Positions 1 to 44,162 of a stretch of DNA of 44,162 bases are shown here, piece by piece. This stretch comes from an uncultured Blautia sp. (GTDB lineage Bacteria; Bacillota; Clostridia; Lachnospirales; Lachnospiraceae), in contig CAMBAL010000014.1 in NCBI GenBank assembly GCA_945864225.1, forward strand, positions 1-44,162. Reading direction: 5' to 3'. The notes beneath the pieces were generated by a model. It made no database searches. It was not told where the DNA came from and was given only the letters and a program-made list of their open reading frames with translations. Each line of letters begins with the position of its first letter. Within the stretch, counting starts at the first letter, position 1. Both the position numbers and the translations under genes were made by a program.

Positions 1-320
1 TTATAATCTAATGAAACAGATTTGTTCTCTGCAATCTGTATTAATTCTCCCACAGCCTGCGCTGCATTTGCTTTTGCCTTTAAATTCGCGCCTTTCAATA
101 CCATTTTGTCTTTTCCATGCGCAAATTCATCAGGGAAATCCGTACCGATATATATTTTCTCTGCCGTTTCACTAATCTCATAATATTTGCCGATATACTC
201 CTTTAAATACTTTTCTATTTCTTTCCATTCTTCTTTAGATTTGCCTTTAAAACGTACATCATGAATCAAAACAGTTTTCTTATATTCTGGATCGGTAATA
301 ATAACTACATTCTTAGCCAA
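1..320 (-). CDS. Hypothetical protein, cut by the left window edge
   Basis: The frame opens with TTG at 318-320 behind a GGAGG site eight bases upstream and is still open at base 1, so at least 106 N-terminal residues are seen and the C-terminus is missing. The visible part is Lys/Glu-rich and ends in an Ala/Asn-rich helix (around residues 78-100, KANAAQAVGELIQIA). The YIGTDFPDEFAHGKD stretch near residues 59-73 resembles, from memory, phage-associated BECR-fold nuclease domains found at the end of head-morphogenesis or polymorphic-toxin proteins. That is a weak resemblance and no catalytic residues can be assigned. It lies downstream of the spoIVB operon terminator, is A+T-richer than the neighbouring housekeeping genes, and may be the edge of another mobile region. 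Confidence 0.6.
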   Translation of the reverse strand, partial: MAKNVVIITDPEYKKTVLIHDVRFKGKSKEEWKEIEKYLKEYIGKYYEISETAEKIYIGTDFPDEFAHGKDKMVLKGANLKAKANAAQAVGELIQIAENKSVSLDY

Positions 321-476
321 TTATGTATCCTCCGACTCTGTTATTTTCCCGCATCGAAATATCTATTAAAAACACAAAATTCCATTACTTCGATTCTAAT
401 ATGAAATCTATCTTATCATATTTTCGCAATGCGTGGTTCTATTTCTATAATAAAGAGATACAATCTAAATTTCTGT

Positions 477-523
477 TCAAAAAAGCAGACAACGCAATGA
501 CATCCTCATCACCCTGTCTGCTT
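477..523 (-). terminator. Intrinsic terminator after the spoIVB operon
   Basis: On the minus strand a perfect 9-bp stem (AAGCAGACA / TGTCTGCTT) with a 23-base loop is followed directly by a run of T residues. It lies just past the small gene at 539-820 and would end the long asp23-to-spoIVB transcript. Confidence 0.75.
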
Positions 524-538
524 GTATTTCTTCTGTTT

Positions 539-820
539 TTATCGTATCAACAAATCCACATACTTTGCCGGTTTCCAATTTAATCCATAATACTTTTCCA
601 AAAAGTTCAGTGTACGCTCAAGACTGTCAATTTCTTCACCAATCCCATTAAACCAGATTATCAATAAAGTATAAACACGATTGTTAATATCACAATTCAA
701 CTGCTTCATGGTCTTATCATCCAGACATACTCCCTCAGCATGCAAATCTTCCACTACGCCATTTCGGAAAATAAGGTGTGTTAATGCTCTGGAAAGCGCC
801 TGTAAGGTGTACTCATCCAT
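539..820 (-). CDS. Small conserved-looking hypothetical protein (93 aa)
   Basis: The ATG at 820 overlaps the last eight bases of spoIVB and gives a 93-residue protein. A longer frame reaching into spoIVB exists, but the ATG with GAGG about 12 bases upstream is the natural start and its overlap suggests translational coupling. The protein is helical, with no signal peptide; its middle (VYTLLIIWFNGIGEEID) is amphipathic and hydrophobic. I do not recognise a family. It is the last gene of the recN-spoIVB operon and is followed by a good terminator. In many Clostridia spo0A occupies the position after spoIVB; here there is only this gene. Confidence 0.65.
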   Translation of the reverse strand: MDEYTLQALSRALTHLIFRNGVVEDLHAEGVCLDDKTMKQLNCDINNRVYTLLIIWFNGIGEEIDSLERTLNFLEKYYGLNWKPAKYVDLLIR

Positions 821-2033
821 AGCACGATTCCGCCTCATCCAGCATCGTCTCCGCAAAGATTCCATACCCGCTTGTGGAGTCCTGCACGAATACATGAGTG
901 ACAGCCCCCACAAACTTCCCATTTTGAATCACAGGTGACCCCGACATCCCCTGCACGATCCCTCCGGTTATTTCCAGGAGTTCAGGATCTGTAACCTGTA
1001 TGACAAAACTTTTGTTGCTGTCCTCGTGATTCATATCAATTTTGGTAATTTCCGCATCATACATTTTTGCAGTTCCGTCCACACTGCTCACAATAGAGGC
1101 AGGACCGATTTCCACTTCCTGTTTATAGGCAATCGCCAGTTCCATCAGGGACATTTCCGATACAGCATTCGCATTAAATTCTCCATAAATTCCATTTCCG
1201 CTGTTTTTCCCAATTTTCCCGATAATCTGTCCCGGTTCGTAACGAATCAGGCCGGCAAGTTCCCCCGGACTTCCCTTACTTCCTTTCTGAATACCCAGGA
1301 TTTCTGCCTGATACAGCTCTCCTTCCCGGATTTCAAGCAGTTCTCCTGTATCTACGTCACTGATGCCGTGCCCAAGCGCACCAAATGTTCCAGAGGAATC
1401 GATATATGTCAGAGTTCCGATCCCCTGTGTATCGTCTCTTACCCAGATACCGAGTTTATATTTTCCTTCTGTATCCTTTACCGGAGTCATGGAAACCGGA
1501 ATCGTCTCATCTCCCCGCCGGACATCCAGAGTCACTTCTCCTCCATCCAGGAGAGACAGATCTTCCATCAGTTCCTTTTTTGATGAAATCTTCTGCTCAT
1601 TCAGGGAAACAATATAATCCCCTGACTTTACGATATTTTTTGCAGGTTCCTCCGTCGTCCCGCTGTCCGTGGTGATTTCTCCGGTATCGACGATCAGCAC
1701 ACCCTCCGTTTCCATATACAGCCCAACCGTACTGCCGCTGACATATACACTGGTACTGTCCGATGGTATCACTTTTACATTTTTGAACGGAACCACTCCC
1801 ATGAGCCTGCAGGGAAGCAGATAACTTCCCTCTCCGGACACGGTCACTGCATCTTCAAATGTTACGAAAGGCCGGGCAAGCATTGCTTCTACGTGATCTT
1901 CCATGCCCCGTTCCACCCGAATCTCGTCCGGAATTTTTCTGTCCAGATAGCGATAGCCCGTAATTCCCATTGCAAGCAGATCAAGACAGAGACACCACAG
2001 AATAAAACGCCTGTATTTCCTTTTTCTTTCCAT
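813..2033 (-). CDS. spoIVB: SpoIVB peptidase (SigK checkpoint signalling protease)
   Basis: A 406-residue protein with an N-terminal membrane anchor (about residues 10-28), a PDZ domain (about 100-190) and an S55-type serine protease domain. The catalytic histidine is in ALGHGISD and the nucleophile serine in GMSGSPVIQNG; TSGYGIFAE follows. In Bacillus, SpoIVB is made in the forespore, secreted into the intermembrane space and cleaves SpoIVFA to trigger pro-SigK processing. Clostridia often keep SpoIVB without that full pathway, so the substrate here is not known. It sits 193 bases downstream of recN, with a terminator between them, so it may also have its own promoter. Length is normal for the family. 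Confidence 0.95.
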   Translation of the reverse strand: MERKRKYRRFILWCLCLDLLAMGITGYRYLDRKIPDEIRVERGMEDHVEAMLARPFVTFEDAVTVSGEGSYLLPCRLMGVVPFKNVKVIPSDSTSVYVSGSTVGLYMETEGVLIVDTGEITTDSGTTEEPAKNIVKSGDYIVSLNEQKISSKKELMEDLSLLDGGEVTLDVRRGDETIPVSMTPVKDTEGKYKLGIWVRDDTQGIGTLTYIDSSGTFGALGHGISDVDTGELLEIREGELYQAEILGIQKGSKGSPGELAGLIRYEPGQIIGKIGKNSGNGIYGEFNANAVSEMSLMELAIAYKQEVEIGPASIVSSVDGTAKMYDAEITKIDMNHEDSNKSFVIQVTDPELLEITGGIVQGMSGSPVIQNGKFVGAVTHVFVQDSTSGYGIFAETMLDEAESCYG

Positions 2034-2165
2034 CTCGCCACATCCTTTTCCTAAGTATATTTTCTGTAAAATACCAAAATCGGCATGATTCTGATGAACA
2101 GCAAATTTCTGCTGTCAGTATCTTCCCATATCAGCTAACCCTTTTTATCAGACAAACTTTTTCGC

Positions 2166-2208
2166 ACAAAAGAAAAAGAGAGAAACACCCTCTCGGATAT
2201 CCTCTCTT
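2166..2208 (-). terminator. Strong hairpin terminator after recN
   Basis: The minus strand shows a long stem, AAGAGAGG then ATATCC, a GAGA tetraloop, GGGTGT then TCTCTCTT (with G-T wobbles and one bulged T), followed by TTTCTTTT. It lies 18 bases past the recN stop and probably limits read-through into spoIVB, which is expressed only in sporulation. Confidence 0.75.
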
Positions 2209-2226
2209 AGTATGCGGGAAAAAAAT

Positions 2227-3918
2227 TTATTTCAGTCTTGTATTTTTATGTACACGTGCCAATTCTTTCATTTCTCTTGCATTTTCCAGAACTGCATCGG
2301 TAATCTCGGCACCCCCGAGAAGTCTTGCCAGCTCTTTCAGACATGCATCTCCTTCCAGCGGATGAATCTCCGTAATCGTTTCTGTACCCCGAAGATGTTT
2401 CTCTATCTCAAAATGAGTATCTGCCATCGCTGCGATCTGCGGAAGATGGGTAATACAAAGCACCTGATGATGCCTTCCGATAACTGCCATTTTTTCAGAT
2501 ACTTTCTGCGCGGTTCTTCCACTGATACCGGTATCGATCTCGTCAAAAATCAGTGTCTCAATCTGATCGCGGTCTGCAAGTATCGCTTTCAGTGCAAGCA
2601 TGATTCGGGAAAGCTCACCACCGGATACGATTTTTCCAAGTGGCTTCAGGGTTTCACCCGGATTTGTGGAGATCACATATTCCACTTCATCAAAACCATT
2701 GTCTGAATAGGACGCTTTCTTTTTAAATTCAATATCAAAATTCACATCCAGGAAATTCAGATCCTGCAATCCTTCGATTACTTTTCCAACAAGCTGCTGA
2801 CTGTATTCTTTCCTGATTTCAGACAAATCATACGATGCAGTTTCCAGTATTTTTTCTGTTTCAGCAAGATGTTCTTCTGCTTCCTGGAAACGTTCCTCAT
2901 ATCTGATAAGATTTTCCAGTTTTTCCTGCTGTTTTTTCAGGTAAAGCTGAATTTCTTCAATACTCTGACCATATTTGGATTTCAGTCCGTTGATCAGATC
3001 CAGTCTCTGCTCTGTTTCGTAAAATGACTCATCATCAAAGGTCAGATCTTCCATATAGGATGACAATTCTCTGTTAAAATCATTGACCAGCGCATCAATT
3101 TCCTGAAGGGATGACTCCATATTTTCAAGTTCGGAATCATATTCTGTCACTCTGGAAAGCTCCCGAAGAGCCGATCCAATCGTCTCTCCCGCCCCGTTCT
3201 GCCCATCATAACCAGTCAGGCCATGAACCGTCTGCAGTGTCTCTGCAATCCGTTTCCCGTTACTCAGTTTACGGTACAGTTTTTCCAGTTCTTCATCTTC
3301 CCCTTCCGTCAGATGTGCACGCTCGATTTCTTCAATTTCAAATTCAAGAAATGCTTTTTCACGATTGCGCTGTTCTTCATCCATATCCAGTTCTTTCAGG
3401 GCACGAAGCGCTTTGCGGTATGACTGATAAGCAGCTTTCACCTTCTCTTTTTCCGGCTGGATTTTCTCCTTACCATAAGCATCAAGAATCTCCAGCTGCT
3501 TCTCCGGATACAGCAGTGACTGGTGTTCATGTTGTCCGTGAATATCCAGAAGACAGGTTGCAGCCGCCTTCATCTGACCGACTGTGCAGGTTTCCCCGTT
3601 AATCTTATTGATACTTCTTCCGTCCATTATTTTCCGTGATAACAGGACCTGTCCATCCTCCGGAAAAATATCCAGTGCACGGAGAGATTCCTCCGCTTTT
3701 GGATTTTCCACCTGAAAAAGAAGTTCCACCAGAGCATACGGAGCATTCTCCCGAATCATATTTCTGGAGATTTTGCTTCCGAGAATCAGCTGCATGGAAC
3801 CCAGTAGGATGGATTTTCCGGCACCGGTCTCACCGGTGAGGATATTCAGACCAGGTCCGAATTCCACTTCAATTTCTTCTATCAGTGCAAGGTTTTTTAC
3901 ATGAAGATGTACCAGCAT
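2227..3918 (-). CDS. recN: DNA repair protein RecN
   Basis: A 563-residue SMC-like ATPase that organises broken DNA ends before recombinational repair. The N-terminal Walker A is GETGAGKS (about residues 29-36). A central coiled coil spans about residues 150-370 (many Glu, Lys and Leu). The C-terminal ABC signature is VSGGELSRIMLALK and the Walker B is TLIFDEIDTGISG. Length and domain order match the family. It follows argR after a 63-base gap in the long operon and is followed by a strong terminator. The recN-argR-nadK-tlyA order is common in Clostridia and Bacilli. Confidence 0.97.
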   Translation of the reverse strand: MLVHLHVKNLALIEEIEVEFGPGLNILTGETGAGKSILLGSMQLILGSKISRNMIRENAPYALVELLFQVENPKAEESLRALDIFPEDGQVLLSRKIMDGRSINKINGETCTVGQMKAAATCLLDIHGQHEHQSLLYPEKQLEILDAYGKEKIQPEKEKVKAAYQSYRKALRALKELDMDEEQRNREKAFLEFEIEEIERAHLTEGEDEELEKLYRKLSNGKRIAETLQTVHGLTGYDGQNGAGETIGSALRELSRVTEYDSELENMESSLQEIDALVNDFNRELSSYMEDLTFDDESFYETEQRLDLINGLKSKYGQSIEEIQLYLKKQQEKLENLIRYEERFQEAEEHLAETEKILETASYDLSEIRKEYSQQLVGKVIEGLQDLNFLDVNFDIEFKKKASYSDNGFDEVEYVISTNPGETLKPLGKIVSGGELSRIMLALKAILADRDQIETLIFDEIDTGISGRTAQKVSEKMAVIGRHHQVLCITHLPQIAAMADTHFEIEKHLRGTETITEIHPLEGDACLKELARLLGGAEITDAVLENAREMKELARVHKNTRLK

Positions 3919-3981
3919 TTCGTCCTCCTGATCGTGCTGCGTCGGATTGCTCTAGCAATCTATTTCCTCTCCGCCGCAGTG

Positions 3982-4434
3982 CTATCGTTTTAAAATACCC
4001 TTTAATTTCTCTTTTACCGTCTGTGCCTCCTCGGTCGACCTGGTCACACACAGAACCGTATCATCCCCGGCGACACAGCCCAGAATCTCCTGCCATTTCA
4101 GCGCATCCAGAGCTGCTGCCACCCCCATGGCCATACCGGAAACCGTCTTAATCACGATGATATTCTGCCCGATATCAATCGATGTCAGAGCATCATGAAG
4201 CACTCTGGTATATTTATCCCCCAGTGTTCCCTGAGTATTCTCCAGAATCGCATAATGGGATTTTCCGTCTCTTCCGGCAACTTTTGTCATTTTCAGGGCA
4301 CGAATATCTCTGGATACCGTTGCCTGAGTTACTTTAAATCCAGCTTCGTTCAGTCTGGCTGCAAGTTCTTCCTGTGTATCAATCTCATACTGCTGAATCA
4401 GCTCGATTATTTTTTCATGTCTTGCTACTTTCAC
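3982..4434 (-). CDS. argR: Arginine repressor ArgR
   Basis: A 150-residue transcription factor sensing arginine. The N-terminal winged helix-turn-helix covers about residues 1-70 (TQATVSRDIRALKMTKV is the recognition region). The C-terminal hexamerisation and arginine-binding domain ends in GCVAGDDTVLCVTRS, where GDDT supplies the arginine-contacting aspartates. The start is GTG at 4434 with AGGAGG seven bases upstream. It lies 11 bases after nadK in the same operon. In this family the protein represses arginine biosynthesis and activates catabolism; no target operators are evident in this window. Confidence 0.96.
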   Translation of the reverse strand: MKVARHEKIIELIQQYEIDTQEELAARLNEAGFKVTQATVSRDIRALKMTKVAGRDGKSHYAILENTQGTLGDKYTRVLHDALTSIDIGQNIIVIKTVSGMAMGVAAALDALKWQEILGCVAGDDTVLCVTRSTEEAQTVKEKLKGILKR

Positions 4435-4445
4435 CTTTGATCCTC

Positions 4446-5306
4446 CTAGCTGTTGCGCATCTTCTGCCTGATTACTTCCACAAAACTTAAATGATTCAGT
4501 TTCAGGATTCTGGTGCTTACACCGGCTTTCCGGATCACAATTCTGTCTCCGGTCACCATGGGAATCTCTTTGTCTCCGTCAAAAGATGCCAGTCCCTTTT
4601 CCTCATTCTGTCTTCTTCCTTCTCCCAGCTCCACCGTGATCACATCCTGCTCCGGAAAAATGATACTTCTGGAATTCAGTGTGTGCGGTGCAATAGGCGT
4701 CATAATCGTCATGGACGCACTGGGGGACACGATCGGGCCTCCGCAGGAAAGGCTGTAGCCCGTGGAACCTGTAGGTGTGGAAATAATGATTCCATCCGCA
4801 TTATAAGAATTCAGATACTCATTGTTTACATAGTTTTTGAACCGTACAACACGAAGAGGACCTTCCCTGCAGATTACAATATCGTTCAGGGCCAGATCAC
4901 TTCCCAGAATTTCTTCTCCTCTGTAAACGGTTCCCTCCAGCATCATCCGTTCTTCCACTTCATAGTCATCTGACATAAGCTGATCAAGAGCCGGATATAC
5001 GGACTGCCTGTCCACTTCCGCAAGAAAACCAAGATTGCCCAGATTCATTCCAAGAAGAGGAATTCCCCTATGTACCACATCTCTGGCAGCCTGCAGAAGG
5101 GTTCCGTCACCGCCAAGCACAAGGATACATTCTGTTTCTTCCGGAATCTGATCCGGATCTGTATAATGGTAAGGTCCATCCAGTTTCCGGACGGCTTTTT
5201 GTACCTGACAGTGTCTTCCGTGTTCTGTCAAATAGGAGACAATACTGTCTGTAAGCTCCAATCCTTCATCCTTCTGGCTGTTGGTTATCATATAAAAATT
5301 ATCCAT
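4446..5306 (-). CDS. nadK: NAD kinase
   Basis: A 286-residue enzyme that phosphorylates NAD to NADP. The GGDGTLLQAARD motif (about residues 65-76) is the hallmark phosphate-binding loop of the NAD kinase/diacylglycerol kinase fold, and NADGIIISTPTGSTGYSLS (about 165-190) is the second conserved block contacting NAD. Length is typical. It follows tlyA by 13 bases and precedes argR by 11, so it is translated from the same message. Confidence 0.96.
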   Translation of the reverse strand: MDNFYMITNSQKDEGLELTDSIVSYLTEHGRHCQVQKAVRKLDGPYHYTDPDQIPEETECILVLGGDGTLLQAARDVVHRGIPLLGMNLGNLGFLAEVDRQSVYPALDQLMSDDYEVEERMMLEGTVYRGEEILGSDLALNDIVICREGPLRVVRFKNYVNNEYLNSYNADGIIISTPTGSTGYSLSCGGPIVSPSASMTIMTPIAPHTLNSRSIIFPEQDVITVELGEGRRQNEEKGLASFDGDKEIPMVTGDRIVIRKAGVSTRILKLNHLSFVEVIRQKMRNS

Positions 5307-5319
5307 ACTTCGTACTTCC

Positions 5320-6129
5320 TCAATCCAGTTGTCTGTGAGCCTCCGCTACAATCTCTGCGGGAAGTTCTGTAAGTCCGGAAACGATTTCTGTTCCCTCCGG
5401 ACGTTTTTTCAGGTGAAGAAGATATTCAATATTACCTTCCGGACCCTTGATCGGGGAAAAGGACAGGTGATGCGGTTCCAAAGCAATACCCGCTGCATAA
5501 TCCAGCACTTTTTCGATAACCTCTAGATGCACTGCCGGGTCCCTTACCACGCCCTTTTTTCCTACCTTTTCTCTTCCTGCTTCAAACTGCGGCTTGATCA
5601 GACAGACAATTTCTCCTTCCTCTGTGAGAAGATTCCGTACCGGAAGCAGTACCTTTGTCAGAGAAATAAAAGAAACATCAATAGAAGAAAAATCTGCCGG
5701 TTCCTGAAGATGCTCAGGAAGCACATAGCGGATATTTGTTTTTTCCATGCAGACCACACGCGGATCATTGCGAAGCTTCCAGTCCAGCTGACCGTAGCCT
5801 ACATCGATGGAATACACTTTTTCCGCTCCGTTCTGCAGCATACAGTCTGTAAAACCGCCTGTAGAAGCTCCCACATCCATACACACCTTTCCGGCAAGTG
5901 CAACGCCGAAATGCTTCATGGCTTTTTCCAGTTTCAGGCCTCCGCGGCTCACATAAGGAAGGACATTGCCCCTCACCTCGATTTTTACTGTTTCCGGAAA
6001 CATGGTTCCGGCCTTATCTTCCTTCTGTCCGTCCACATAAACGTCTCCGGCCATAATATATGCTTTTGCTTTTTCTCTGGAGGGTGCCAGTGCACGTTCC
6101 ATCATCAAAAGATCCAGTCGTTTCTTCAT
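5320..6129 (-). CDS. tlyA: TlyA family rRNA (cytidine-2'-O)-methyltransferase
   Basis: A 269-residue protein with an N-terminal S4 RNA-binding domain (about residues 1-65, RLDLLMMERALAPSREKAKA) and an FtsJ-like Rossmann methyltransferase domain with the SAM motif MDVGASTGGFTDCML. Family members 2'-O-methylate cytidines of 16S and 23S rRNA; annotation as haemolysin is historical. The ATG at 6129 is chosen because GAGG lies six bases upstream and it starts directly after the dxs stop. An in-frame TTG at 6150 lies inside dxs and has no better site. It sits between dxs and nadK in the operon. Confidence 0.93.
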   Translation of the reverse strand: MKKRLDLLMMERALAPSREKAKAYIMAGDVYVDGQKEDKAGTMFPETVKIEVRGNVLPYVSRGGLKLEKAMKHFGVALAGKVCMDVGASTGGFTDCMLQNGAEKVYSIDVGYGQLDWKLRNDPRVVCMEKTNIRYVLPEHLQEPADFSSIDVSFISLTKVLLPVRNLLTEEGEIVCLIKPQFEAGREKVGKKGVVRDPAVHLEVIEKVLDYAAGIALEPHHLSFSPIKGPEGNIEYLLHLKKRPEGTEIVSGLTELPAEIVAEAHRQLD

Positions 6130-6130
6130 A

Positions 6131-7990
6131 TCAGTCCTCGTATTCTTCAATAGCCCTCACAATATCTGTTTCCGTCAGGCCGATTTTTGCTTTTAATTCC
6201 GGCACAGTGCCATGGGTAATAAAACGATCCCAGATTGCAATATTCAAAGTCCGCACTTCCGGATGACATGCTTCCAGATAAGATGCCACATGTTCTCCAA
6301 ATCCACCATTTTTCACATTTTCTTCCACCGTCACAAACAGCCGGTGATCTTTTGCAATCTGATCCAGCAATGCAGTGTCCAATGGTTTTACAAACCTCAC
6401 ATTCACCAGAGTGGGATCGTATCCATCCTGTCTCAGTATTTCGCAGACGTTTACACAGGTCTTTGCCATAGATCCCACAGAAAGAACCGCCACTTCCCGG
6501 CCTTTCCTGATCATTTCACTTCTGCCGTATTCTACCGGAGCCTGAAACTCTTCCAGTCCCCGATATGCCTCTCCTTTGGGATACCGTATCGCACACGGAC
6601 CCGGATACTTCACAGCAAACTCCATCATTGCCTCCAGTTCCCATCCGTTCTTAGGCGCCAGAACTGTCATATTGGGAATCATGCTGAGATAGGAAAGATC
6701 AAAACAGCCGTGATGCGTCTCACCATCCGCACCCACGATGCCGGCACGGTCAAGCGCAAAGATCACATGCAGATTCTGCATACACACATCATGAAGAATC
6801 TGATCTATCGCTCTCTGAAGGAACGAGGAATACACGGCAACCACCGGAATCATTCCGCCCAGTGCAAGACCGGCCGCAAATGTTACTGCATGCTCTTCTG
6901 CAATTCCCACATCATAAAACCTGTCCGGAAAAGTCTTTCCAAACTTCTTAAGCCCGGTTCCTTCCGGCATGGCTGCCGTAATGGCTACCAGACGTTTTTC
7001 TTTATCTCCGAGTTTCACCATGGATTCGGCAAAAACATCCGTATAAGACGGAGCTGCCGGTTTCTTCAGTTCCTTTCCTGTCTCCACATCAAAAGGTCCT
7101 GTCCCGTGAAATCTGGACGGATGGATTCTCGCCGGTTCATAGCCTCTGCCTTTTTCGGTCAGGACATGTACCACAACAGCACCTTCCACCCTTTTTGCCT
7201 CGTTAAACAGTTTCATCATCTGACGCATATCATGGCCGTCTACCGGTCCCAGATAAGTCAGACCCATATTTTCAAAAAGCATTCCCGGAATAAAAAGCTG
7301 CTTGATACTGCTCTTGGTCCTGCGCATGGTATCTACTACCGCAGTGCCAACTCCGGGAATTTTTTTCAGGTTTCTGGTCACATTCATCTTAAACCCGGTA
7401 TACGCTTCCGCCGTGCGCAGAGCGCTCAGATAGCTGGACATACCGCCCACGTTTTTGGAAATAGACATATTATTATCATTCAGAATAATGATAAAATTCG
7501 TCTTCAGATCCGCAGCATTATTCAGTGCTTCATATGCCATACCGCCCGTCAGCGCACCATCCCCGATCACAGAAACCACATGATGCTTCTGTCCCAGCAG
7601 ATCTCGCGCCCTTACATATCCCAGTCCCGCAGAGATGGAATTGGAACTGTGACCTGTATCAAAGGAATCACAGGGGCTCTCTTTTCTCTTGGGAAATCCG
7701 CTGATGCCGCCTTCCATGCGGAGCCGGTCAAATTCATCCTTTCTTCCGGTAAGTATCTTATGAGTATACGCCTGATGTCCAACATCCCAGATAATTTTAT
7801 CGTGAGGAAGATTCAGCACATTATGAAGTGCCAGTGTCAGTTCCACAACACCAAGATTGGAAGCCAGATGGCCTCCTGTCCTGCTCACAGAATCTATTAA
7901 AAAGCCCCTGATTTCTTCTGCAAGACGGGGAAAATCCGACAGTGCAATCTTATGAATATCATTGGGTTTTTTGATTTTTTCCAGAATCAT
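6131..7990 (-). CDS. dxs: 1-deoxy-D-xylulose-5-phosphate synthase
   Basis: A 619-residue thiamine-diphosphate enzyme condensing pyruvate and glyceraldehyde-3-phosphate, the first step of the MEP isoprenoid pathway. The thiamine-diphosphate motif runs from GDGALTGGMAYEALNNA (about residues 145-160) to the NDNNMSIS block. The transketolase pyrimidine domain holds DVGIAEEHAVTFAAGLA, and GADGETHHG lies near residue 430. The C-terminal transketolase domain is complete. It lies directly downstream of ispA, so precursor and prenyl-chain synthesis are co-transcribed. Confidence 0.97.
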   Translation of the reverse strand: MILEKIKKPNDIHKIALSDFPRLAEEIRGFLIDSVSRTGGHLASNLGVVELTLALHNVLNLPHDKIIWDVGHQAYTHKILTGRKDEFDRLRMEGGISGFPKRKESPCDSFDTGHSSNSISAGLGYVRARDLLGQKHHVVSVIGDGALTGGMAYEALNNAADLKTNFIIILNDNNMSISKNVGGMSSYLSALRTAEAYTGFKMNVTRNLKKIPGVGTAVVDTMRRTKSSIKQLFIPGMLFENMGLTYLGPVDGHDMRQMMKLFNEAKRVEGAVVVHVLTEKGRGYEPARIHPSRFHGTGPFDVETGKELKKPAAPSYTDVFAESMVKLGDKEKRLVAITAAMPEGTGLKKFGKTFPDRFYDVGIAEEHAVTFAAGLALGGMIPVVAVYSSFLQRAIDQILHDVCMQNLHVIFALDRAGIVGADGETHHGCFDLSYLSMIPNMTVLAPKNGWELEAMMEFAVKYPGPCAIRYPKGEAYRGLEEFQAPVEYGRSEMIRKGREVAVLSVGSMAKTCVNVCEILRQDGYDPTLVNVRFVKPLDTALLDQIAKDHRLFVTVEENVKNGGFGEHVASYLEACHPEVRTLNIAIWDRFITHGTVPELKAKIGLTETDIVRAIEEYED

Positions 7991-8003
7991 TGGTATCCTT
8001 CTT

Positions 8004-8891
8004 TCATTTCCTGCGGCTGATCAGATAATAGATCAATTCCGTCAGGAATTCATTTTTTTGGTCAAGACTGTCCAGAAGCCGGATCGCTTCCCCGGAAAGT
8101 TCTTCCACCTGATGCGAAGCTTCCTCAAGTCCAAAAAGCGTCACATATGTCGTTTTATTATTCTTTTCATCACTGTGTACCGGTTTGCCCAGTTCCTCAC
8201 TGGTGCTTGTCACATCCAGAATATCATCCTGTATCTGAAAAGCAAGCCCGATCTTTGCAGCAGCCTGCTCGATCACTGCAGTCTGCTCTTCATCTGCGCC
8301 CGCCAGTACCGCACCGGTCATCATAGCTGCTTCCAGAAGTGCCGAAGTCTTGTGACAGTAAATATAATCCAGCATCTCCTGGCTGACAGGTTTGCCGTCA
8401 TTCTCCACATCCACACTCTGACCGCCCAGCATTCCATACAGACCGGTCTTATGCGCCATAATCCGGAGTGCTTTCACAATTCCGGGATTCTCCGGAGCCA
8501 GATCAAATGCCCGAAACATGGTTTCATAGGCATAATTAAGCAAGGCTACTCCGCTCAGTACGCCCATAGCCTCGCCATATACCTTATGTGTCGTAAGTCT
8601 TCCTCTCCGGTAATCGTCATTGTCAATCGCCGGAAGATCATCATGGATCAGAGAGTGTGTATGAATCATCTCCATAGCTGCCATAAATGGCTCCGCCGTC
8701 TGAAGGTCACCGCCAAACATCCGGCAGGTCTCCATAAGGAGCAGCGGGCGAAGACGTTTACCGCCTGCACACATGCTGTAATTCATCGCTTCCGCCATAT
8801 TCTTGGCAAATCCCTCTTCCGGAGGAAGGTATTTCCGGATCACTTCTTCTATCCTGTCGATCCTGTATTTCAGTTCATCTTGAAAATTCAC
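8004..8891 (-). CDS. ispA: Polyprenyl (farnesyl/geranyl) diphosphate synthase
   Basis: About 295 residues; elongates dimethylallyl diphosphate with isopentenyl diphosphate, probably to farnesyl diphosphate for undecaprenyl carrier synthesis. The first Asp-rich motif is in HDDLPAIDNDDYRRGR and the second is QIQDDILDVTS; GGKRLRPLLL binds isopentenyl diphosphate. I favour the GTG at 8891 (protein starting VNFQDELKYR) because GGAUGAGGAUGGG-type purine-rich sequence lies just upstream and IspA proteins commonly begin with MNF. An ATG at 8909 is the alternative. The gene overlaps the xseB end by 17 bases. Chain length cannot be fixed from sequence alone. Confidence 0.93.
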   Translation of the reverse strand: MNFQDELKYRIDRIEEVIRKYLPPEEGFAKNMAEAMNYSMCAGGKRLRPLLLMETCRMFGGDLQTAEPFMAAMEMIHTHSLIHDDLPAIDNDDYRRGRLTTHKVYGEAMGVLSGVALLNYAYETMFRAFDLAPENPGIVKALRIMAHKTGLYGMLGGQSVDVENDGKPVSQEMLDYIYCHKTSALLEAAMMTGAVLAGADEEQTAVIEQAAAKIGLAFQIQDDILDVTSTSEELGKPVHSDEKNNKTTYVTLFGLEEASHQVEELSGEAIRLLDSLDQKNEFLTELIYYLISRRK

Positions 8892-9108
8892 GTAACGTCC
8901 CATCCTCATCCATCTGCAGCATTTTCTTTTCTACTGTATCCAGTTTATCGCTGCAGTATTTCAATAATTCCATTCCCTGTTTATATAAACGGAAAGACTC
9001 TTCCAGTGAAGTTTCTCTGTCTTCCAGTCTGTCTGCAAGCTCATCCAGCTGAAGAAATGCATCTTCAAGAGTCTTTTCCTTCATCTTTTCCATCTCTGGT
9101 TCTGCCAT
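8875..9108 (-). CDS. xseB: Exodeoxyribonuclease VII small subunit
   Basis: A 77-residue helical protein with the family core LEDAFLQLDELADRLEDRETSLEESFRLYKQG split across its first 50 residues, forming the coiled coil that binds the XseA C-terminus. Exonuclease VII degrades single-stranded DNA in both directions. It starts two bases after the xseA stop and its 3' end overlaps ispA, the usual arrangement. Length is normal. Confidence 0.95.
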   Translation of the reverse strand: MAEPEMEKMKEKTLEDAFLQLDELADRLEDRETSLEESFRLYKQGMELLKYCSDKLDTVEKKMLQMDEDGTLREFSR

Positions 9109-9110
9109 TC

Positions 9111-10316
9111 TTACCGTTCTTCCTTTCTGAGTCTGTCCACAACGGCTTCCATGCTTCCATCCGTCACAGAAATCGTCAGTCTGTCACCGGGCCGCACCTG
9201 CGTAACGCTTGTCACTGTTTTTCCCTCTTCATCAGCCACATGGGAATATCCCTGATTCAGCTTCTTAAGCGGGGAAAGACCCGAAAAACGTTCCAGATAG
9301 ATCGACAGCCTGTGTCTGCTGTCCTGCATCCGCCTGTCAAAAGCCTCCCGGATCCGGTCATCCATATCCGCAAGCCTCTGACAGTTTTCACGGAGCCGGT
9401 TCTCCGGACTCAAATACTGAAGTTTCACCTGATACTGTTCCAGACGGCTGCGCATCAGCTCCACTCTTCCCCGCATGGAACGGTTCAGACGTTCCCCGTA
9501 AGCCCGCACAGATTCCACAAGGCTCCGATAGTCATCCACCGCAAGTTCTGCTGCTGCAGACGGGGTTGGGGCACGAAGATCCGCCACAAAATCCGCAATC
9601 GTAAAATCCGTCTCATGGCCCACAGCGGAAATCACCGGCGTACGACATTCAAAAATGGCTCTCGCCACTTTTTCTTCATTAAATGCCCACAGATCCTCAA
9701 TCGAACCACCGCCTCTTCCCACAATGATCACATCCACGCCAGCTTCATCCAGCATACGGATTCCTCTGGAAATACTGTCTGCAGCGCCCTCTCCCTGAAC
9801 GAGAGCCGGATACAGAATCATCTGCAGATAGGGATTTCTCCGCAGAGAAATATTACGGATATCCTGCACTGCCGCTCCCGTAGGTGCGGTCACTACACCA
9901 AGCTTTCTGATGAATCTCGGTATCGGCTGTTTATATTCCTGCGCAAACATTCCCATGTCTTCCAGCTCAGCCTTAAGCTGAAGGAATCGTTCATAAAGAG
10001 CTCCCGCTCCCTCCAGAGTGATTTCTTTGGCATAAAGCTGATAACGGCCGTCTCTTTCATAGACATCCACAGTACCGCCTGCGACCACACGGTCTCCATC
10101 CTTCATCCGGAAAGACAACCCGCGTCTATGACCGGCGAACATGACACAGCTTAACACTCCTGTCTCATCTTTCAGTGAAAAATAGATATGACCACTTGTA
10201 TGATATTTACAGTTGGACACTTCCCCTTTTACATAAATCTTTTGCAGAAGAAAGTCCTGCACAAACATATTTTTCACATAACGGTTCACCTGTCCGACGG
10301 AATAAATGGTTTTCAT
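9111..10316 (-). CDS. xseA: Exodeoxyribonuclease VII large subunit
   Basis: A 401-residue catalytic subunit. The N-terminal OB-fold (about residues 1-100, with VKGEVSNCKYHTSGHIYFSL) binds single-stranded DNA. The nuclease core carries VITAPTGAAVQDI, IIVGRGGGSIEDLWAFNEE and PVISAVGHETDFTIADFVAD, all diagnostic. A C-terminal helical region follows. It overlaps nusB by four bases (ATGA), implying coupled translation. Confidence 0.96.
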   Translation of the reverse strand: MKTIYSVGQVNRYVKNMFVQDFLLQKIYVKGEVSNCKYHTSGHIYFSLKDETGVLSCVMFAGHRRGLSFRMKDGDRVVAGGTVDVYERDGRYQLYAKEITLEGAGALYERFLQLKAELEDMGMFAQEYKQPIPRFIRKLGVVTAPTGAAVQDIRNISLRRNPYLQMILYPALVQGEGAADSISRGIRMLDEAGVDVIIVGRGGGSIEDLWAFNEEKVARAIFECRTPVISAVGHETDFTIADFVADLRAPTPSAAAELAVDDYRSLVESVRAYGERLNRSMRGRVELMRSRLEQYQVKLQYLSPENRLRENCQRLADMDDRIREAFDRRMQDSRHRLSIYLERFSGLSPLKKLNQGYSHVADEEGKTVTSVTQVRPGDRLTISVTDGSMEAVVDRLRKEER

Positions 10317-10837
10317 TCTACCTCAGCAGCCGTATCTGCCGTCTGTTTTTTTTCTTTATCTGCTTTATTGATAATAATGTGCTTCGCCCTGTGCTCTTTT
10401 CTCACAGGAGCTTTGTGTTCTTCTGCATCGTCTTTTCTTCCGCTGGCAATCTTGCCGAGAACACCATTGACAAAGGAACCGGATGTCTCGCCTCCGAAAC
10501 ATTTGGCGATTTCCACAGCTTCATTGATGGCAACTCCAACCGGCACATCCTCTTCGTATTTCATCTCATATACAGCAAGGCGAAGTGCACTCAGATCCAC
10601 CCGGTTCATACGGTCCGTCTTCCATCCACGGCTGTATTCATTCAGAACACCATCAATCTCCTCCAGATGTGCAAGTACACTACTGTATTGCTCCTGTATC
10701 GCTATACGGCTCTTATCATCCGGCTCCTCAAGGCCCTCAAAATAAAGATTTACCTGTTCTGTCATCTCGTTTTCGGAATTAAACTGCGTCATAAACAGCA
10801 GTTTAAATACATGTTCTCTCTGTTCCCTTCTTTTCAT
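10313..10837 (-). CDS. nusB: Transcription antitermination factor NusB
   Basis: A 174-residue all-helical protein that with NusE (S10) binds boxA RNA in rRNA antitermination. The start MKRREQREHVFKLLFM is typical, and the conserved region DRMNRVDLSALRLAVYEM followed by VPVGVAINEAVEIAKCFG and SFVNGVLGKIA is complete. The last 35 residues are a charged Lys/Glu tail beyond the usual NusB length. It lies 31 bases after asp23. Confidence 0.95.
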   Translation of the reverse strand: MKRREQREHVFKLLFMTQFNSENEMTEQVNLYFEGLEEPDDKSRIAIQEQYSSVLAHLEEIDGVLNEYSRGWKTDRMNRVDLSALRLAVYEMKYEEDVPVGVAINEAVEIAKCFGGETSGSFVNGVLGKIASGRKDDAEEHKAPVRKEHRAKHIIINKADKEKKQTADTAAEVE

Positions 10838-10868
10838 AATTCCTCCTAATATAGAAAAAAGGAAAGGG

Positions 10869-11255
10869 TTACTTTCCTTTTTCGTTCTCCATATCTACGC
10901 TGGCAATGTGGATATTGACATCTGCCACTTCCAGTCCGGTCATGCTCTCAATGGAAGTTTTTACCTTGTCCTGAACCTTCTTGCTGGTCTCCAGAATATT
11001 CATACCGAATTCAATATTCAGTGTCAGATCTACTGTGACCACGCCTTCCAGCACCGTCACCTTCACGCCTCTGGAAAGATTCTTCATGCCGAGCTTGCTG
11101 ACCAGCTCATTGGTAATGTTGCCGCCCATAGATGCAACACCTTCCACATCTGTAGCAGCAAGACCTGCAATGATCGCAACTACCTCATCTGCGATCTGTA
11201 CTTCACCAACACCGCCGATATCCTGTATTTTATATGTTGTTCTTTTTTCAGCCAT
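10869..11255 (-). CDS. Asp23/Gls24 family envelope stress protein
   Basis: A 128-residue member of the Asp23 family. The core GEVQIADEVVAIIAGLAATDVEGVASM is followed by the NELVSKLGMKNLSRGVKV block. These proteins localise near the membrane in Gram-positive bacteria and are linked to envelope stress; the exact role is not settled. It has no signal peptide or membrane segment. It is the first gene of the operon, with AGGAGG upstream and a promoter at 11335-11363. Placement immediately before nusB is common in Lachnospiraceae. Confidence 0.92.
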   Translation of the reverse strand: MAEKRTTYKIQDIGGVGEVQIADEVVAIIAGLAATDVEGVASMGGNITNELVSKLGMKNLSRGVKVTVLEGVVTVDLTLNIEFGMNILETSKKVQDKVKTSIESMTGLEVADVNIHIASVDMENEKGK

Positions 11256-11334
11256 TCTAACTCCTCCTAAAGGTTACTGCCCCATCCTTTACAGATGCAG
11301 GCAGATACGCTCCGTTACGTTTTTTGCTTTTTTT

Positions 11335-11363
11335 ATTATAACAAATCAGCCGAAAAATGAAAA
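11335..11363 (-). promoter_or_regulatory. SigA-type promoter of the asp23-nusB-dxs-recN operon
   Basis: Minus strand: TTTTCA, a 17-base spacer and TATAAT, about 80 bases upstream of the asp23 start and just beyond the prfC stop. This is the only clear vegetative promoter seen for the following ten genes. Confidence 0.6.
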
Positions 11364-11366
11364 GGG

Positions 11367-12956
11367 TTATTTACTGAATTCTGTCAATATTAAGTTTGGA
11401 TTACGGTCCTGCGTCATACCCACACTCCACGGATTTACAAAGAGCAGAAGCGGATTACCCTTGAGATCAGTTACTTTCTTCATATCAGAAGTACCGGTGA
11501 TCTTCGCTACATCAACTTCCTCTTTGTTTGCGATCCAGCGGATATGCTCATACGGCAGATTTTCCAGGCGAATTTCCACATTGTATTCATTTTCCAGACG
11601 GTATTTCAGCACATCAAACTGAAGGACACCGACTACACCCACAATAATTTCTTCCATACCTGTATTAAATTCCTGGAAAATCTGAATCGCACCCTCCTGC
11701 GCGATCTGATTGATTCCCTTCACAAACTGTTTCCGTTTCATGGTATCAATCTGACGCACTCTTGCAAAATGCTCCGGTGCAAATGTAGGAATTCCCTCAA
11801 ATGCAAACTTATTCCCCGGTGCACAGATCGTGTCACCGATGGAGAAAATACCCGGGTCAAAAACACCAATGATATCTCCCGCATAAGCCTCATCCACCAC
11901 ATGACGGGCCTCTGCCATCATCTGCTGCGGCTGAAGAAGACGCATTTTTTTATTTCCCTGCACATGATACACTTCTTCTGATGCATCAAATTTACCGGAA
12001 CAGATCCGCATGAACGCAATACGGTCTCTGTGCGCTTTATTCATATTTGCCTGAATCTTAAATACAAATGCAGAAAAATCATCAGACATCGGATTGATTT
12101 CACCTTCATCTGACATTCTTGGCAACGGTGATGTAGTCATTTTCAGGAAATGCTCCAGAAATGTCTCTACACCGAAGTTTGTCAGCGCAGATCCGAAAAA
12201 TACCGGTGTCAGATTTCCTCTGCTTACCTGTTCCTGATCAAAATCCGCACTTGCACCATCCAGAAGCTCGATTTCTTCCATCAGCTGTTCTTTCTGTTCC
12301 GGATCCACCAGTTCTTCCAGTCTCGGATCATCAATATCGATCTCTTCGATTTTTCCCTCTTTGGTACCCTTCTGGGTATCTGAGAAGATCAGCACTTTAT
12401 GCGTATTTCTGTCATAGACACCGCGGAATTTCTTACCGGAACCGATCGGCCAGTTTACAGGACAGGTTGCAATTCCCAGCTCTTTTTCTATTTCATCCAA
12501 AAGGTCGAAAGTATCATTGGCATCCCGGTCCATTTTATTAATAAATGTAAAAATCGGAATATGGCGCATGACGCATACTTTGAACAATTTCCTGGTCTGG
12601 GCTTCCACACCTTTGGAACCGTCGATGACCATGACAGCAGAATCTGCCGCCATCAGCGTACGATACGTATCCTCAGAGAAGTCCTGATGTCCCGGAGTAT
12701 CCAGAATATTAATGCAATATCCGTCATAATGGAACTGCAGTACGGAAGAAGTAACGGAAATACCTCTCTCCTTTTCGATTTCCATCCAGTCGGATACTGC
12801 ATGACGGGCCGTAGCCTTGCCCTTGACACTTCCGGCCAGATTGATGGCACCGCCATACAGCAGGAATTTTTCTGTTAAAGTAGTTTTGCCGGCATCCGGG
12901 TGGGATATGATCGCAAACGTTCTTCTTTTTTCTATTTCTTTCGTATACTTCGACAC
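11367..12956 (-). CDS. prfC: Peptide chain release factor 3
   Basis: A 529-residue translational GTPase that recycles RF1/RF2 after termination. G1 is HPDAGKTT, G3 is DTPGHQDF, G4 is NKMD; the switch region ERGISVTSSV distinguishes RF3 from EF-G. Domain II and the C-terminal domain (FQEFNTGMEEIIVGVVGVLQFDV split in two conserved blocks) are complete. The start is GTG at 12956 with AGGAGG six bases upstream. It has its own promoter at 13024-13052, and the leader carries a hairpin at 12989-13012. Confidence 0.97.
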   Translation of the reverse strand: MSKYTKEIEKRRTFAIISHPDAGKTTLTEKFLLYGGAINLAGSVKGKATARHAVSDWMEIEKERGISVTSSVLQFHYDGYCINILDTPGHQDFSEDTYRTLMAADSAVMVIDGSKGVEAQTRKLFKVCVMRHIPIFTFINKMDRDANDTFDLLDEIEKELGIATCPVNWPIGSGKKFRGVYDRNTHKVLIFSDTQKGTKEGKIEEIDIDDPRLEELVDPEQKEQLMEEIELLDGASADFDQEQVSRGNLTPVFFGSALTNFGVETFLEHFLKMTTSPLPRMSDEGEINPMSDDFSAFVFKIQANMNKAHRDRIAFMRICSGKFDASEEVYHVQGNKKMRLLQPQQMMAEARHVVDEAYAGDIIGVFDPGIFSIGDTICAPGNKFAFEGIPTFAPEHFARVRQIDTMKRKQFVKGINQIAQEGAIQIFQEFNTGMEEIIVGVVGVLQFDVLKYRLENEYNVEIRLENLPYEHIRWIANKEEVDVAKITGTSDMKKVTDLKGNPLLLFVNPWSVGMTQDRNPNLILTEFSK

Positions 12957-12988
12957 GGTTGGCCTCCTATTATTTTCTATGTATCAAA

Positions 12989-13012
12989 GGGGTCAAATCT
13001 CGTTTTGACCCC
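12989..13012 (-). other. Hairpin at the start of the prfC leader
   Basis: A perfect inverted repeat, GGGGTCAAA and TTTGACCCC with a six-base loop, lies between the promoter and the prfC ribosome site. No T-run follows that would make it a good terminator. It would form at the very 5' end of the prfC message and could stabilise it, or it could be the decayed terminator of the spoIIIA operon. Confidence 0.6.
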
Positions 13013-13023
13013 AACATCTCTTT

Positions 13024-13052
13024 ATTTTATATAACGAAAGCTTGACTGTCAA
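13024..13052 (-). promoter_or_regulatory. SigA-type promoter of prfC
   Basis: Minus strand: consensus TTGACA, 17-base spacer, TAAAAT. The -35 lies in the dyad TTGACAGTCAA, which could be a binding site for a dimeric regulator. Confidence 0.65.
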
Positions 13053-13110
13053 GGATATTTCAGTCATAAATTCTTTCCACTATTTCATTCATAAAGCTCT
13101 CCCGCCTGCA

Positions 13111-13935
13111 TCAGTCATAAATTCCTTCCGTTTCAATTTCATATCCGTCATAGATATCTGCCGCGGTTTCCGCATCTTCATAAATATCTGCGGATGTTTC
13201 TGTATCTTCATAAATATCTGCGGATGTCTCCACATCTTCCTCTGCATAGGAAGCTCCTGATGTCTCACTGGTATCTTCCTCATAGATTCCTGCATCCCCG
13301 GCAGAAGTTTCTTCTGCAGCTTCACTCTCACTCAGCGGTGTGATCACAATTGCTTCCGGCGCAATTCCGGTCTTTCGTTTTACGATATCTTCGATCTGTG
13401 CACGCCTTGCATCATCCAGATAAACATCCGGAACTACCACATCTGCCGTCTCCCCGGTAAGATTTACCACCACGTTTTCAAACCCTTTTGCCTCCAGAAG
13501 AAGCTCCGCAGCTGCCTCTTTTTCTGTTATATCGGTCATTGCTACCATGGTGCTGATGGCTTCCTGCTTCTGTTCATCCGCAATTTCCTCATTGTTGATG
13601 ATTTCCTGCAGATCCGCTTTATTCTGTGAACGGATCTGTTCTCTGCTGAGTTTTGCCTGAGCCGCAAACCCGGATGCACCGGTAAGTACTGCTTCTCCCG
13701 GAGTACTGGTATCTCCCGATCCGGTTTCCGTATCAGCTGCTCCGTTCTCATCCAGAAGCGCTGTTTCGTCTGTCAGATCATAATCCACCTCCTCCAGAAT
13801 CGTGCTGCTGTCTGTACTGGTTTCTTTGTCTTTGAATCCAAGATCCACATCTGCAAAATTCAGATACCCGGCCACCGCAATAAGAATTGCCAGTGATGTA
13901 ATGATCACCTGATTCTTTTTCATGATTTTTTTCAC
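13111..13935 (-). CDS. spoIIIAH: Stage III sporulation protein SpoIIIAH
   Basis: About 274 residues. A single N-terminal membrane segment (IITSLAILIAVAGYLNF) is followed by a Thr/Glu-rich linker and the YscJ/FliF-like domain (about residues 115-205, NNEEIADEQKQEAISTM to GIAPEAIVITP). In Bacillus, SpoIIIAH on the mother-cell side binds SpoIIQ of the forespore and forms a ring channel. The protein ends in an acidic tail of about 65 residues with three copies of a ten-residue ETSADIYED-like repeat. I take GTG at 13935 as start because AGGAG lies seven bases upstream; ATG at 13950 overlapping spoIIIAG is the alternative. It is the last gene of the operon. Confidence 0.93.
   Translation of the reverse strand: MKKIMKKNQVIITSLAILIAVAGYLNFADVDLGFKDKETSTDSSTILEEVDYDLTDETALLDENGAADTETGSGDTSTPGEAVLTGASGFAAQAKLSREQIRSQNKADLQEIINNEEIADEQKQEAISTMVAMTDITEKEAAAELLLEAKGFENVVVNLTGETADVVVPDVYLDDARRAQIEDIVKRKTGIAPEAIVITPLSESEAAEETSAGDAGIYEEDTSETSGASYAEEDVETSADIYEDTETSADIYEDAETAADIYDGYEIETEGIYD
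13149..13238 (-). repeat. Three tandem 30-bp repeats encoding the SpoIIIAH acidic tail
   Basis: Units start at 13149, 13179 and 13209. The second and third differ at only a few bases, and the first is more diverged. Each encodes ten residues of the form ETSADIYEDT. The repeat length is a multiple of three, so copy-number changes would keep the frame. Confidence 0.85.
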
Positions 13936-13946
13936 TTTCCCTCTCC

Positions 13947-14396
13947 TCATTTCATTTTCATAATACTAATTTTATGGGCTTCAATCTGAAATAATGCCAT
14001 CACCGCTTTTTGAATCCTCTGCACAGTAACCGGATTATCGGCTCCCTGTGCAGCAATCAGCACTCCTGTCACTTCCGTTTCCTGCGTTCCGTAGAAAGAT
14101 CCCGTATTCCCATCTGTTCCCGTCATCAGCATAACCCGCACCTCTCCTGCTCCCTCTGTACTGGAAAGCAAATCCTCAAGTTTTTTCTCAAGTTCTGATT
14201 TTTCTGTTTCTTCCTGCCCGCTTTTATCTGCTGCAACGAGGGAACCTTCCTTCTTTGAATCATGAGAGACAGGCATTGCCGCTGCCGCCAAAAGCAGGCC
14301 CAGAAGCAGAAGTATGATCCACTGTGTTCTCCCCATCCGCTGAAATACGGAACGTATAGTCTCCTTCCCCGATTCCGCATGATTCCCAAAGAGCAT
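13947..14396 (-). CDS. spoIIIAG: Stage III sporulation protein SpoIIIAG
   Basis: A 149-residue bitopic membrane protein: a short cytoplasmic start, one membrane helix (IILLLLGLLLAAAAM, about residues 28-45), then an extracellular RBM/SpoIIIAG ring-building domain ending in DNPVTVQRIQKAVMALF. In Bacillus it forms a large ring of the mother-cell/forespore feeding channel. The ATG at 14396 has AGGAGG seven bases upstream. This start lies 137 bases inside the end of spoIIIAF, an unusually long overlap. It ends with an ATGA overlap region next to spoIIIAH. Confidence 0.92.
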   Translation of the reverse strand: MLFGNHAESGKETIRSVFQRMGRTQWIILLLLGLLLAAAAMPVSHDSKKEGSLVAADKSGQEETEKSELEKKLEDLLSSTEGAGEVRVMLMTGTDGNTGSFYGTQETEVTGVLIAAQGADNPVTVQRIQKAVMALFQIEAHKISIMKMK

Positions 14397-14826
14397 CAGC
14401 CACCCTCCTTTTCTGTTCTTCATCCGGCTTTTCCCGTACTGTGAGAACTGCAGACACACGATCCCCTTCTATATGTACGGCAGCATCCACAAGGTTTATT
14501 CCTGTATTTTCCAGAGCATTCCTGATATTTTCCTGAATTTGTGCCTGATAACCTTTTTTCAGGTAAAGAATCTGCATCCGCTCAGCCTCTTCCTGTTCCA
14601 TCAGCTGCGTTTCCCTGTCATAATGAAGCGTAAAGTCCGCAAACAGTTCCTCACCTTTTCCCAAAAGTGCAAACACCGGTGTACACATCATTGCGATCAG
14701 CAGAAATCCCATAAACAGACGCACATATCTCTCATATTTTTTATCCGGAACCAGATGAAGAAATGCGGTAAATAGAATATAAAAAACGGCCAGATTTTTC
14801 ATCCACTGATAGATTTCTTCTTTCAT
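14260..14826 (-). CDS. spoIIIAF: Stage III sporulation protein SpoIIIAF
   Basis: A 188-residue protein with two N-terminal membrane helices (LAVFYILFTAFLHLV and FMGFLLIAMMCTPVFALL) and an extracellular ring-building-like domain. It is part of the SpoIIIA-SpoIIQ complex. The start MKEEIYQWMKN at 14826 overlaps the spoIIIAE stop by four bases. A longer frame upstream lies inside spoIIIAE. The C-terminal part, from VADALWESCGIGEGDYTFRI onward, is encoded in DNA that also encodes the SpoIIIAG start and membrane helix in another frame. Confidence 0.92.
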   Translation of the reverse strand: MKEEIYQWMKNLAVFYILFTAFLHLVPDKKYERYVRLFMGFLLIAMMCTPVFALLGKGEELFADFTLHYDRETQLMEQEEAERMQILYLKKGYQAQIQENIRNALENTGINLVDAAVHIEGDRVSAVLTVREKPDEEQKRRVADALWESCGIGEGDYTFRISADGENTVDHTSASGPAFGGSGNACLS

Positions 14827-15965
14827 GCAGCTCCCCCAAATCCAGACATAAGAATCACAAAGGTCAGGATACACATCACTTCTGCAGTAAACAGAATCCG
14901 TAAAAGAAGAGCACAGCCTTCTCCCAGTGTACTCAGGCATTCCACCATCCTCTTATCCGAAACCGGCTGGGAAACAGCTGCCAGGAACCGAAAAGAAAGG
15001 GACATAAATCCAAAATGAATCACCGGTTCTGCCGCAGCGATCAGTAAAACTGCCAGAAATACCACTCCCAGACAGTTTCTCACCAGAACAGCCCCCGTCA
15101 AAACCAGTTCTGTCACCGTATTTACTGCATTCCCGATCCCCGGCAGTGCACCGGCTGTTTTTCCCAGCGCGCTTCGTTTCAGAGAATCGATCACCGGAGC
15201 TACCAGACTCCTGACCACCTGAAGCCCGACAGTCAGGCTCAGCAGGCTTTTCAGTCCCCATTCCACTGCTGTTTTCAGAAGTTCTGCCAGTTTTCCCAGC
15301 ATTTCCTCTTTTGACAAATGATTGACCAGAAGGATCAGCACATAAAGATTTACTCCGGGCAGAAACACGGACAGAAGAATCCACTGAACCAGCCATACCA
15401 GCAGCAAGACTCCTTCATAGAACAAAACAGCTGTTGACGCTCCCACAGATGCAGCCACAGCCATATAATATGCCGGAGCAAGACCTTTCATAAACTGCGT
15501 CATCCAGGACAGCTTTTGTGCAAGGGAAAGACTCATCCGGGAAAAAGAGTCCATCAGCAGCATAAACAGCAGCAGATAGACTACATAAAAACTGACCTCC
15601 CCTATCTGACCGCTGTCAAGTACCGATGCGAAATTCGAGAACACAGCTGCCATCAGGATCAGCACCAGACACTTTACAAAAAGTCCTTTTTCCTGCTGAA
15701 ACCGCGAAAAAAAAAGACTGCGCAGAAATTCCTGCACTGCCTCTTTCGAAAAGACCTGTTCTCCCGACATCAGCCCTCTGGCTGCTTCTGCAAGGGAAAA
15801 GCTGTTTTCTCCCAGCATCTCATCCATCATCTTCTGTATTTCCGTAAAATCCATTTCACCCAGAAGTTCTTCCTGGAATTCTGAGCCGTACGCTTCTTCA
15901 GGCAAATAAATCATAAACAGCCCTAAAATCATCAGTATTTCCAGCAGCACCACACGGAATCTCAT
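14823..15965 (-). CDS. spoIIIAE: Stage III sporulation protein SpoIIIAE
   Basis: A 380-residue polytopic membrane protein with an N-terminal signal-like helix (VVLLEILMILGLFMIYL), a soluble segment and about seven further hydrophobic helices. Conserved family blocks include KGLAPAYYMAVAASVGAS and KRSALGKTAGALPGIGNAV. It is the permease-like core of the SpoIIIA channel. It overlaps both neighbours by four bases, so translation is coupled. Length is typical. Confidence 0.95.
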   Translation of the reverse strand: MRFRVVLLEILMILGLFMIYLPEEAYGSEFQEELLGEMDFTEIQKMMDEMLGENSFSLAEAARGLMSGEQVFSKEAVQEFLRSLFFSRFQQEKGLFVKCLVLILMAAVFSNFASVLDSGQIGEVSFYVVYLLLFMLLMDSFSRMSLSLAQKLSWMTQFMKGLAPAYYMAVAASVGASTAVLFYEGVLLLVWLVQWILLSVFLPGVNLYVLILLVNHLSKEEMLGKLAELLKTAVEWGLKSLLSLTVGLQVVRSLVAPVIDSLKRSALGKTAGALPGIGNAVNTVTELVLTGAVLVRNCLGVVFLAVLLIAAAEPVIHFGFMSLSFRFLAAVSQPVSDKRMVECLSTLGEGCALLLRILFTAEVMCILTFVILMSGFGGAA

Positions 15966-16348
15966 GTCAGAAACTCCTGAATTGTCTCGATCAGAGACAG
16001 AAGAACCGGCATACTGAGAACCATCACCGACAGTTTGCAGAACAGTTCAATCTGCGCACCTGTTGCCTGACATCCCGCATCTCTGCATATTCCTGCGGAA
16101 AACTGTCCGATATAAGTAATCCCGAGCATCTTCACCAGTGTAACAAAATAATCCGCATCCATATCCAGATTTTCCCTGATCCTCCGGATGGAATCAAACA
16201 GATACTCCAGTTTTCCCACTGCAAGAGAAAGAATGAGAATCCCCACTCCCATCGTGACAAATCCGGAATATTCCGGTTTGGTACCTTTCAGCATGAAACT
16301 CAGCATCACGCCGCCTAATCCCAGAAGTGAAATTCTGACAATATCCAC
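15962..16348 (-). CDS. spoIIIAD: Stage III sporulation protein SpoIIIAD
   Basis: A 128-residue integral membrane protein with three to four helices; the KMLGITYIGQFSAGICRDAG block is characteristic. I choose GTG at 16348 (protein starting VDIVRISLLGLGG) because AGGGAG lies six bases upstream and family members begin with the same D-I-V motif; a frame starting at 16381 adds 11 charged residues. A 159-base gap holding an inverted repeat separates it from spoIIIAC; the other operon gaps are short or overlapping. Confidence 0.92.
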   Translation of the reverse strand: MDIVRISLLGLGGVMLSFMLKGTKPEYSGFVTMGVGILILSLAVGKLEYLFDSIRRIRENLDMDADYFVTLVKMLGITYIGQFSAGICRDAGCQATGAQIELFCKLSVMVLSMPVLLSLIETIQEFLT

Positions 16349-16466
16349 CGGCAGCTCCCTTCTTTCTTCTTCCTGATACACATAAACAATCTGATAGAAA
16401 AACCACGTTCCGGTACAGCAAAAAAAACATTCGGGATGATATCATCTATCATTTATTTTTGCTCTG

Positions 16467-16508
16467 GAGTGTGTGTGAAAATTGCTTTCCGACTTTTCAA
16501 ACACGCTC
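16467..16508. repeat. Inverted GTGTTTGAAAA repeat between spoIIIAC and spoIIIAD
   Basis: GAGTGTGTGTGAAAA (16467-16481) and TTTTCAAACACGCTC (16494-16508) pair at 13 of 15 positions around the loop TTGCTTTCCGAC. It abuts the spoIIIAC stop codon. Related half-copies occur at 37421-37539, near 38112 and at 43052, so this is a dispersed repeat and not part of the operon's ancestral design. Confidence 0.75.
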
Positions 16509-16702
16509 TAAAGCATAAACAATTTCTGAATACTCTCAAAAAGATCATAAATATAGGGAACGATCCAGAACAATACAATCAAAAGTCCCGCAAGGCTTAC
16601 AAGAAAAGCCTGTTCATCCCTTCCGCTGTGTTTCAGCACCTGCGTGAGAATGGAGACAAGAATTCCGACTGCCGCTATTTTGAAAATAATACTGACCTCC
16701 AA
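16508..16702 (-). CDS. spoIIIAC: Stage III sporulation protein SpoIIIAC
   Basis: A 64-residue protein with two membrane helices (IIFKIAAVGILVSILTQVL and FLVSLAGLLIVLFWIVPYI) separated by KHSGRDEQA, the family signature. It is a membrane component of the SpoIIIA complex. Spacing to spoIIIAB is 24 bases. Length matches the family (about 65-68). Confidence 0.94.
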   Translation of the reverse strand: MEVSIIFKIAAVGILVSILTQVLKHSGRDEQAFLVSLAGLLIVLFWIVPYIYDLFESIQKLFML

Positions 16703-16726
16703 ACAAGCCTCCCTTCCAGGCCGGGA

Positions 16727-17245
16727 CTACCAGATCAGAATCGCCAGAAGGATACCTCCCAGAACCCCCAGACTTTGATATACTTTCTTTTTTGCCGGCA
16801 TTTCCGCCCGTAAGTCATCTCTGGAACGCCCAAGCTCCTCCTCGAGAAATTCCAGCTGTTTTTTCTGCATATCCAGATCAAGATACCCCAGTTTTTCTCC
16901 CAGAGACAAAAAGAGCTCCCATTCTCTTTCTGACAGTGGAAGCTCTCCGAGAATTTCCACAGCACAGCCCCTGTAAATCTCCGAAAACCGCATTCCGGAA
17001 GATGTTTCTGTTTTTTCTGCTGTTTTTCTTAAAAATTCTCTGTATTGTCCATTCATCCGAACGGATACATCCCAGAAAGCATCATGAAGCGATGCATGTC
17101 TGCTGCAGATTTCTCCTTTCAGCCAGCGTATCATCAGTAAAATTTCCTCCAGAGATTTTTCCCTGCAGGACAATTCATAACTTCTGCAAAAGCCAAGACC
17201 GGCTCCTGCTGTGAGAATCAGAATCATTCCCGCTGTTTTCAGCAT
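16727..17245 (-). CDS. spoIIIAB: Stage III sporulation protein SpoIIIAB
   Basis: A 172-residue protein with an N-terminal membrane helix (MILILTAGAGLGF), a soluble helical domain like type II secretion GspF, and a C-terminal membrane helix (VLGGILLAILIW). SLEEILLMIRWLKGEICSRH is a conserved block. It overlaps the spoIIIAA 3' end by seven bases and partners the SpoIIIAA ATPase. Confidence 0.94.
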   Translation of the reverse strand: MLKTAGMILILTAGAGLGFCRSYELSCREKSLEEILLMIRWLKGEICSRHASLHDAFWDVSVRMNGQYREFLRKTAEKTETSSGMRFSEIYRGCAVEILGELPLSEREWELFLSLGEKLGYLDLDMQKKQLEFLEEELGRSRDDLRAEMPAKKKVYQSLGVLGGILLAILIW

Positions 17246-18159
17246 AAAGCGCCTTCCGCATCATAAATCGCTTCCACCACACCGGCATAACTGCCTCGTC
17301 CGAGAACAATATAACGTTCAAAAACTCTGGCTGCCAGAAGTTTCTGAAACAATGGCTGACTCAGTACATCCTCCATGGAGTTTCCGTGAGCCGTGGCGAT
17401 CAGCTTGCATCCGCTGTGGATAACAGATTCCACTGCGTGATAATCATCCTCCCGCCCAAGTTCGTCCACAGCCACCACCTGCGGTGACATAGACCGGATC
17501 AGCATCTGCATGCCTTCCGACTTCGGACATCCATCCAGTACATCCGTTCTCATACCAAGATCATTCTGCGGAACTCCCTGATAGCATCCTGCAAGCTCAC
17601 TTCTTTCATCCACGACTCCCACAGTCATTCCGGAAACTGTCTCATTTCCATTGCTGAGCTGTCGGATAATATCCCGAAGCAGCGTGGTCTTCCCGCATCT
17701 TGGCGGAGAGACAATGAGCGTATTGGCTACCCAGTCTCCCTGTCTGATATAGGGCATGATTTCATCTGCACAGCCGATTTTCTGGTGGGCAAGACGCACA
17801 TTGATACAGGAAATATATTTCATGCCGCGGATCCGGTTGCCGTCAAGAATGACCTTACCGGTAACACCTACCCTGTGACCACCCTGTACACTCAGAAATC
17901 CCTGACGTATTTCCTCTTCATATGCATACAGCGAATATCCTGTCACATATTCCAGCGTTTCCTGCAGATCTTCTCTGGTGACCAGGTACTGTTCCTGCCC
18001 GCTGCTTCGAAGAAAACATTCTCCTCCGTCGTACGTCAGAAACAACGGCCGCCCCACCCGAAGACGTATTTCATATAATTTATCATAATCCAGGTCCGCT
18101 TCGATCAGAAGCTGCCGGATATTCCCAGCAAAAAGGTTCTGAATCTGCGTTGGTTCTAT
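17239..18159 (-). CDS. spoIIIAA: Stage III sporulation protein SpoIIIAA (secretion-type ATPase), atypical start
   Basis: A secretion-superfamily ATPase with Walker A SPPRCGKTTLLRDI and Walker B VVAVDELGREDD. It is the first gene of the operon and the motor or regulator of the channel. The family-typical N-terminus ending in EIRLRVGRPL is encoded, but the first codon of that stretch is ATA (18157-18159), directly after an in-frame TAG and about seven bases after AGAGGTGAG. The nearest GTG (18057) has no ribosome site and would remove 34 conserved-looking residues. Either AUA is used, an ATG has mutated, or the base is a sequencing error. With the ATA start it is 306 residues, the family's usual length. 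Confidence 0.9.
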   Translation of the reverse strand: MEPTQIQNLFAGNIRQLLIEADLDYDKLYEIRLRVGRPLFLTYDGGECFLRSSGQEQYLVTREDLQETLEYVTGYSLYAYEEEIRQGFLSVQGGHRVGVTGKVILDGNRIRGMKYISCINVRLAHQKIGCADEIMPYIRQGDWVANTLIVSPPRCGKTTLLRDIIRQLSNGNETVSGMTVGVVDERSELAGCYQGVPQNDLGMRTDVLDGCPKSEGMQMLIRSMSPQVVAVDELGREDDYHAVESVIHSGCKLIATAHGNSMEDVLSQPLFQKLLAARVFERYIVLGRGSYAGVVEAIYDAEGALC

Positions 18160-18180
18160 CTATCTCACCTCTTTATCTTT

Positions 18181-18209
18181 ACTATATGTGGACAATCCTG
18201 TTTTCATTC
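18181..18209 (-). promoter_or_regulatory. SigE-like promoter of the spoIIIA operon
   Basis: Minus strand: GAATGAA, 14-base spacer, CATATAGT, which fits the mother-cell SigE pattern (-10 CATAnnnT). It lies about 22 bases upstream of the spoIIIAA start region. spoIIIA is SigE-controlled in Bacillus, supporting the call; direct evidence is only the motif. Confidence 0.5.
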
Positions 18210-18239
18210 TTCTTTTGATACAGTTCCTTCCCACATGTT

Positions 18240-18791
18240 TCAGGGAAGTTCAATGTCCACGCGTTCCCAGCGAAGTTCCAGCGGATGTGCCGACCATACT
18301 GCACCGCTGTAGCCGGGCTCCATATCCAGCATCACATAGGCACCGCTTTCCATGCGGATGTTCCGAAGATCTTTTGACAGACCTTCTCCAGTCCACTTGA
18401 TATATGCTTCCCGCAAAACCCACTGCTCAAAAAATGCTTTCTCAGGATCCGGACTGTTCTGAATTTCTTCGATCATTTTCTCCGGAACCATCCTTCTCAG
18501 CATTCTGTCCTGGTGGTTTACCGCACGATGCACCTGGATATCGATCCCGACTTCCTGTCCGGCAAAGATACATGCCACATACTTTCCGGAATGTGTGATG
18601 TTATAATGGATTCCCGGTTCCAGTGTAAAAAACGGCTTTCCATGTTCTCCCAATGCTCTCGGCTCATAGGCAAGTTTTTTGCCGTATTCCTGAAGCAGTC
18701 CCTGTTCCAGAACCTTCTCCCCGATCATATGCTCCATATTCTTATTTCTGTATTTTTCCGGAATTTCTGTAAAATAAATAACCCCATTCAT
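18240..18791 (-). CDS. 4'-phosphopantetheinyl transferase, Sfp type
   Basis: A 183-residue enzyme that attaches the phosphopantetheine arm of CoA to carrier proteins. The magnesium-binding GIDIQ motif lies near residue 96 and the second motif is FFEQWVLREAYIKWTGEGLS (about 141-160, corresponding to W-x3-EA-x-K). NITHSGKY is the usual substrate-binding block. It overlaps the preceding helicase gene by four bases. acpP lies four kb away, but no polyketide or peptide synthetase is visible here, so its carrier substrate is unknown; it could also serve AcpP. Confidence 0.92.
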   Translation of the reverse strand: MNGVIYFTEIPEKYRNKNMEHMIGEKVLEQGLLQEYGKKLAYEPRALGEHGKPFFTLEPGIHYNITHSGKYVACIFAGQEVGIDIQVHRAVNHQDRMLRRMVPEKMIEEIQNSPDPEKAFFEQWVLREAYIKWTGEGLSKDLRNIRMESGAYVMLDMEPGYSGAVWSAHPLELRWERVDIELP

Positions 18792-20614
18792 CTTCCTGCC
18801 TCCTCAAGGAACTGGGATGGTTCCCGATCCTTTTCATACTGACGTTTTACATAGCATAATACCAGTTTTTTCTTTGCTCTCGTCATACCTACATAAAAAA
18901 GCCTGCGCTCTTCCTCCAGCGCTTCTTCAAGAACTGCTTTCTTATAGGGAATACTTCCTTCATTGACATTCAGAATATATACCTGATCGTATTCCAGCCC
19001 CTTGGATGCATGAAGGGTGGAAATCACCACTCCTTCTTTTCGTGTTTCCTGCTTTCTGGCCTGTTCCGCCAGCTTTTCCGTATAATCCTGAATATAGGTC
19101 TCCCACTCCTTCAGGTTCTTCATCCCTTTTGCACTTTCCATGATCCTGTCAAGTACTTCCGTCAGTTCTTCTGGTTTCATTTTACGATACATGGCATATT
19201 CCTGCAAGTATTCTTCGTATTTCATTCCCTTTCGGATGAAATTGATACATGCATAAGGAGGCATGGTACCAAGAATCCGCAAATGTGTTTCCAGAGTCGT
19301 GATCCTGTCGCACATCCAGTCTTTGTCTCTGTAATATTCCCGAAGGTCTTCAAAAGAAACCTCCGGCTTTTGCAGAGCATCCCTGGAAATATATCGATTC
19401 GGTCTGTTCATGATTTCCAGAAATGTTTTTCTGCTCCGGTCGCCTGACGCCATATGCAGATATGCCAGAAGATTTCTGCAGATCCAGTGCCGAAAGAGAT
19501 TGGGAAGCTGTTCCTTCATGGTAAAAGGCACCTGATATTCCATCAGCGCCCCCACCAGCCCTTCTGCTTCCTGATTCGTTCTCAAAAGGATCGCCGTATC
19601 TTCCAGGTTCTCCCCTTTTTCCAGACGTTTTTTCAATTCCTGAACAATTTCCAGATACTCTTCTCTGGGATTGGCAAATTCCCGGCATAAAACTGGTTCG
19701 CCAGTCTCATTTGGCGTAGACAGTTTCTTTTTGAAACGCTTTTTATTGCAGTCCACAACCTTCAGGGCAGTTTTCAGAATACTGTCTGTACAACGGTAAT
19801 TCACATCCAGAAGAACCGTTTCCGCTTTTGGATAATCTTTTGTAAAATTCAGCATAATCTCCGGTCTTGCTCCGCGGAAATGATAAATCGACTGATCATC
19901 ATCCCCGACAATAAACAGATTATCCTCCGGTTTTGCAAGGAGACGGACAATATCATACTGAAGCTGATTGATATCCTGAAACTCATCAACCAGTATATAT
20001 CGGAATTTGTTCTGCCATGCTTTCAAGATATCCGGTCTTTTTTCAAACAGTTCATAACAATACAGAAGCATATCGTCAAAATCCAGTTTTCTTCTTGCCT
20101 GACAGGTTTTGCGGTATCCTTCATAAATATGGCGGAAAACTTCGTCCGGACAGCAGGAAGAATAATAATGTTCCAGAGAGATTCTGCCGCCCTTCACCAC
20201 GCTGATCTCTTTTGCCACTTCTTCCGGAAAATCTCCTTCTTCCGCAAGATCTCCTCCATACTGCAGCGTCATTTCTTTCAGAATATCAAATTTCTCCTCT
20301 TCCGAAAGGATATTCGCAGCAGAAAGTCCGTATGCCTGTTTCAAAATGCCATAAAATACCCCATGAAACGTACCAAAGGTTACACCTGTACGTTCCAGAC
20401 CGGTAAATTTCAGAAACCGCTCTTTCATTTCTTTGGCTGCCGCTCTGGAAAAAGTCACAACCAAAACAGAAGAAGCCGGTATCTTCCCCTCACTGATCAT
20501 ATATGCAGTTCGTTCCACTATCACGGAGGTTTTCCCCGAACCGGGGCCTGCCAGGACCATCATCGGTCCCGACAGGTGGGCGATTGCCCTTTTTTGAGAT
20601 GGATTTCTCTTCAT
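18788..20614 (-). CDS. UvrD/PcrA-like ATP-dependent DNA helicase
   Basis: A superfamily 1A helicase of about 608 residues. Motifs in order: Walker A LAGPGSGKTSV, Ia VVTFSRAAAKEM, II VDEFQDIN, III VGDDDQSIYHFRGA, V VISTLHASKGLEYDQVYI and VI RRLFYVGMTRAKKKL. It is shorter than PcrA (about 740), lacking much of the 2B/C-terminal region, and likely is a paralogue rather than PcrA itself. The ATG at 20614 is chosen; an upstream TTG frame lies inside gltX. It is probably co-transcribed with gltX. Confidence 0.92.
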   Translation of the reverse strand: MKRNPSQKRAIAHLSGPMMVLAGPGSGKTSVIVERTAYMISEGKIPASSVLVVTFSRAAAKEMKERFLKFTGLERTGVTFGTFHGVFYGILKQAYGLSAANILSEEEKFDILKEMTLQYGGDLAEEGDFPEEVAKEISVVKGGRISLEHYYSSCCPDEVFRHIYEGYRKTCQARRKLDFDDMLLYCYELFEKRPDILKAWQNKFRYILVDEFQDINQLQYDIVRLLAKPEDNLFIVGDDDQSIYHFRGARPEIMLNFTKDYPKAETVLLDVNYRCTDSILKTALKVVDCNKKRFKKKLSTPNETGEPVLCREFANPREEYLEIVQELKKRLEKGENLEDTAILLRTNQEAEGLVGALMEYQVPFTMKEQLPNLFRHWICRNLLAYLHMASGDRSRKTFLEIMNRPNRYISRDALQKPEVSFEDLREYYRDKDWMCDRITTLETHLRILGTMPPYACINFIRKGMKYEEYLQEYAMYRKMKPEELTEVLDRIMESAKGMKNLKEWETYIQDYTEKLAEQARKQETRKEGVVISTLHASKGLEYDQVYILNVNEGSIPYKKAVLEEALEEERRLFYVGMTRAKKKLVLCYVKRQYEKDREPSQFLEEAGR

Positions 20615-20627
20615 TCTTTTTACTCGA

Positions 20628-22079
20628 TTACTGCTGCAGTTTTTCAACAGCAGCTTTTACACGGCGGATGGTTTCATCCTTTCCAATAATTTCCATAATT
20701 TCCGTAGCACCGGCAGGAGTCATCTGCTTACCGGATACTGCGGTACGAAGCGGCCACATCACATAACCGTTCTTGTAGCCTTTTTCTTTGACAAATTCAC
20801 TCAGAGATGCATACAGAGGATCATTGGTATAATCTTCCTGCGCTTCCAGAACCGGAAGAACTTCCTGCAGCACAGCAAGAGAACTTTCCTCTGTTGTTTT
20901 CATTTTTTTGTGACGATACATGGATACATCATATTCCGGTACTTCCTCAAAGAAATCGATCAGAGCAGGAATATCCGGGAATACTTCGATTCTGGTCTGT
21001 ACCATGGCAGCAATCTTTCTGAAATCATAATCTTTTTTCAGAACTTCTTTCATGTATGGAAGCGCTTTTTCATAAAAAGCATCCGGATCCATTTTCTTGA
21101 TATATTCTCCATTCATCCAGCGAAGCTTGGTAATATCAAAAACTGCCGGAGATTTGCTGATATGGTGATAATCAAATGCCTCCACAAGCTCCGGAAGGCT
21201 GTAGATCTCACGGTTTTCCTGCGGACTCCATCCAAGAAGTGCCACAAAGTTTACGATTGCTTCTGTCAGAAATCCCTGATCCACCAGATCTTCATAGGAA
21301 GAATGACCGGAACGCTTGGAAAGTTTCTGATGCTCTTCATTGGTGATCAGCGGACAGTGTACATAAACCGGGATGTTCCATCCGAATGCCTCATAAATAC
21401 GATTGTATTTCGGTGCAGAAGAAAGATATTCATTTCCTCTTACCACATGGGTGATTCCCATCAGATGGTCATCAATTACATTAGCGAAATTATAAGTCGG
21501 GTATCCATCAGATTTGATCAGGATCAGATCCTCCAGTTCTTCATTATTGACTGTAATATCCCCGTAGATCACATCATGAAATGTGGTGGTTCCTTCTGTC
21601 GGCATATTAAAACGGATCACATGAGGTTCCCCCGCAGCAAGGCGTCTCTCCACCTCTTCTTTCGGCAGATGCAGACAGCGCTTGTCATAAATGGAAATCT
21701 CCTTGCCTGCTACCACACGCTTCATGCTCTCCAGCTCTTCCTGCTGGCAGAAGCAATAATATGCGTCACCCTGTTCAATAAGCTGCTGCGCATATTTCAG
21801 ATACATGCCGGATGCCTGACGTTCACTCTGAACATACGGTCCCACGCCGCCATCTTTATCCGGTCCTTCGTCATGAAGCAGTCCTGTCTTCTGCAGAGTA
21901 CGGTAAATAATATCCACCGCACCTTCCATATATCGTTCCTGATCCGTATCTTCAATACGAAGGATAAAATCTCCTCCTTCATGTTTCGTGATCAGATATG
22001 CATATAATGCTGTTCTCAGATTTCCGACATGCATTCTTCCTGTCGGACTCGGTGCGAATCTGGTTCTTAACTTGCTCAT
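20628..22079 (-). CDS. gltX: Glutamate--tRNA ligase
   Basis: A 483-residue class I aminoacyl-tRNA synthetase charging tRNA-Glu. The HIGH-like motif is [18 protein letters not shown] and the KMSKS-like motif is [12 protein letters not shown]. The anticodon-binding domain fills the C-terminal third. The ATG at 22079 has AGGAG nine bases upstream; a longer frame to 22133 covers the leader hairpin and is rejected. In Firmicutes without GlnRS the enzyme is usually non-discriminating and works with GatCAB, which is not in this window. Confidence 0.96.
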
Positions 22080-22107
22080 AATATGATTCTCCTGTTCATT
22101 TTTTGTC

Positions 22108-22129
22108 ACATCTGTGCCCCCACAGATGT
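22108..22129 (-). other. Perfect hairpin in the gltX leader
   Basis: ACATCTGTG, loop GGGG, CACAGATGT on the minus strand, between the promoter and the gltX ribosome site. No T-run follows, so it is not a normal terminator; it may stabilise or regulate the message. Confidence 0.6.
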
Positions 22130-22142
22130 CCAATTCCGGCTT

Positions 22143-22172
22143 ATTATAGCACCATATCTTTCAGAATGTCTA
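22143..22172 (-). promoter_or_regulatory. SigA-type promoter of gltX
   Basis: Minus strand: TAGACA, 18-base spacer, TATAAT with an extended TGC before the -10. It lies about 65 bases upstream of the gltX start. Confidence 0.6.
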
Positions 22173-22285
22173 TAGGTTTTCCGTAGATTACCAAATCTGC
22201 CTTTCAATCTGCAAAATGTTCCCCATCACTAAGAAGAATCAGCCGGTCTCCGGAAAAATCCCTGATAGATGTATTTACAGACAAG

Positions 22286-22326
22286 AGAAAAAATCTCCCC
22301 GAAGCACTGTGGCTGCAGGGAGATCC
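22286..22326 (-). terminator. Intrinsic terminator of acpP
   Basis: Minus strand: ATCTCCC and GGGGAGAT enclose a 17-base loop and are followed by TTTTTT. It begins about 16 bases after the acpP stop. Confidence 0.8.
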
Positions 22327-22340
22327 TTGTTGTTTATTTC

Positions 22341-22574
22341 TTAAGCTTCTACGCCTTTTTTTCTGAGATAGTTCATCACATCACCGATGGTCTCAAGATC
22401 TGTTAATTCCTCTGTCGGGATCTCCAGGTCATACTCTTCTTCCAGAGCCATAACCAGTTCAAAAAGATCAAGGGAATCTGCACCAAGATCATCCTTAAAG
22501 GAAGTCTCCGGTGTAACATCGGTTGTATCCAGATTTAACTGTTCAGATATAATTTCTTTCATTTTCTCTAACAT
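22341..22574 (-). CDS. acpP: Acyl carrier protein
   Basis: A 77-residue acidic protein carrying fatty-acid intermediates. The phosphopantetheine serine lies in [20 protein letters not shown] (about residue 37). The ATG at 22574 has AAAGGAGAG seven bases upstream; the longer frame to 22649 runs over the promoter. It is monocistronic, with its own promoter and terminator, and is not next to other fab genes, so it might be a second or specialised ACP; the sequence is standard. Confidence 0.95.
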
Positions 22575-22627
22575 TGCTTTTCTCTCCTTTATCAAACATC
22601 CTGCTTTGTGATAATTTTGATGCCCAA

Positions 22628-22656
22628 AGTATATATGCTGCAGGGGCATTTGTCAA
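22628..22656 (-). promoter_or_regulatory. Strong SigA promoter of acpP
   Basis: Minus strand: TTGACA, 17-base spacer, TATACT, about 50 bases upstream of the ATG. Confidence 0.75.
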
Positions 22657-22697
22657 TAGTATTTTCCATTATTTCACAGACCTTTATGTCTGGCTGA

Positions 22698-23921
22698 TTA
22701 TAACAGTCGTTCCGGCTCCTGAAATTTGATCTGTCGGGCCACGCTTAAGGCCAGCCCCATCTCGGACATCAGGAACAAAACAGAGGTTCCTCCGTAACTG
22801 ATAAACGGCAGCGTTACACCGGTGTTCGGCAGAATGTTCAACACTACCGCAATGTTCAGAACAACCTGCAGCGCAATATGAATAAAAATCCCGCTGACCA
22901 TCAGAGAACCAAACATATCCGGAGCGTTCTGTGCAATAAAAAACAGTCTGTACAGAAGATACGCAAACAGTATAATGACAATGAGCCCTCCAAGAATTCC
23001 CAGTTCCTCGCAGACGATCGAAAAAATCATATCATTCTGCGCCTCCGGAACATTTCCCAGCTTCTGGATACTGTTGCCAAGTCCTCTTCCCAGAAGTCCT
23101 CCTGAACCGATTGCATACAGAGCCTGCAGAGTCTGATATCCATCACCTGATGCATAGGCTTCCGGATGGAGCCAGACCAGAATACGTTTGATACGGAAAC
23201 TTCCGCTGGACGCAGGATCCACAAGGGCATTCAGCAAAAATACCAGTCCGACTATCAGAACAATCCCGATGATCAATAAAATCACAAATGGCCTGGTATC
23301 CGGATGCGCAACGAAAATCATTCCCGCTGTAATCCCGCAGATAATAATTGCCGTACTGAGGTTATCTGTTGCCACATATGCCACCAGTCCCAAAGCGCCT
23401 CCCATACCTGCAAGAACCATACAGGCCTTGAGAGTCCTGATCTGCTTACCCATCGCTACAATCATATAAGACAGGCAGACAACCACCGCAATCTTGGCGA
23501 CTTCCGCAGGCTGGAACTGTATCGGTCCGATCTTCAGCCACCGTCTGGCACCATGTGACGTATGTCCCAGAGGTGTCCTTACCAGAAGCATCAGAACGAC
23601 TGCCAGGCCATAAAGAATCGTAGTAAAATAAGTCAGGATATGGTAGTCGATCTTTGAAATCAGTATTGCAGCGATCAGACAGACAAGACTAATCACGGCC
23701 TGTTTCTTAAAATAATACATATCATCATTGTAATCCAGTTCTGCAATATAGGCACTTGTGCTGTAAAGCATAATCAGACCAAAACAGGTGAGAAGAATGA
23801 TCACTGCCACAAGACTGTAATCATAATAATTCGTCGTTGGCTTTCTGGTGTTTTTCACATTTTTCTTTCCTCTGTTGATCCTGTCAAATAATGCAGTTAC
23901 GGATTTTCCGGTTTTATCCAT
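22698..23921 (-). CDS. ftsW: FtsW/RodA/SpoVE family peptidoglycan glycosyltransferase
   Basis: A 407-residue SEDS protein with about ten membrane helices after a basic N-terminal tail. Conserved blocks are MLYSTSAYIAEL, LGHTSHGARRWLKIGPIQFQPAE (split blocks), GRGLGNSIQKLGNVPEAQNDMIF and the C-terminal PFISYGGTSVL. SEDS proteins polymerise lipid II with a class B PBP. The GNS...PEAQND region fits FtsW/SpoVE better than RodA. Division versus spore-cortex role cannot be separated without the neighbourhood; here it stands alone with a vegetative promoter, which favours FtsW. Confidence 0.9.
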   Translation of the reverse strand: MDKTGKSVTALFDRINRGKKNVKNTRKPTTNYYDYSLVAVIILLTCFGLIMLYSTSAYIAELDYNDDMYYFKKQAVISLVCLIAAILISKIDYHILTYFTTILYGLAVVLMLLVRTPLGHTSHGARRWLKIGPIQFQPAEVAKIAVVVCLSYMIVAMGKQIRTLKACMVLAGMGGALGLVAYVATDNLSTAIIICGITAGMIFVAHPDTRPFVILLIIGIVLIVGLVFLLNALVDPASSGSFRIKRILVWLHPEAYASGDGYQTLQALYAIGSGGLLGRGLGNSIQKLGNVPEAQNDMIFSIVCEELGILGGLIVIILFAYLLYRLFFIAQNAPDMFGSLMVSGIFIHIALQVVLNIAVVLNILPNTGVTLPFISYGGTSVLFLMSEMGLALSVARQIKFQEPERLL

Positions 23922-23990
23922 TGCATCACCCAGCTTTTCTGAAATTGACTGACAAATCTTTCTGATTGCTGTCAGCCTGTGTTGATTTTC

Positions 23991-24019
23991 ATTATAGCAT
24001 GGGGATGTTATCTGTGCAA
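23991..24019 (-). promoter_or_regulatory. SigA-type promoter of ftsW
   Basis: Minus strand: TTGCAC, 17-base spacer, TATAAT, about 70 bases upstream of the ftsW start. Confidence 0.6.
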
Positions 24020-24116
24020 GTTTTCACAGAACCTGTTCCTCCTGTTTTTTATACAGGAATGATAAAAATGTCTAATTATTGTAAATCCGGGAGCTGCTGT
24101 TTTCCGCAGTATGCAC

Positions 24117-24142
24117 ACCTTTCTGTTTCTATGACATAAAAT
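24117..24142 (+). promoter_or_regulatory. Mother-cell sigma (SigE/SigK-like) promoter of the cotJ operon
   Basis: CATAAAATA at 24135-24143 fits the CATAnnnT(A) -10 shared by SigE and SigK. AC lies 16 bases upstream as SigK expects; no good SigE -35 is seen. It is 38 bases before the cotJA ATG. Bacillus cotJ is SigE-dependent, so assignment between the two is open. Confidence 0.45.
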
Positions 24143-24180
24143 ATAGCGTAACTGAATTTTGCAGCAGAAAGGATTTTTTC

Positions 24181-24495
24181 ATGGAAAATTATCAGATGGG
24201 CCGTTCTTCCGGCCGTCCTTACCGCACTACCTGCGGCATGAACAGAATGCCTTCCAACGAACGTATGACACACAGATCTTGTCAAAAAGCTGCCGAATGC
24301 AGCTGCCGGATGCCCGGCACAATATCACACGAAGAAGAAATGTATTCCCACCTGAAAAGCCTGCCGCCCGCCATGGCTTACGTCCCATGCCAGACTTTCT
24401 CGAAAACCTTTGATTTAAAACATGCACTTCATGTGGGCACAATTTTCCCGGAACTTTGCAGACCATTCTGCGGAAAGCGAGGTGTCCGAAAATGA
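24181..24495 (+). CDS. cotJA: Spore coat associated protein CotJA
   Basis: A 104-residue protein. The C-terminal half, AMAYVPCQTFSKTFDLKHAL then VGTIFPELCRPFCGKRG, is the CotJA domain; the N-terminal half is Cys/Met/Arg-rich and variable. It is a minor component of the spore coat assembled in the mother cell with CotJC. AAAGGA lies eight bases before the ATG. It overlaps cotJB by four bases. The usual W in YVPWQ is C here. Confidence 0.9.
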   Translation: MENYQMGRSSGRPYRTTCGMNRMPSNERMTHRSCQKAAECSCRMPGTISHEEEMYSHLKSLPPAMAYVPCQTFSKTFDLKHALHVGTIFPELCRPFCGKRGVRK

Positions 24496-24776
24496 TGTCC
24501 GAAAACAGATCTCTGAACCAAAAACAGCTTCTTCAGGAAATCAATGAAGTAAGCTTCGCGGTAAATGACATTCATCTCTTTCTCGATACCCACCCGTGTG
24601 ACAAACAGGCAATGGATTTTTTCAAAACTGTCGCTTCCAGGCGCCGGGAACTGATGACTCTGTATGCAAGAGAATTCGGTCCTCTTACCGTCGATGACGC
24701 CCTGGAAACAGACAGCGATACCTGGAAATGGATGGAGCAGCCGTTCCCATGGGAACAGGAAGGAGGCTTAAAATAA
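24492..24776 (+). CDS. cotJB: Spore coat protein CotJB
   Basis: A 94-residue protein with the CotJB domain: LLQEINEVSFAVNDIHLFLD then THPCDKQAMDFF, and a C-terminal WKWMEQPFPWE. It is required for coat incorporation of the CotJ set in Bacillus. The ATGA overlap with cotJA and GAGGTG upstream fix the start at 24492. It ends one base before the cotJC ATG. Confidence 0.92.
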   Translation: MMSENRSLNQKQLLQEINEVSFAVNDIHLFLDTHPCDKQAMDFFKTVASRRRELMTLYAREFGPLTVDDALETDSDTWKWMEQPFPWEQEGGLK

Positions 24777-24890
24777 ATGTGGAATTATGAAAAACGGCTT
24801 CAGTATCCTGTCAACATCAAAACCCCGAATGCCAGGCTGGCACAATATATTATGAGTCAGTATGGGGGGCCTTACCTCTGTAACCTATAA
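24777..24890 (+). CDS. cotJC: cotJC, 5' segment of a split gene
   Basis: Starts with MWNYEKRLQYPVNIKTP, the unmistakable N-terminus of CotJC, a spore-coat manganese-catalase-like protein. AGGAGG lies ten bases before the ATG. The homologous sequence runs for 31 codons to SQYGG, then passes into the element and stops after six foreign codons (TAA at 24888). The rest of the gene resumes at 33913. Joining base 24866 to 33913 gives one uninterrupted frame reading SQYGG-PDGEIGASMRYL. As it stands the gene is inactive unless the element is excised. Confidence 0.93.
   Translation: MWNYEKRLQYPVNIKTPNARLAQYIMSQYGGPYLCNL
24849..24888 (+). other. attL, left attachment site of the element
   Basis: Host sequence to the left meets the element across GGGGGG (24864-24869). 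The element side begins CCTTACCTCTGTAACCTAT (24870-24888), which is inverted-repeat related (16/19) to the sequence at attR. The inferred crossover dinucleotide is GG at 24867-24868. Confidence 0.8.
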
Positions 24891-24896
24891 CAGGAA

Positions 24897-24927
24897 CAGC
24901 CCGGCAAAAATTAATATTGCCAGGCTG
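24897..24927. other. Hairpin just inside the left end
   Basis: An 11-bp stem with one G-T pair (CAGCCTGGCAA / TTGCCGGGCTG on the minus strand) and a nine-base loop. No T-run follows on either strand. It lies past the stop of the decayed tail gene and may once have been its terminator. Confidence 0.55.
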
Positions 24928-25037
24928 TGAATCACTTTATCTTTTGTATTTTATACTTTTCTCTCATATAACGAGAATAACATGTATTTCACCGAATGTC
25001 TACTATTATTTGGTCACTATCTCGATAAAATTCGACA

Positions 25038-26273
25038 TCACGCATCCTTAATAATCGCATCGAATCCGGCCTTCTTCAGCTTGTCCACCAGTTCCTGAGC
25101 CTTGTCTTTGTTCTTGAACGCTCCGGCCTGTACATAATATTTTACGGCATCGGATTCCACTTTATTTGACGCTCCTGTCTCTGTTTTCGCAGAAATGTTC
25201 TTCCCACCAATGATTCCTTCAGTCGCCGTAATCTTTCCAGATATTGTCGCCCCTGTCGCAGTCAACGCTCCTGCACTGGTTACTATAAACTTCCCAGAAC
25301 CGATATTAATGCTTCCAGCGGTGACAGAGCCAAGGTTGGCACTGATGGCAGACAGGGATGTGACGTTGAGTTTGTCGGCGGTGATAGCCTTGGACGCAAT
25401 CTGCGTAGCGGTGATTGTCCCTGTGTAAATCTTGCCGCCATTGATATAGGTCTTATTGCTGTCGTAGCACAGATTTGCTAAGGCAGTATCGACGGCTGAA
25501 ATACTGGAATCCACATCTTCTGGAGCTGGTGTCCAGTCGGTGGCTTTGTTGCCTAGTTCGAGCTTTATTGTTCCACCTATTGAATATTTCCAATAAATTC
25601 GTATATACCCGCATTCGTCTGGAGATGTTTCAGTAATTGTTACTGGATTTCCCGTTCTTTTATAGTCATTACATGAAATATATGTTTTATCGGATTTGTA
25701 ATAAAAAAATCCAAGCCATTGTTCGGTTATTCCTCCATCTTTTCTCCAACATATCGTAAAAAATTCTCCACCTTTTAACTTTATAAAATCTGATGTTCTA
25801 AATTGCGAGTCTGTGGACATCATTGCGCCAGTTGATTGAGACGGATAACCATTCGTAAGCGTTTTACGGACAATCAAATTTCTTCCACCAACCTGCACGC
25901 TATCAATAATACTGCTCTTCGCGAAACTGCTAAGCCCGTCAAACGTAACAAGCCCTTGCAGATTAATCACATCTGCCACAAGGGTTGCTGTTCGATCGGT
26001 AAGGGTGAAGTCGGTCGAAGAAGTTCCGCTCTCCACAATCCAAGTGAACCTATCTGCGGTCTGTTCTGCTATTGTTTTGACGGATGCGATGGATGCGTCG
26101 GTGTCTTCTGGAGCGGGTGACCAATCTGTTGGTAAAGTGCCTTTCTCAAGCTTAAAATTTGAGATTGTAAGAGTGATTGGTGTTGTAAGAGCAATGCTTG
26201 ATCCGTGACGTAACGGACGAAATGCGAAATATGTATGAGTTCCAATCTGTTCACTGGTTTTTGCAGATAAGCC
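25038..26273 (-). pseudogene. Decayed phage tail protein fused to an endolysin-type SPOR tail
   Basis: The frame is open from just after a TAA at 26274 to 25038, but the only usable start is GTG at 26036 without a ribosome site. It encodes two DWTPAPED/DWSPAPED modules typical of siphophage minor tail or fibre proteins of Clostridia, then Ala/Thr/Ile-rich fibre repeats (TATEGIIGG). The last 35 residues, from KYYVQAGAFKNKDKAQELVD on, are an SPOR-like domain normally found at the C-terminus of phage amidase endolysins. This looks like a deletion joining tail and lysis genes and removing what lay between. Both parts are truncated. Confidence 0.75.
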
Positions 26274-26456
26274 TTACGGGTTGCCGCCCTGGGGCTCATT
26301 TTTTTCTTCCAGGACTCTCCAGCATCCTTTTAATCCGTTTCCGAGATGCATGTACAGGACTCCGACTTTTAATGTCTGGTTCTTGCAGATCGTTTTCTTT
26401 CTTTTTCCGCGGATCCCGGTGAAGAAATCTTCTTTGATAATTATGTAAGTGTGCAT
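26274..26456 (-). CDS. Small basic hypothetical protein (60 aa)
   Basis: Starts at ATG 26456 behind GGGGGTGA (six to nine bases) and reads MHTYIIIKEDFFTGIRGKRK. Basic, no membrane segment. It is in the same frame as the decayed tail gene, separated by the single TAA. I do not recognise a family. Located between phage tail and lysis-type genes, it may be a small phage accessory protein. Confidence 0.5.
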   Translation of the reverse strand: MHTYIIIKEDFFTGIRGKRKKTICKNQTLKVGVLYMHLGNGLKGCWRVLEEKNEPQGGNP

Positions 26457-26461
26457 TTTTT

Positions 26462-26785
26462 TCACCCCCAATCCTTCACTTTCAGATACAGGCATGCGAG
26501 CAGATTTCCATTTGTCGGCTTCTGTGCTGCAGTCATGTACTTATTCAGTGAATCCAAGTTTCCATATGTAGTTGCTTTCTCAAAAGCCGTTCTTATGCAT
26601 CTCTCCACCCTTGTCCAGGTCGTATCGTGCATTTCGGCAATTTTCTTATACAGAGCTGTGGTCCCGGATAAAATATAGGATTCATCCTGGGCATAAAACT
26701 CTATCGCGTCACAGATATAATGGAATCCGGATAAATTAGCCGGAACTCCCATCTCGATCAGTGCGTCAACGGTCTTCTTCCTCAT
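26462..26785 (-). CDS. Receiver-less Spo0A C-terminal DNA-binding domain protein
   Basis: A 107-residue protein that corresponds to the Spo0A effector domain alone. MGVPANLSGFHYICDAIEF matches the start of the Spo0A DNA-binding domain, TWTRVERCIRTAFEKA matches the helix-turn-helix (SRVERAIRHAIEVA in Bacillus Spo0A, from memory), and GNLDSLNKYM then KPTNGNLLACL match the end. The phosphoacceptor receiver domain is absent. It starts at ATG 26785, overlapping the preceding gene by 20 bases. Such proteins occur on Clostridial phages. It could bind 0A boxes and modulate sporulation or phage genes; this is inference. Confidence 0.82.
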   Translation of the reverse strand: MRKKTVDALIEMGVPANLSGFHYICDAIEFYAQDESYILSGTTALYKKIAEMHDTTWTRVERCIRTAFEKATTYGNLDSLNKYMTAAQKPTNGNLLACLYLKVKDWG

Positions 26786-26939
26786 TGGTTTTCTCCTTTT
26801 TGAAAAACAGCATGAACATGTAACATAAAATAGATGAGCCAAATGCGATCACAATCTTCTGTACCGTAGTTACTTCCCAGATTGACATGTAACTCAGGAT
26901 CCATCCGGCCATCAGGCTGTCGATTAAATCTCTTTTCAA
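26766..26939 (-). CDS. Small membrane protein, holin-like (57 aa)
   Basis: TTG start at 26939 with GGAGGG upstream. The protein MKRDLIDSLMAGWILSYMSI and following residues has one clear membrane helix (IVIAFGSSILCYMFMLFF) and a shorter hydrophobic stretch before it, ending in a charged tail (KKEKTNEEEDR). Size, charge and position in the lysis region suggest a holin or spanin-like remnant, without family proof. It overlaps the Spo0A-like gene. Confidence 0.5.
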   Translation of the reverse strand: MKRDLIDSLMAGWILSYMSIWEVTTVQKIVIAFGSSILCYMFMLFFKKEKTNEEEDR

Positions 26940-26960
26940 GGCTTGTCCCTCCTTCCCGCC

Positions 26961-27113
26961 TTAGCTGGCGGTCTTCTGTACTTTTGTTCCAATCGCCTTC
27001 CCTGCTCTATTCATTGCTATAGCAACCATCTCAGCAAATCTTTCCTCTGGAATCTTTTCCTGTCCGACCCACTGCCCGTTGATTTTCACCATGCTTACTA
27101 TATTTAATTGCAT
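26961..27113 (-). CDS. Small hypothetical protein (50 aa)
   Basis: ATG at 27113 behind GGAGGTGA (five to six bases), an excellent ribosome site. Reads MQLNIVSMVKINGQWVGQEK and ends KVQKTAS. Probably one short beta hairpin and a helix (EERFAEMVAIAMNRAGKAIG). Small proteins of this kind precede the holin gene in many Clostridial prophages; no function is assigned. Confidence 0.55.
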   Translation of the reverse strand: MQLNIVSMVKINGQWVGQEKIPEERFAEMVAIAMNRAGKAIGTKVQKTAS

Positions 27114-27176
27114 CAAATCACCTCCCGATATGATATGACCAACTGTTTGTACCGGTTACTCCCGTTTACGGTAGTA

Positions 27177-27205
27177 TTGTTATTTTGTTCTGAATCTCCT
27201 ATAAT
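27177..27205 (+). promoter_or_regulatory. Promoter of the 27256 gene
   Basis: TTGTTA, 17-base spacer, TATAAT, 50 bases upstream of the ATG on the plus strand. Confidence 0.55.
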
Positions 27206-27255
27206 CTAAGTACAGGCACTGCCATGCCGAGTACATTAAGAAGAAAGGGGTTTCT

Positions 27256-27621
27256 ATGGATAACGATTTTACAGTTTTAGCCTCGTACATTACCGCGTTG
27301 GCTGCCATTATCGCTCCAACTATTACCACTCTTATCATTTCTGTTAAGGACTATAAAATCTCAAAAATGAACCACACTATCGAAGAACGCTTGAAACTTT
27401 GTGAAAGTTTTTCCGATTCATATTCCAAGTGTCAATATGGCAATGATAAAGAAGGATTTGCCTTGGCTTTTTATAAATCATCTTTTAAATTAGCCGCTGT
27501 CTGCAAACGCAGATCTGTTCGGCGTTCTCTTTTCTCACTTGCTAATATTGTTCTTCAGGACGGTGCCTCAAAATCAACAGATAAATTATATGAACGATGC
27601 ATCCGTTTACTCTCAAAATAG
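27256..27621 (+). CDS. Membrane-anchored hypothetical protein (121 aa)
   Basis: An N-terminal membrane helix (VLASYITALAAIIAPTITTL, about residues 7-26) is followed by a cytoplasmic, basic, helical domain. AAAGGGG lies before the ATG and a good promoter upstream, so it is expressed alone, opposite to its neighbours. Such lone membrane genes in prophages can act in superinfection exclusion, but nothing in the sequence proves that. Confidence 0.6.
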   Translation: MDNDFTVLASYITALAAIIAPTITTLIISVKDYKISKMNHTIEERLKLCESFSDSYSKCQYGNDKEGFALAFYKSSFKLAAVCKRRSVRRSLFSLANIVLQDGASKSTDKLYERCIRLLSK

Positions 27622-27784
27622 TTTTAAAAATACAGGTGCATATCCAAAAAACGCTATTATTTCGCCAATTAATAATAAGCTTTTGTATAATGTTCTGTTT
27701 TCACTTACAGCACTAACAACAATTGATGATATGCGTAGGCTCGTACCAACAAAACAACAAGCTAAGCAGAAGAATTCCATAACT

Positions 27785-28249
27785 TCATCTCCCTCTGTAT
27801 TCTTCGTAGTTTATTTCTAATTTATCGCACTCTTCCGGATGACCAGTTTCCAGATTCGCATTAAACAATTTGCATAATGGCCACCCATCTGGCCCCGGAA
27901 GAGTTGTCATCACGGGTTCCGTTACATTCTTCCTGTTAATCATCAAAATTCCCTTATCAAGATCTACCTCTAACGAACGGATTCCTATATCATTATCCAT
28001 CGTTTTATCAAACGACATGTCGCCTCTGTCATTTGTGGTATACTCTGAATCTCCTTTTCTCTTCGCTCCATGCTTTGAAACAAAGCAATACTCTCCCAAT
28101 GTATCTTTGGCCTTTTCCAAAACGATCGTCGACTCATCGTAGGACAATCCTTCTTCGGAGAACTTATTGATAATAAATTCGGTAAGTTCTCCAATCTTTT
28201 TTCCATCAAAAATCTCTCCATTGTTCATCATAATGCTTCCAAATTCCAT
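27785..28249 (-). CDS. Hypothetical phage protein (154 aa)
   Basis: The ATG at 28249 has GGAGGTGG upstream; a longer frame to 28273 is unlikely. Acidic, mostly helical N-terminal half (IGELTEFIINKFSEEGLSYD) and a C-terminal half with RKNVTEPVMTTLPGPDGWPL. Not recognised. It lies downstream of the antirepressor and probably shares its transcript. The 163 bases between it and the gene ending at 27621 hold nothing I can identify. Confidence 0.55.
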   Translation of the reverse strand: MEFGSIMMNNGEIFDGKKIGELTEFIINKFSEEGLSYDESTIVLEKAKDTLGEYCFVSKHGAKRKGDSEYTTNDRGDMSFDKTMDNDIGIRSLEVDLDKGILMINRKNVTEPVMTTLPGPDGWPLCKLFNANLETGHPEECDKLEINYEEYRGR

Positions 28250-28309
28250 GCTTCCCACCTCCTCACTCCGCAAAATACTCTACTGGAACATCGAAACATG
28301 TGCTTGAAT

Positions 28310-28891
28310 CTATTCCAGAAAGCTAATCTGCTCATATTCTGGAATCTTTACAAAGTCATCTGGGAGTCGAATGCCAAACTGTTCCGATACCATTTTGAAC
28401 GCTTCACAAATCTTCCATGGCGCCGATCCCTGTTTCTCCATTCGCTTGTCCATTTCCTTGTTGAATGAAGCTATCTCGCCAAGAGATGTGGCTTTTGTTG
28501 CATATACTTTTTCCCTAGTCAGTTTCTTTGCACCATTTTCAATTCCTACGAAATAGTTTCTAGCAGCTTCACCTTTCTGGTTTTTCTGCATCATAGAAAG
28601 CTTCTTTGCGAAGCTAGCGGTAAGACATGCATCCTGACGTTCCTTACTAAAGTTATCTCCCGACTCGTACTTCAGTACGAACCGGAAATAATCAACATTT
28701 TCCTCTGCGAACTGATTCTCGATAATGTTTTTCTTAAACCACTTTGAATAATTACTTGGATTCAGTTCCAAAAATCCATACAACTTTGTAGCTGTTGTCA
28801 TTCCCTGTTCATCTACACCAAGGGCAATCTCAATCGGTGTCTGTTTGCTGGTATCTGGTGTACTGAATACTTCGTTAAAAATATCATTCAT
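28310..28891 (-). CDS. AntA/AntB-type phage antirepressor
   Basis: A 193-residue protein whose N-terminal 115 residues carry the AntA/AntB antirepressor domain: ATKLYGFLELNPSNYSKWFK, then EENVDYFRF and FAKKLSMMQKNQKGEAARNY. These proteins relieve prophage repression by binding the repressor or its operators. The C-terminal part is helical. The gene is read divergently from the repressor, from a strong promoter in the shared 140-base region. Confidence 0.85.
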   Translation of the reverse strand: MNDIFNEVFSTPDTSKQTPIEIALGVDEQGMTTATKLYGFLELNPSNYSKWFKKNIIENQFAEENVDYFRFVLKYESGDNFSKERQDACLTASFAKKLSMMQKNQKGEAARNYFVGIENGAKKLTREKVYATKATSLGEIASFNKEMDKRMEKQGSAPWKICEAFKMVSEQFGIRLPDDFVKIPEYEQISFLE

Positions 28892-28934
28892 TTAAATAGT
28901 CATTCCTTTCTTGTTGAATTTAATTCACTTCTTC

Positions 28935-28963
28935 AATATAGTATTATGATGAACTTGTGTCAA
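28935..28963 (-). promoter_or_regulatory. Antirepressor promoter in the lysogeny switch
   Basis: Minus strand: TTGACA, 17-base spacer, TATATT, about 45 bases before the antirepressor start. The -35 lies in the partial dyad TGTGTCAACAC, a candidate repressor operator. Confidence 0.65.
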
Positions 28964-28980
28964 CACTTTTTATAATATTG

Positions 28981-29009
28981 TTGATTTTTTTTCACATATA
29001 TGTTATAGT
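28981..29009 (+). promoter_or_regulatory. Repressor promoter in the lysogeny switch
   Basis: TTGATT, 17-base spacer, TATAGT, 23 bases before the repressor ATG. The two divergent -35 boxes are only 17 bases apart, so one bound repressor could control both. Confidence 0.65.
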
Positions 29010-29031
29010 GTTCCCAGGAGGTGACAACCAA

Positions 29032-29565
29032 ATGATAGAATTATACAAAAATATAAAAGAATTGCGCGAACAAAAAGGATTATCTCAAGATGAACTTGCG
29101 AAACTAACAGGATATACGAGCCGATCTTCTATCGCAAAAATTGAAAAAGGCGAAGTTGATCTTACTCGTAGTAAAATAATAGCTTTTGCAAAAGCTCTAG
29201 ATACTACACCTACACAATTAATGGGATGGGAAAAAAAAGAATGGGATAAAGAATCTCAACAATTTGAGGACAAAATTAATGCTCTCTATTATCAATTACG
29301 TGGATTAGGATGGACATATGAATGGTCTAGTGATGAAGAAAGATATATTCTCTCAAATGGAATTACTTCTATCAAAATTACTCCCGATGAATACAGTTCA
29401 TTGGTAGAGCAATCAGAAGAATTCTGTCGAAAGATGCTTCAGAAACTAATTTTAAAATCAAGTTCCCTGCTTGCCGCCGCCCATGAACGTACTGATATAG
29501 AAGTAACTGAAGATATGAGAAAACATGATGATGACATCATGATGGATGATTCTGAATGGGAATGA
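29032..29565 (+). CDS. XRE-family phage repressor (CI-like)
   Basis: A 177-residue protein with an N-terminal helix-turn-helix (about residues 8-65: LREQKGLSQDELAKLTG, SRSSIAKIEKGEVDL, IIAFAKALDTTPTQLMGW). The C-terminal half is helical and acidic, with no Ser-Lys autopeptidase motif, so control would run through the adjacent ImmA-like protease. Start at ATG 29032 behind AGGAGGTGA; the frame upstream lies in the promoter. It overlaps the next gene by 20 bases. The 5' half is notably A+T-rich. Confidence 0.88.
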   Translation: MIELYKNIKELREQKGLSQDELAKLTGYTSRSSIAKIEKGEVDLTRSKIIAFAKALDTTPTQLMGWEKKEWDKESQQFEDKINALYYQLRGLGWTYEWSSDEERYILSNGITSIKITPDEYSSLVEQSEEFCRKMLQKLILKSSSLLAAAHERTDIEVTEDMRKHDDDIMMDDSEWE

Positions 29566-30058
29566 TTTTTTGACCTACGAAGAACTATTAGATACCGCAG
29601 ACAATGAGGGGCTGACCGTAATGGAAAAGCCCCTGACCGGAAGTGATGGGCGAATATATAAAAATCGTATAGCCATCCGTTCAGGCATTGATACGACCGT
29701 AGAAAAATCCTGCGTTCTGGCAGAAGAGCTCGGACACTACTATACTTCTTCAGGTGATATTCTTGATCAATCCGACACTATGAACCGCAAGCAGGAATAC
29801 CGTGCCAGATTATACGGATACAATCTAAAAGTCGGATTAATGGGAATTATTAACTCTTATGAATCCGGTGCACGGAACTTATATGAAATGGCTGAATATC
29901 TGGATTTCGCAGAAGAGTATCTGAAAGAAGCCATTGATTGTTATAAATCAAAATATGGTGAATTTGTAAAATTAGATAACTATATCATTTACTTTATTCC
30001 GTATTTTGCTGTTATGAAAATAGCTACCAAGCCAATACTCTATACAGAAAGGACGTGA
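29546..30058 (+). CDS. ImmA/IrrE family metallopeptidase
   Basis: A 170-residue protein of the prophage ImmA group. The metal site is CVLAEELGHYYTSSGDI (about residues 52-68): the second histidine and glutamates are present while the first position of HExxH is Glu-shifted, as is usual for this phage subgroup. ImmA in ICEBs1 cleaves its repressor to induce excision. It is translationally coupled to the repressor by a 20-base overlap. Confidence 0.85.
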   Translation: MILNGNDFLTYEELLDTADNEGLTVMEKPLTGSDGRIYKNRIAIRSGIDTTVEKSCVLAEELGHYYTSSGDILDQSDTMNRKQEYRARLYGYNLKVGLMGIINSYESGARNLYEMAEYLDFAEEYLKEAIDCYKSKYGEFVKLDNYIIYFIPYFAVMKIATKPILYTERT

Positions 30059-30062
30059 TACC

Positions 30063-30608
30063 ATGCCATTACCAAAGGACAAAACCTATACATCCGAAGA
30101 CTACTGGAACCTTCCGGAAGGCCAGCGTGCAGAACTGATCGACGGCCGGCTTTATGATATGGCACCGCCAAGCTATGTGCATCAGAAATTAATAAGTGCC
30201 TTCACTGTAATTTTCTCAAACCATATCAAATCAAAAGGTGGATTCTGTGATGTCATCCCCGCTCCATTCGCCGTGAACCTCACTGCAAACGACGAAACTT
30301 ATGTGGAGCCAGATATCAGTATCATCTGCGATAAAAGTAAAATAACAGATCACAGATGCAATGGAGCGCCAGATTTCATTGTTGAAGTAGTGTCGCCGAG
30401 CAGCCGCCGGATGGATTACAATATAAAAAATGCCAAATATGCAGAATCCGGAGTTCGAGAATACTGGATCGTAGATCCAGCAAAAGAGCGCACTACTGTT
30501 TACCGTTATGAAGAAGACGCAGCTCCCATGATCATTCCTTTTGACCAACCTGTGGTAGTTGGAATCTATGGTGATCTGCAGATAATAATCTCAGATTTAC
30601 TCAAATAA
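30063..30608 (+). CDS. Uma2 family (DUF820) putative restriction-type endonuclease
   Basis: A 181-residue protein with the PD-(D/E)xK fold of the Uma2 family: AELIDGRLYDMAPPSYVHQ, EPDISIICD, DFIVEVVSPSSRRMDYNIKN and YAESGVREYWIVDP. D, E and K of the nuclease core are present (EPD, IVEVV, then K in the NIKNAKY block). Biological role is unproven for the family, which is often linked to mobile elements. AAAGGACGTGATACC precedes the ATG; it follows the protease gene by four bases and probably shares its message. Confidence 0.85.
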   Translation: MPLPKDKTYTSEDYWNLPEGQRAELIDGRLYDMAPPSYVHQKLISAFTVIFSNHIKSKGGFCDVIPAPFAVNLTANDETYVEPDISIICDKSKITDHRCNGAPDFIVEVVSPSSRRMDYNIKNAKYAESGVREYWIVDPAKERTTVYRYEEDAAPMIIPFDQPVVVGIYGDLQIIISDLLK

Positions 30609-30694
30609 AGAAAAACCGCCCCTGCGCCAACAGGAACGGCTTTACATAGATGTAACCTGTCAACCCAAAGGATGCATGGTCACACTACTTCAAC
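30605..30694 (-). ncRNA. Candidate small RNA upstream of the recombinase
   Basis: On the minus strand TGTTCA, a 17-base spacer and TATAAT (30701-30729) precede about 90 bases ending in an imperfect hairpin, GCCGTTCCTG with CAGGGGCGG, followed by TTTTTCTTT. No open frame of useful length lies inside. Promoter and terminator are motif-level evidence only; the hairpin may just be a terminator region for the plus-strand Uma2 gene. Confidence 0.3.
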
Positions 30695-30733
30695 ACCAGT
30701 ATTATACCATACATCCTTCCAAATGAACAGGGT

Positions 30734-30763
30734 GTATTTTTTATACCCAAAATTTCATAAAAT
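30734..30763 (+). promoter_or_regulatory. Possible SigE-like promoter of the serine recombinase
   Basis: GTATTTT, a 15-base spacer and CATAAAAT; the same CATAAAAT octamer occurs at the cotJ promoter. The -10 is only 14 bases before the ATG, so a normal start point would cut into the ribosome site AAAGGGTG. This is a tentative call. Confidence 0.25.
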
Positions 30764-30777
30764 GAAAGGGTGATATT

Positions 30778-32220
30778 ATGCCAAAACAATCTTCTGTCCC
30801 CGATTACCGCACCGGAGCACTTTATATCAGGGTGTCTACTGACAAACAGGAGGAGTTATCTCCCGATGCCCAGAAACGTCTTCTGCTGGATTATGCAAAG
30901 AAGAATAAAATTCTGGTCAAGCCGGAGCATATTTTTATGGAAAATGGCATTTCCGGACGAAAAGCTGACAAACGTCCGGAATTTCAGCGCATGATTTCTC
31001 TGGCCAAGTCCAGGCCTTCCCCCTTCAACATGATCCTTCTCTGGAAGTTCAGCCGTTTCGCCAGGAACCAGGAAGAATCCATCGTGTACAAATCCATGCT
31101 CCGCAAACAGTGCAATGTGGATGTAGTCAGCATCACAGAGCCACTGATTGACGGTCCATTCGGCAGTCTGATCGAGCGCATCATTGAATGGATGGATGAG
31201 TACTATTCCATCAATCTGTCCGGAGAGGTTGTCCGTGGAATGACCGAAAAAGCCATGCGCGGCGGATACCAGGCTGCTCCTCCATTGGGATACAAAGCTG
31301 TAGGCGGAGGAAATCCGTTTGTCGTGGATCCGGATGAAGCACGTACGGTAAAATATATATTTGAACAGTACTGCCACTATCACAAGGAACCAACTGCAAT
31401 CGCCAGACAGCTCAACGACATGGGAATCCGCACCAAACGCGGAAGCCTGTTTGAAAAGCGCAATATCGCTTATATACTGCAAAATCGATTTTACATCGGA
31501 GAGCTGGAATGGAATGGGATCAAAACACAAGGGACCCATGAGACATTTATCTCCGAAGAGCTGTTCCGGGAAGCCCAAAACACCTACACAGAAACATTCA
31601 GGCCTCAAAAACGAAGAAGTGTATCCACCTGCAGGCATTGGCTTTCCGGGCTGGTAAAATGTTCTGTCTGCGGTTCCAGCCTGTCATATAATCACTGCAG
31701 GTATCCTTTTTTTCAATGCTGGAAATATTCCAAAGGAATGCATAAAGAAAGCTCCGGCATATCTGAAAAGAATCTGATCTCCGGTGTGCTGGAATATTTT
31801 GAAAAAATCCTGAACGGAGCAGAATTCACGTTTTCTTATATTCCTCCCGAATCAGATGAGGAAACTTATGAAGAAACGTATTATCAAATAGAACTGGAGA
31901 AGCTGTCTCAACGCGAACAGCGCATCAGATATGCTTACGAATCCGGAGTGGATTCTCTGGAAGAATATAAAGAAAACAAAACCCGCCTTCTCGAAGAACG
32001 GAAACGTCTGGAATCGCTCCTGGCAGAAATTGCACAAAAAGAAGAACCTCCAAAAGTAACCAAAGATCACTATTTGTCAAAAGTCCGCACCGTATATGAC
32101 ATTCTCAAAGATGATGATATTTCTTACGAAATAAAAGGAACCTTCATCCGATCTGTTGTTGAAGAAATCATTTATGATAAAAAAACGAATACCCTCACTT
32201 TTCACTTATACAGTTCCTGA
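30778..32220 (+). CDS. Large serine recombinase (SpoIVCA-like integrase/excisionase)
   Basis: A 480-residue site-specific recombinase. The resolvase domain comes first (about residues 12-150: ALYIRVSTDKQEE with the nucleophile serine near residue 20, then LLWKFSRFARNQEES). The Recombinase domain (about 165-270, GYQAAPPLGYKAV, TAIARQLNDMGIRTKRG) follows, then a zinc ribbon (KCSVCGSSLSYNHC to FFQCWKY) and a coiled-coil region (about 375-430). It belongs to the same broad class as SpoIVCA, which excises skin from sigK. It should act on attL (24867) and attR (33913). A separate directionality factor is not recognised. Confidence 0.95.
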   Translation: MPKQSSVPDYRTGALYIRVSTDKQEELSPDAQKRLLLDYAKKNKILVKPEHIFMENGISGRKADKRPEFQRMISLAKSRPSPFNMILLWKFSRFARNQEESIVYKSMLRKQCNVDVVSITEPLIDGPFGSLIERIIEWMDEYYSINLSGEVVRGMTEKAMRGGYQAAPPLGYKAVGGGNPFVVDPDEARTVKYIFEQYCHYHKEPTAIARQLNDMGIRTKRGSLFEKRNIAYILQNRFYIGELEWNGIKTQGTHETFISEELFREAQNTYTETFRPQKRRSVSTCRHWLSGLVKCSVCGSSLSYNHCRYPFFQCWKYSKGMHKESSGISEKNLISGVLEYFEKILNGAEFTFSYIPPESDEETYEETYYQIELEKLSQREQRIRYAYESGVDSLEEYKENKTRLLEERKRLESLLAEIAQKEEPPKVTKDHYLSKVRTVYDILKDDDISYEIKGTFIRSVVEEIIYDKKTNTLTFHLYSS

Positions 32221-32242
32221 CAAGCTGCGATTCCCATCCTAC

Positions 32243-33112
32243 TTACATTCCGAGTCTCTGCGCGATTTCTCTCGCTGCCGGTGTGTTGGCCACGCCTCCT
32301 TCTCCGGTTTCCCGAAGAGAAACATGCATGGACTCTCCGATTTCTTTCATAGCATCGATTACCTGATCCGGCGGAATGCGGCTAGTAATTCCTGCAAGAG
32401 CCATATCCGCACAGGAAAGCGCATTGACTGCCCCGATCACATTACGTTTCACGCAGGGTACTTCCACCAGCCCTGCGACCGGATCACAGACAAGTCCCAG
32501 AAGATTCTTCAAAGCCATTGCCGCAGCCTGAATGATCTGACTGGAATCTCCTCCGCGAAGGTGCACCAGTGCTCCCGCTGCCATAGAAGAAGCTGCCCCG
32601 ATCTCCGCCTGACAGCCGCCTGCTGCCCCGGCGATAAAGGCACGGGCAGCGATCACCTGGCCGATTCCTGCTGCCGTATAAAGTGCCTCCAGAACCTTTT
32701 CATCCGGAATCTTTTTTTCTCTGTAAAGAGGAATCAGCACAGCCGGAAGAACACCGCATGCCCCTGCAGTAGGTGCCGCCACAATTCTTTTCATGCACGC
32801 ATTGGACTCTCCCATCTGAAGTGCCTGAGAGATTACTTTTGCCATAAAATCTCCGCAGAGCGGTTCCTGACTTGTCCTGTATGTTTCCATCTGCGCTCCC
32901 ATCCCGCCCACAAGACGGCTCTTGGAAAGCATTGTTCCTTCGTACTGATCACTGGCCTCCAGCATAGCGCTCCACATTTTTTTCATGGTGTCCACAGACT
33001 CTTCTTCTGTCACAGACCGATCATTCATATCATCCAGAAGAATCACTTTCCAAAAAGGAATACTTCGGCTGTTTCCTGTTTCTACAATTTCCTGCAAAGA
33101 CTGATATGCCAT
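32243..33112 (-). CDS. sdaAA: L-serine ammonia-lyase, iron-sulfur dependent, alpha subunit
   Basis: A 289-residue subunit converting L-serine to pyruvate and ammonia. Cluster cysteines lie in AAPTAGACGVLPAV and in LVCDPVAGLVEVPCVKRN, the standard set. AFIAGAAGGCQAEIGAASSM is a second conserved block. It begins one base after the beta-subunit stop. It faces the recombinase gene tail to tail with 22 bases between them. It lies within the element, between recombinase and attR, so it would be removed from the chromosome on excision. Confidence 0.95.
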   Translation of the reverse strand: MAYQSLQEIVETGNSRSIPFWKVILLDDMNDRSVTEEESVDTMKKMWSAMLEASDQYEGTMLSKSRLVGGMGAQMETYRTSQEPLCGDFMAKVISQALQMGESNACMKRIVAAPTAGACGVLPAVLIPLYREKKIPDEKVLEALYTAAGIGQVIAARAFIAGAAGGCQAEIGAASSMAAGALVHLRGGDSSQIIQAAAMALKNLLGLVCDPVAGLVEVPCVKRNVIGAVNALSCADMALAGITSRIPPDQVIDAMKEIGESMHVSLRETGEGGVANTPAAREIAQRLGM

Positions 33113-33781
33113 TTATGCTTCCTCCCTGCTCATAAGATAGGTCACTTTTAAAATACCTTCCATTGCTTCCAGCCGTTCCATAACATCTGCAGGAATCGGC
33201 TGATCCGACTCGATCACCATAACCGCATTTCCGCCTTTTTTGTCACGGTGAAGGTTCAGCGTTGCTATGTTTACGGAATGCTGGGTCAGAAGCGTGGTAA
33301 CTTCTGCCACATATCCAGGCTTGTCCTGATTGCGGACGATCAGAGTCGGACTCTCACAGGCACAGTTTACCTCAATTCCATCCAGTTTATTCAGCATAAC
33401 TCTTCCGCCTCCAAGGGAAGAAGCCTGCACCTTCAGCTCCTTGCCGCTGGTTCCTCTTACCTCCAGAAAGGCAGTATTGGGATGCGCACCGGAAATCTGC
33501 ATATCATGAAAAGAAAACTTTACATGTTCTTTTTCCGCTTCTTCAAAACTCCCGGGAATACGCATATCGTCCGGCTGCATTCCCAGAAGACCTGCCATCA
33601 GTGCCCGATCCGTTCCATGTCCTCTTCCTGTGGCCGCAAAAGAGCCGTGAAGTCCGATCTTCGCTTCTGCCACCGGGCTTCCCAGCAGAACCCTTGTAAT
33701 ATATCCGATCCGCACAGCCCCCGCCGTGTGGGAACTGGACGGACCTACCATAATCGGTCCCAAAATATCAAAGATACTCAT
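33113..33781 (-). CDS. sdaAB: L-serine ammonia-lyase, iron-sulfur dependent, beta subunit
   Basis: A 222-residue subunit. The N-terminal domain holds FDILGPIMVGPSSSHTAGAV and GSFAATGRGHGTDRAL. The C-terminal ACT domain (about residues 148-220) is usually regulatory. CCGGAGG lies before the ATG. Base composition and codon use look like the host housekeeping genes rather than the A+T-rich phage part, suggesting it came from a close relative or was captured from the host. Confidence 0.95.
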   Translation of the reverse strand: MSIFDILGPIMVGPSSSHTAGAVRIGYITRVLLGSPVAEAKIGLHGSFAATGRGHGTDRALMAGLLGMQPDDMRIPGSFEEAEKEHVKFSFHDMQISGAHPNTAFLEVRGTSGKELKVQASSLGGGRVMLNKLDGIEVNCACESPTLIVRNQDKPGYVAEVTTLLTQHSVNIATLNLHRDKKGGNAVMVIESDQPIPADVMERLEAMEGILKVTYLMSREEA

Positions 33782-33792
33782 AAATCTATTCC

Positions 33793-33838
33793 TCCGGGGA
33801 AATTTTTGTTGTATTTAGTATACCAAATCTTCCCCGGA
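33793..33838 (-). promoter_or_regulatory. sda promoter enclosed by an inverted repeat
   Basis: On the minus strand an extended -10 (TGG then TATACT, 33817-33822) lies between perfect 9-base inverted arms, TCCGGGGAA and TTCCCCGGA. The downstream arm contains the sda ribosome site. The arms could be a dimeric regulator site flanking the start point. Confidence 0.45.
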
Positions 33839-33892
33839 AATACTATCCGCAAATGGCTGTTCCTTTGCTTTTCTCTGCTGCCAGTCCATGCG

Positions 33893-33930
33893 ATAGGTTA
33901 CGGGGATAAGGGGGACCGGATGGAGAAATT
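33893..33930 (+). other. attR, right attachment site of the element
   Basis: The element side is ATAGGTTACGGGGATAAGG (33893-33911); the core is GGGGG (33910-33914) and host cotJC resumes with ACCGGATGGAG. The inferred crossover dinucleotide is GG at 33913-33914, giving an excised circle of 9,046 bp. Confidence 0.8.
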
Positions 33931-34245
33931 GGCGCTTCCATGCGTTACCTTTCCCAGCGATTTACCATGCCAAACCGTATGGCTTCGGCAGTACTCAACG
34001 ATGTAGGTACAGAAGAACTTGCTCACCTCGAGCTGGTCTCCACCATCGTTCACCAGCTTACCAGGAATCTTTCCATGGAAGAAATTGAGAAATCCGGTTT
34101 TGGTCCATATTATATCGACCATACCGTAGGCATCTGGCCGCAGGCTGCAGGAGGAGTTCCCTTTAATGCCTGCGAATTCCAGAGCAAAGGAGATCCGATT
34201 ACCGATTTGTTTGAAAATCTTGCAGCAGATGGTGCGTTCCTGTAA
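33913..34245 (+). CDS. cotJC: cotJC, 3' segment of a split gene
   Basis: Without a start of its own, the frame encodes the continuation of CotJC: PDGEIGASMRYLSQRFTMPN, the metal-ligand block GTEELAHLELVSTIVHQLTR, then GGVPFNACEFQSKGDPITDL. An internal ATG at 33940 has no ribosome site. It ends LFENLAADGAFL then TAA. Bacillus CotJC is 189 residues and continues with AAEEKAR and a REREIVH block that supply the last metal ligands; about 50 residues are absent here. The rejoined gene would encode 140 residues. Confidence 0.88.
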   Translation, partial: GPDGEIGASMRYLSQRFTMPNRMASAVLNDVGTEELAHLELVSTIVHQLTRNLSMEEIEKSGFGPYYIDHTVGIWPQAAGGVPFNACEFQSKGDPITDLFENLAADGAFL

Positions 34246-34293
34246 AAACAAAAAATCCTGACCGGAAAGAACTTGTCTTCTCAGTCAGGATTT
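34244..34293 (-). terminator. Terminator of the thiamine transporter operon
   Basis: Minus strand: AAATCCTGAC and GTCAGGATTT enclose a 21-base loop and are followed by TTTTGTTTTT. It overlaps the cotJC stop and, read the other way, may also end cotJC transcripts weakly. Confidence 0.75.
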
Positions 34294-34322
34294 AAAATTA
34301 CCGGATTCATCTTTTCCGAAAC

Positions 34323-35060
34323 TTATCCGATTTTTTCCAGTATCAGTCTCTTATACTGCAGGAATTCTTCCGTCAGATTAAAGTCTGCTCTGCGAGGTTT
34401 TGGCTCTCTGATCACAATTTCCTGTGTGATTTCTCCAGGTTTGCCTGTAAGCAGATAAATCCGGTCTGACAGAAGAATCGCCTCATCAATATCATGAGTA
34501 ATAAACAGTGTAGACAGATGAATCTGCTCCATAATATTCAGATACCAGGTATGCATACTGCTCTTTGTAATAGTATCCAGCGCAGAAAAAGGTTCATCCA
34601 GAAGTGCCACATTTCTGGAAAACATGTAGGTACGCATCAGAGCAGCTCTCTGACGCATACCGCCGGAAAGCTGGCGTGGATACTTTTTTTCCGTACCTTC
34701 CAGACCAAACTCCGCAAAATAGGGAGCTGCCTGTTTTCTTGCTTCTTTTTTGCTCATTCCCTTAATAACCAGGGGAAGCGCCACATTATCCTCAATTGTA
34801 CGATATGGAAGCAGCAGATCTTTCTGGAGCATATAACTGATTTTTCCCGGTTTTCCTGTAATTTCTTCACCATCAAGGAATACCTGTCCTTCATCAGGTA
34901 TCGTTAGCCCTGAAATCACATTAAACAGCGTGGTTTTCCCCCCGCCGCTCACACCCAGAAGACATACCAGTTCTCCCTCATGAAGAGTCACATTGACATT
35001 CTGTATGATTTTCCTGCCGTCAAAGGATTTGCTGACATTTTTTACGATTAGTTCTGACAT
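34323..35060 (-). CDS. ABC transporter ATP-binding protein (thiamine-precursor type)
   Basis: A 245-residue ATPase. Walker A is LLGVSGGGKTTLFN, Q-loop MLQKDLLLPY, signature QLSGGMRQRAALMR, Walker B VALLDEPFSALD and H-loop ITHDIDEA. It belongs to the nitrate/taurine/hydroxymethylpyrimidine import family. Last gene of the operon behind the TPP riboswitch, which identifies the substrate class as thiamine or its pyrimidine precursor. Confidence 0.92.
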   Translation of the reverse strand: MSELIVKNVSKSFDGRKIIQNVNVTLHEGELVCLLGVSGGGKTTLFNVISGLTIPDEGQVFLDGEEITGKPGKISYMLQKDLLLPYRTIEDNVALPLVIKGMSKKEARKQAAPYFAEFGLEGTEKKYPRQLSGGMRQRAALMRTYMFSRNVALLDEPFSALDTITKSSMHTWYLNIMEQIHLSTLFITHDIDEAILLSDRIYLLTGKPGEITQEIVIREPKPRRADFNLTEEFLQYKRLILEKIG

Positions 35061-35085
35061 CTCTCAAAACCTTTCTGATTCGAGA

Positions 35086-36084
35086 TTATTCCGGAAGGTA
35101 ATCATTGGAAAATCCGGTATTCTCCGGAATTTCATCTTCTACCAGTTCATTCTCATTCAGCCACTGATAAAAACCGTTCCATCTTTCCGGATCAATATAT
35201 CCCCACTGTTCTACCTCAGCTTTATACTGTTCTGACAGATAATTCTGACTTGCCACAGTAAGCTCCTGATCAAGCTCAGGAGCAGCTTCACAGAGAATTT
35301 CTGCAGCTTCTTCCGGATTTTCGATTGCATATTCATATCCATCTCTCAGTGCTGTCAGGAACTTCTTTGCAGTTTCCGGTTCACTGGCAAGGAAATCATT
35401 ATTTGCGATTACAACAGGTGTATAATAGTCAAATACCGGGTTAATATCTTTAAATGCAAAATAATCTGTCTCCAGACCTTCCAGTTCCATCTTAACGCCT
35501 GCCCATCCGTAGAAAATCCAGATGGCATCCACAGATTTTGACTGCAGTGCGGAAACTTCATCGGTAACAGTACTTGGAATCATTTCTACCTTGCTGTAAT
35601 CACCGCCGTCCTCTTCTACTACGTTCTGAATCATTGCTTTTTCCACAGGACTGTCCCAGGTCGCATATTTCTTTCCTTCCATTCCCCTGGGAGTATCCAT
35701 TCCCTCTCCTTTTCGCGATACAATTCCTGAGGTATTATGCTGGATCAATGCAGCTACAGCAGTAGTCGGAAGAACATTTTCCCCTGCCACCCCAGGCGCC
35801 ATCGTATCCTGGAAAGAAACACCGAACTGTGCCTTTCCGGATGCTACCAGAGCATCTGCACCATCTTCCGGCGGCTGGACAATTTCTACTTCCAGGCCCT
35901 GTTCTTCAAAAAATCCCTGACTCTCAGCCACATAGAGTCCTGTATGATTCGTATTCGGAGTCCAGTCCAGAACAAATGTGATTTTCTCGGTCTCTGCTTC
36001 TTCCGCATAAACCGGAACTGCACTCATCATGGAAACGGTCATTGCTGCAGCCATTCCTGCTGCCATTATTTTCTTTTTATTCAT
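35086..36084 (-). CDS. ABC transporter substrate-binding protein, NMT1/THI5-like (ThiY type)
   Basis: A 332-residue secreted binding protein. The signal peptide (KKIMAAGMAAAMTVSMMSAVPVYA) ends in an AxA-type site and has no lipobox cysteine, odd for a Gram-positive binding protein. The mature start KITFVLDWTPNTNHTGLYVA is the signature of the THI5/ThiY pyrimidine-precursor family, and GKAQFGVSFQDTMAP follows. It overlaps the permease gene by eight bases. Likely ligand is N-formyl-aminopyrimidine or hydroxymethylpyrimidine, by family and riboswitch context. Confidence 0.9.
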   Translation of the reverse strand: MNKKKIMAAGMAAAMTVSMMSAVPVYAEEAETEKITFVLDWTPNTNHTGLYVAESQGFFEEQGLEVEIVQPPEDGADALVASGKAQFGVSFQDTMAPGVAGENVLPTTAVAALIQHNTSGIVSRKGEGMDTPRGMEGKKYATWDSPVEKAMIQNVVEEDGGDYSKVEMIPSTVTDEVSALQSKSVDAIWIFYGWAGVKMELEGLETDYFAFKDINPVFDYYTPVVIANNDFLASEPETAKKFLTALRDGYEYAIENPEEAAEILCEAAPELDQELTVASQNYLSEQYKAEVEQWGYIDPERWNGFYQWLNENELVEDEIPENTGFSNDYLPE

Positions 36085-36847
36085 TTTTTGTATCCTCCCA
36101 TGGCATACATTTTTTCTGTAAAAAATCCACCAGCTTCATCAGAAGCAGACTGATCAGTGAAATTAAAAAAATTACTGCGAACATTTTGTCAAAGGAAAAT
36201 GCCTTTTTAACCCTGGTCATATAAACTCCCAGTCCTGAAAATCCACCAAGCCACTCAGAAATCACCGCACCTACGACAGAATATGCAACAGAGATCCGAA
36301 GGCTTGCAAAAAACTGTCCCATAGACCCCGGAAGCTTCACATAACGGAAAATCTGAAATTCCGAAGCTCCCATGGAACGCAGCAGATTCATGGTATCCTT
36401 ATCTGCACTCCGGAATCCATCCAAAACTCCCACCGTAACAGGGAAGAATGTGGCAATTACGATCAGAATGATTTTCGGCAGCATTTCATAACCGAACCAT
36501 AATACCAGAAGCGGTGCCACAGCCACTGTCGGAATCGTCTGAGTCAGCACGACAAGCGGATAAAATGCCTTATAAAGCACCTCAAACCTGTCCATCAGAA
36601 CTGCCATAACAAAACCAAATGAAACACCGCAGGCAAGTCCGATAAACGCTTCCAGAAGGGTGACTTTTGCATTTTCCATCAGAAGCGGAAACTCCTGGAT
36701 AAATGCTTTTACTACCTGTACCGGAGACGGAAGCATGTAGCCCGGAACAATTCCAAGAGCCGATACCGTCTGCCAGATTATCAGGAGAATCAGAATCGCA
36801 GCAATCGTATTAATCTTCGAGGTGATGCTTTGAAACTTTTTTCTCAA
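36077..36847 (-). CDS. ABC transporter permease (ThiX type)
   Basis: A 256-residue permease with about six membrane helices. The ABC-2 coupling loop EFQIFRYVKLPGSMGQFFASL carries the usual EAA-type motif. Start is TTG at 36847, nine bases after AGGAGAGG, inside the end of the preceding gene (38-base overlap). It works with the ATPase and binding protein of the same operon. Confidence 0.9.
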   Translation of the reverse strand: MRKKFQSITSKINTIAAILILLIIWQTVSALGIVPGYMLPSPVQVVKAFIQEFPLLMENAKVTLLEAFIGLACGVSFGFVMAVLMDRFEVLYKAFYPLVVLTQTIPTVAVAPLLVLWFGYEMLPKIILIVIATFFPVTVGVLDGFRSADKDTMNLLRSMGASEFQIFRYVKLPGSMGQFFASLRISVAYSVVGAVISEWLGGFSGLGVYMTRVKKAFSFDKMFAVIFLISLISLLLMKLVDFLQKKCMPWEDTKNE

Positions 36848-37112
36848 TGGTGAGCACCTCTCCTTCCGGACGATAGGTGACTTTGATATAAGCTGCTACA
36901 GAAGGAGCTCCTGCTTTGATTGCGATGTGCTGGCATTCTTTTACGATGTCCATCAATTCATCATAATCTCCTTCAATTGCAGTCTCAAAAGGTCCCACAT
37001 AACAGTTCAGCCCTGTGCTTTTGATGTAGGCAATCACCTCATCTACCACACGGATCAGTTCTTCATCATCTTTTGCTTCAGGAAGTACCTGAATTGCTAC
37101 ACTTGCGTTCAT
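36810..37112 (-). CDS. Thiamine-binding MTH1187/YkoF-like protein
   Basis: A 100-residue ferredoxin-like-fold protein (MNASVAIQVLPEAKDDEELI, then GLNCYVGPFETAIEGDYDEL). This family binds thiamine or hydroxymethylpyrimidine and is commonly the first gene of such transporter operons. The ATG at 37112 has AAAGGAGG upstream; the longer frame to 37274 crosses the terminator and is rejected. Confidence 0.9.
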   Translation of the reverse strand: MNASVAIQVLPEAKDDEELIRVVDEVIAYIKSTGLNCYVGPFETAIEGDYDELMDIVKECQHIAIKAGAPSVAAYIKVTYRPEGEVLTIEKKVSKHHLED

Positions 37113-37205
37113 TTTGTTTCCTCCTTTTCTTTGCCCGCGAAAAAAACACTGCCCGGAGGGCTTTTTATATCGCAGGAAAATGCAGAACAGTTCCTGTTCC
37201 ATACA

Positions 37206-37242
37206 ATAAAAAAGCTCCTGCAAGGCAGATACCGCGGGAGCT
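37206..37242 (-). terminator. Riboswitch-controlled terminator
   Basis: Minus strand: AGCTCC and GGAGCT around an 18-base loop followed by TTTTTTATTG, located between the TPP aptamer and the first gene. This indicates control by premature termination when thiamine diphosphate is bound. Confidence 0.8.
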
Positions 37243-37267
37243 GATTCATCCATTACAGAGCTTCTGA

Positions 37268-37362
37268 CGCTCATCCCTCCGCTGGCATTACCCAGATCAG
37301 GTTGTAGGGTCCGATACGAATACGGTATCTATCTCAGCCGGTCTTCACCAGCACCCCTGTAA
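37268..37362 (-). ncRNA. TPP riboswitch (THI element)
   Basis: Read on the minus strand: ACAGGGGTGCTGG, GGCTGAGATAGATACC, GACCCTACAACCTGATCTGG and TAATGCCAGCGGAGGGA are the conserved blocks of the thiamine diphosphate aptamer in the right order. It controls the thiamine-precursor transporter operon at 34323-37112. Confidence 0.95.
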
Positions 37363-37380
37363 ATGATTATTTGATTAACT

Positions 37381-37408
37381 ACTTTACCACGACTGGACAA
37401 AATGTCAA
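37381..37408 (-). promoter_or_regulatory. Promoter of the TPP riboswitch operon
   Basis: Minus strand: TTGACA, 16-base spacer, TAAAGT, about 20 bases before the aptamer. Confidence 0.6.
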
Positions 37409-37420
37409 GCACATTTTCAC

Positions 37421-37539
37421 AAAGTGCGTTTGACAGCACATTTCCCGGAGAGTGTTTGATATTTCTCAGAGTGTGTTTGAAACTTTCCCAAAGTGTGCTT
37501 GAAACTTTCCCAGAGTGTGTTTGAAACTTGCTTTCCGAC
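37421..37539 (+). repeat. Degenerate tandem array of GTGTTTGAAA units
   Basis: Five units lie head to tail at 37421, 37449, 37468, 37490 and 37512. The third and fourth are 22 bp and differ at only two positions (AGAGTGTGTTTGAAACTTTC type). The last ends in TTGCTTTCCGAC, the same loop as the inverted copy at 16467. It lies between the thioesterase stop and the transporter promoter. Confidence 0.8.
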
Positions 37540-37548
37540 AGATGTGTG

Positions 37549-38067
37549 TCACAATTTATCGGAAATTTCCATCAAACCTTCAAAAATCCTGTGGATTTCC
37601 GGATAAGAACGTTTTAAGGAAAGCGGTCTGCCCTCCGGAGTTAGGAAACAATGTCTTGTGTATCCGGTACAGCGCACTTCTCCTGTTTCTTTGTCTCTGA
37701 CTGTATAAGCAAGCTGAAGCCGGATGCCATTATAAGCAACTACCTTCGTATCAATCAGTACCCTGTCTGAATAATGAGTCATGGTTTTGTACTCCGCATT
37801 TGCCTCCAGAACAGGACTCATTACTCCGCATTCTTCCATCTCCCGGTAGCCAAATCCTATCTCTTCCAGCACGTATGTGCGCGCTTCCTCAAACCACCGG
37901 ATATAGTTGGAATGATGTACAATGCCCATCTGATCCGTCTCATAATACTGAACTTTATGTTCATACGGCTTAATTTCTGACATCTTATCTGTCATATTTC
38001 CTGTGGAATTTTCCGTCTTATTTTCTGCCATATTTTCGCTCATACTTCCTATCTTATTTTCTGCCAT
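37549..38067 (-). CDS. Acyl-CoA thioesterase, hotdog fold (4HBT family)
   Basis: A 172-residue protein when started at ATG 38067 (AGGGTG six bases upstream). The hotdog domain begins near residue 32: VQYYETDQMGIVHHSNYIRW, where the aspartate of YETDQMG is the catalytic residue, then RTYVLEEIGF. The first 28 residues are a low-complexity stretch with repeated MxENK/MxEN units, not part of the domain, so ATG 37983 is an alternative start. Substrate unknown. A related frame to 38127 overlaps a dispersed repeat and is rejected. Confidence 0.88.
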   Translation of the reverse strand: MAENKIGSMSENMAENKTENSTGNMTDKMSEIKPYEHKVQYYETDQMGIVHHSNYIRWFEEARTYVLEEIGFGYREMEECGVMSPVLEANAEYKTMTHYSDRVLIDTKVVAYNGIRLQLAYTVRDKETGEVRCTGYTRHCFLTPEGRPLSLKRSYPEIHRIFEGLMEISDKL

Positions 38068-38106
38068 ATATTTCACCCTGTTTTCTTTTACATATCTATC
38101 TTTTTT

Positions 38107-38129
38107 TCTTAAAGCGTGTTTGAACATTC
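38107..38129 (+). repeat. Single GTGTTTGAA repeat copy
   Basis: TTAAAGCGTGTTTGAACATTC matches the dispersed unit seen at 16467, 37421-37539 and 43052 over its first half. It lies just upstream of the thioesterase gene. Confidence 0.5.
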
Positions 38130-38233
38130 ATTCCAGACATCTGCATCCTGCTCCTTTTTTTATTTCTCACGCCCTTATAATTATGCCTCCCGATGCAGTC
38201 TGTATGTTATGTTGTTATCAACCAGAAACATCC

Positions 38234-39016
38234 TTACCCGAGTGCCACATCCAGCGCCAGCATCACTGTAAAACCGACAGTAAAAAAGACGGTTCCCAGA
38301 TTGGAATGATGCCCTACTGACATTTCCGGAATCAGTTCTTCCACTACTACATACAGCATCGCACCGGCTGCAAAACTGAGAAGATACGGAAGAACCGGAA
38401 CGATCAGACTCGCACCCCACATTGTAAGAAGTGCAGCCACCGGCTCTACGATTCCAGACAGTGCTCCATGTAAAAAAGCCTTCTGCTTACTCATTCCTTC
38501 TGCCCGAAGAGGCATGGAGATAATCGCTCCCTCCGGGAAGTTCTGAATCGCGATTCCAATGGATAATGCAAGTGCTCCCGCCATTGTGATCGTATCATTT
38601 CCTGCCATCCATCCGGCATATAAAACACCGACTGCCATACCTTCCGGAATATTGTGAAGGGTAACAGCCAGTACCAGCATGGTTGTTTTTTTCAGACTCG
38701 ATTTTGGTCCTTCCGGCTCCTCACTGCTCTGGTGTAAATGCGGAATAATCCGGTCCAGCAAAAGCAAAAACAGCACTCCCAGCCACACACCGGCAACCGC
38801 CGGAACAAACGCCCAGCTTCCCATTGTTTCTGCCTGTTCCATAGCCGGAATCAGAAGACTCCAGACAGATGCCGCCACCATTACTCCGGCTGCAAATCCT
38901 GTCAGCGCTCTCTGTACCGATACATTCAGTTTTCCTTTCATAAACAGCACACAGGCTGCTCCCAGCGCAGTTCCCATAAACGGAATCATCACGCCTCGAA
39001 ATACTTCCATATTCAT
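38234..39016 (-). CDS. ZIP family metal transporter
   Basis: A 260-residue protein with about eight membrane helices. The paired metal-site motifs of the ZIP family are present: TLHNIPEGMAVGVLYAG in helix 4 and AIQNFPEGAIISMPL in helix 5, each with the conserved P-E-G. A short variable loop (LHQSSEEPEG) follows helix 3. It probably imports zinc or another divalent metal. GGAGGGTGAGG precedes the ATG. It lies 33 bases after the MoxR-like gene and may be its read-through neighbour. Confidence 0.93.
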   Translation of the reverse strand: MNMEVFRGVMIPFMGTALGAACVLFMKGKLNVSVQRALTGFAAGVMVAASVWSLLIPAMEQAETMGSWAFVPAVAGVWLGVLFLLLLDRIIPHLHQSSEEPEGPKSSLKKTTMLVLAVTLHNIPEGMAVGVLYAGWMAGNDTITMAGALALSIGIAIQNFPEGAIISMPLRAEGMSKQKAFLHGALSGIVEPVAALLTMWGASLIVPVLPYLLSFAAGAMLYVVVEELIPEMSVGHHSNLGTVFFTVGFTVMLALDVALG

Positions 39017-39049
39017 TGTTTCCTCACCCTCCAGTACATAGTTATTTTC

Positions 39050-40552
39050 TTACAAAGCTTCAATTCTTTTCCGGATTTCCGTACTCACATCTTCAAAAAG
39101 CATCTCTTTATTATACTGATAATATCGTTCGCATTCATATTCCTGCAGGAACCGGATACTGTAAAAATCTGTATTCAGATCCGCAATAAATACAACCATT
39201 TCCTGGCTGTTCAGAAATGCTGTTTCCATGAAATCGAACGTATTTTCCAGAACATTTCCTGCCTGGTCAAACAGGATGTCGAGTGCTCTTCGATCCATGG
39301 AAAATTCCTGTTTCATAATCTCAAAAGCGCTTCTGCCATCTGCATTTCCCGCTTCCGCCACTTTATTTTTATATTTGTTCAATACATCCAGAGCCCTGCG
39401 ATAACAGCGGTCTTCCCGGCGATTCAGAAGCTCCGCAGTACGTCGTTTTTCCCACTCCTCACGCAGTAATTCGATATGCTGTCCGATAATCATTTCCGGC
39501 TCTTTACTTCCATCGATTACTTCCCGAATCATCTTCAGAGTCTCAAAAACCTTCTCCATAATTTCTTCCATCTGAACGGCTTTTCGAATGAATTGTCCCA
39601 CTCCGGAGAACAGAAGATTCACTACACTCATGCGCTCATCAAAGGATGCATGGGCGATTTTTTTGATCATTCCTTCAAAGCTTTTTCCCTGAAGGATCTC
39701 ATCAATCTGATAATCCGCTTCATACTTCCGATACAGTTCATAATATCCGGCAAAATCCCCCGCCACTTTCGGATGCTGGATATACTGGATCACAACATCT
39801 GCCGTGACATCTTTTCCAAGTTTTTCATATACAGAAATCATCCGCGACAGATCTTCCCAGCCTCGGGGAGTTGCAAACTGTCTGCCGTCCACCGTTGTCT
39901 CCATCTTATAAAAGAACCCTGTACGAAGGTTCAGATACGACAGAATACAGGGATGAATGTTCTCCTGATACGCATACGCTTTCCATACCTGAAAATCCGG
40001 TTCCACCTCAATCTTTTTCACGCGGTCCATAGTGACCACATCAAATTCACGAACCGATTTATTATATTCCGGAGGATTTCCTGCTGCCACAATGATCCAT
40101 CCTTCCGGGATCTCATGGTTTCCAAATGTCTTGCACTGAAGGAACTGCAGCATGGCCGGTGCAAGGGTCTCGGAAACACAATTGATCTCATCAATAAACA
40201 GAATTCCCTCTTTCAGCCCTGTTTCTTCAATTTTATTATAAATACTGGCAACAATTTCGCTCATGGTATACTCTGTAACTGCATATTCTTTTCCGTCATA
40301 GCGTTTATGAGAAATAAACGGCAGGCCAATTGCACTCTGTCTCGTATGATGCGTAATTGTATATGCCACCAGCCCCACCTGACATTCCCTGGCCACCTGT
40401 TCCATAATCTGCGTTTTTCCGATTCCCGGGGCTCCCAGAAGCAAAACAGGTCTCTGGCGGATCTTCGGAATCACGTATTCTCCGTACTCATCTTTTAAAA
40501 GATATGCCTCTACCGTATCAATCAGTTCCTGTTTTGCACGTTTAATATTCAT
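39050..40552 (-). CDS. MoxR-like AAA+ ATPase
   Basis: A 500-residue protein. The N-terminal AAA+ module carries Walker A LLLGAPGIGKTQIM, Walker B GILFIDEINCV and sensor 1 IIVAAGNPPEYN. The C-terminal half is helical and family-specific. MoxR ATPases act with VWA proteins as chaperones or assembly factors. The start ATG at 40552 overlaps the VWA gene stop by 11 bases, so the two are coupled; the longer frame to 40597 lies within that gene. Third gene of the LRR-VWA-MoxR operon. Confidence 0.9.
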   Translation of the reverse strand: MNIKRAKQELIDTVEAYLLKDEYGEYVIPKIRQRPVLLLGAPGIGKTQIMEQVARECQVGLVAYTITHHTRQSAIGLPFISHKRYDGKEYAVTEYTMSEIVASIYNKIEETGLKEGILFIDEINCVSETLAPAMLQFLQCKTFGNHEIPEGWIIVAAGNPPEYNKSVREFDVVTMDRVKKIEVEPDFQVWKAYAYQENIHPCILSYLNLRTGFFYKMETTVDGRQFATPRGWEDLSRMISVYEKLGKDVTADVVIQYIQHPKVAGDFAGYYELYRKYEADYQIDEILQGKSFEGMIKKIAHASFDERMSVVNLLFSGVGQFIRKAVQMEEIMEKVFETLKMIREVIDGSKEPEMIIGQHIELLREEWEKRRTAELLNRREDRCYRRALDVLNKYKNKVAEAGNADGRSAFEIMKQEFSMDRRALDILFDQAGNVLENTFDFMETAFLNSQEMVVFIADLNTDFYSIRFLQEYECERYYQYNKEMLFEDVSTEIRKRIEAL

Positions 40553-41897
40553 AGTCTTCTGCTGTCCTCTCTTCCTCTCCAAGTTCTTCCGGATCAATGA
40601 TCAGTTTTATCGCCCAGGGCGGTACATCCACATCCCGGTAATCATCTTTCATAAAGATGAAAGCAGTATCATAGGGCGGCATCTTTACAGGAAAAAGACC
40701 ATATCCATCCGTAAAATAAATAAGTCCCCGAAGCTTTGTAAAAGCCCCTGCATGGCGAAGCTGTTCCACATATTCAAAAGGTGGACGGAAATCCGTACCT
40801 CCAAAACCTTTCACCGTAAATCCGGCAAGATACGTTTCCATTTCCCTGCTGTTATGGATCACAACATCCTCCTGAATCCGGTCATCACACTGAATAATAT
40901 GAACGTTGATCTGTCGGAAAAAGCTCTCAGATTCCGAAAGAACTCCATATGTTTCTTCCAGAAAATGCCGGATCAGATCTCCTTTACAGGACATGGAAGT
41001 ATCCACGACAATCACAAAATCTTCGATTTTTTTCATTTCTTTTGTTTCCAGAGGCTCAATCAGAGGCATATTCCCATAAGTCTCAAGACCGTAATGATAA
41101 AAGATATAGTCAAAGGCATCCATATCCACTTTCATCTCTTCTTTGAGTACGGAAAACTTTCGGAGAAAGGCTTTGTAATCATATCTCTGCCGGTTTTCAA
41201 TCTGCAGCTGTTCCAGAAGACTTCCTGACTCAGAAGCTGCTTCTTTGGAAATTGTCTCCATTTCTGTCTGCATTTTCTGACGCATATCTTCCCATTGCTT
41301 CTGCCGGTTCGGTGTCCCGTTTCTTGTCTTTCCATCTTCCCAGCGGCTGTGATCATCAAGACGGAATTCCTGCTCCATTCTGGCAATTTTCCCCGGTTCC
41401 TGCGGTGTATTTTCCAGAATGCGGTAAATCACTTCTGCTGTCAGTATCTTTTTGTATGCTCGCAGTTCCAGATAGATTTCCCGGCGAAAACTGCCCGGAC
41501 GCAGATACACTGCTTTTTGATAAAGTTCATCAATGATTGATTCCACAGCTATATCAGATGCCAGATTCCATAACCTGGAATTTCGATTTTTTCCATTCCA
41601 CACATGACAGAAAAGGCAGTGGAGCAGTTCATGAAGATACAGCCTGTTGATCATTGTTTTCCGGTTCAGAAACGCCTGAATAAGCCAGTCCGGTTCAAAA
41701 TATAGAAATTCGCCATCCGTACCGAGCGTCCCTGTCTGAAACGATGGTTCTGGCTTCAGGGAAGCCAATGCGACATCCATAAAACGCATGGAAGCATACA
41801 GTTCATTTCTCGCATTTTTCAGGATATCCCGACAGATATCCAGTCTCTCTTCCTCTTTTTTCTGCAATTCCTGTATGGGGCTTCTAATCTCTTTCAC
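40542..41897 (-). CDS. VWA-like protein with an HExxH metallopeptidase-like domain (DUF2201 type)
   Basis: A 451-residue protein. The N-terminal domain has LYLHELLHCLFCHVWNGK (about residues 87-104), a zinc-metallopeptidase-like HExxH helix, followed by the downstream SDIAVESIIDELY. A central linker is charged. The C-terminal VWA-like domain begins FVIVVDTSMSCKGD (about residue 295), a MIDAS-like DxSxS, and has GGTDFRPPFEYVEQL, the typical threonine-aspartate block. It pairs with the MoxR-like ATPase downstream. Substrate is unknown. Overlaps the LRR gene by four bases (ATGA). Confidence 0.88.
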   Translation of the reverse strand: MKEIRSPIQELQKKEEERLDICRDILKNARNELYASMRFMDVALASLKPEPSFQTGTLGTDGEFLYFEPDWLIQAFLNRKTMINRLYLHELLHCLFCHVWNGKNRNSRLWNLASDIAVESIIDELYQKAVYLRPGSFRREIYLELRAYKKILTAEVIYRILENTPQEPGKIARMEQEFRLDDHSRWEDGKTRNGTPNRQKQWEDMRQKMQTEMETISKEAASESGSLLEQLQIENRQRYDYKAFLRKFSVLKEEMKVDMDAFDYIFYHYGLETYGNMPLIEPLETKEMKKIEDFVIVVDTSMSCKGDLIRHFLEETYGVLSESESFFRQINVHIIQCDDRIQEDVVIHNSREMETYLAGFTVKGFGGTDFRPPFEYVEQLRHAGAFTKLRGLIYFTDGYGLFPVKMPPYDTAFIFMKDDYRDVDVPPWAIKLIIDPEELGEEERTAEDYEY

Positions 41898-42865
41898 AGT
41901 TCAAATACCTTTCTCTGTTTCTTTGTATGTCGATGAAGATAATCCATAAGGATGCTGACCAGTTCGGCATCTCCCTGCTGTCCTGCCCGGTCCAAAAGCT
42001 CCCCGGCAGTCTCGCCGGATGGCTCTGTTTCCCTAAGAATTGTTCTGATAAACGCATATTCTTTTCTCCCGGCAAGCAGACTTACGGCTGGCTGAATCTG
42101 TTCTTTCAAATAATGAACATAACGGATTCGGGCATCCTCACACAATTCCATGGGATGCAAAATCCGGTCCAGAGCCAGGGAAATCACCAGTTTTTCATTC
42201 TCCCAGGCTTTTGCATATTCAAAAAGACGATCGTATTCCAGAACATGGAGTTTTTTATGGACAAAACAGTTCCTGTATCGAATTCCGCTTCCATGTACAT
42301 GATTTTCAAGAATTCTTGCCGGTGTATTTTCCACACCCTCTTCAAAAAATTCCGGAAACCAGAAGCGCCCTGTTTCCCCGTTTTTTATGATATCCACACA
42401 CAATTCTTCCGGCAGTTCCGTCAGAATTTCCCGTAAAGAAGAGCTTCCCTCTTCCCCGATTTCTACTTCAATCTGATTGATTTTGTGACATCCGGTCAGC
42501 GCGCCTGCCCCGATATCTGTAAGATTTCCGCCAAAGCTTAGTCTCTGCAGATTACGGCAATTATAAAATACATATCTTCCTATCTTCGTAAGCCCCTGCG
42601 GAAGCTTCAGTTCCTGAAGACGTTCTCCTGCGATTTCCGGCAGATGAGCTGCCGATTCTGCCTTTGTTCCGTCTTCATGGCACAAATTCCCATGCAACAG
42701 CATTTTTTCAAAATCTTTCCGGTCCATCCTGTCCGAAAATGTATAATCACCAAGTTCTGTGACTGGGATTTCCCTGATAAACTCCGGAATTTCCACAACC
42801 TCACTCTGCCCGAAAACTCTTGTTATCTTATATCCGTTTTTTGCATTTTCATATAGAAAAATCAT
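41894..42865 (-). CDS. Leucine-rich-repeat (BspA-like) protein
   Basis: A 323-residue protein with no signal peptide. LRR_5-type repeats occupy about residues 20-135 (VVEIPEFIREIPVTELGDYTF, LPQGLTKIGRYVFYNCRNLQ, NLTDIGAGALTGCHKI). The rest is an ankyrin-like helical region with EYAFIRTILRE and QGDAELVSILMDYLHRHT. Cytoplasmic by sequence, it may be a recognition or adaptor subunit for the VWA-MoxR pair encoded downstream. First gene of the operon, with a good promoter. Confidence 0.85.
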   Translation of the reverse strand: MIFLYENAKNGYKITRVFGQSEVVEIPEFIREIPVTELGDYTFSDRMDRKDFEKMLLHGNLCHEDGTKAESAAHLPEIAGERLQELKLPQGLTKIGRYVFYNCRNLQRLSFGGNLTDIGAGALTGCHKINQIEVEIGEEGSSSLREILTELPEELCVDIIKNGETGRFWFPEFFEEGVENTPARILENHVHGSGIRYRNCFVHKKLHVLEYDRLFEYAKAWENEKLVISLALDRILHPMELCEDARIRYVHYLKEQIQPAVSLLAGRKEYAFIRTILRETEPSGETAGELLDRAGQQGDAELVSILMDYLHRHTKKQRKVFEL

Positions 42866-42919
42866 GATATTCCCCTGCGGCTGATGCCGGATTCTCTCTT
42901 CTTAATATACAACGATTTT

Positions 42920-42948
42920 ATCATACACATTTCGGTGAAAAACGTCAA
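42920..42948 (-). promoter_or_regulatory. Promoter of the LRR-VWA-MoxR operon
   Basis: Minus strand: TTGACG, 17-base spacer, TATGAT, about 55 bases upstream of the LRR gene start. Confidence 0.6.
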
Positions 42949-42953
42949 TAAGT

Positions 42954-43004
42954 CCAGACCCAAAATCATACATTCTATACGCCCAGACCCCAAATCATAC
43001 ATTC
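42954..43004. repeat. Two 22-bp direct repeats upstream of the LRR operon promoter
   Basis: CCAGACCCAAAATCATACAT at 42954 and its near-identical copy at 42983 (one difference over 22 bases) have a 29-bp period. They lie just upstream of the -35 box. Confidence 0.8.
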
Positions 43005-43051
43005 CTGCAGATATGACTGAAAAACACAGTTTTCTACAGACATGTCCACAG

Positions 43052-43074
43052 CTAGAGTGTGTTTGAAAATTGCT
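43052..43074 (+). repeat. Single GTGTTTGAAAATTGCT repeat copy
   Basis: AGAGTGTGTTTGAAAATTGC is the closest match outside the spoIIIA copy to the dispersed unit. Confidence 0.7.
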
Positions 43075-43085
43075 CTGGTAAATCG

Positions 43086-43145
43086 AAAAGATGCAGGAAA
43101 ACTTCAGCAATTTACCGACCTTCCCTGCATCTTTTCTTTCAGCAA
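43086..43145. terminator. Bidirectional terminator after the solute-binding protein gene
   Basis: AAAAGATGCAGG and CCTGCATCTTTT pair perfectly over 12 bp around a 36-base interior and end in T-runs on both strands (TTTTCTTT on plus, TTTTCG on minus). It lies about 45 bases after the stop of the 43190 gene. Confidence 0.75.
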
Positions 43146-43189
43146 AACATCAATTTATCTACAATTTTGTCAGACCATCCAACATACCA

Positions 43190-44149
43190 TCAGCGAATCA
43201 CGAGTTCCTCAATATCCACTTCTTCTTCGATCATTTCTGTATCCAGCATGAATTCCATAGTAGATTTCATTGCTTCAATATCTGAATCTTTAATCGTCAT
43301 ATCAAAGTCATAGTATTCATACATTTCTTTGACTGCATTTACATCAAGATCAAGAAATTCCGCTGCCTCTTCCATTGCTTCATCCGGATTTTCATCCATA
43401 TAATCCAGTACTTCTTTCTGTGCTTCCAGGAATTTATCCACTACATCCTGATGCTCTGTATAAAACTTGTTGGTCGTTGCACAGGCAATCGTTGCTTCTA
43501 CAAGACCCTCCCCGTTTGTTACCAGATGCGCACCACCGGAAGCAGTATTATAGGCTGCTGCCCCTGCCAGAAGTGCACAGTCTGCGCTTCCGCCGCTTAA
43601 TGCTGCCATCGCATCCGGAATCGTGGTATTTACAAAGTTTACATCATCAATCGTCATATCTCCGGATGCCAGATATGCAACCAGAAGCTCATGAAGAATG
43701 GTTCCCTGCGGGCCTGCAATGGTTTTCCCTTTCAGGTCTGCCGGGGATGCAATGCTCTCATCATTGGAGAACAGACAGAAGGCCTTCGGAGACCGGCTGT
43801 ACATGGAAATAATCTTAATATCTGCACCGTTTGCTGCTGATAAAATAACAGACGTTGCACCTACTGCATACAGGAACTGAATATCTCCGGATGCAAGTGC
43901 CTGTGTCTGGTCAGCACCGGAAGTCAGATCTGAATATTCTACGGATTCAATTCCCAGATCCTTCATATTTTCCGCAAAAATACTGTGATTTTTTTCCACA
44001 ATAGACGGAACATTCAATGGGGAAGTAACATAGGTTACAGCTATGGAATCCAGTTCTTCCGCCATAACCATCGACGGAGAGCTCATTGTCAGGGAAGACA
44101 GTGTAATTGCTGCCGTAAGTAAGAGTGACATTGTTTTTTTCGCTTTCAT
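43190..44149 (-). CDS. ABC transporter substrate-binding protein (SsuA/NMT1-like)
   Basis: About 319 residues. A signal peptide (MSLLLTAAITLSSLTMSSPSMVMA) without lipobox cysteine is followed by IAVTYVTSPLNVPSIVEKNH, SGDIQFLYAVGATSVI, the ligand-lobe block DLKGKTIAGPQGTILHELLV and VNTTIPDAMAALSGGSADCA. The family imports sulfonates, nitrate or pyrimidine precursors; no ligand can be named here. The ATG at 44149 is preferred (AGGAG eight bases upstream) over ATG 44155. The upstream partner genes, if any, lie beyond the window. Confidence 0.88.
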   Translation of the reverse strand: MKAKKTMSLLLTAAITLSSLTMSSPSMVMAEELDSIAVTYVTSPLNVPSIVEKNHSIFAENMKDLGIESVEYSDLTSGADQTQALASGDIQFLYAVGATSVILSAANGADIKIISMYSRSPKAFCLFSNDESIASPADLKGKTIAGPQGTILHELLVAYLASGDMTIDDVNFVNTTIPDAMAALSGGSADCALLAGAAAYNTASGGAHLVTNGEGLVEATIACATTNKFYTEHQDVVDKFLEAQKEVLDYMDENPDEAMEEAAEFLDLDVNAVKEMYEYYDFDMTIKDSDIEAMKSTMEFMLDTEMIEEEVDIEELVIR

Positions 44150-44162
44150 TTGCATATCTCCT

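Follow-up and report, generated by a model that had tools for sequence, protein, structure and literature searches.

Why should the gene of a spore-coat protein lie in several pieces, and how could the protein ever be made from it? The question is raised by contig C14 of the assembly G000 (2.67 Mb in 115 contigs, 84% complete), which derives from an uncultured Blautia species and is analysed here at its full length of 44,162 nt ("the window"). Sporulation genes interrupted by mobile DNA have precedents, namely skin (in sigK), SP-beta (spsM), vfbin (spoVFB), gin (gerE) and yin (yabG); in the parts of the literature covered the targets named are sigK, spsM, spoVFB, spoVR, gerE and yabG, together with kamA (PMC5595907, PMC10747680, PMC6957869). 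The element described below is not skin in the proper sense because its target is cotJC and not sigK.

In the window cotJA, cotJB and cotJC follow one another in this order and are recognized by the Pfam families CotJA, CotJB and Mn_catalase (Table 1). A first-pass annotation, made from the letters alone, had placed codons 1-31 of cotJC at 24777-24869, followed by a 9,046-bp insertion; Pfam matches and the sequence itself bear out the former, and the insertion (element A) is both real and precise, since G032, a genome of the same genus, carries a cotJC that runs uninterrupted through this exact junction, as the annotation had proposed to look for in relatives. The cotJC of G032 is thus the natural empty site of the element A insertion, and joining 24866 to 33913 preserves the frame as predicted (SQYGG/PDGEIGASMRYL), which makes cotJC a sporulation gene split by a mobile element whose pieces join in frame. 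The ends of element A form an imperfect palindrome in which 16 of 20 arm positions match, whereas random positions within the element average 11 and reach 14 at most; such ends are expected of the attP of a serine integrase. A short direct-repeat core with inverted arms is found beside an element-encoded serine recombinase, the presence of which had been noted correctly and the frame of which is intact. The description of the insertion as a decayed prophage holds for the regulators (antirepressor and repressor), a tail-protein fragment, the metalloprotease and the Uma2-family protein; it leaves out the L-serine dehydratase genes. The idea that these are the host's sole copy was discarded, as G000 has a second SDH_alpha gene.

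Table 1. Features of the split cotJC locus (positions refer to the window unless contig C76 of the same assembly is named)
Feature	Position	Strand	Remarks
cotJA	24181..24495	+	Pfam CotJA
cotJB	24495..24776	+	Pfam CotJB
cotJC piece 1	24777..24866	+	codons 1-30; codon 31 within shared G-run; Mn_catalase profile 1-32
Element A crossover core, left copy (G-run)	24864..24869	+	supported by G032 empty site
Element A, 9,046 bp	24867..33912	no strand	cotJC continuous in G032
51-aa ORF, candidate directionality factor of A-type elements	26964..27116	-	
AntA/AntB-type antirepressor	28310..28891	-	
XRE-type repressor-like protein	29032..29565	+	
Phage-type metalloprotease	29546..30058	+	PHROG 87; Pfam Peptidase_M78 slightly under cut-off
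Uma2-family protein	30063..30608	+	
Large serine recombinase 1, site A type	30778..32220	+	uninterrupted frame; Resolvase, Recombinase and zinc-ribbon domains; tree
L-serine dehydratase alpha and beta genes, cargo of element A	32243..33781	-	TIGR00718, TIGR00719 above cut-off
Element A core, right copy (G-run)	33910..33914	+	
cotJC piece 2	33913..34229	+	codons 31 to ~135; Mn_catalase profile; in-frame join
Element C core CAGA, left copy	34226..34229	+	right copy C76 4009-4012
Element C, left part	34230..44162	no strand	continues C76 1-4012; total ~14.0 kb
Recombinase 2, serine recombinase in element C	C76 2376-3977		

The stretch 33913-34245 had been taken for the remainder of cotJC, which is wrong; it is the middle one of three pieces, breaking off near 34229, and its frame runs some five codons into a second element (element C) before meeting a stop. 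A profile search of the whole genome places three cotJC pieces in G000 (profile positions 1-32, 30-150 and 148-198), the last of them on contig C76, where the final 80 codons start at 4013, adjoining recombinase 2; this enzyme has only distant similarity to recombinase 1 and belongs to a different clade. C14 and C76 are neighbours, as both align, 13 bp apart, to a single contig of G032, which matches first the right-hand portion of the window and, beyond it, C76 from its base 1; hence the length of element C in G000. With the two joins, 24866 to 33913 and 34229 to C76 4013, a CotJC of 215 amino acids results; against the intact protein of another genome (G046) it is 90.3% identical in a gapless alignment of 207 residues. 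Element C encodes ABC transport proteins, a thiamine-binding-like protein, a thioesterase, a ZIP transporter, AAA and VWA-like proteins and a leucine-rich-repeat protein, and no phage family was detected among ten of its proteins scanned against Pfam. That it might be host DNA rearranged in G000 alone was rejected because G032 has it collinear, contiguous and at the same cotJC site. Since element C interrupts the gene further downstream, excision of element A alone would not restore cotJC in G000, and in this respect the skin-like system envisaged at first falls short; the empty site and the recurrence, site-clustered recombinases and constrained in-frame pieces described below speak for it.

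Interruption of cotJC is common. The insertion sites lie at about residue 31 (A), residues 62-66 (B) and residue 135 (C), with a rarer site D near residue 178 in three distinct loci. Within the genus of the window, 43 of 64 genomes, including G000, match the cotJC family, and in 19 of the 43, by manual reading of the search results, cotJC pieces flank a site on both sides. For the Lachnospiraceae as a whole (sampled with a completeness of at least 90% requested), 190 of 298 genomes match cotJC, G000 being included among the 190. Sixty-three of them, those with a best match weaker than about 1e-41, were searched again for a split gene; 52 have pieces on both sides (14 at A, 22 at B, 10 at C, 6 multiple or unclear), and the other 11 have one-sided, weak or intact cotJC. 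The fraction 52/190 is a lower bound, because better-matching genomes were left out and G000 itself is not among the 52. Several genomes hold an intact cotJC paralog in addition to the split copy, and the latter may be dispensable there.

More than one site can be occupied at once: A and C (G000, L057, G111), B and C (G002), A and B (G037 and others), or three sites, as in the genome of L103 and in the Roseburia assembly of L080, whose last piece was not seen. The most elaborate case is Blautia parvula NBRC 113351, the record of which (NZ_CP084061.1) is titled a complete genome. Its cotJC pieces lie on one strand at 94,583-94,485, 87,652-87,554, 6,233,564-6,233,343 and from 6,210,531. In the second gap a recombinase stands at each cotJC edge, with 434 and 316 bits, which are the ranges of two B groups, and a tiny piece was therefore sought between two B elements. 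A single match in the genome was found, at 67,108-67,142, on the correct strand and within the gap, while a reversed-control search gave none; its arm, GAGGTTATCAATGG, matches exactly, as reverse complement, the arm with which the second B element ends on its far side. The first B element has irregular arms and, accordingly, a less certain right end. In all, cotJC of B. parvula consists of five pieces, one of only a few codons, separated by four elements of about 6.8, 20.4, 80.6 and 22.8 kb (the record taken as circular), and the joined protein of 210 residues shows 84.5% identity with one gap. Of the four genomes searched for a few-codon piece B. parvula was the only match, the pattern not being found in G366, G037 and G371.

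The recombinases group by insertion site. Relatives of recombinase 1 were retained for 80 loci out of 151, and 52 of the 80 contain a piece of cotJC. On a tree of 134 recombinases the site label changes 6 times for A, 8 for B, 2 for C and once for D, the means after shuffling being 44.0, 24.9, 9.8 and 3.0; none of 500 shuffles was as low as observed for any of the four, so that the recombinases cluster by site, in a tree whose long branches meet and whose deep joins are uncertain. Site-B recombinases fall into two groups, which fits two close crossover points at about residues 62 and 65. In 97 of 106 near cases (some loci counted twice) the 3' end of the recombinase gene points toward the cotJC piece. 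Across 40 site-A loci the distances between recombinases correlate with those between cotJC sequences (r 0.34, p 0.0002), indicating that the elements were partly co-inherited and partly moved. Recombinases not beside cotJC looked at first like a negative control, but parts of a SleC-like gene were found in 22 of the 28 loci concerned; a related recombinase clade splits this second gene. A close phage relative was rejected, the best phage record being 38.6% identical.

For 46 elements both ends lie within a single locus; they measure 1.6-17.4 kb, two pairs among them being an identical contig counted twice, and some others exceed 39 kb. In the smallest of the A type (2.1 kb, in G039) the recombinase is accompanied by a repressor-like gene and a 51-aa ORF. 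Palindromes resembling attP exceed their own random maximum in 16 of 20 elements of type A, 8 of 20 of type B and 3 of 5 of type C, and the ends of B and C elements are less clear than those of A. Relatives of the 51-aa ORF (E 0.003 or better) occur in 14 distinct loci including the window, mostly of the A type, one being that of this 2.1-kb element and two not lying beside cotJC; the ORF has no PHROG match. In 10 of 11 C-type loci, G000 included, an ORF of about 55 aa directly precedes the recombinase, the queries for this search having been taken from two of those ten loci. Both ORFs are candidates for directionality factors, known examples of which are similar in size, with 72 and 53 aa (PMC10747680, in the part covered).

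A CATA box is found 20-32 bp upstream of the start in 24 of 56 A-type, 5 of 27 B-type and none of 10 C-type recombinase genes, in 12 of 24 not beside cotJC and before 48 of 534 control ORFs; these boxes sit in a T-rich, terminator-like context, and the upstream region of cotJA, taken as a control, scored weakly. A possible sporulation-sigma promoter before recombinase 1 (GTATTTTT, 14 bp, then CATAAAAT 22 bp before the start) is not relied on, since its T-runs look like terminators, TATAAT-like boxes precede some other recombinases, and recombinases of the C type show no such promoter.

In B. subtilis cotJ is expressed in the mother cell. The anatomy of the locus, the empty site and the preserved frames fit conservative insertion by serine integrases followed by excision, and we consider it likely that cotJC holds several skin-like elements, each of which is excised in the mother cell. 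Elements A (9.0 kb) and C (about 14 kb) are independent and occupy two attachment sites within the gene. Growing cells and the forespore lineage would keep cotJC in its three parts. In the mother cell the recombinases, each assisted by a small directionality factor, would cut out their own elements by recombination at the core, restoring a gene for the manganese-catalase-like coat protein. The elements would persist because the forespore genome retains them while the mother cell dies, and the host would retain the recombinases because CotJC could not be made without them. Excision in the mother cell would account for the conserved pieces, for recombinases outlasting phage genes and for the tolerance of several elements in one gene.

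Alternatively, excision might occur at random, or upon phage induction, in a fraction of all cells as in a lysogen, and have nothing to do with development. Among contigs of viral origin in IMG/VR, some of full prophage size, of 75 loci with relatives of recombinase 1, 8 contain cotJC pieces and 14 contain SleC-like pieces, and of 9 loci with relatives of recombinase 2, 6 contain cotJC pieces; prophage-sized contigs and small elements thus have targets in common, and circles of yin were found at every time point, according to the part of PMC10747680 covered. However, elements of 2-4 kb that are devoid of phage genes retain the recombinase frame, although some short frames (278-409 aa) may be broken, and a gene with several elements requires that all be excised within one and the same cell, which renders such sporadic excision improbable.

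Less probable still is that cotJC is a dispensable safe harbour, used by phages because its loss does no harm, with split copies that are dead genes, as its being split in many genomes, the intact paralog in some and the frequent use of fixed sites by LSR-type phages might suggest. A dead gene was rejected because the pieces severed from the start codon evolve under purifying selection. No stop was found in any of four segments of the split genes (0/72, 0/96, 0/83 and 0/78; the matches are ungapped, so that frameshifted pieces would escape), and the median dN/dS is 0.08-0.19 in split versus 0.04-0.10 in intact genes (low-scoring segments excluded, the last segment comprising 26 different sequences and the intact set including paralogs); constraint is somewhat weaker where the gene is split. 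The short pieces enclosed by two elements remain open as well: 16 different pieces of 27 codons are all open with a pN/pS of 0.27; for seven pieces bounded by an element and site C the ratio is 0.23, both values being raw with synonymous differences close to saturation. The strongest test is the comparison of G000 with G032, which have element C in common. Three cargo genes of this element differ with a dS of 0.66-0.94, that of the host genes ftsW, garK and cotJB being 0.91-1.07, and element C is therefore most likely older than the divergence of the two genomes; the cotJC segment beyond it has since acquired 1 nonsynonymous and 11 synonymous changes, and the three segments after site A combined 6 and 45. 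Recombinase 2 has diverged more than the cargo (dS 1.48, dN/dS 0.12).

Misplacement of pieces in a fragmented metagenome assembly might be suspected for G000, with its many contigs and its third cotJC piece on a separate one, but is very improbable: element C lies on a single contig in G032, and isolates, among them B. schinkii DSM 10518 and B. massiliensis GD8 (names inferred), share the same architecture, as does a chromosome titled complete, so that for the family as a whole an artefact is already refuted. That the pieces are translated separately and then assembled, or spliced as RNA, with the DNA left as it is, has nothing found in its favour and a negligible probability, given that one piece in B. 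parvula comprises just a few codons, that as much as about 80 kb of DNA lies between pieces, and that there are serine recombinases and attP-like ends.

Mother-cell excision as the preferred reading places cotJC beside the sporulation gene-intervening elements cited above, which are alike in that a mother-cell gene is divided in frame by an element encoding a serine recombinase; like gin, the cotJC elements carry cargo that spans prophage to non-phage (PMC5595907, PMC10747680, PMC6957869, in the parts covered). They differ in the target, in having several elements per gene with one recombinase clade per site, and in their family-wide occurrence; excision is here something we infer. The sections covered of PMC5595907, PMC10747680, PMC6957869, PMC4874684, PMC10083194 and PMC11222575 report no interruption of cotJC or sleC, and the terms cotJ and cotJC are absent from the first three. 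That the need for gene reconstitution retains small intervening elements is a general argument of Suzuki and colleagues, who also describe the Listeria comK prophage, which splits a host gene that is restored upon excision (PMC6957869, in part). This active lysogeny resembles the cotJC case in its split and restored gene but is reversible and concerns a single element, a non-terminal cell and a non-sporulation gene. Several elements per gene are not in themselves new, being known from heterocyst-forming cyanobacteria, where they occur in 10 of 87 interrupted genes, with four in nifD of Rivularia (PMC4874684, in part). The heterocyst elements (in nifD, fdxN, hupL, nifK and others) likewise act in a terminal cell type, but differ in phylum, cell type and target genes, and the recombinases of the window score 57.7 and 106 bits in the XisF equivalog test (NF041201), below its cut-off of 375.

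In the spore formers of the literature compared, as far as its sections were covered, developmental excision involves one element per gene and a handful of genes; here a single coat gene is hit repeatedly, by more than one element at a time, in genomes across a major gut-bacterial family. Probably, though with somewhat less assurance than for the excision of the elements from cotJC itself, the mother-cell programme of Lachnospiraceae includes genes, cotJC and a SleC-like one, in which distantly related elements, each kind dedicated to its site, occupy several conserved positions; up to four share one gene, two of them with just a few codons in between. More than a quarter of the sampled family genomes with cotJC would be concerned, and the coat protein would be made only after coordinated, independent excisions, in the manner of a multi-input DNA gate. 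Automatic gene finding will miscount sporulation genes in such genomes, and the elements supply many recombinases with known target sites. For the biology of the family, cotJC offers a natural system for studying the order, if any, in which several recombinases act, the reason why a single gene is so often targeted, and the persistence of elements with host-like cargo.

One serine dehydratase variant is common to the present genome (G000) and to three others, G029, G056 and G032, occupying differing places of the cotJ locus (see table). For the transport operon of element C, the only close relative among 64 genomes of the genus is found in G032 (96% identity), the next-best match being that of G055 with 57%. 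Locus L004 and others in which cotJC is interrupted at site C (C-type) encode an ORF of about 55 amino acids, for which no relatives were found at E 0.1 in the other locus types searched; it is a candidate directionality factor.

Coordinates of features at the cotJ and SleC-like loci
Feature	Position	Setting
Transport operon	window 43190-44155 and neighbouring contig C76 3-1461	within element C
Serine dehydratase variant, G000	window 32243-33781	within element A
Serine dehydratase variant, G029	G029:C38:35725-36588	between site-B cotJC pieces
Serine dehydratase variant, G056	G056:C8:18668-19531	between site-B cotJC pieces
Serine dehydratase variant, G032	G032:C86:77593-78456	upstream of cotJA
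~55-aa ORF	L004:2228-2347; matching place in other C-type loci	directly upstream of C-type recombinase
cotJC copies after site B	L170 (G112:C68) 2164-2583 and 5704-6123	near-identical
SleC-like gene	L092, L090, L097, L094, L075, L101, L073, L070, L301	loci noted

Recombinases of a clade akin to recombinase 1 of element A interrupt a SleC-like gene; part of it is present in 22 of the clade's 28 loci, both halves are visible in three (L075, L094, L101), and in L073 it looks split twice. Its product has a PG_binding domain above the cut-off, and CarboxypepD_reg-like and SpoIID-like regions below it; the name SleC-like reflects the order of these domains and not a database match.

In C. difficile R20291, prophage phi027 adjoins a CotJC-like gene and, as far as the description in PMC11222575 goes, does so without interrupting it.

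In one locus, L170, the cotJC part 3′ of site B is present twice, about 3.1 kb apart. The genus holds two cotJC paralogs (loci L005-L012 versus L013-L031), and several genomes whose main cotJC is split have kept the second one intact.
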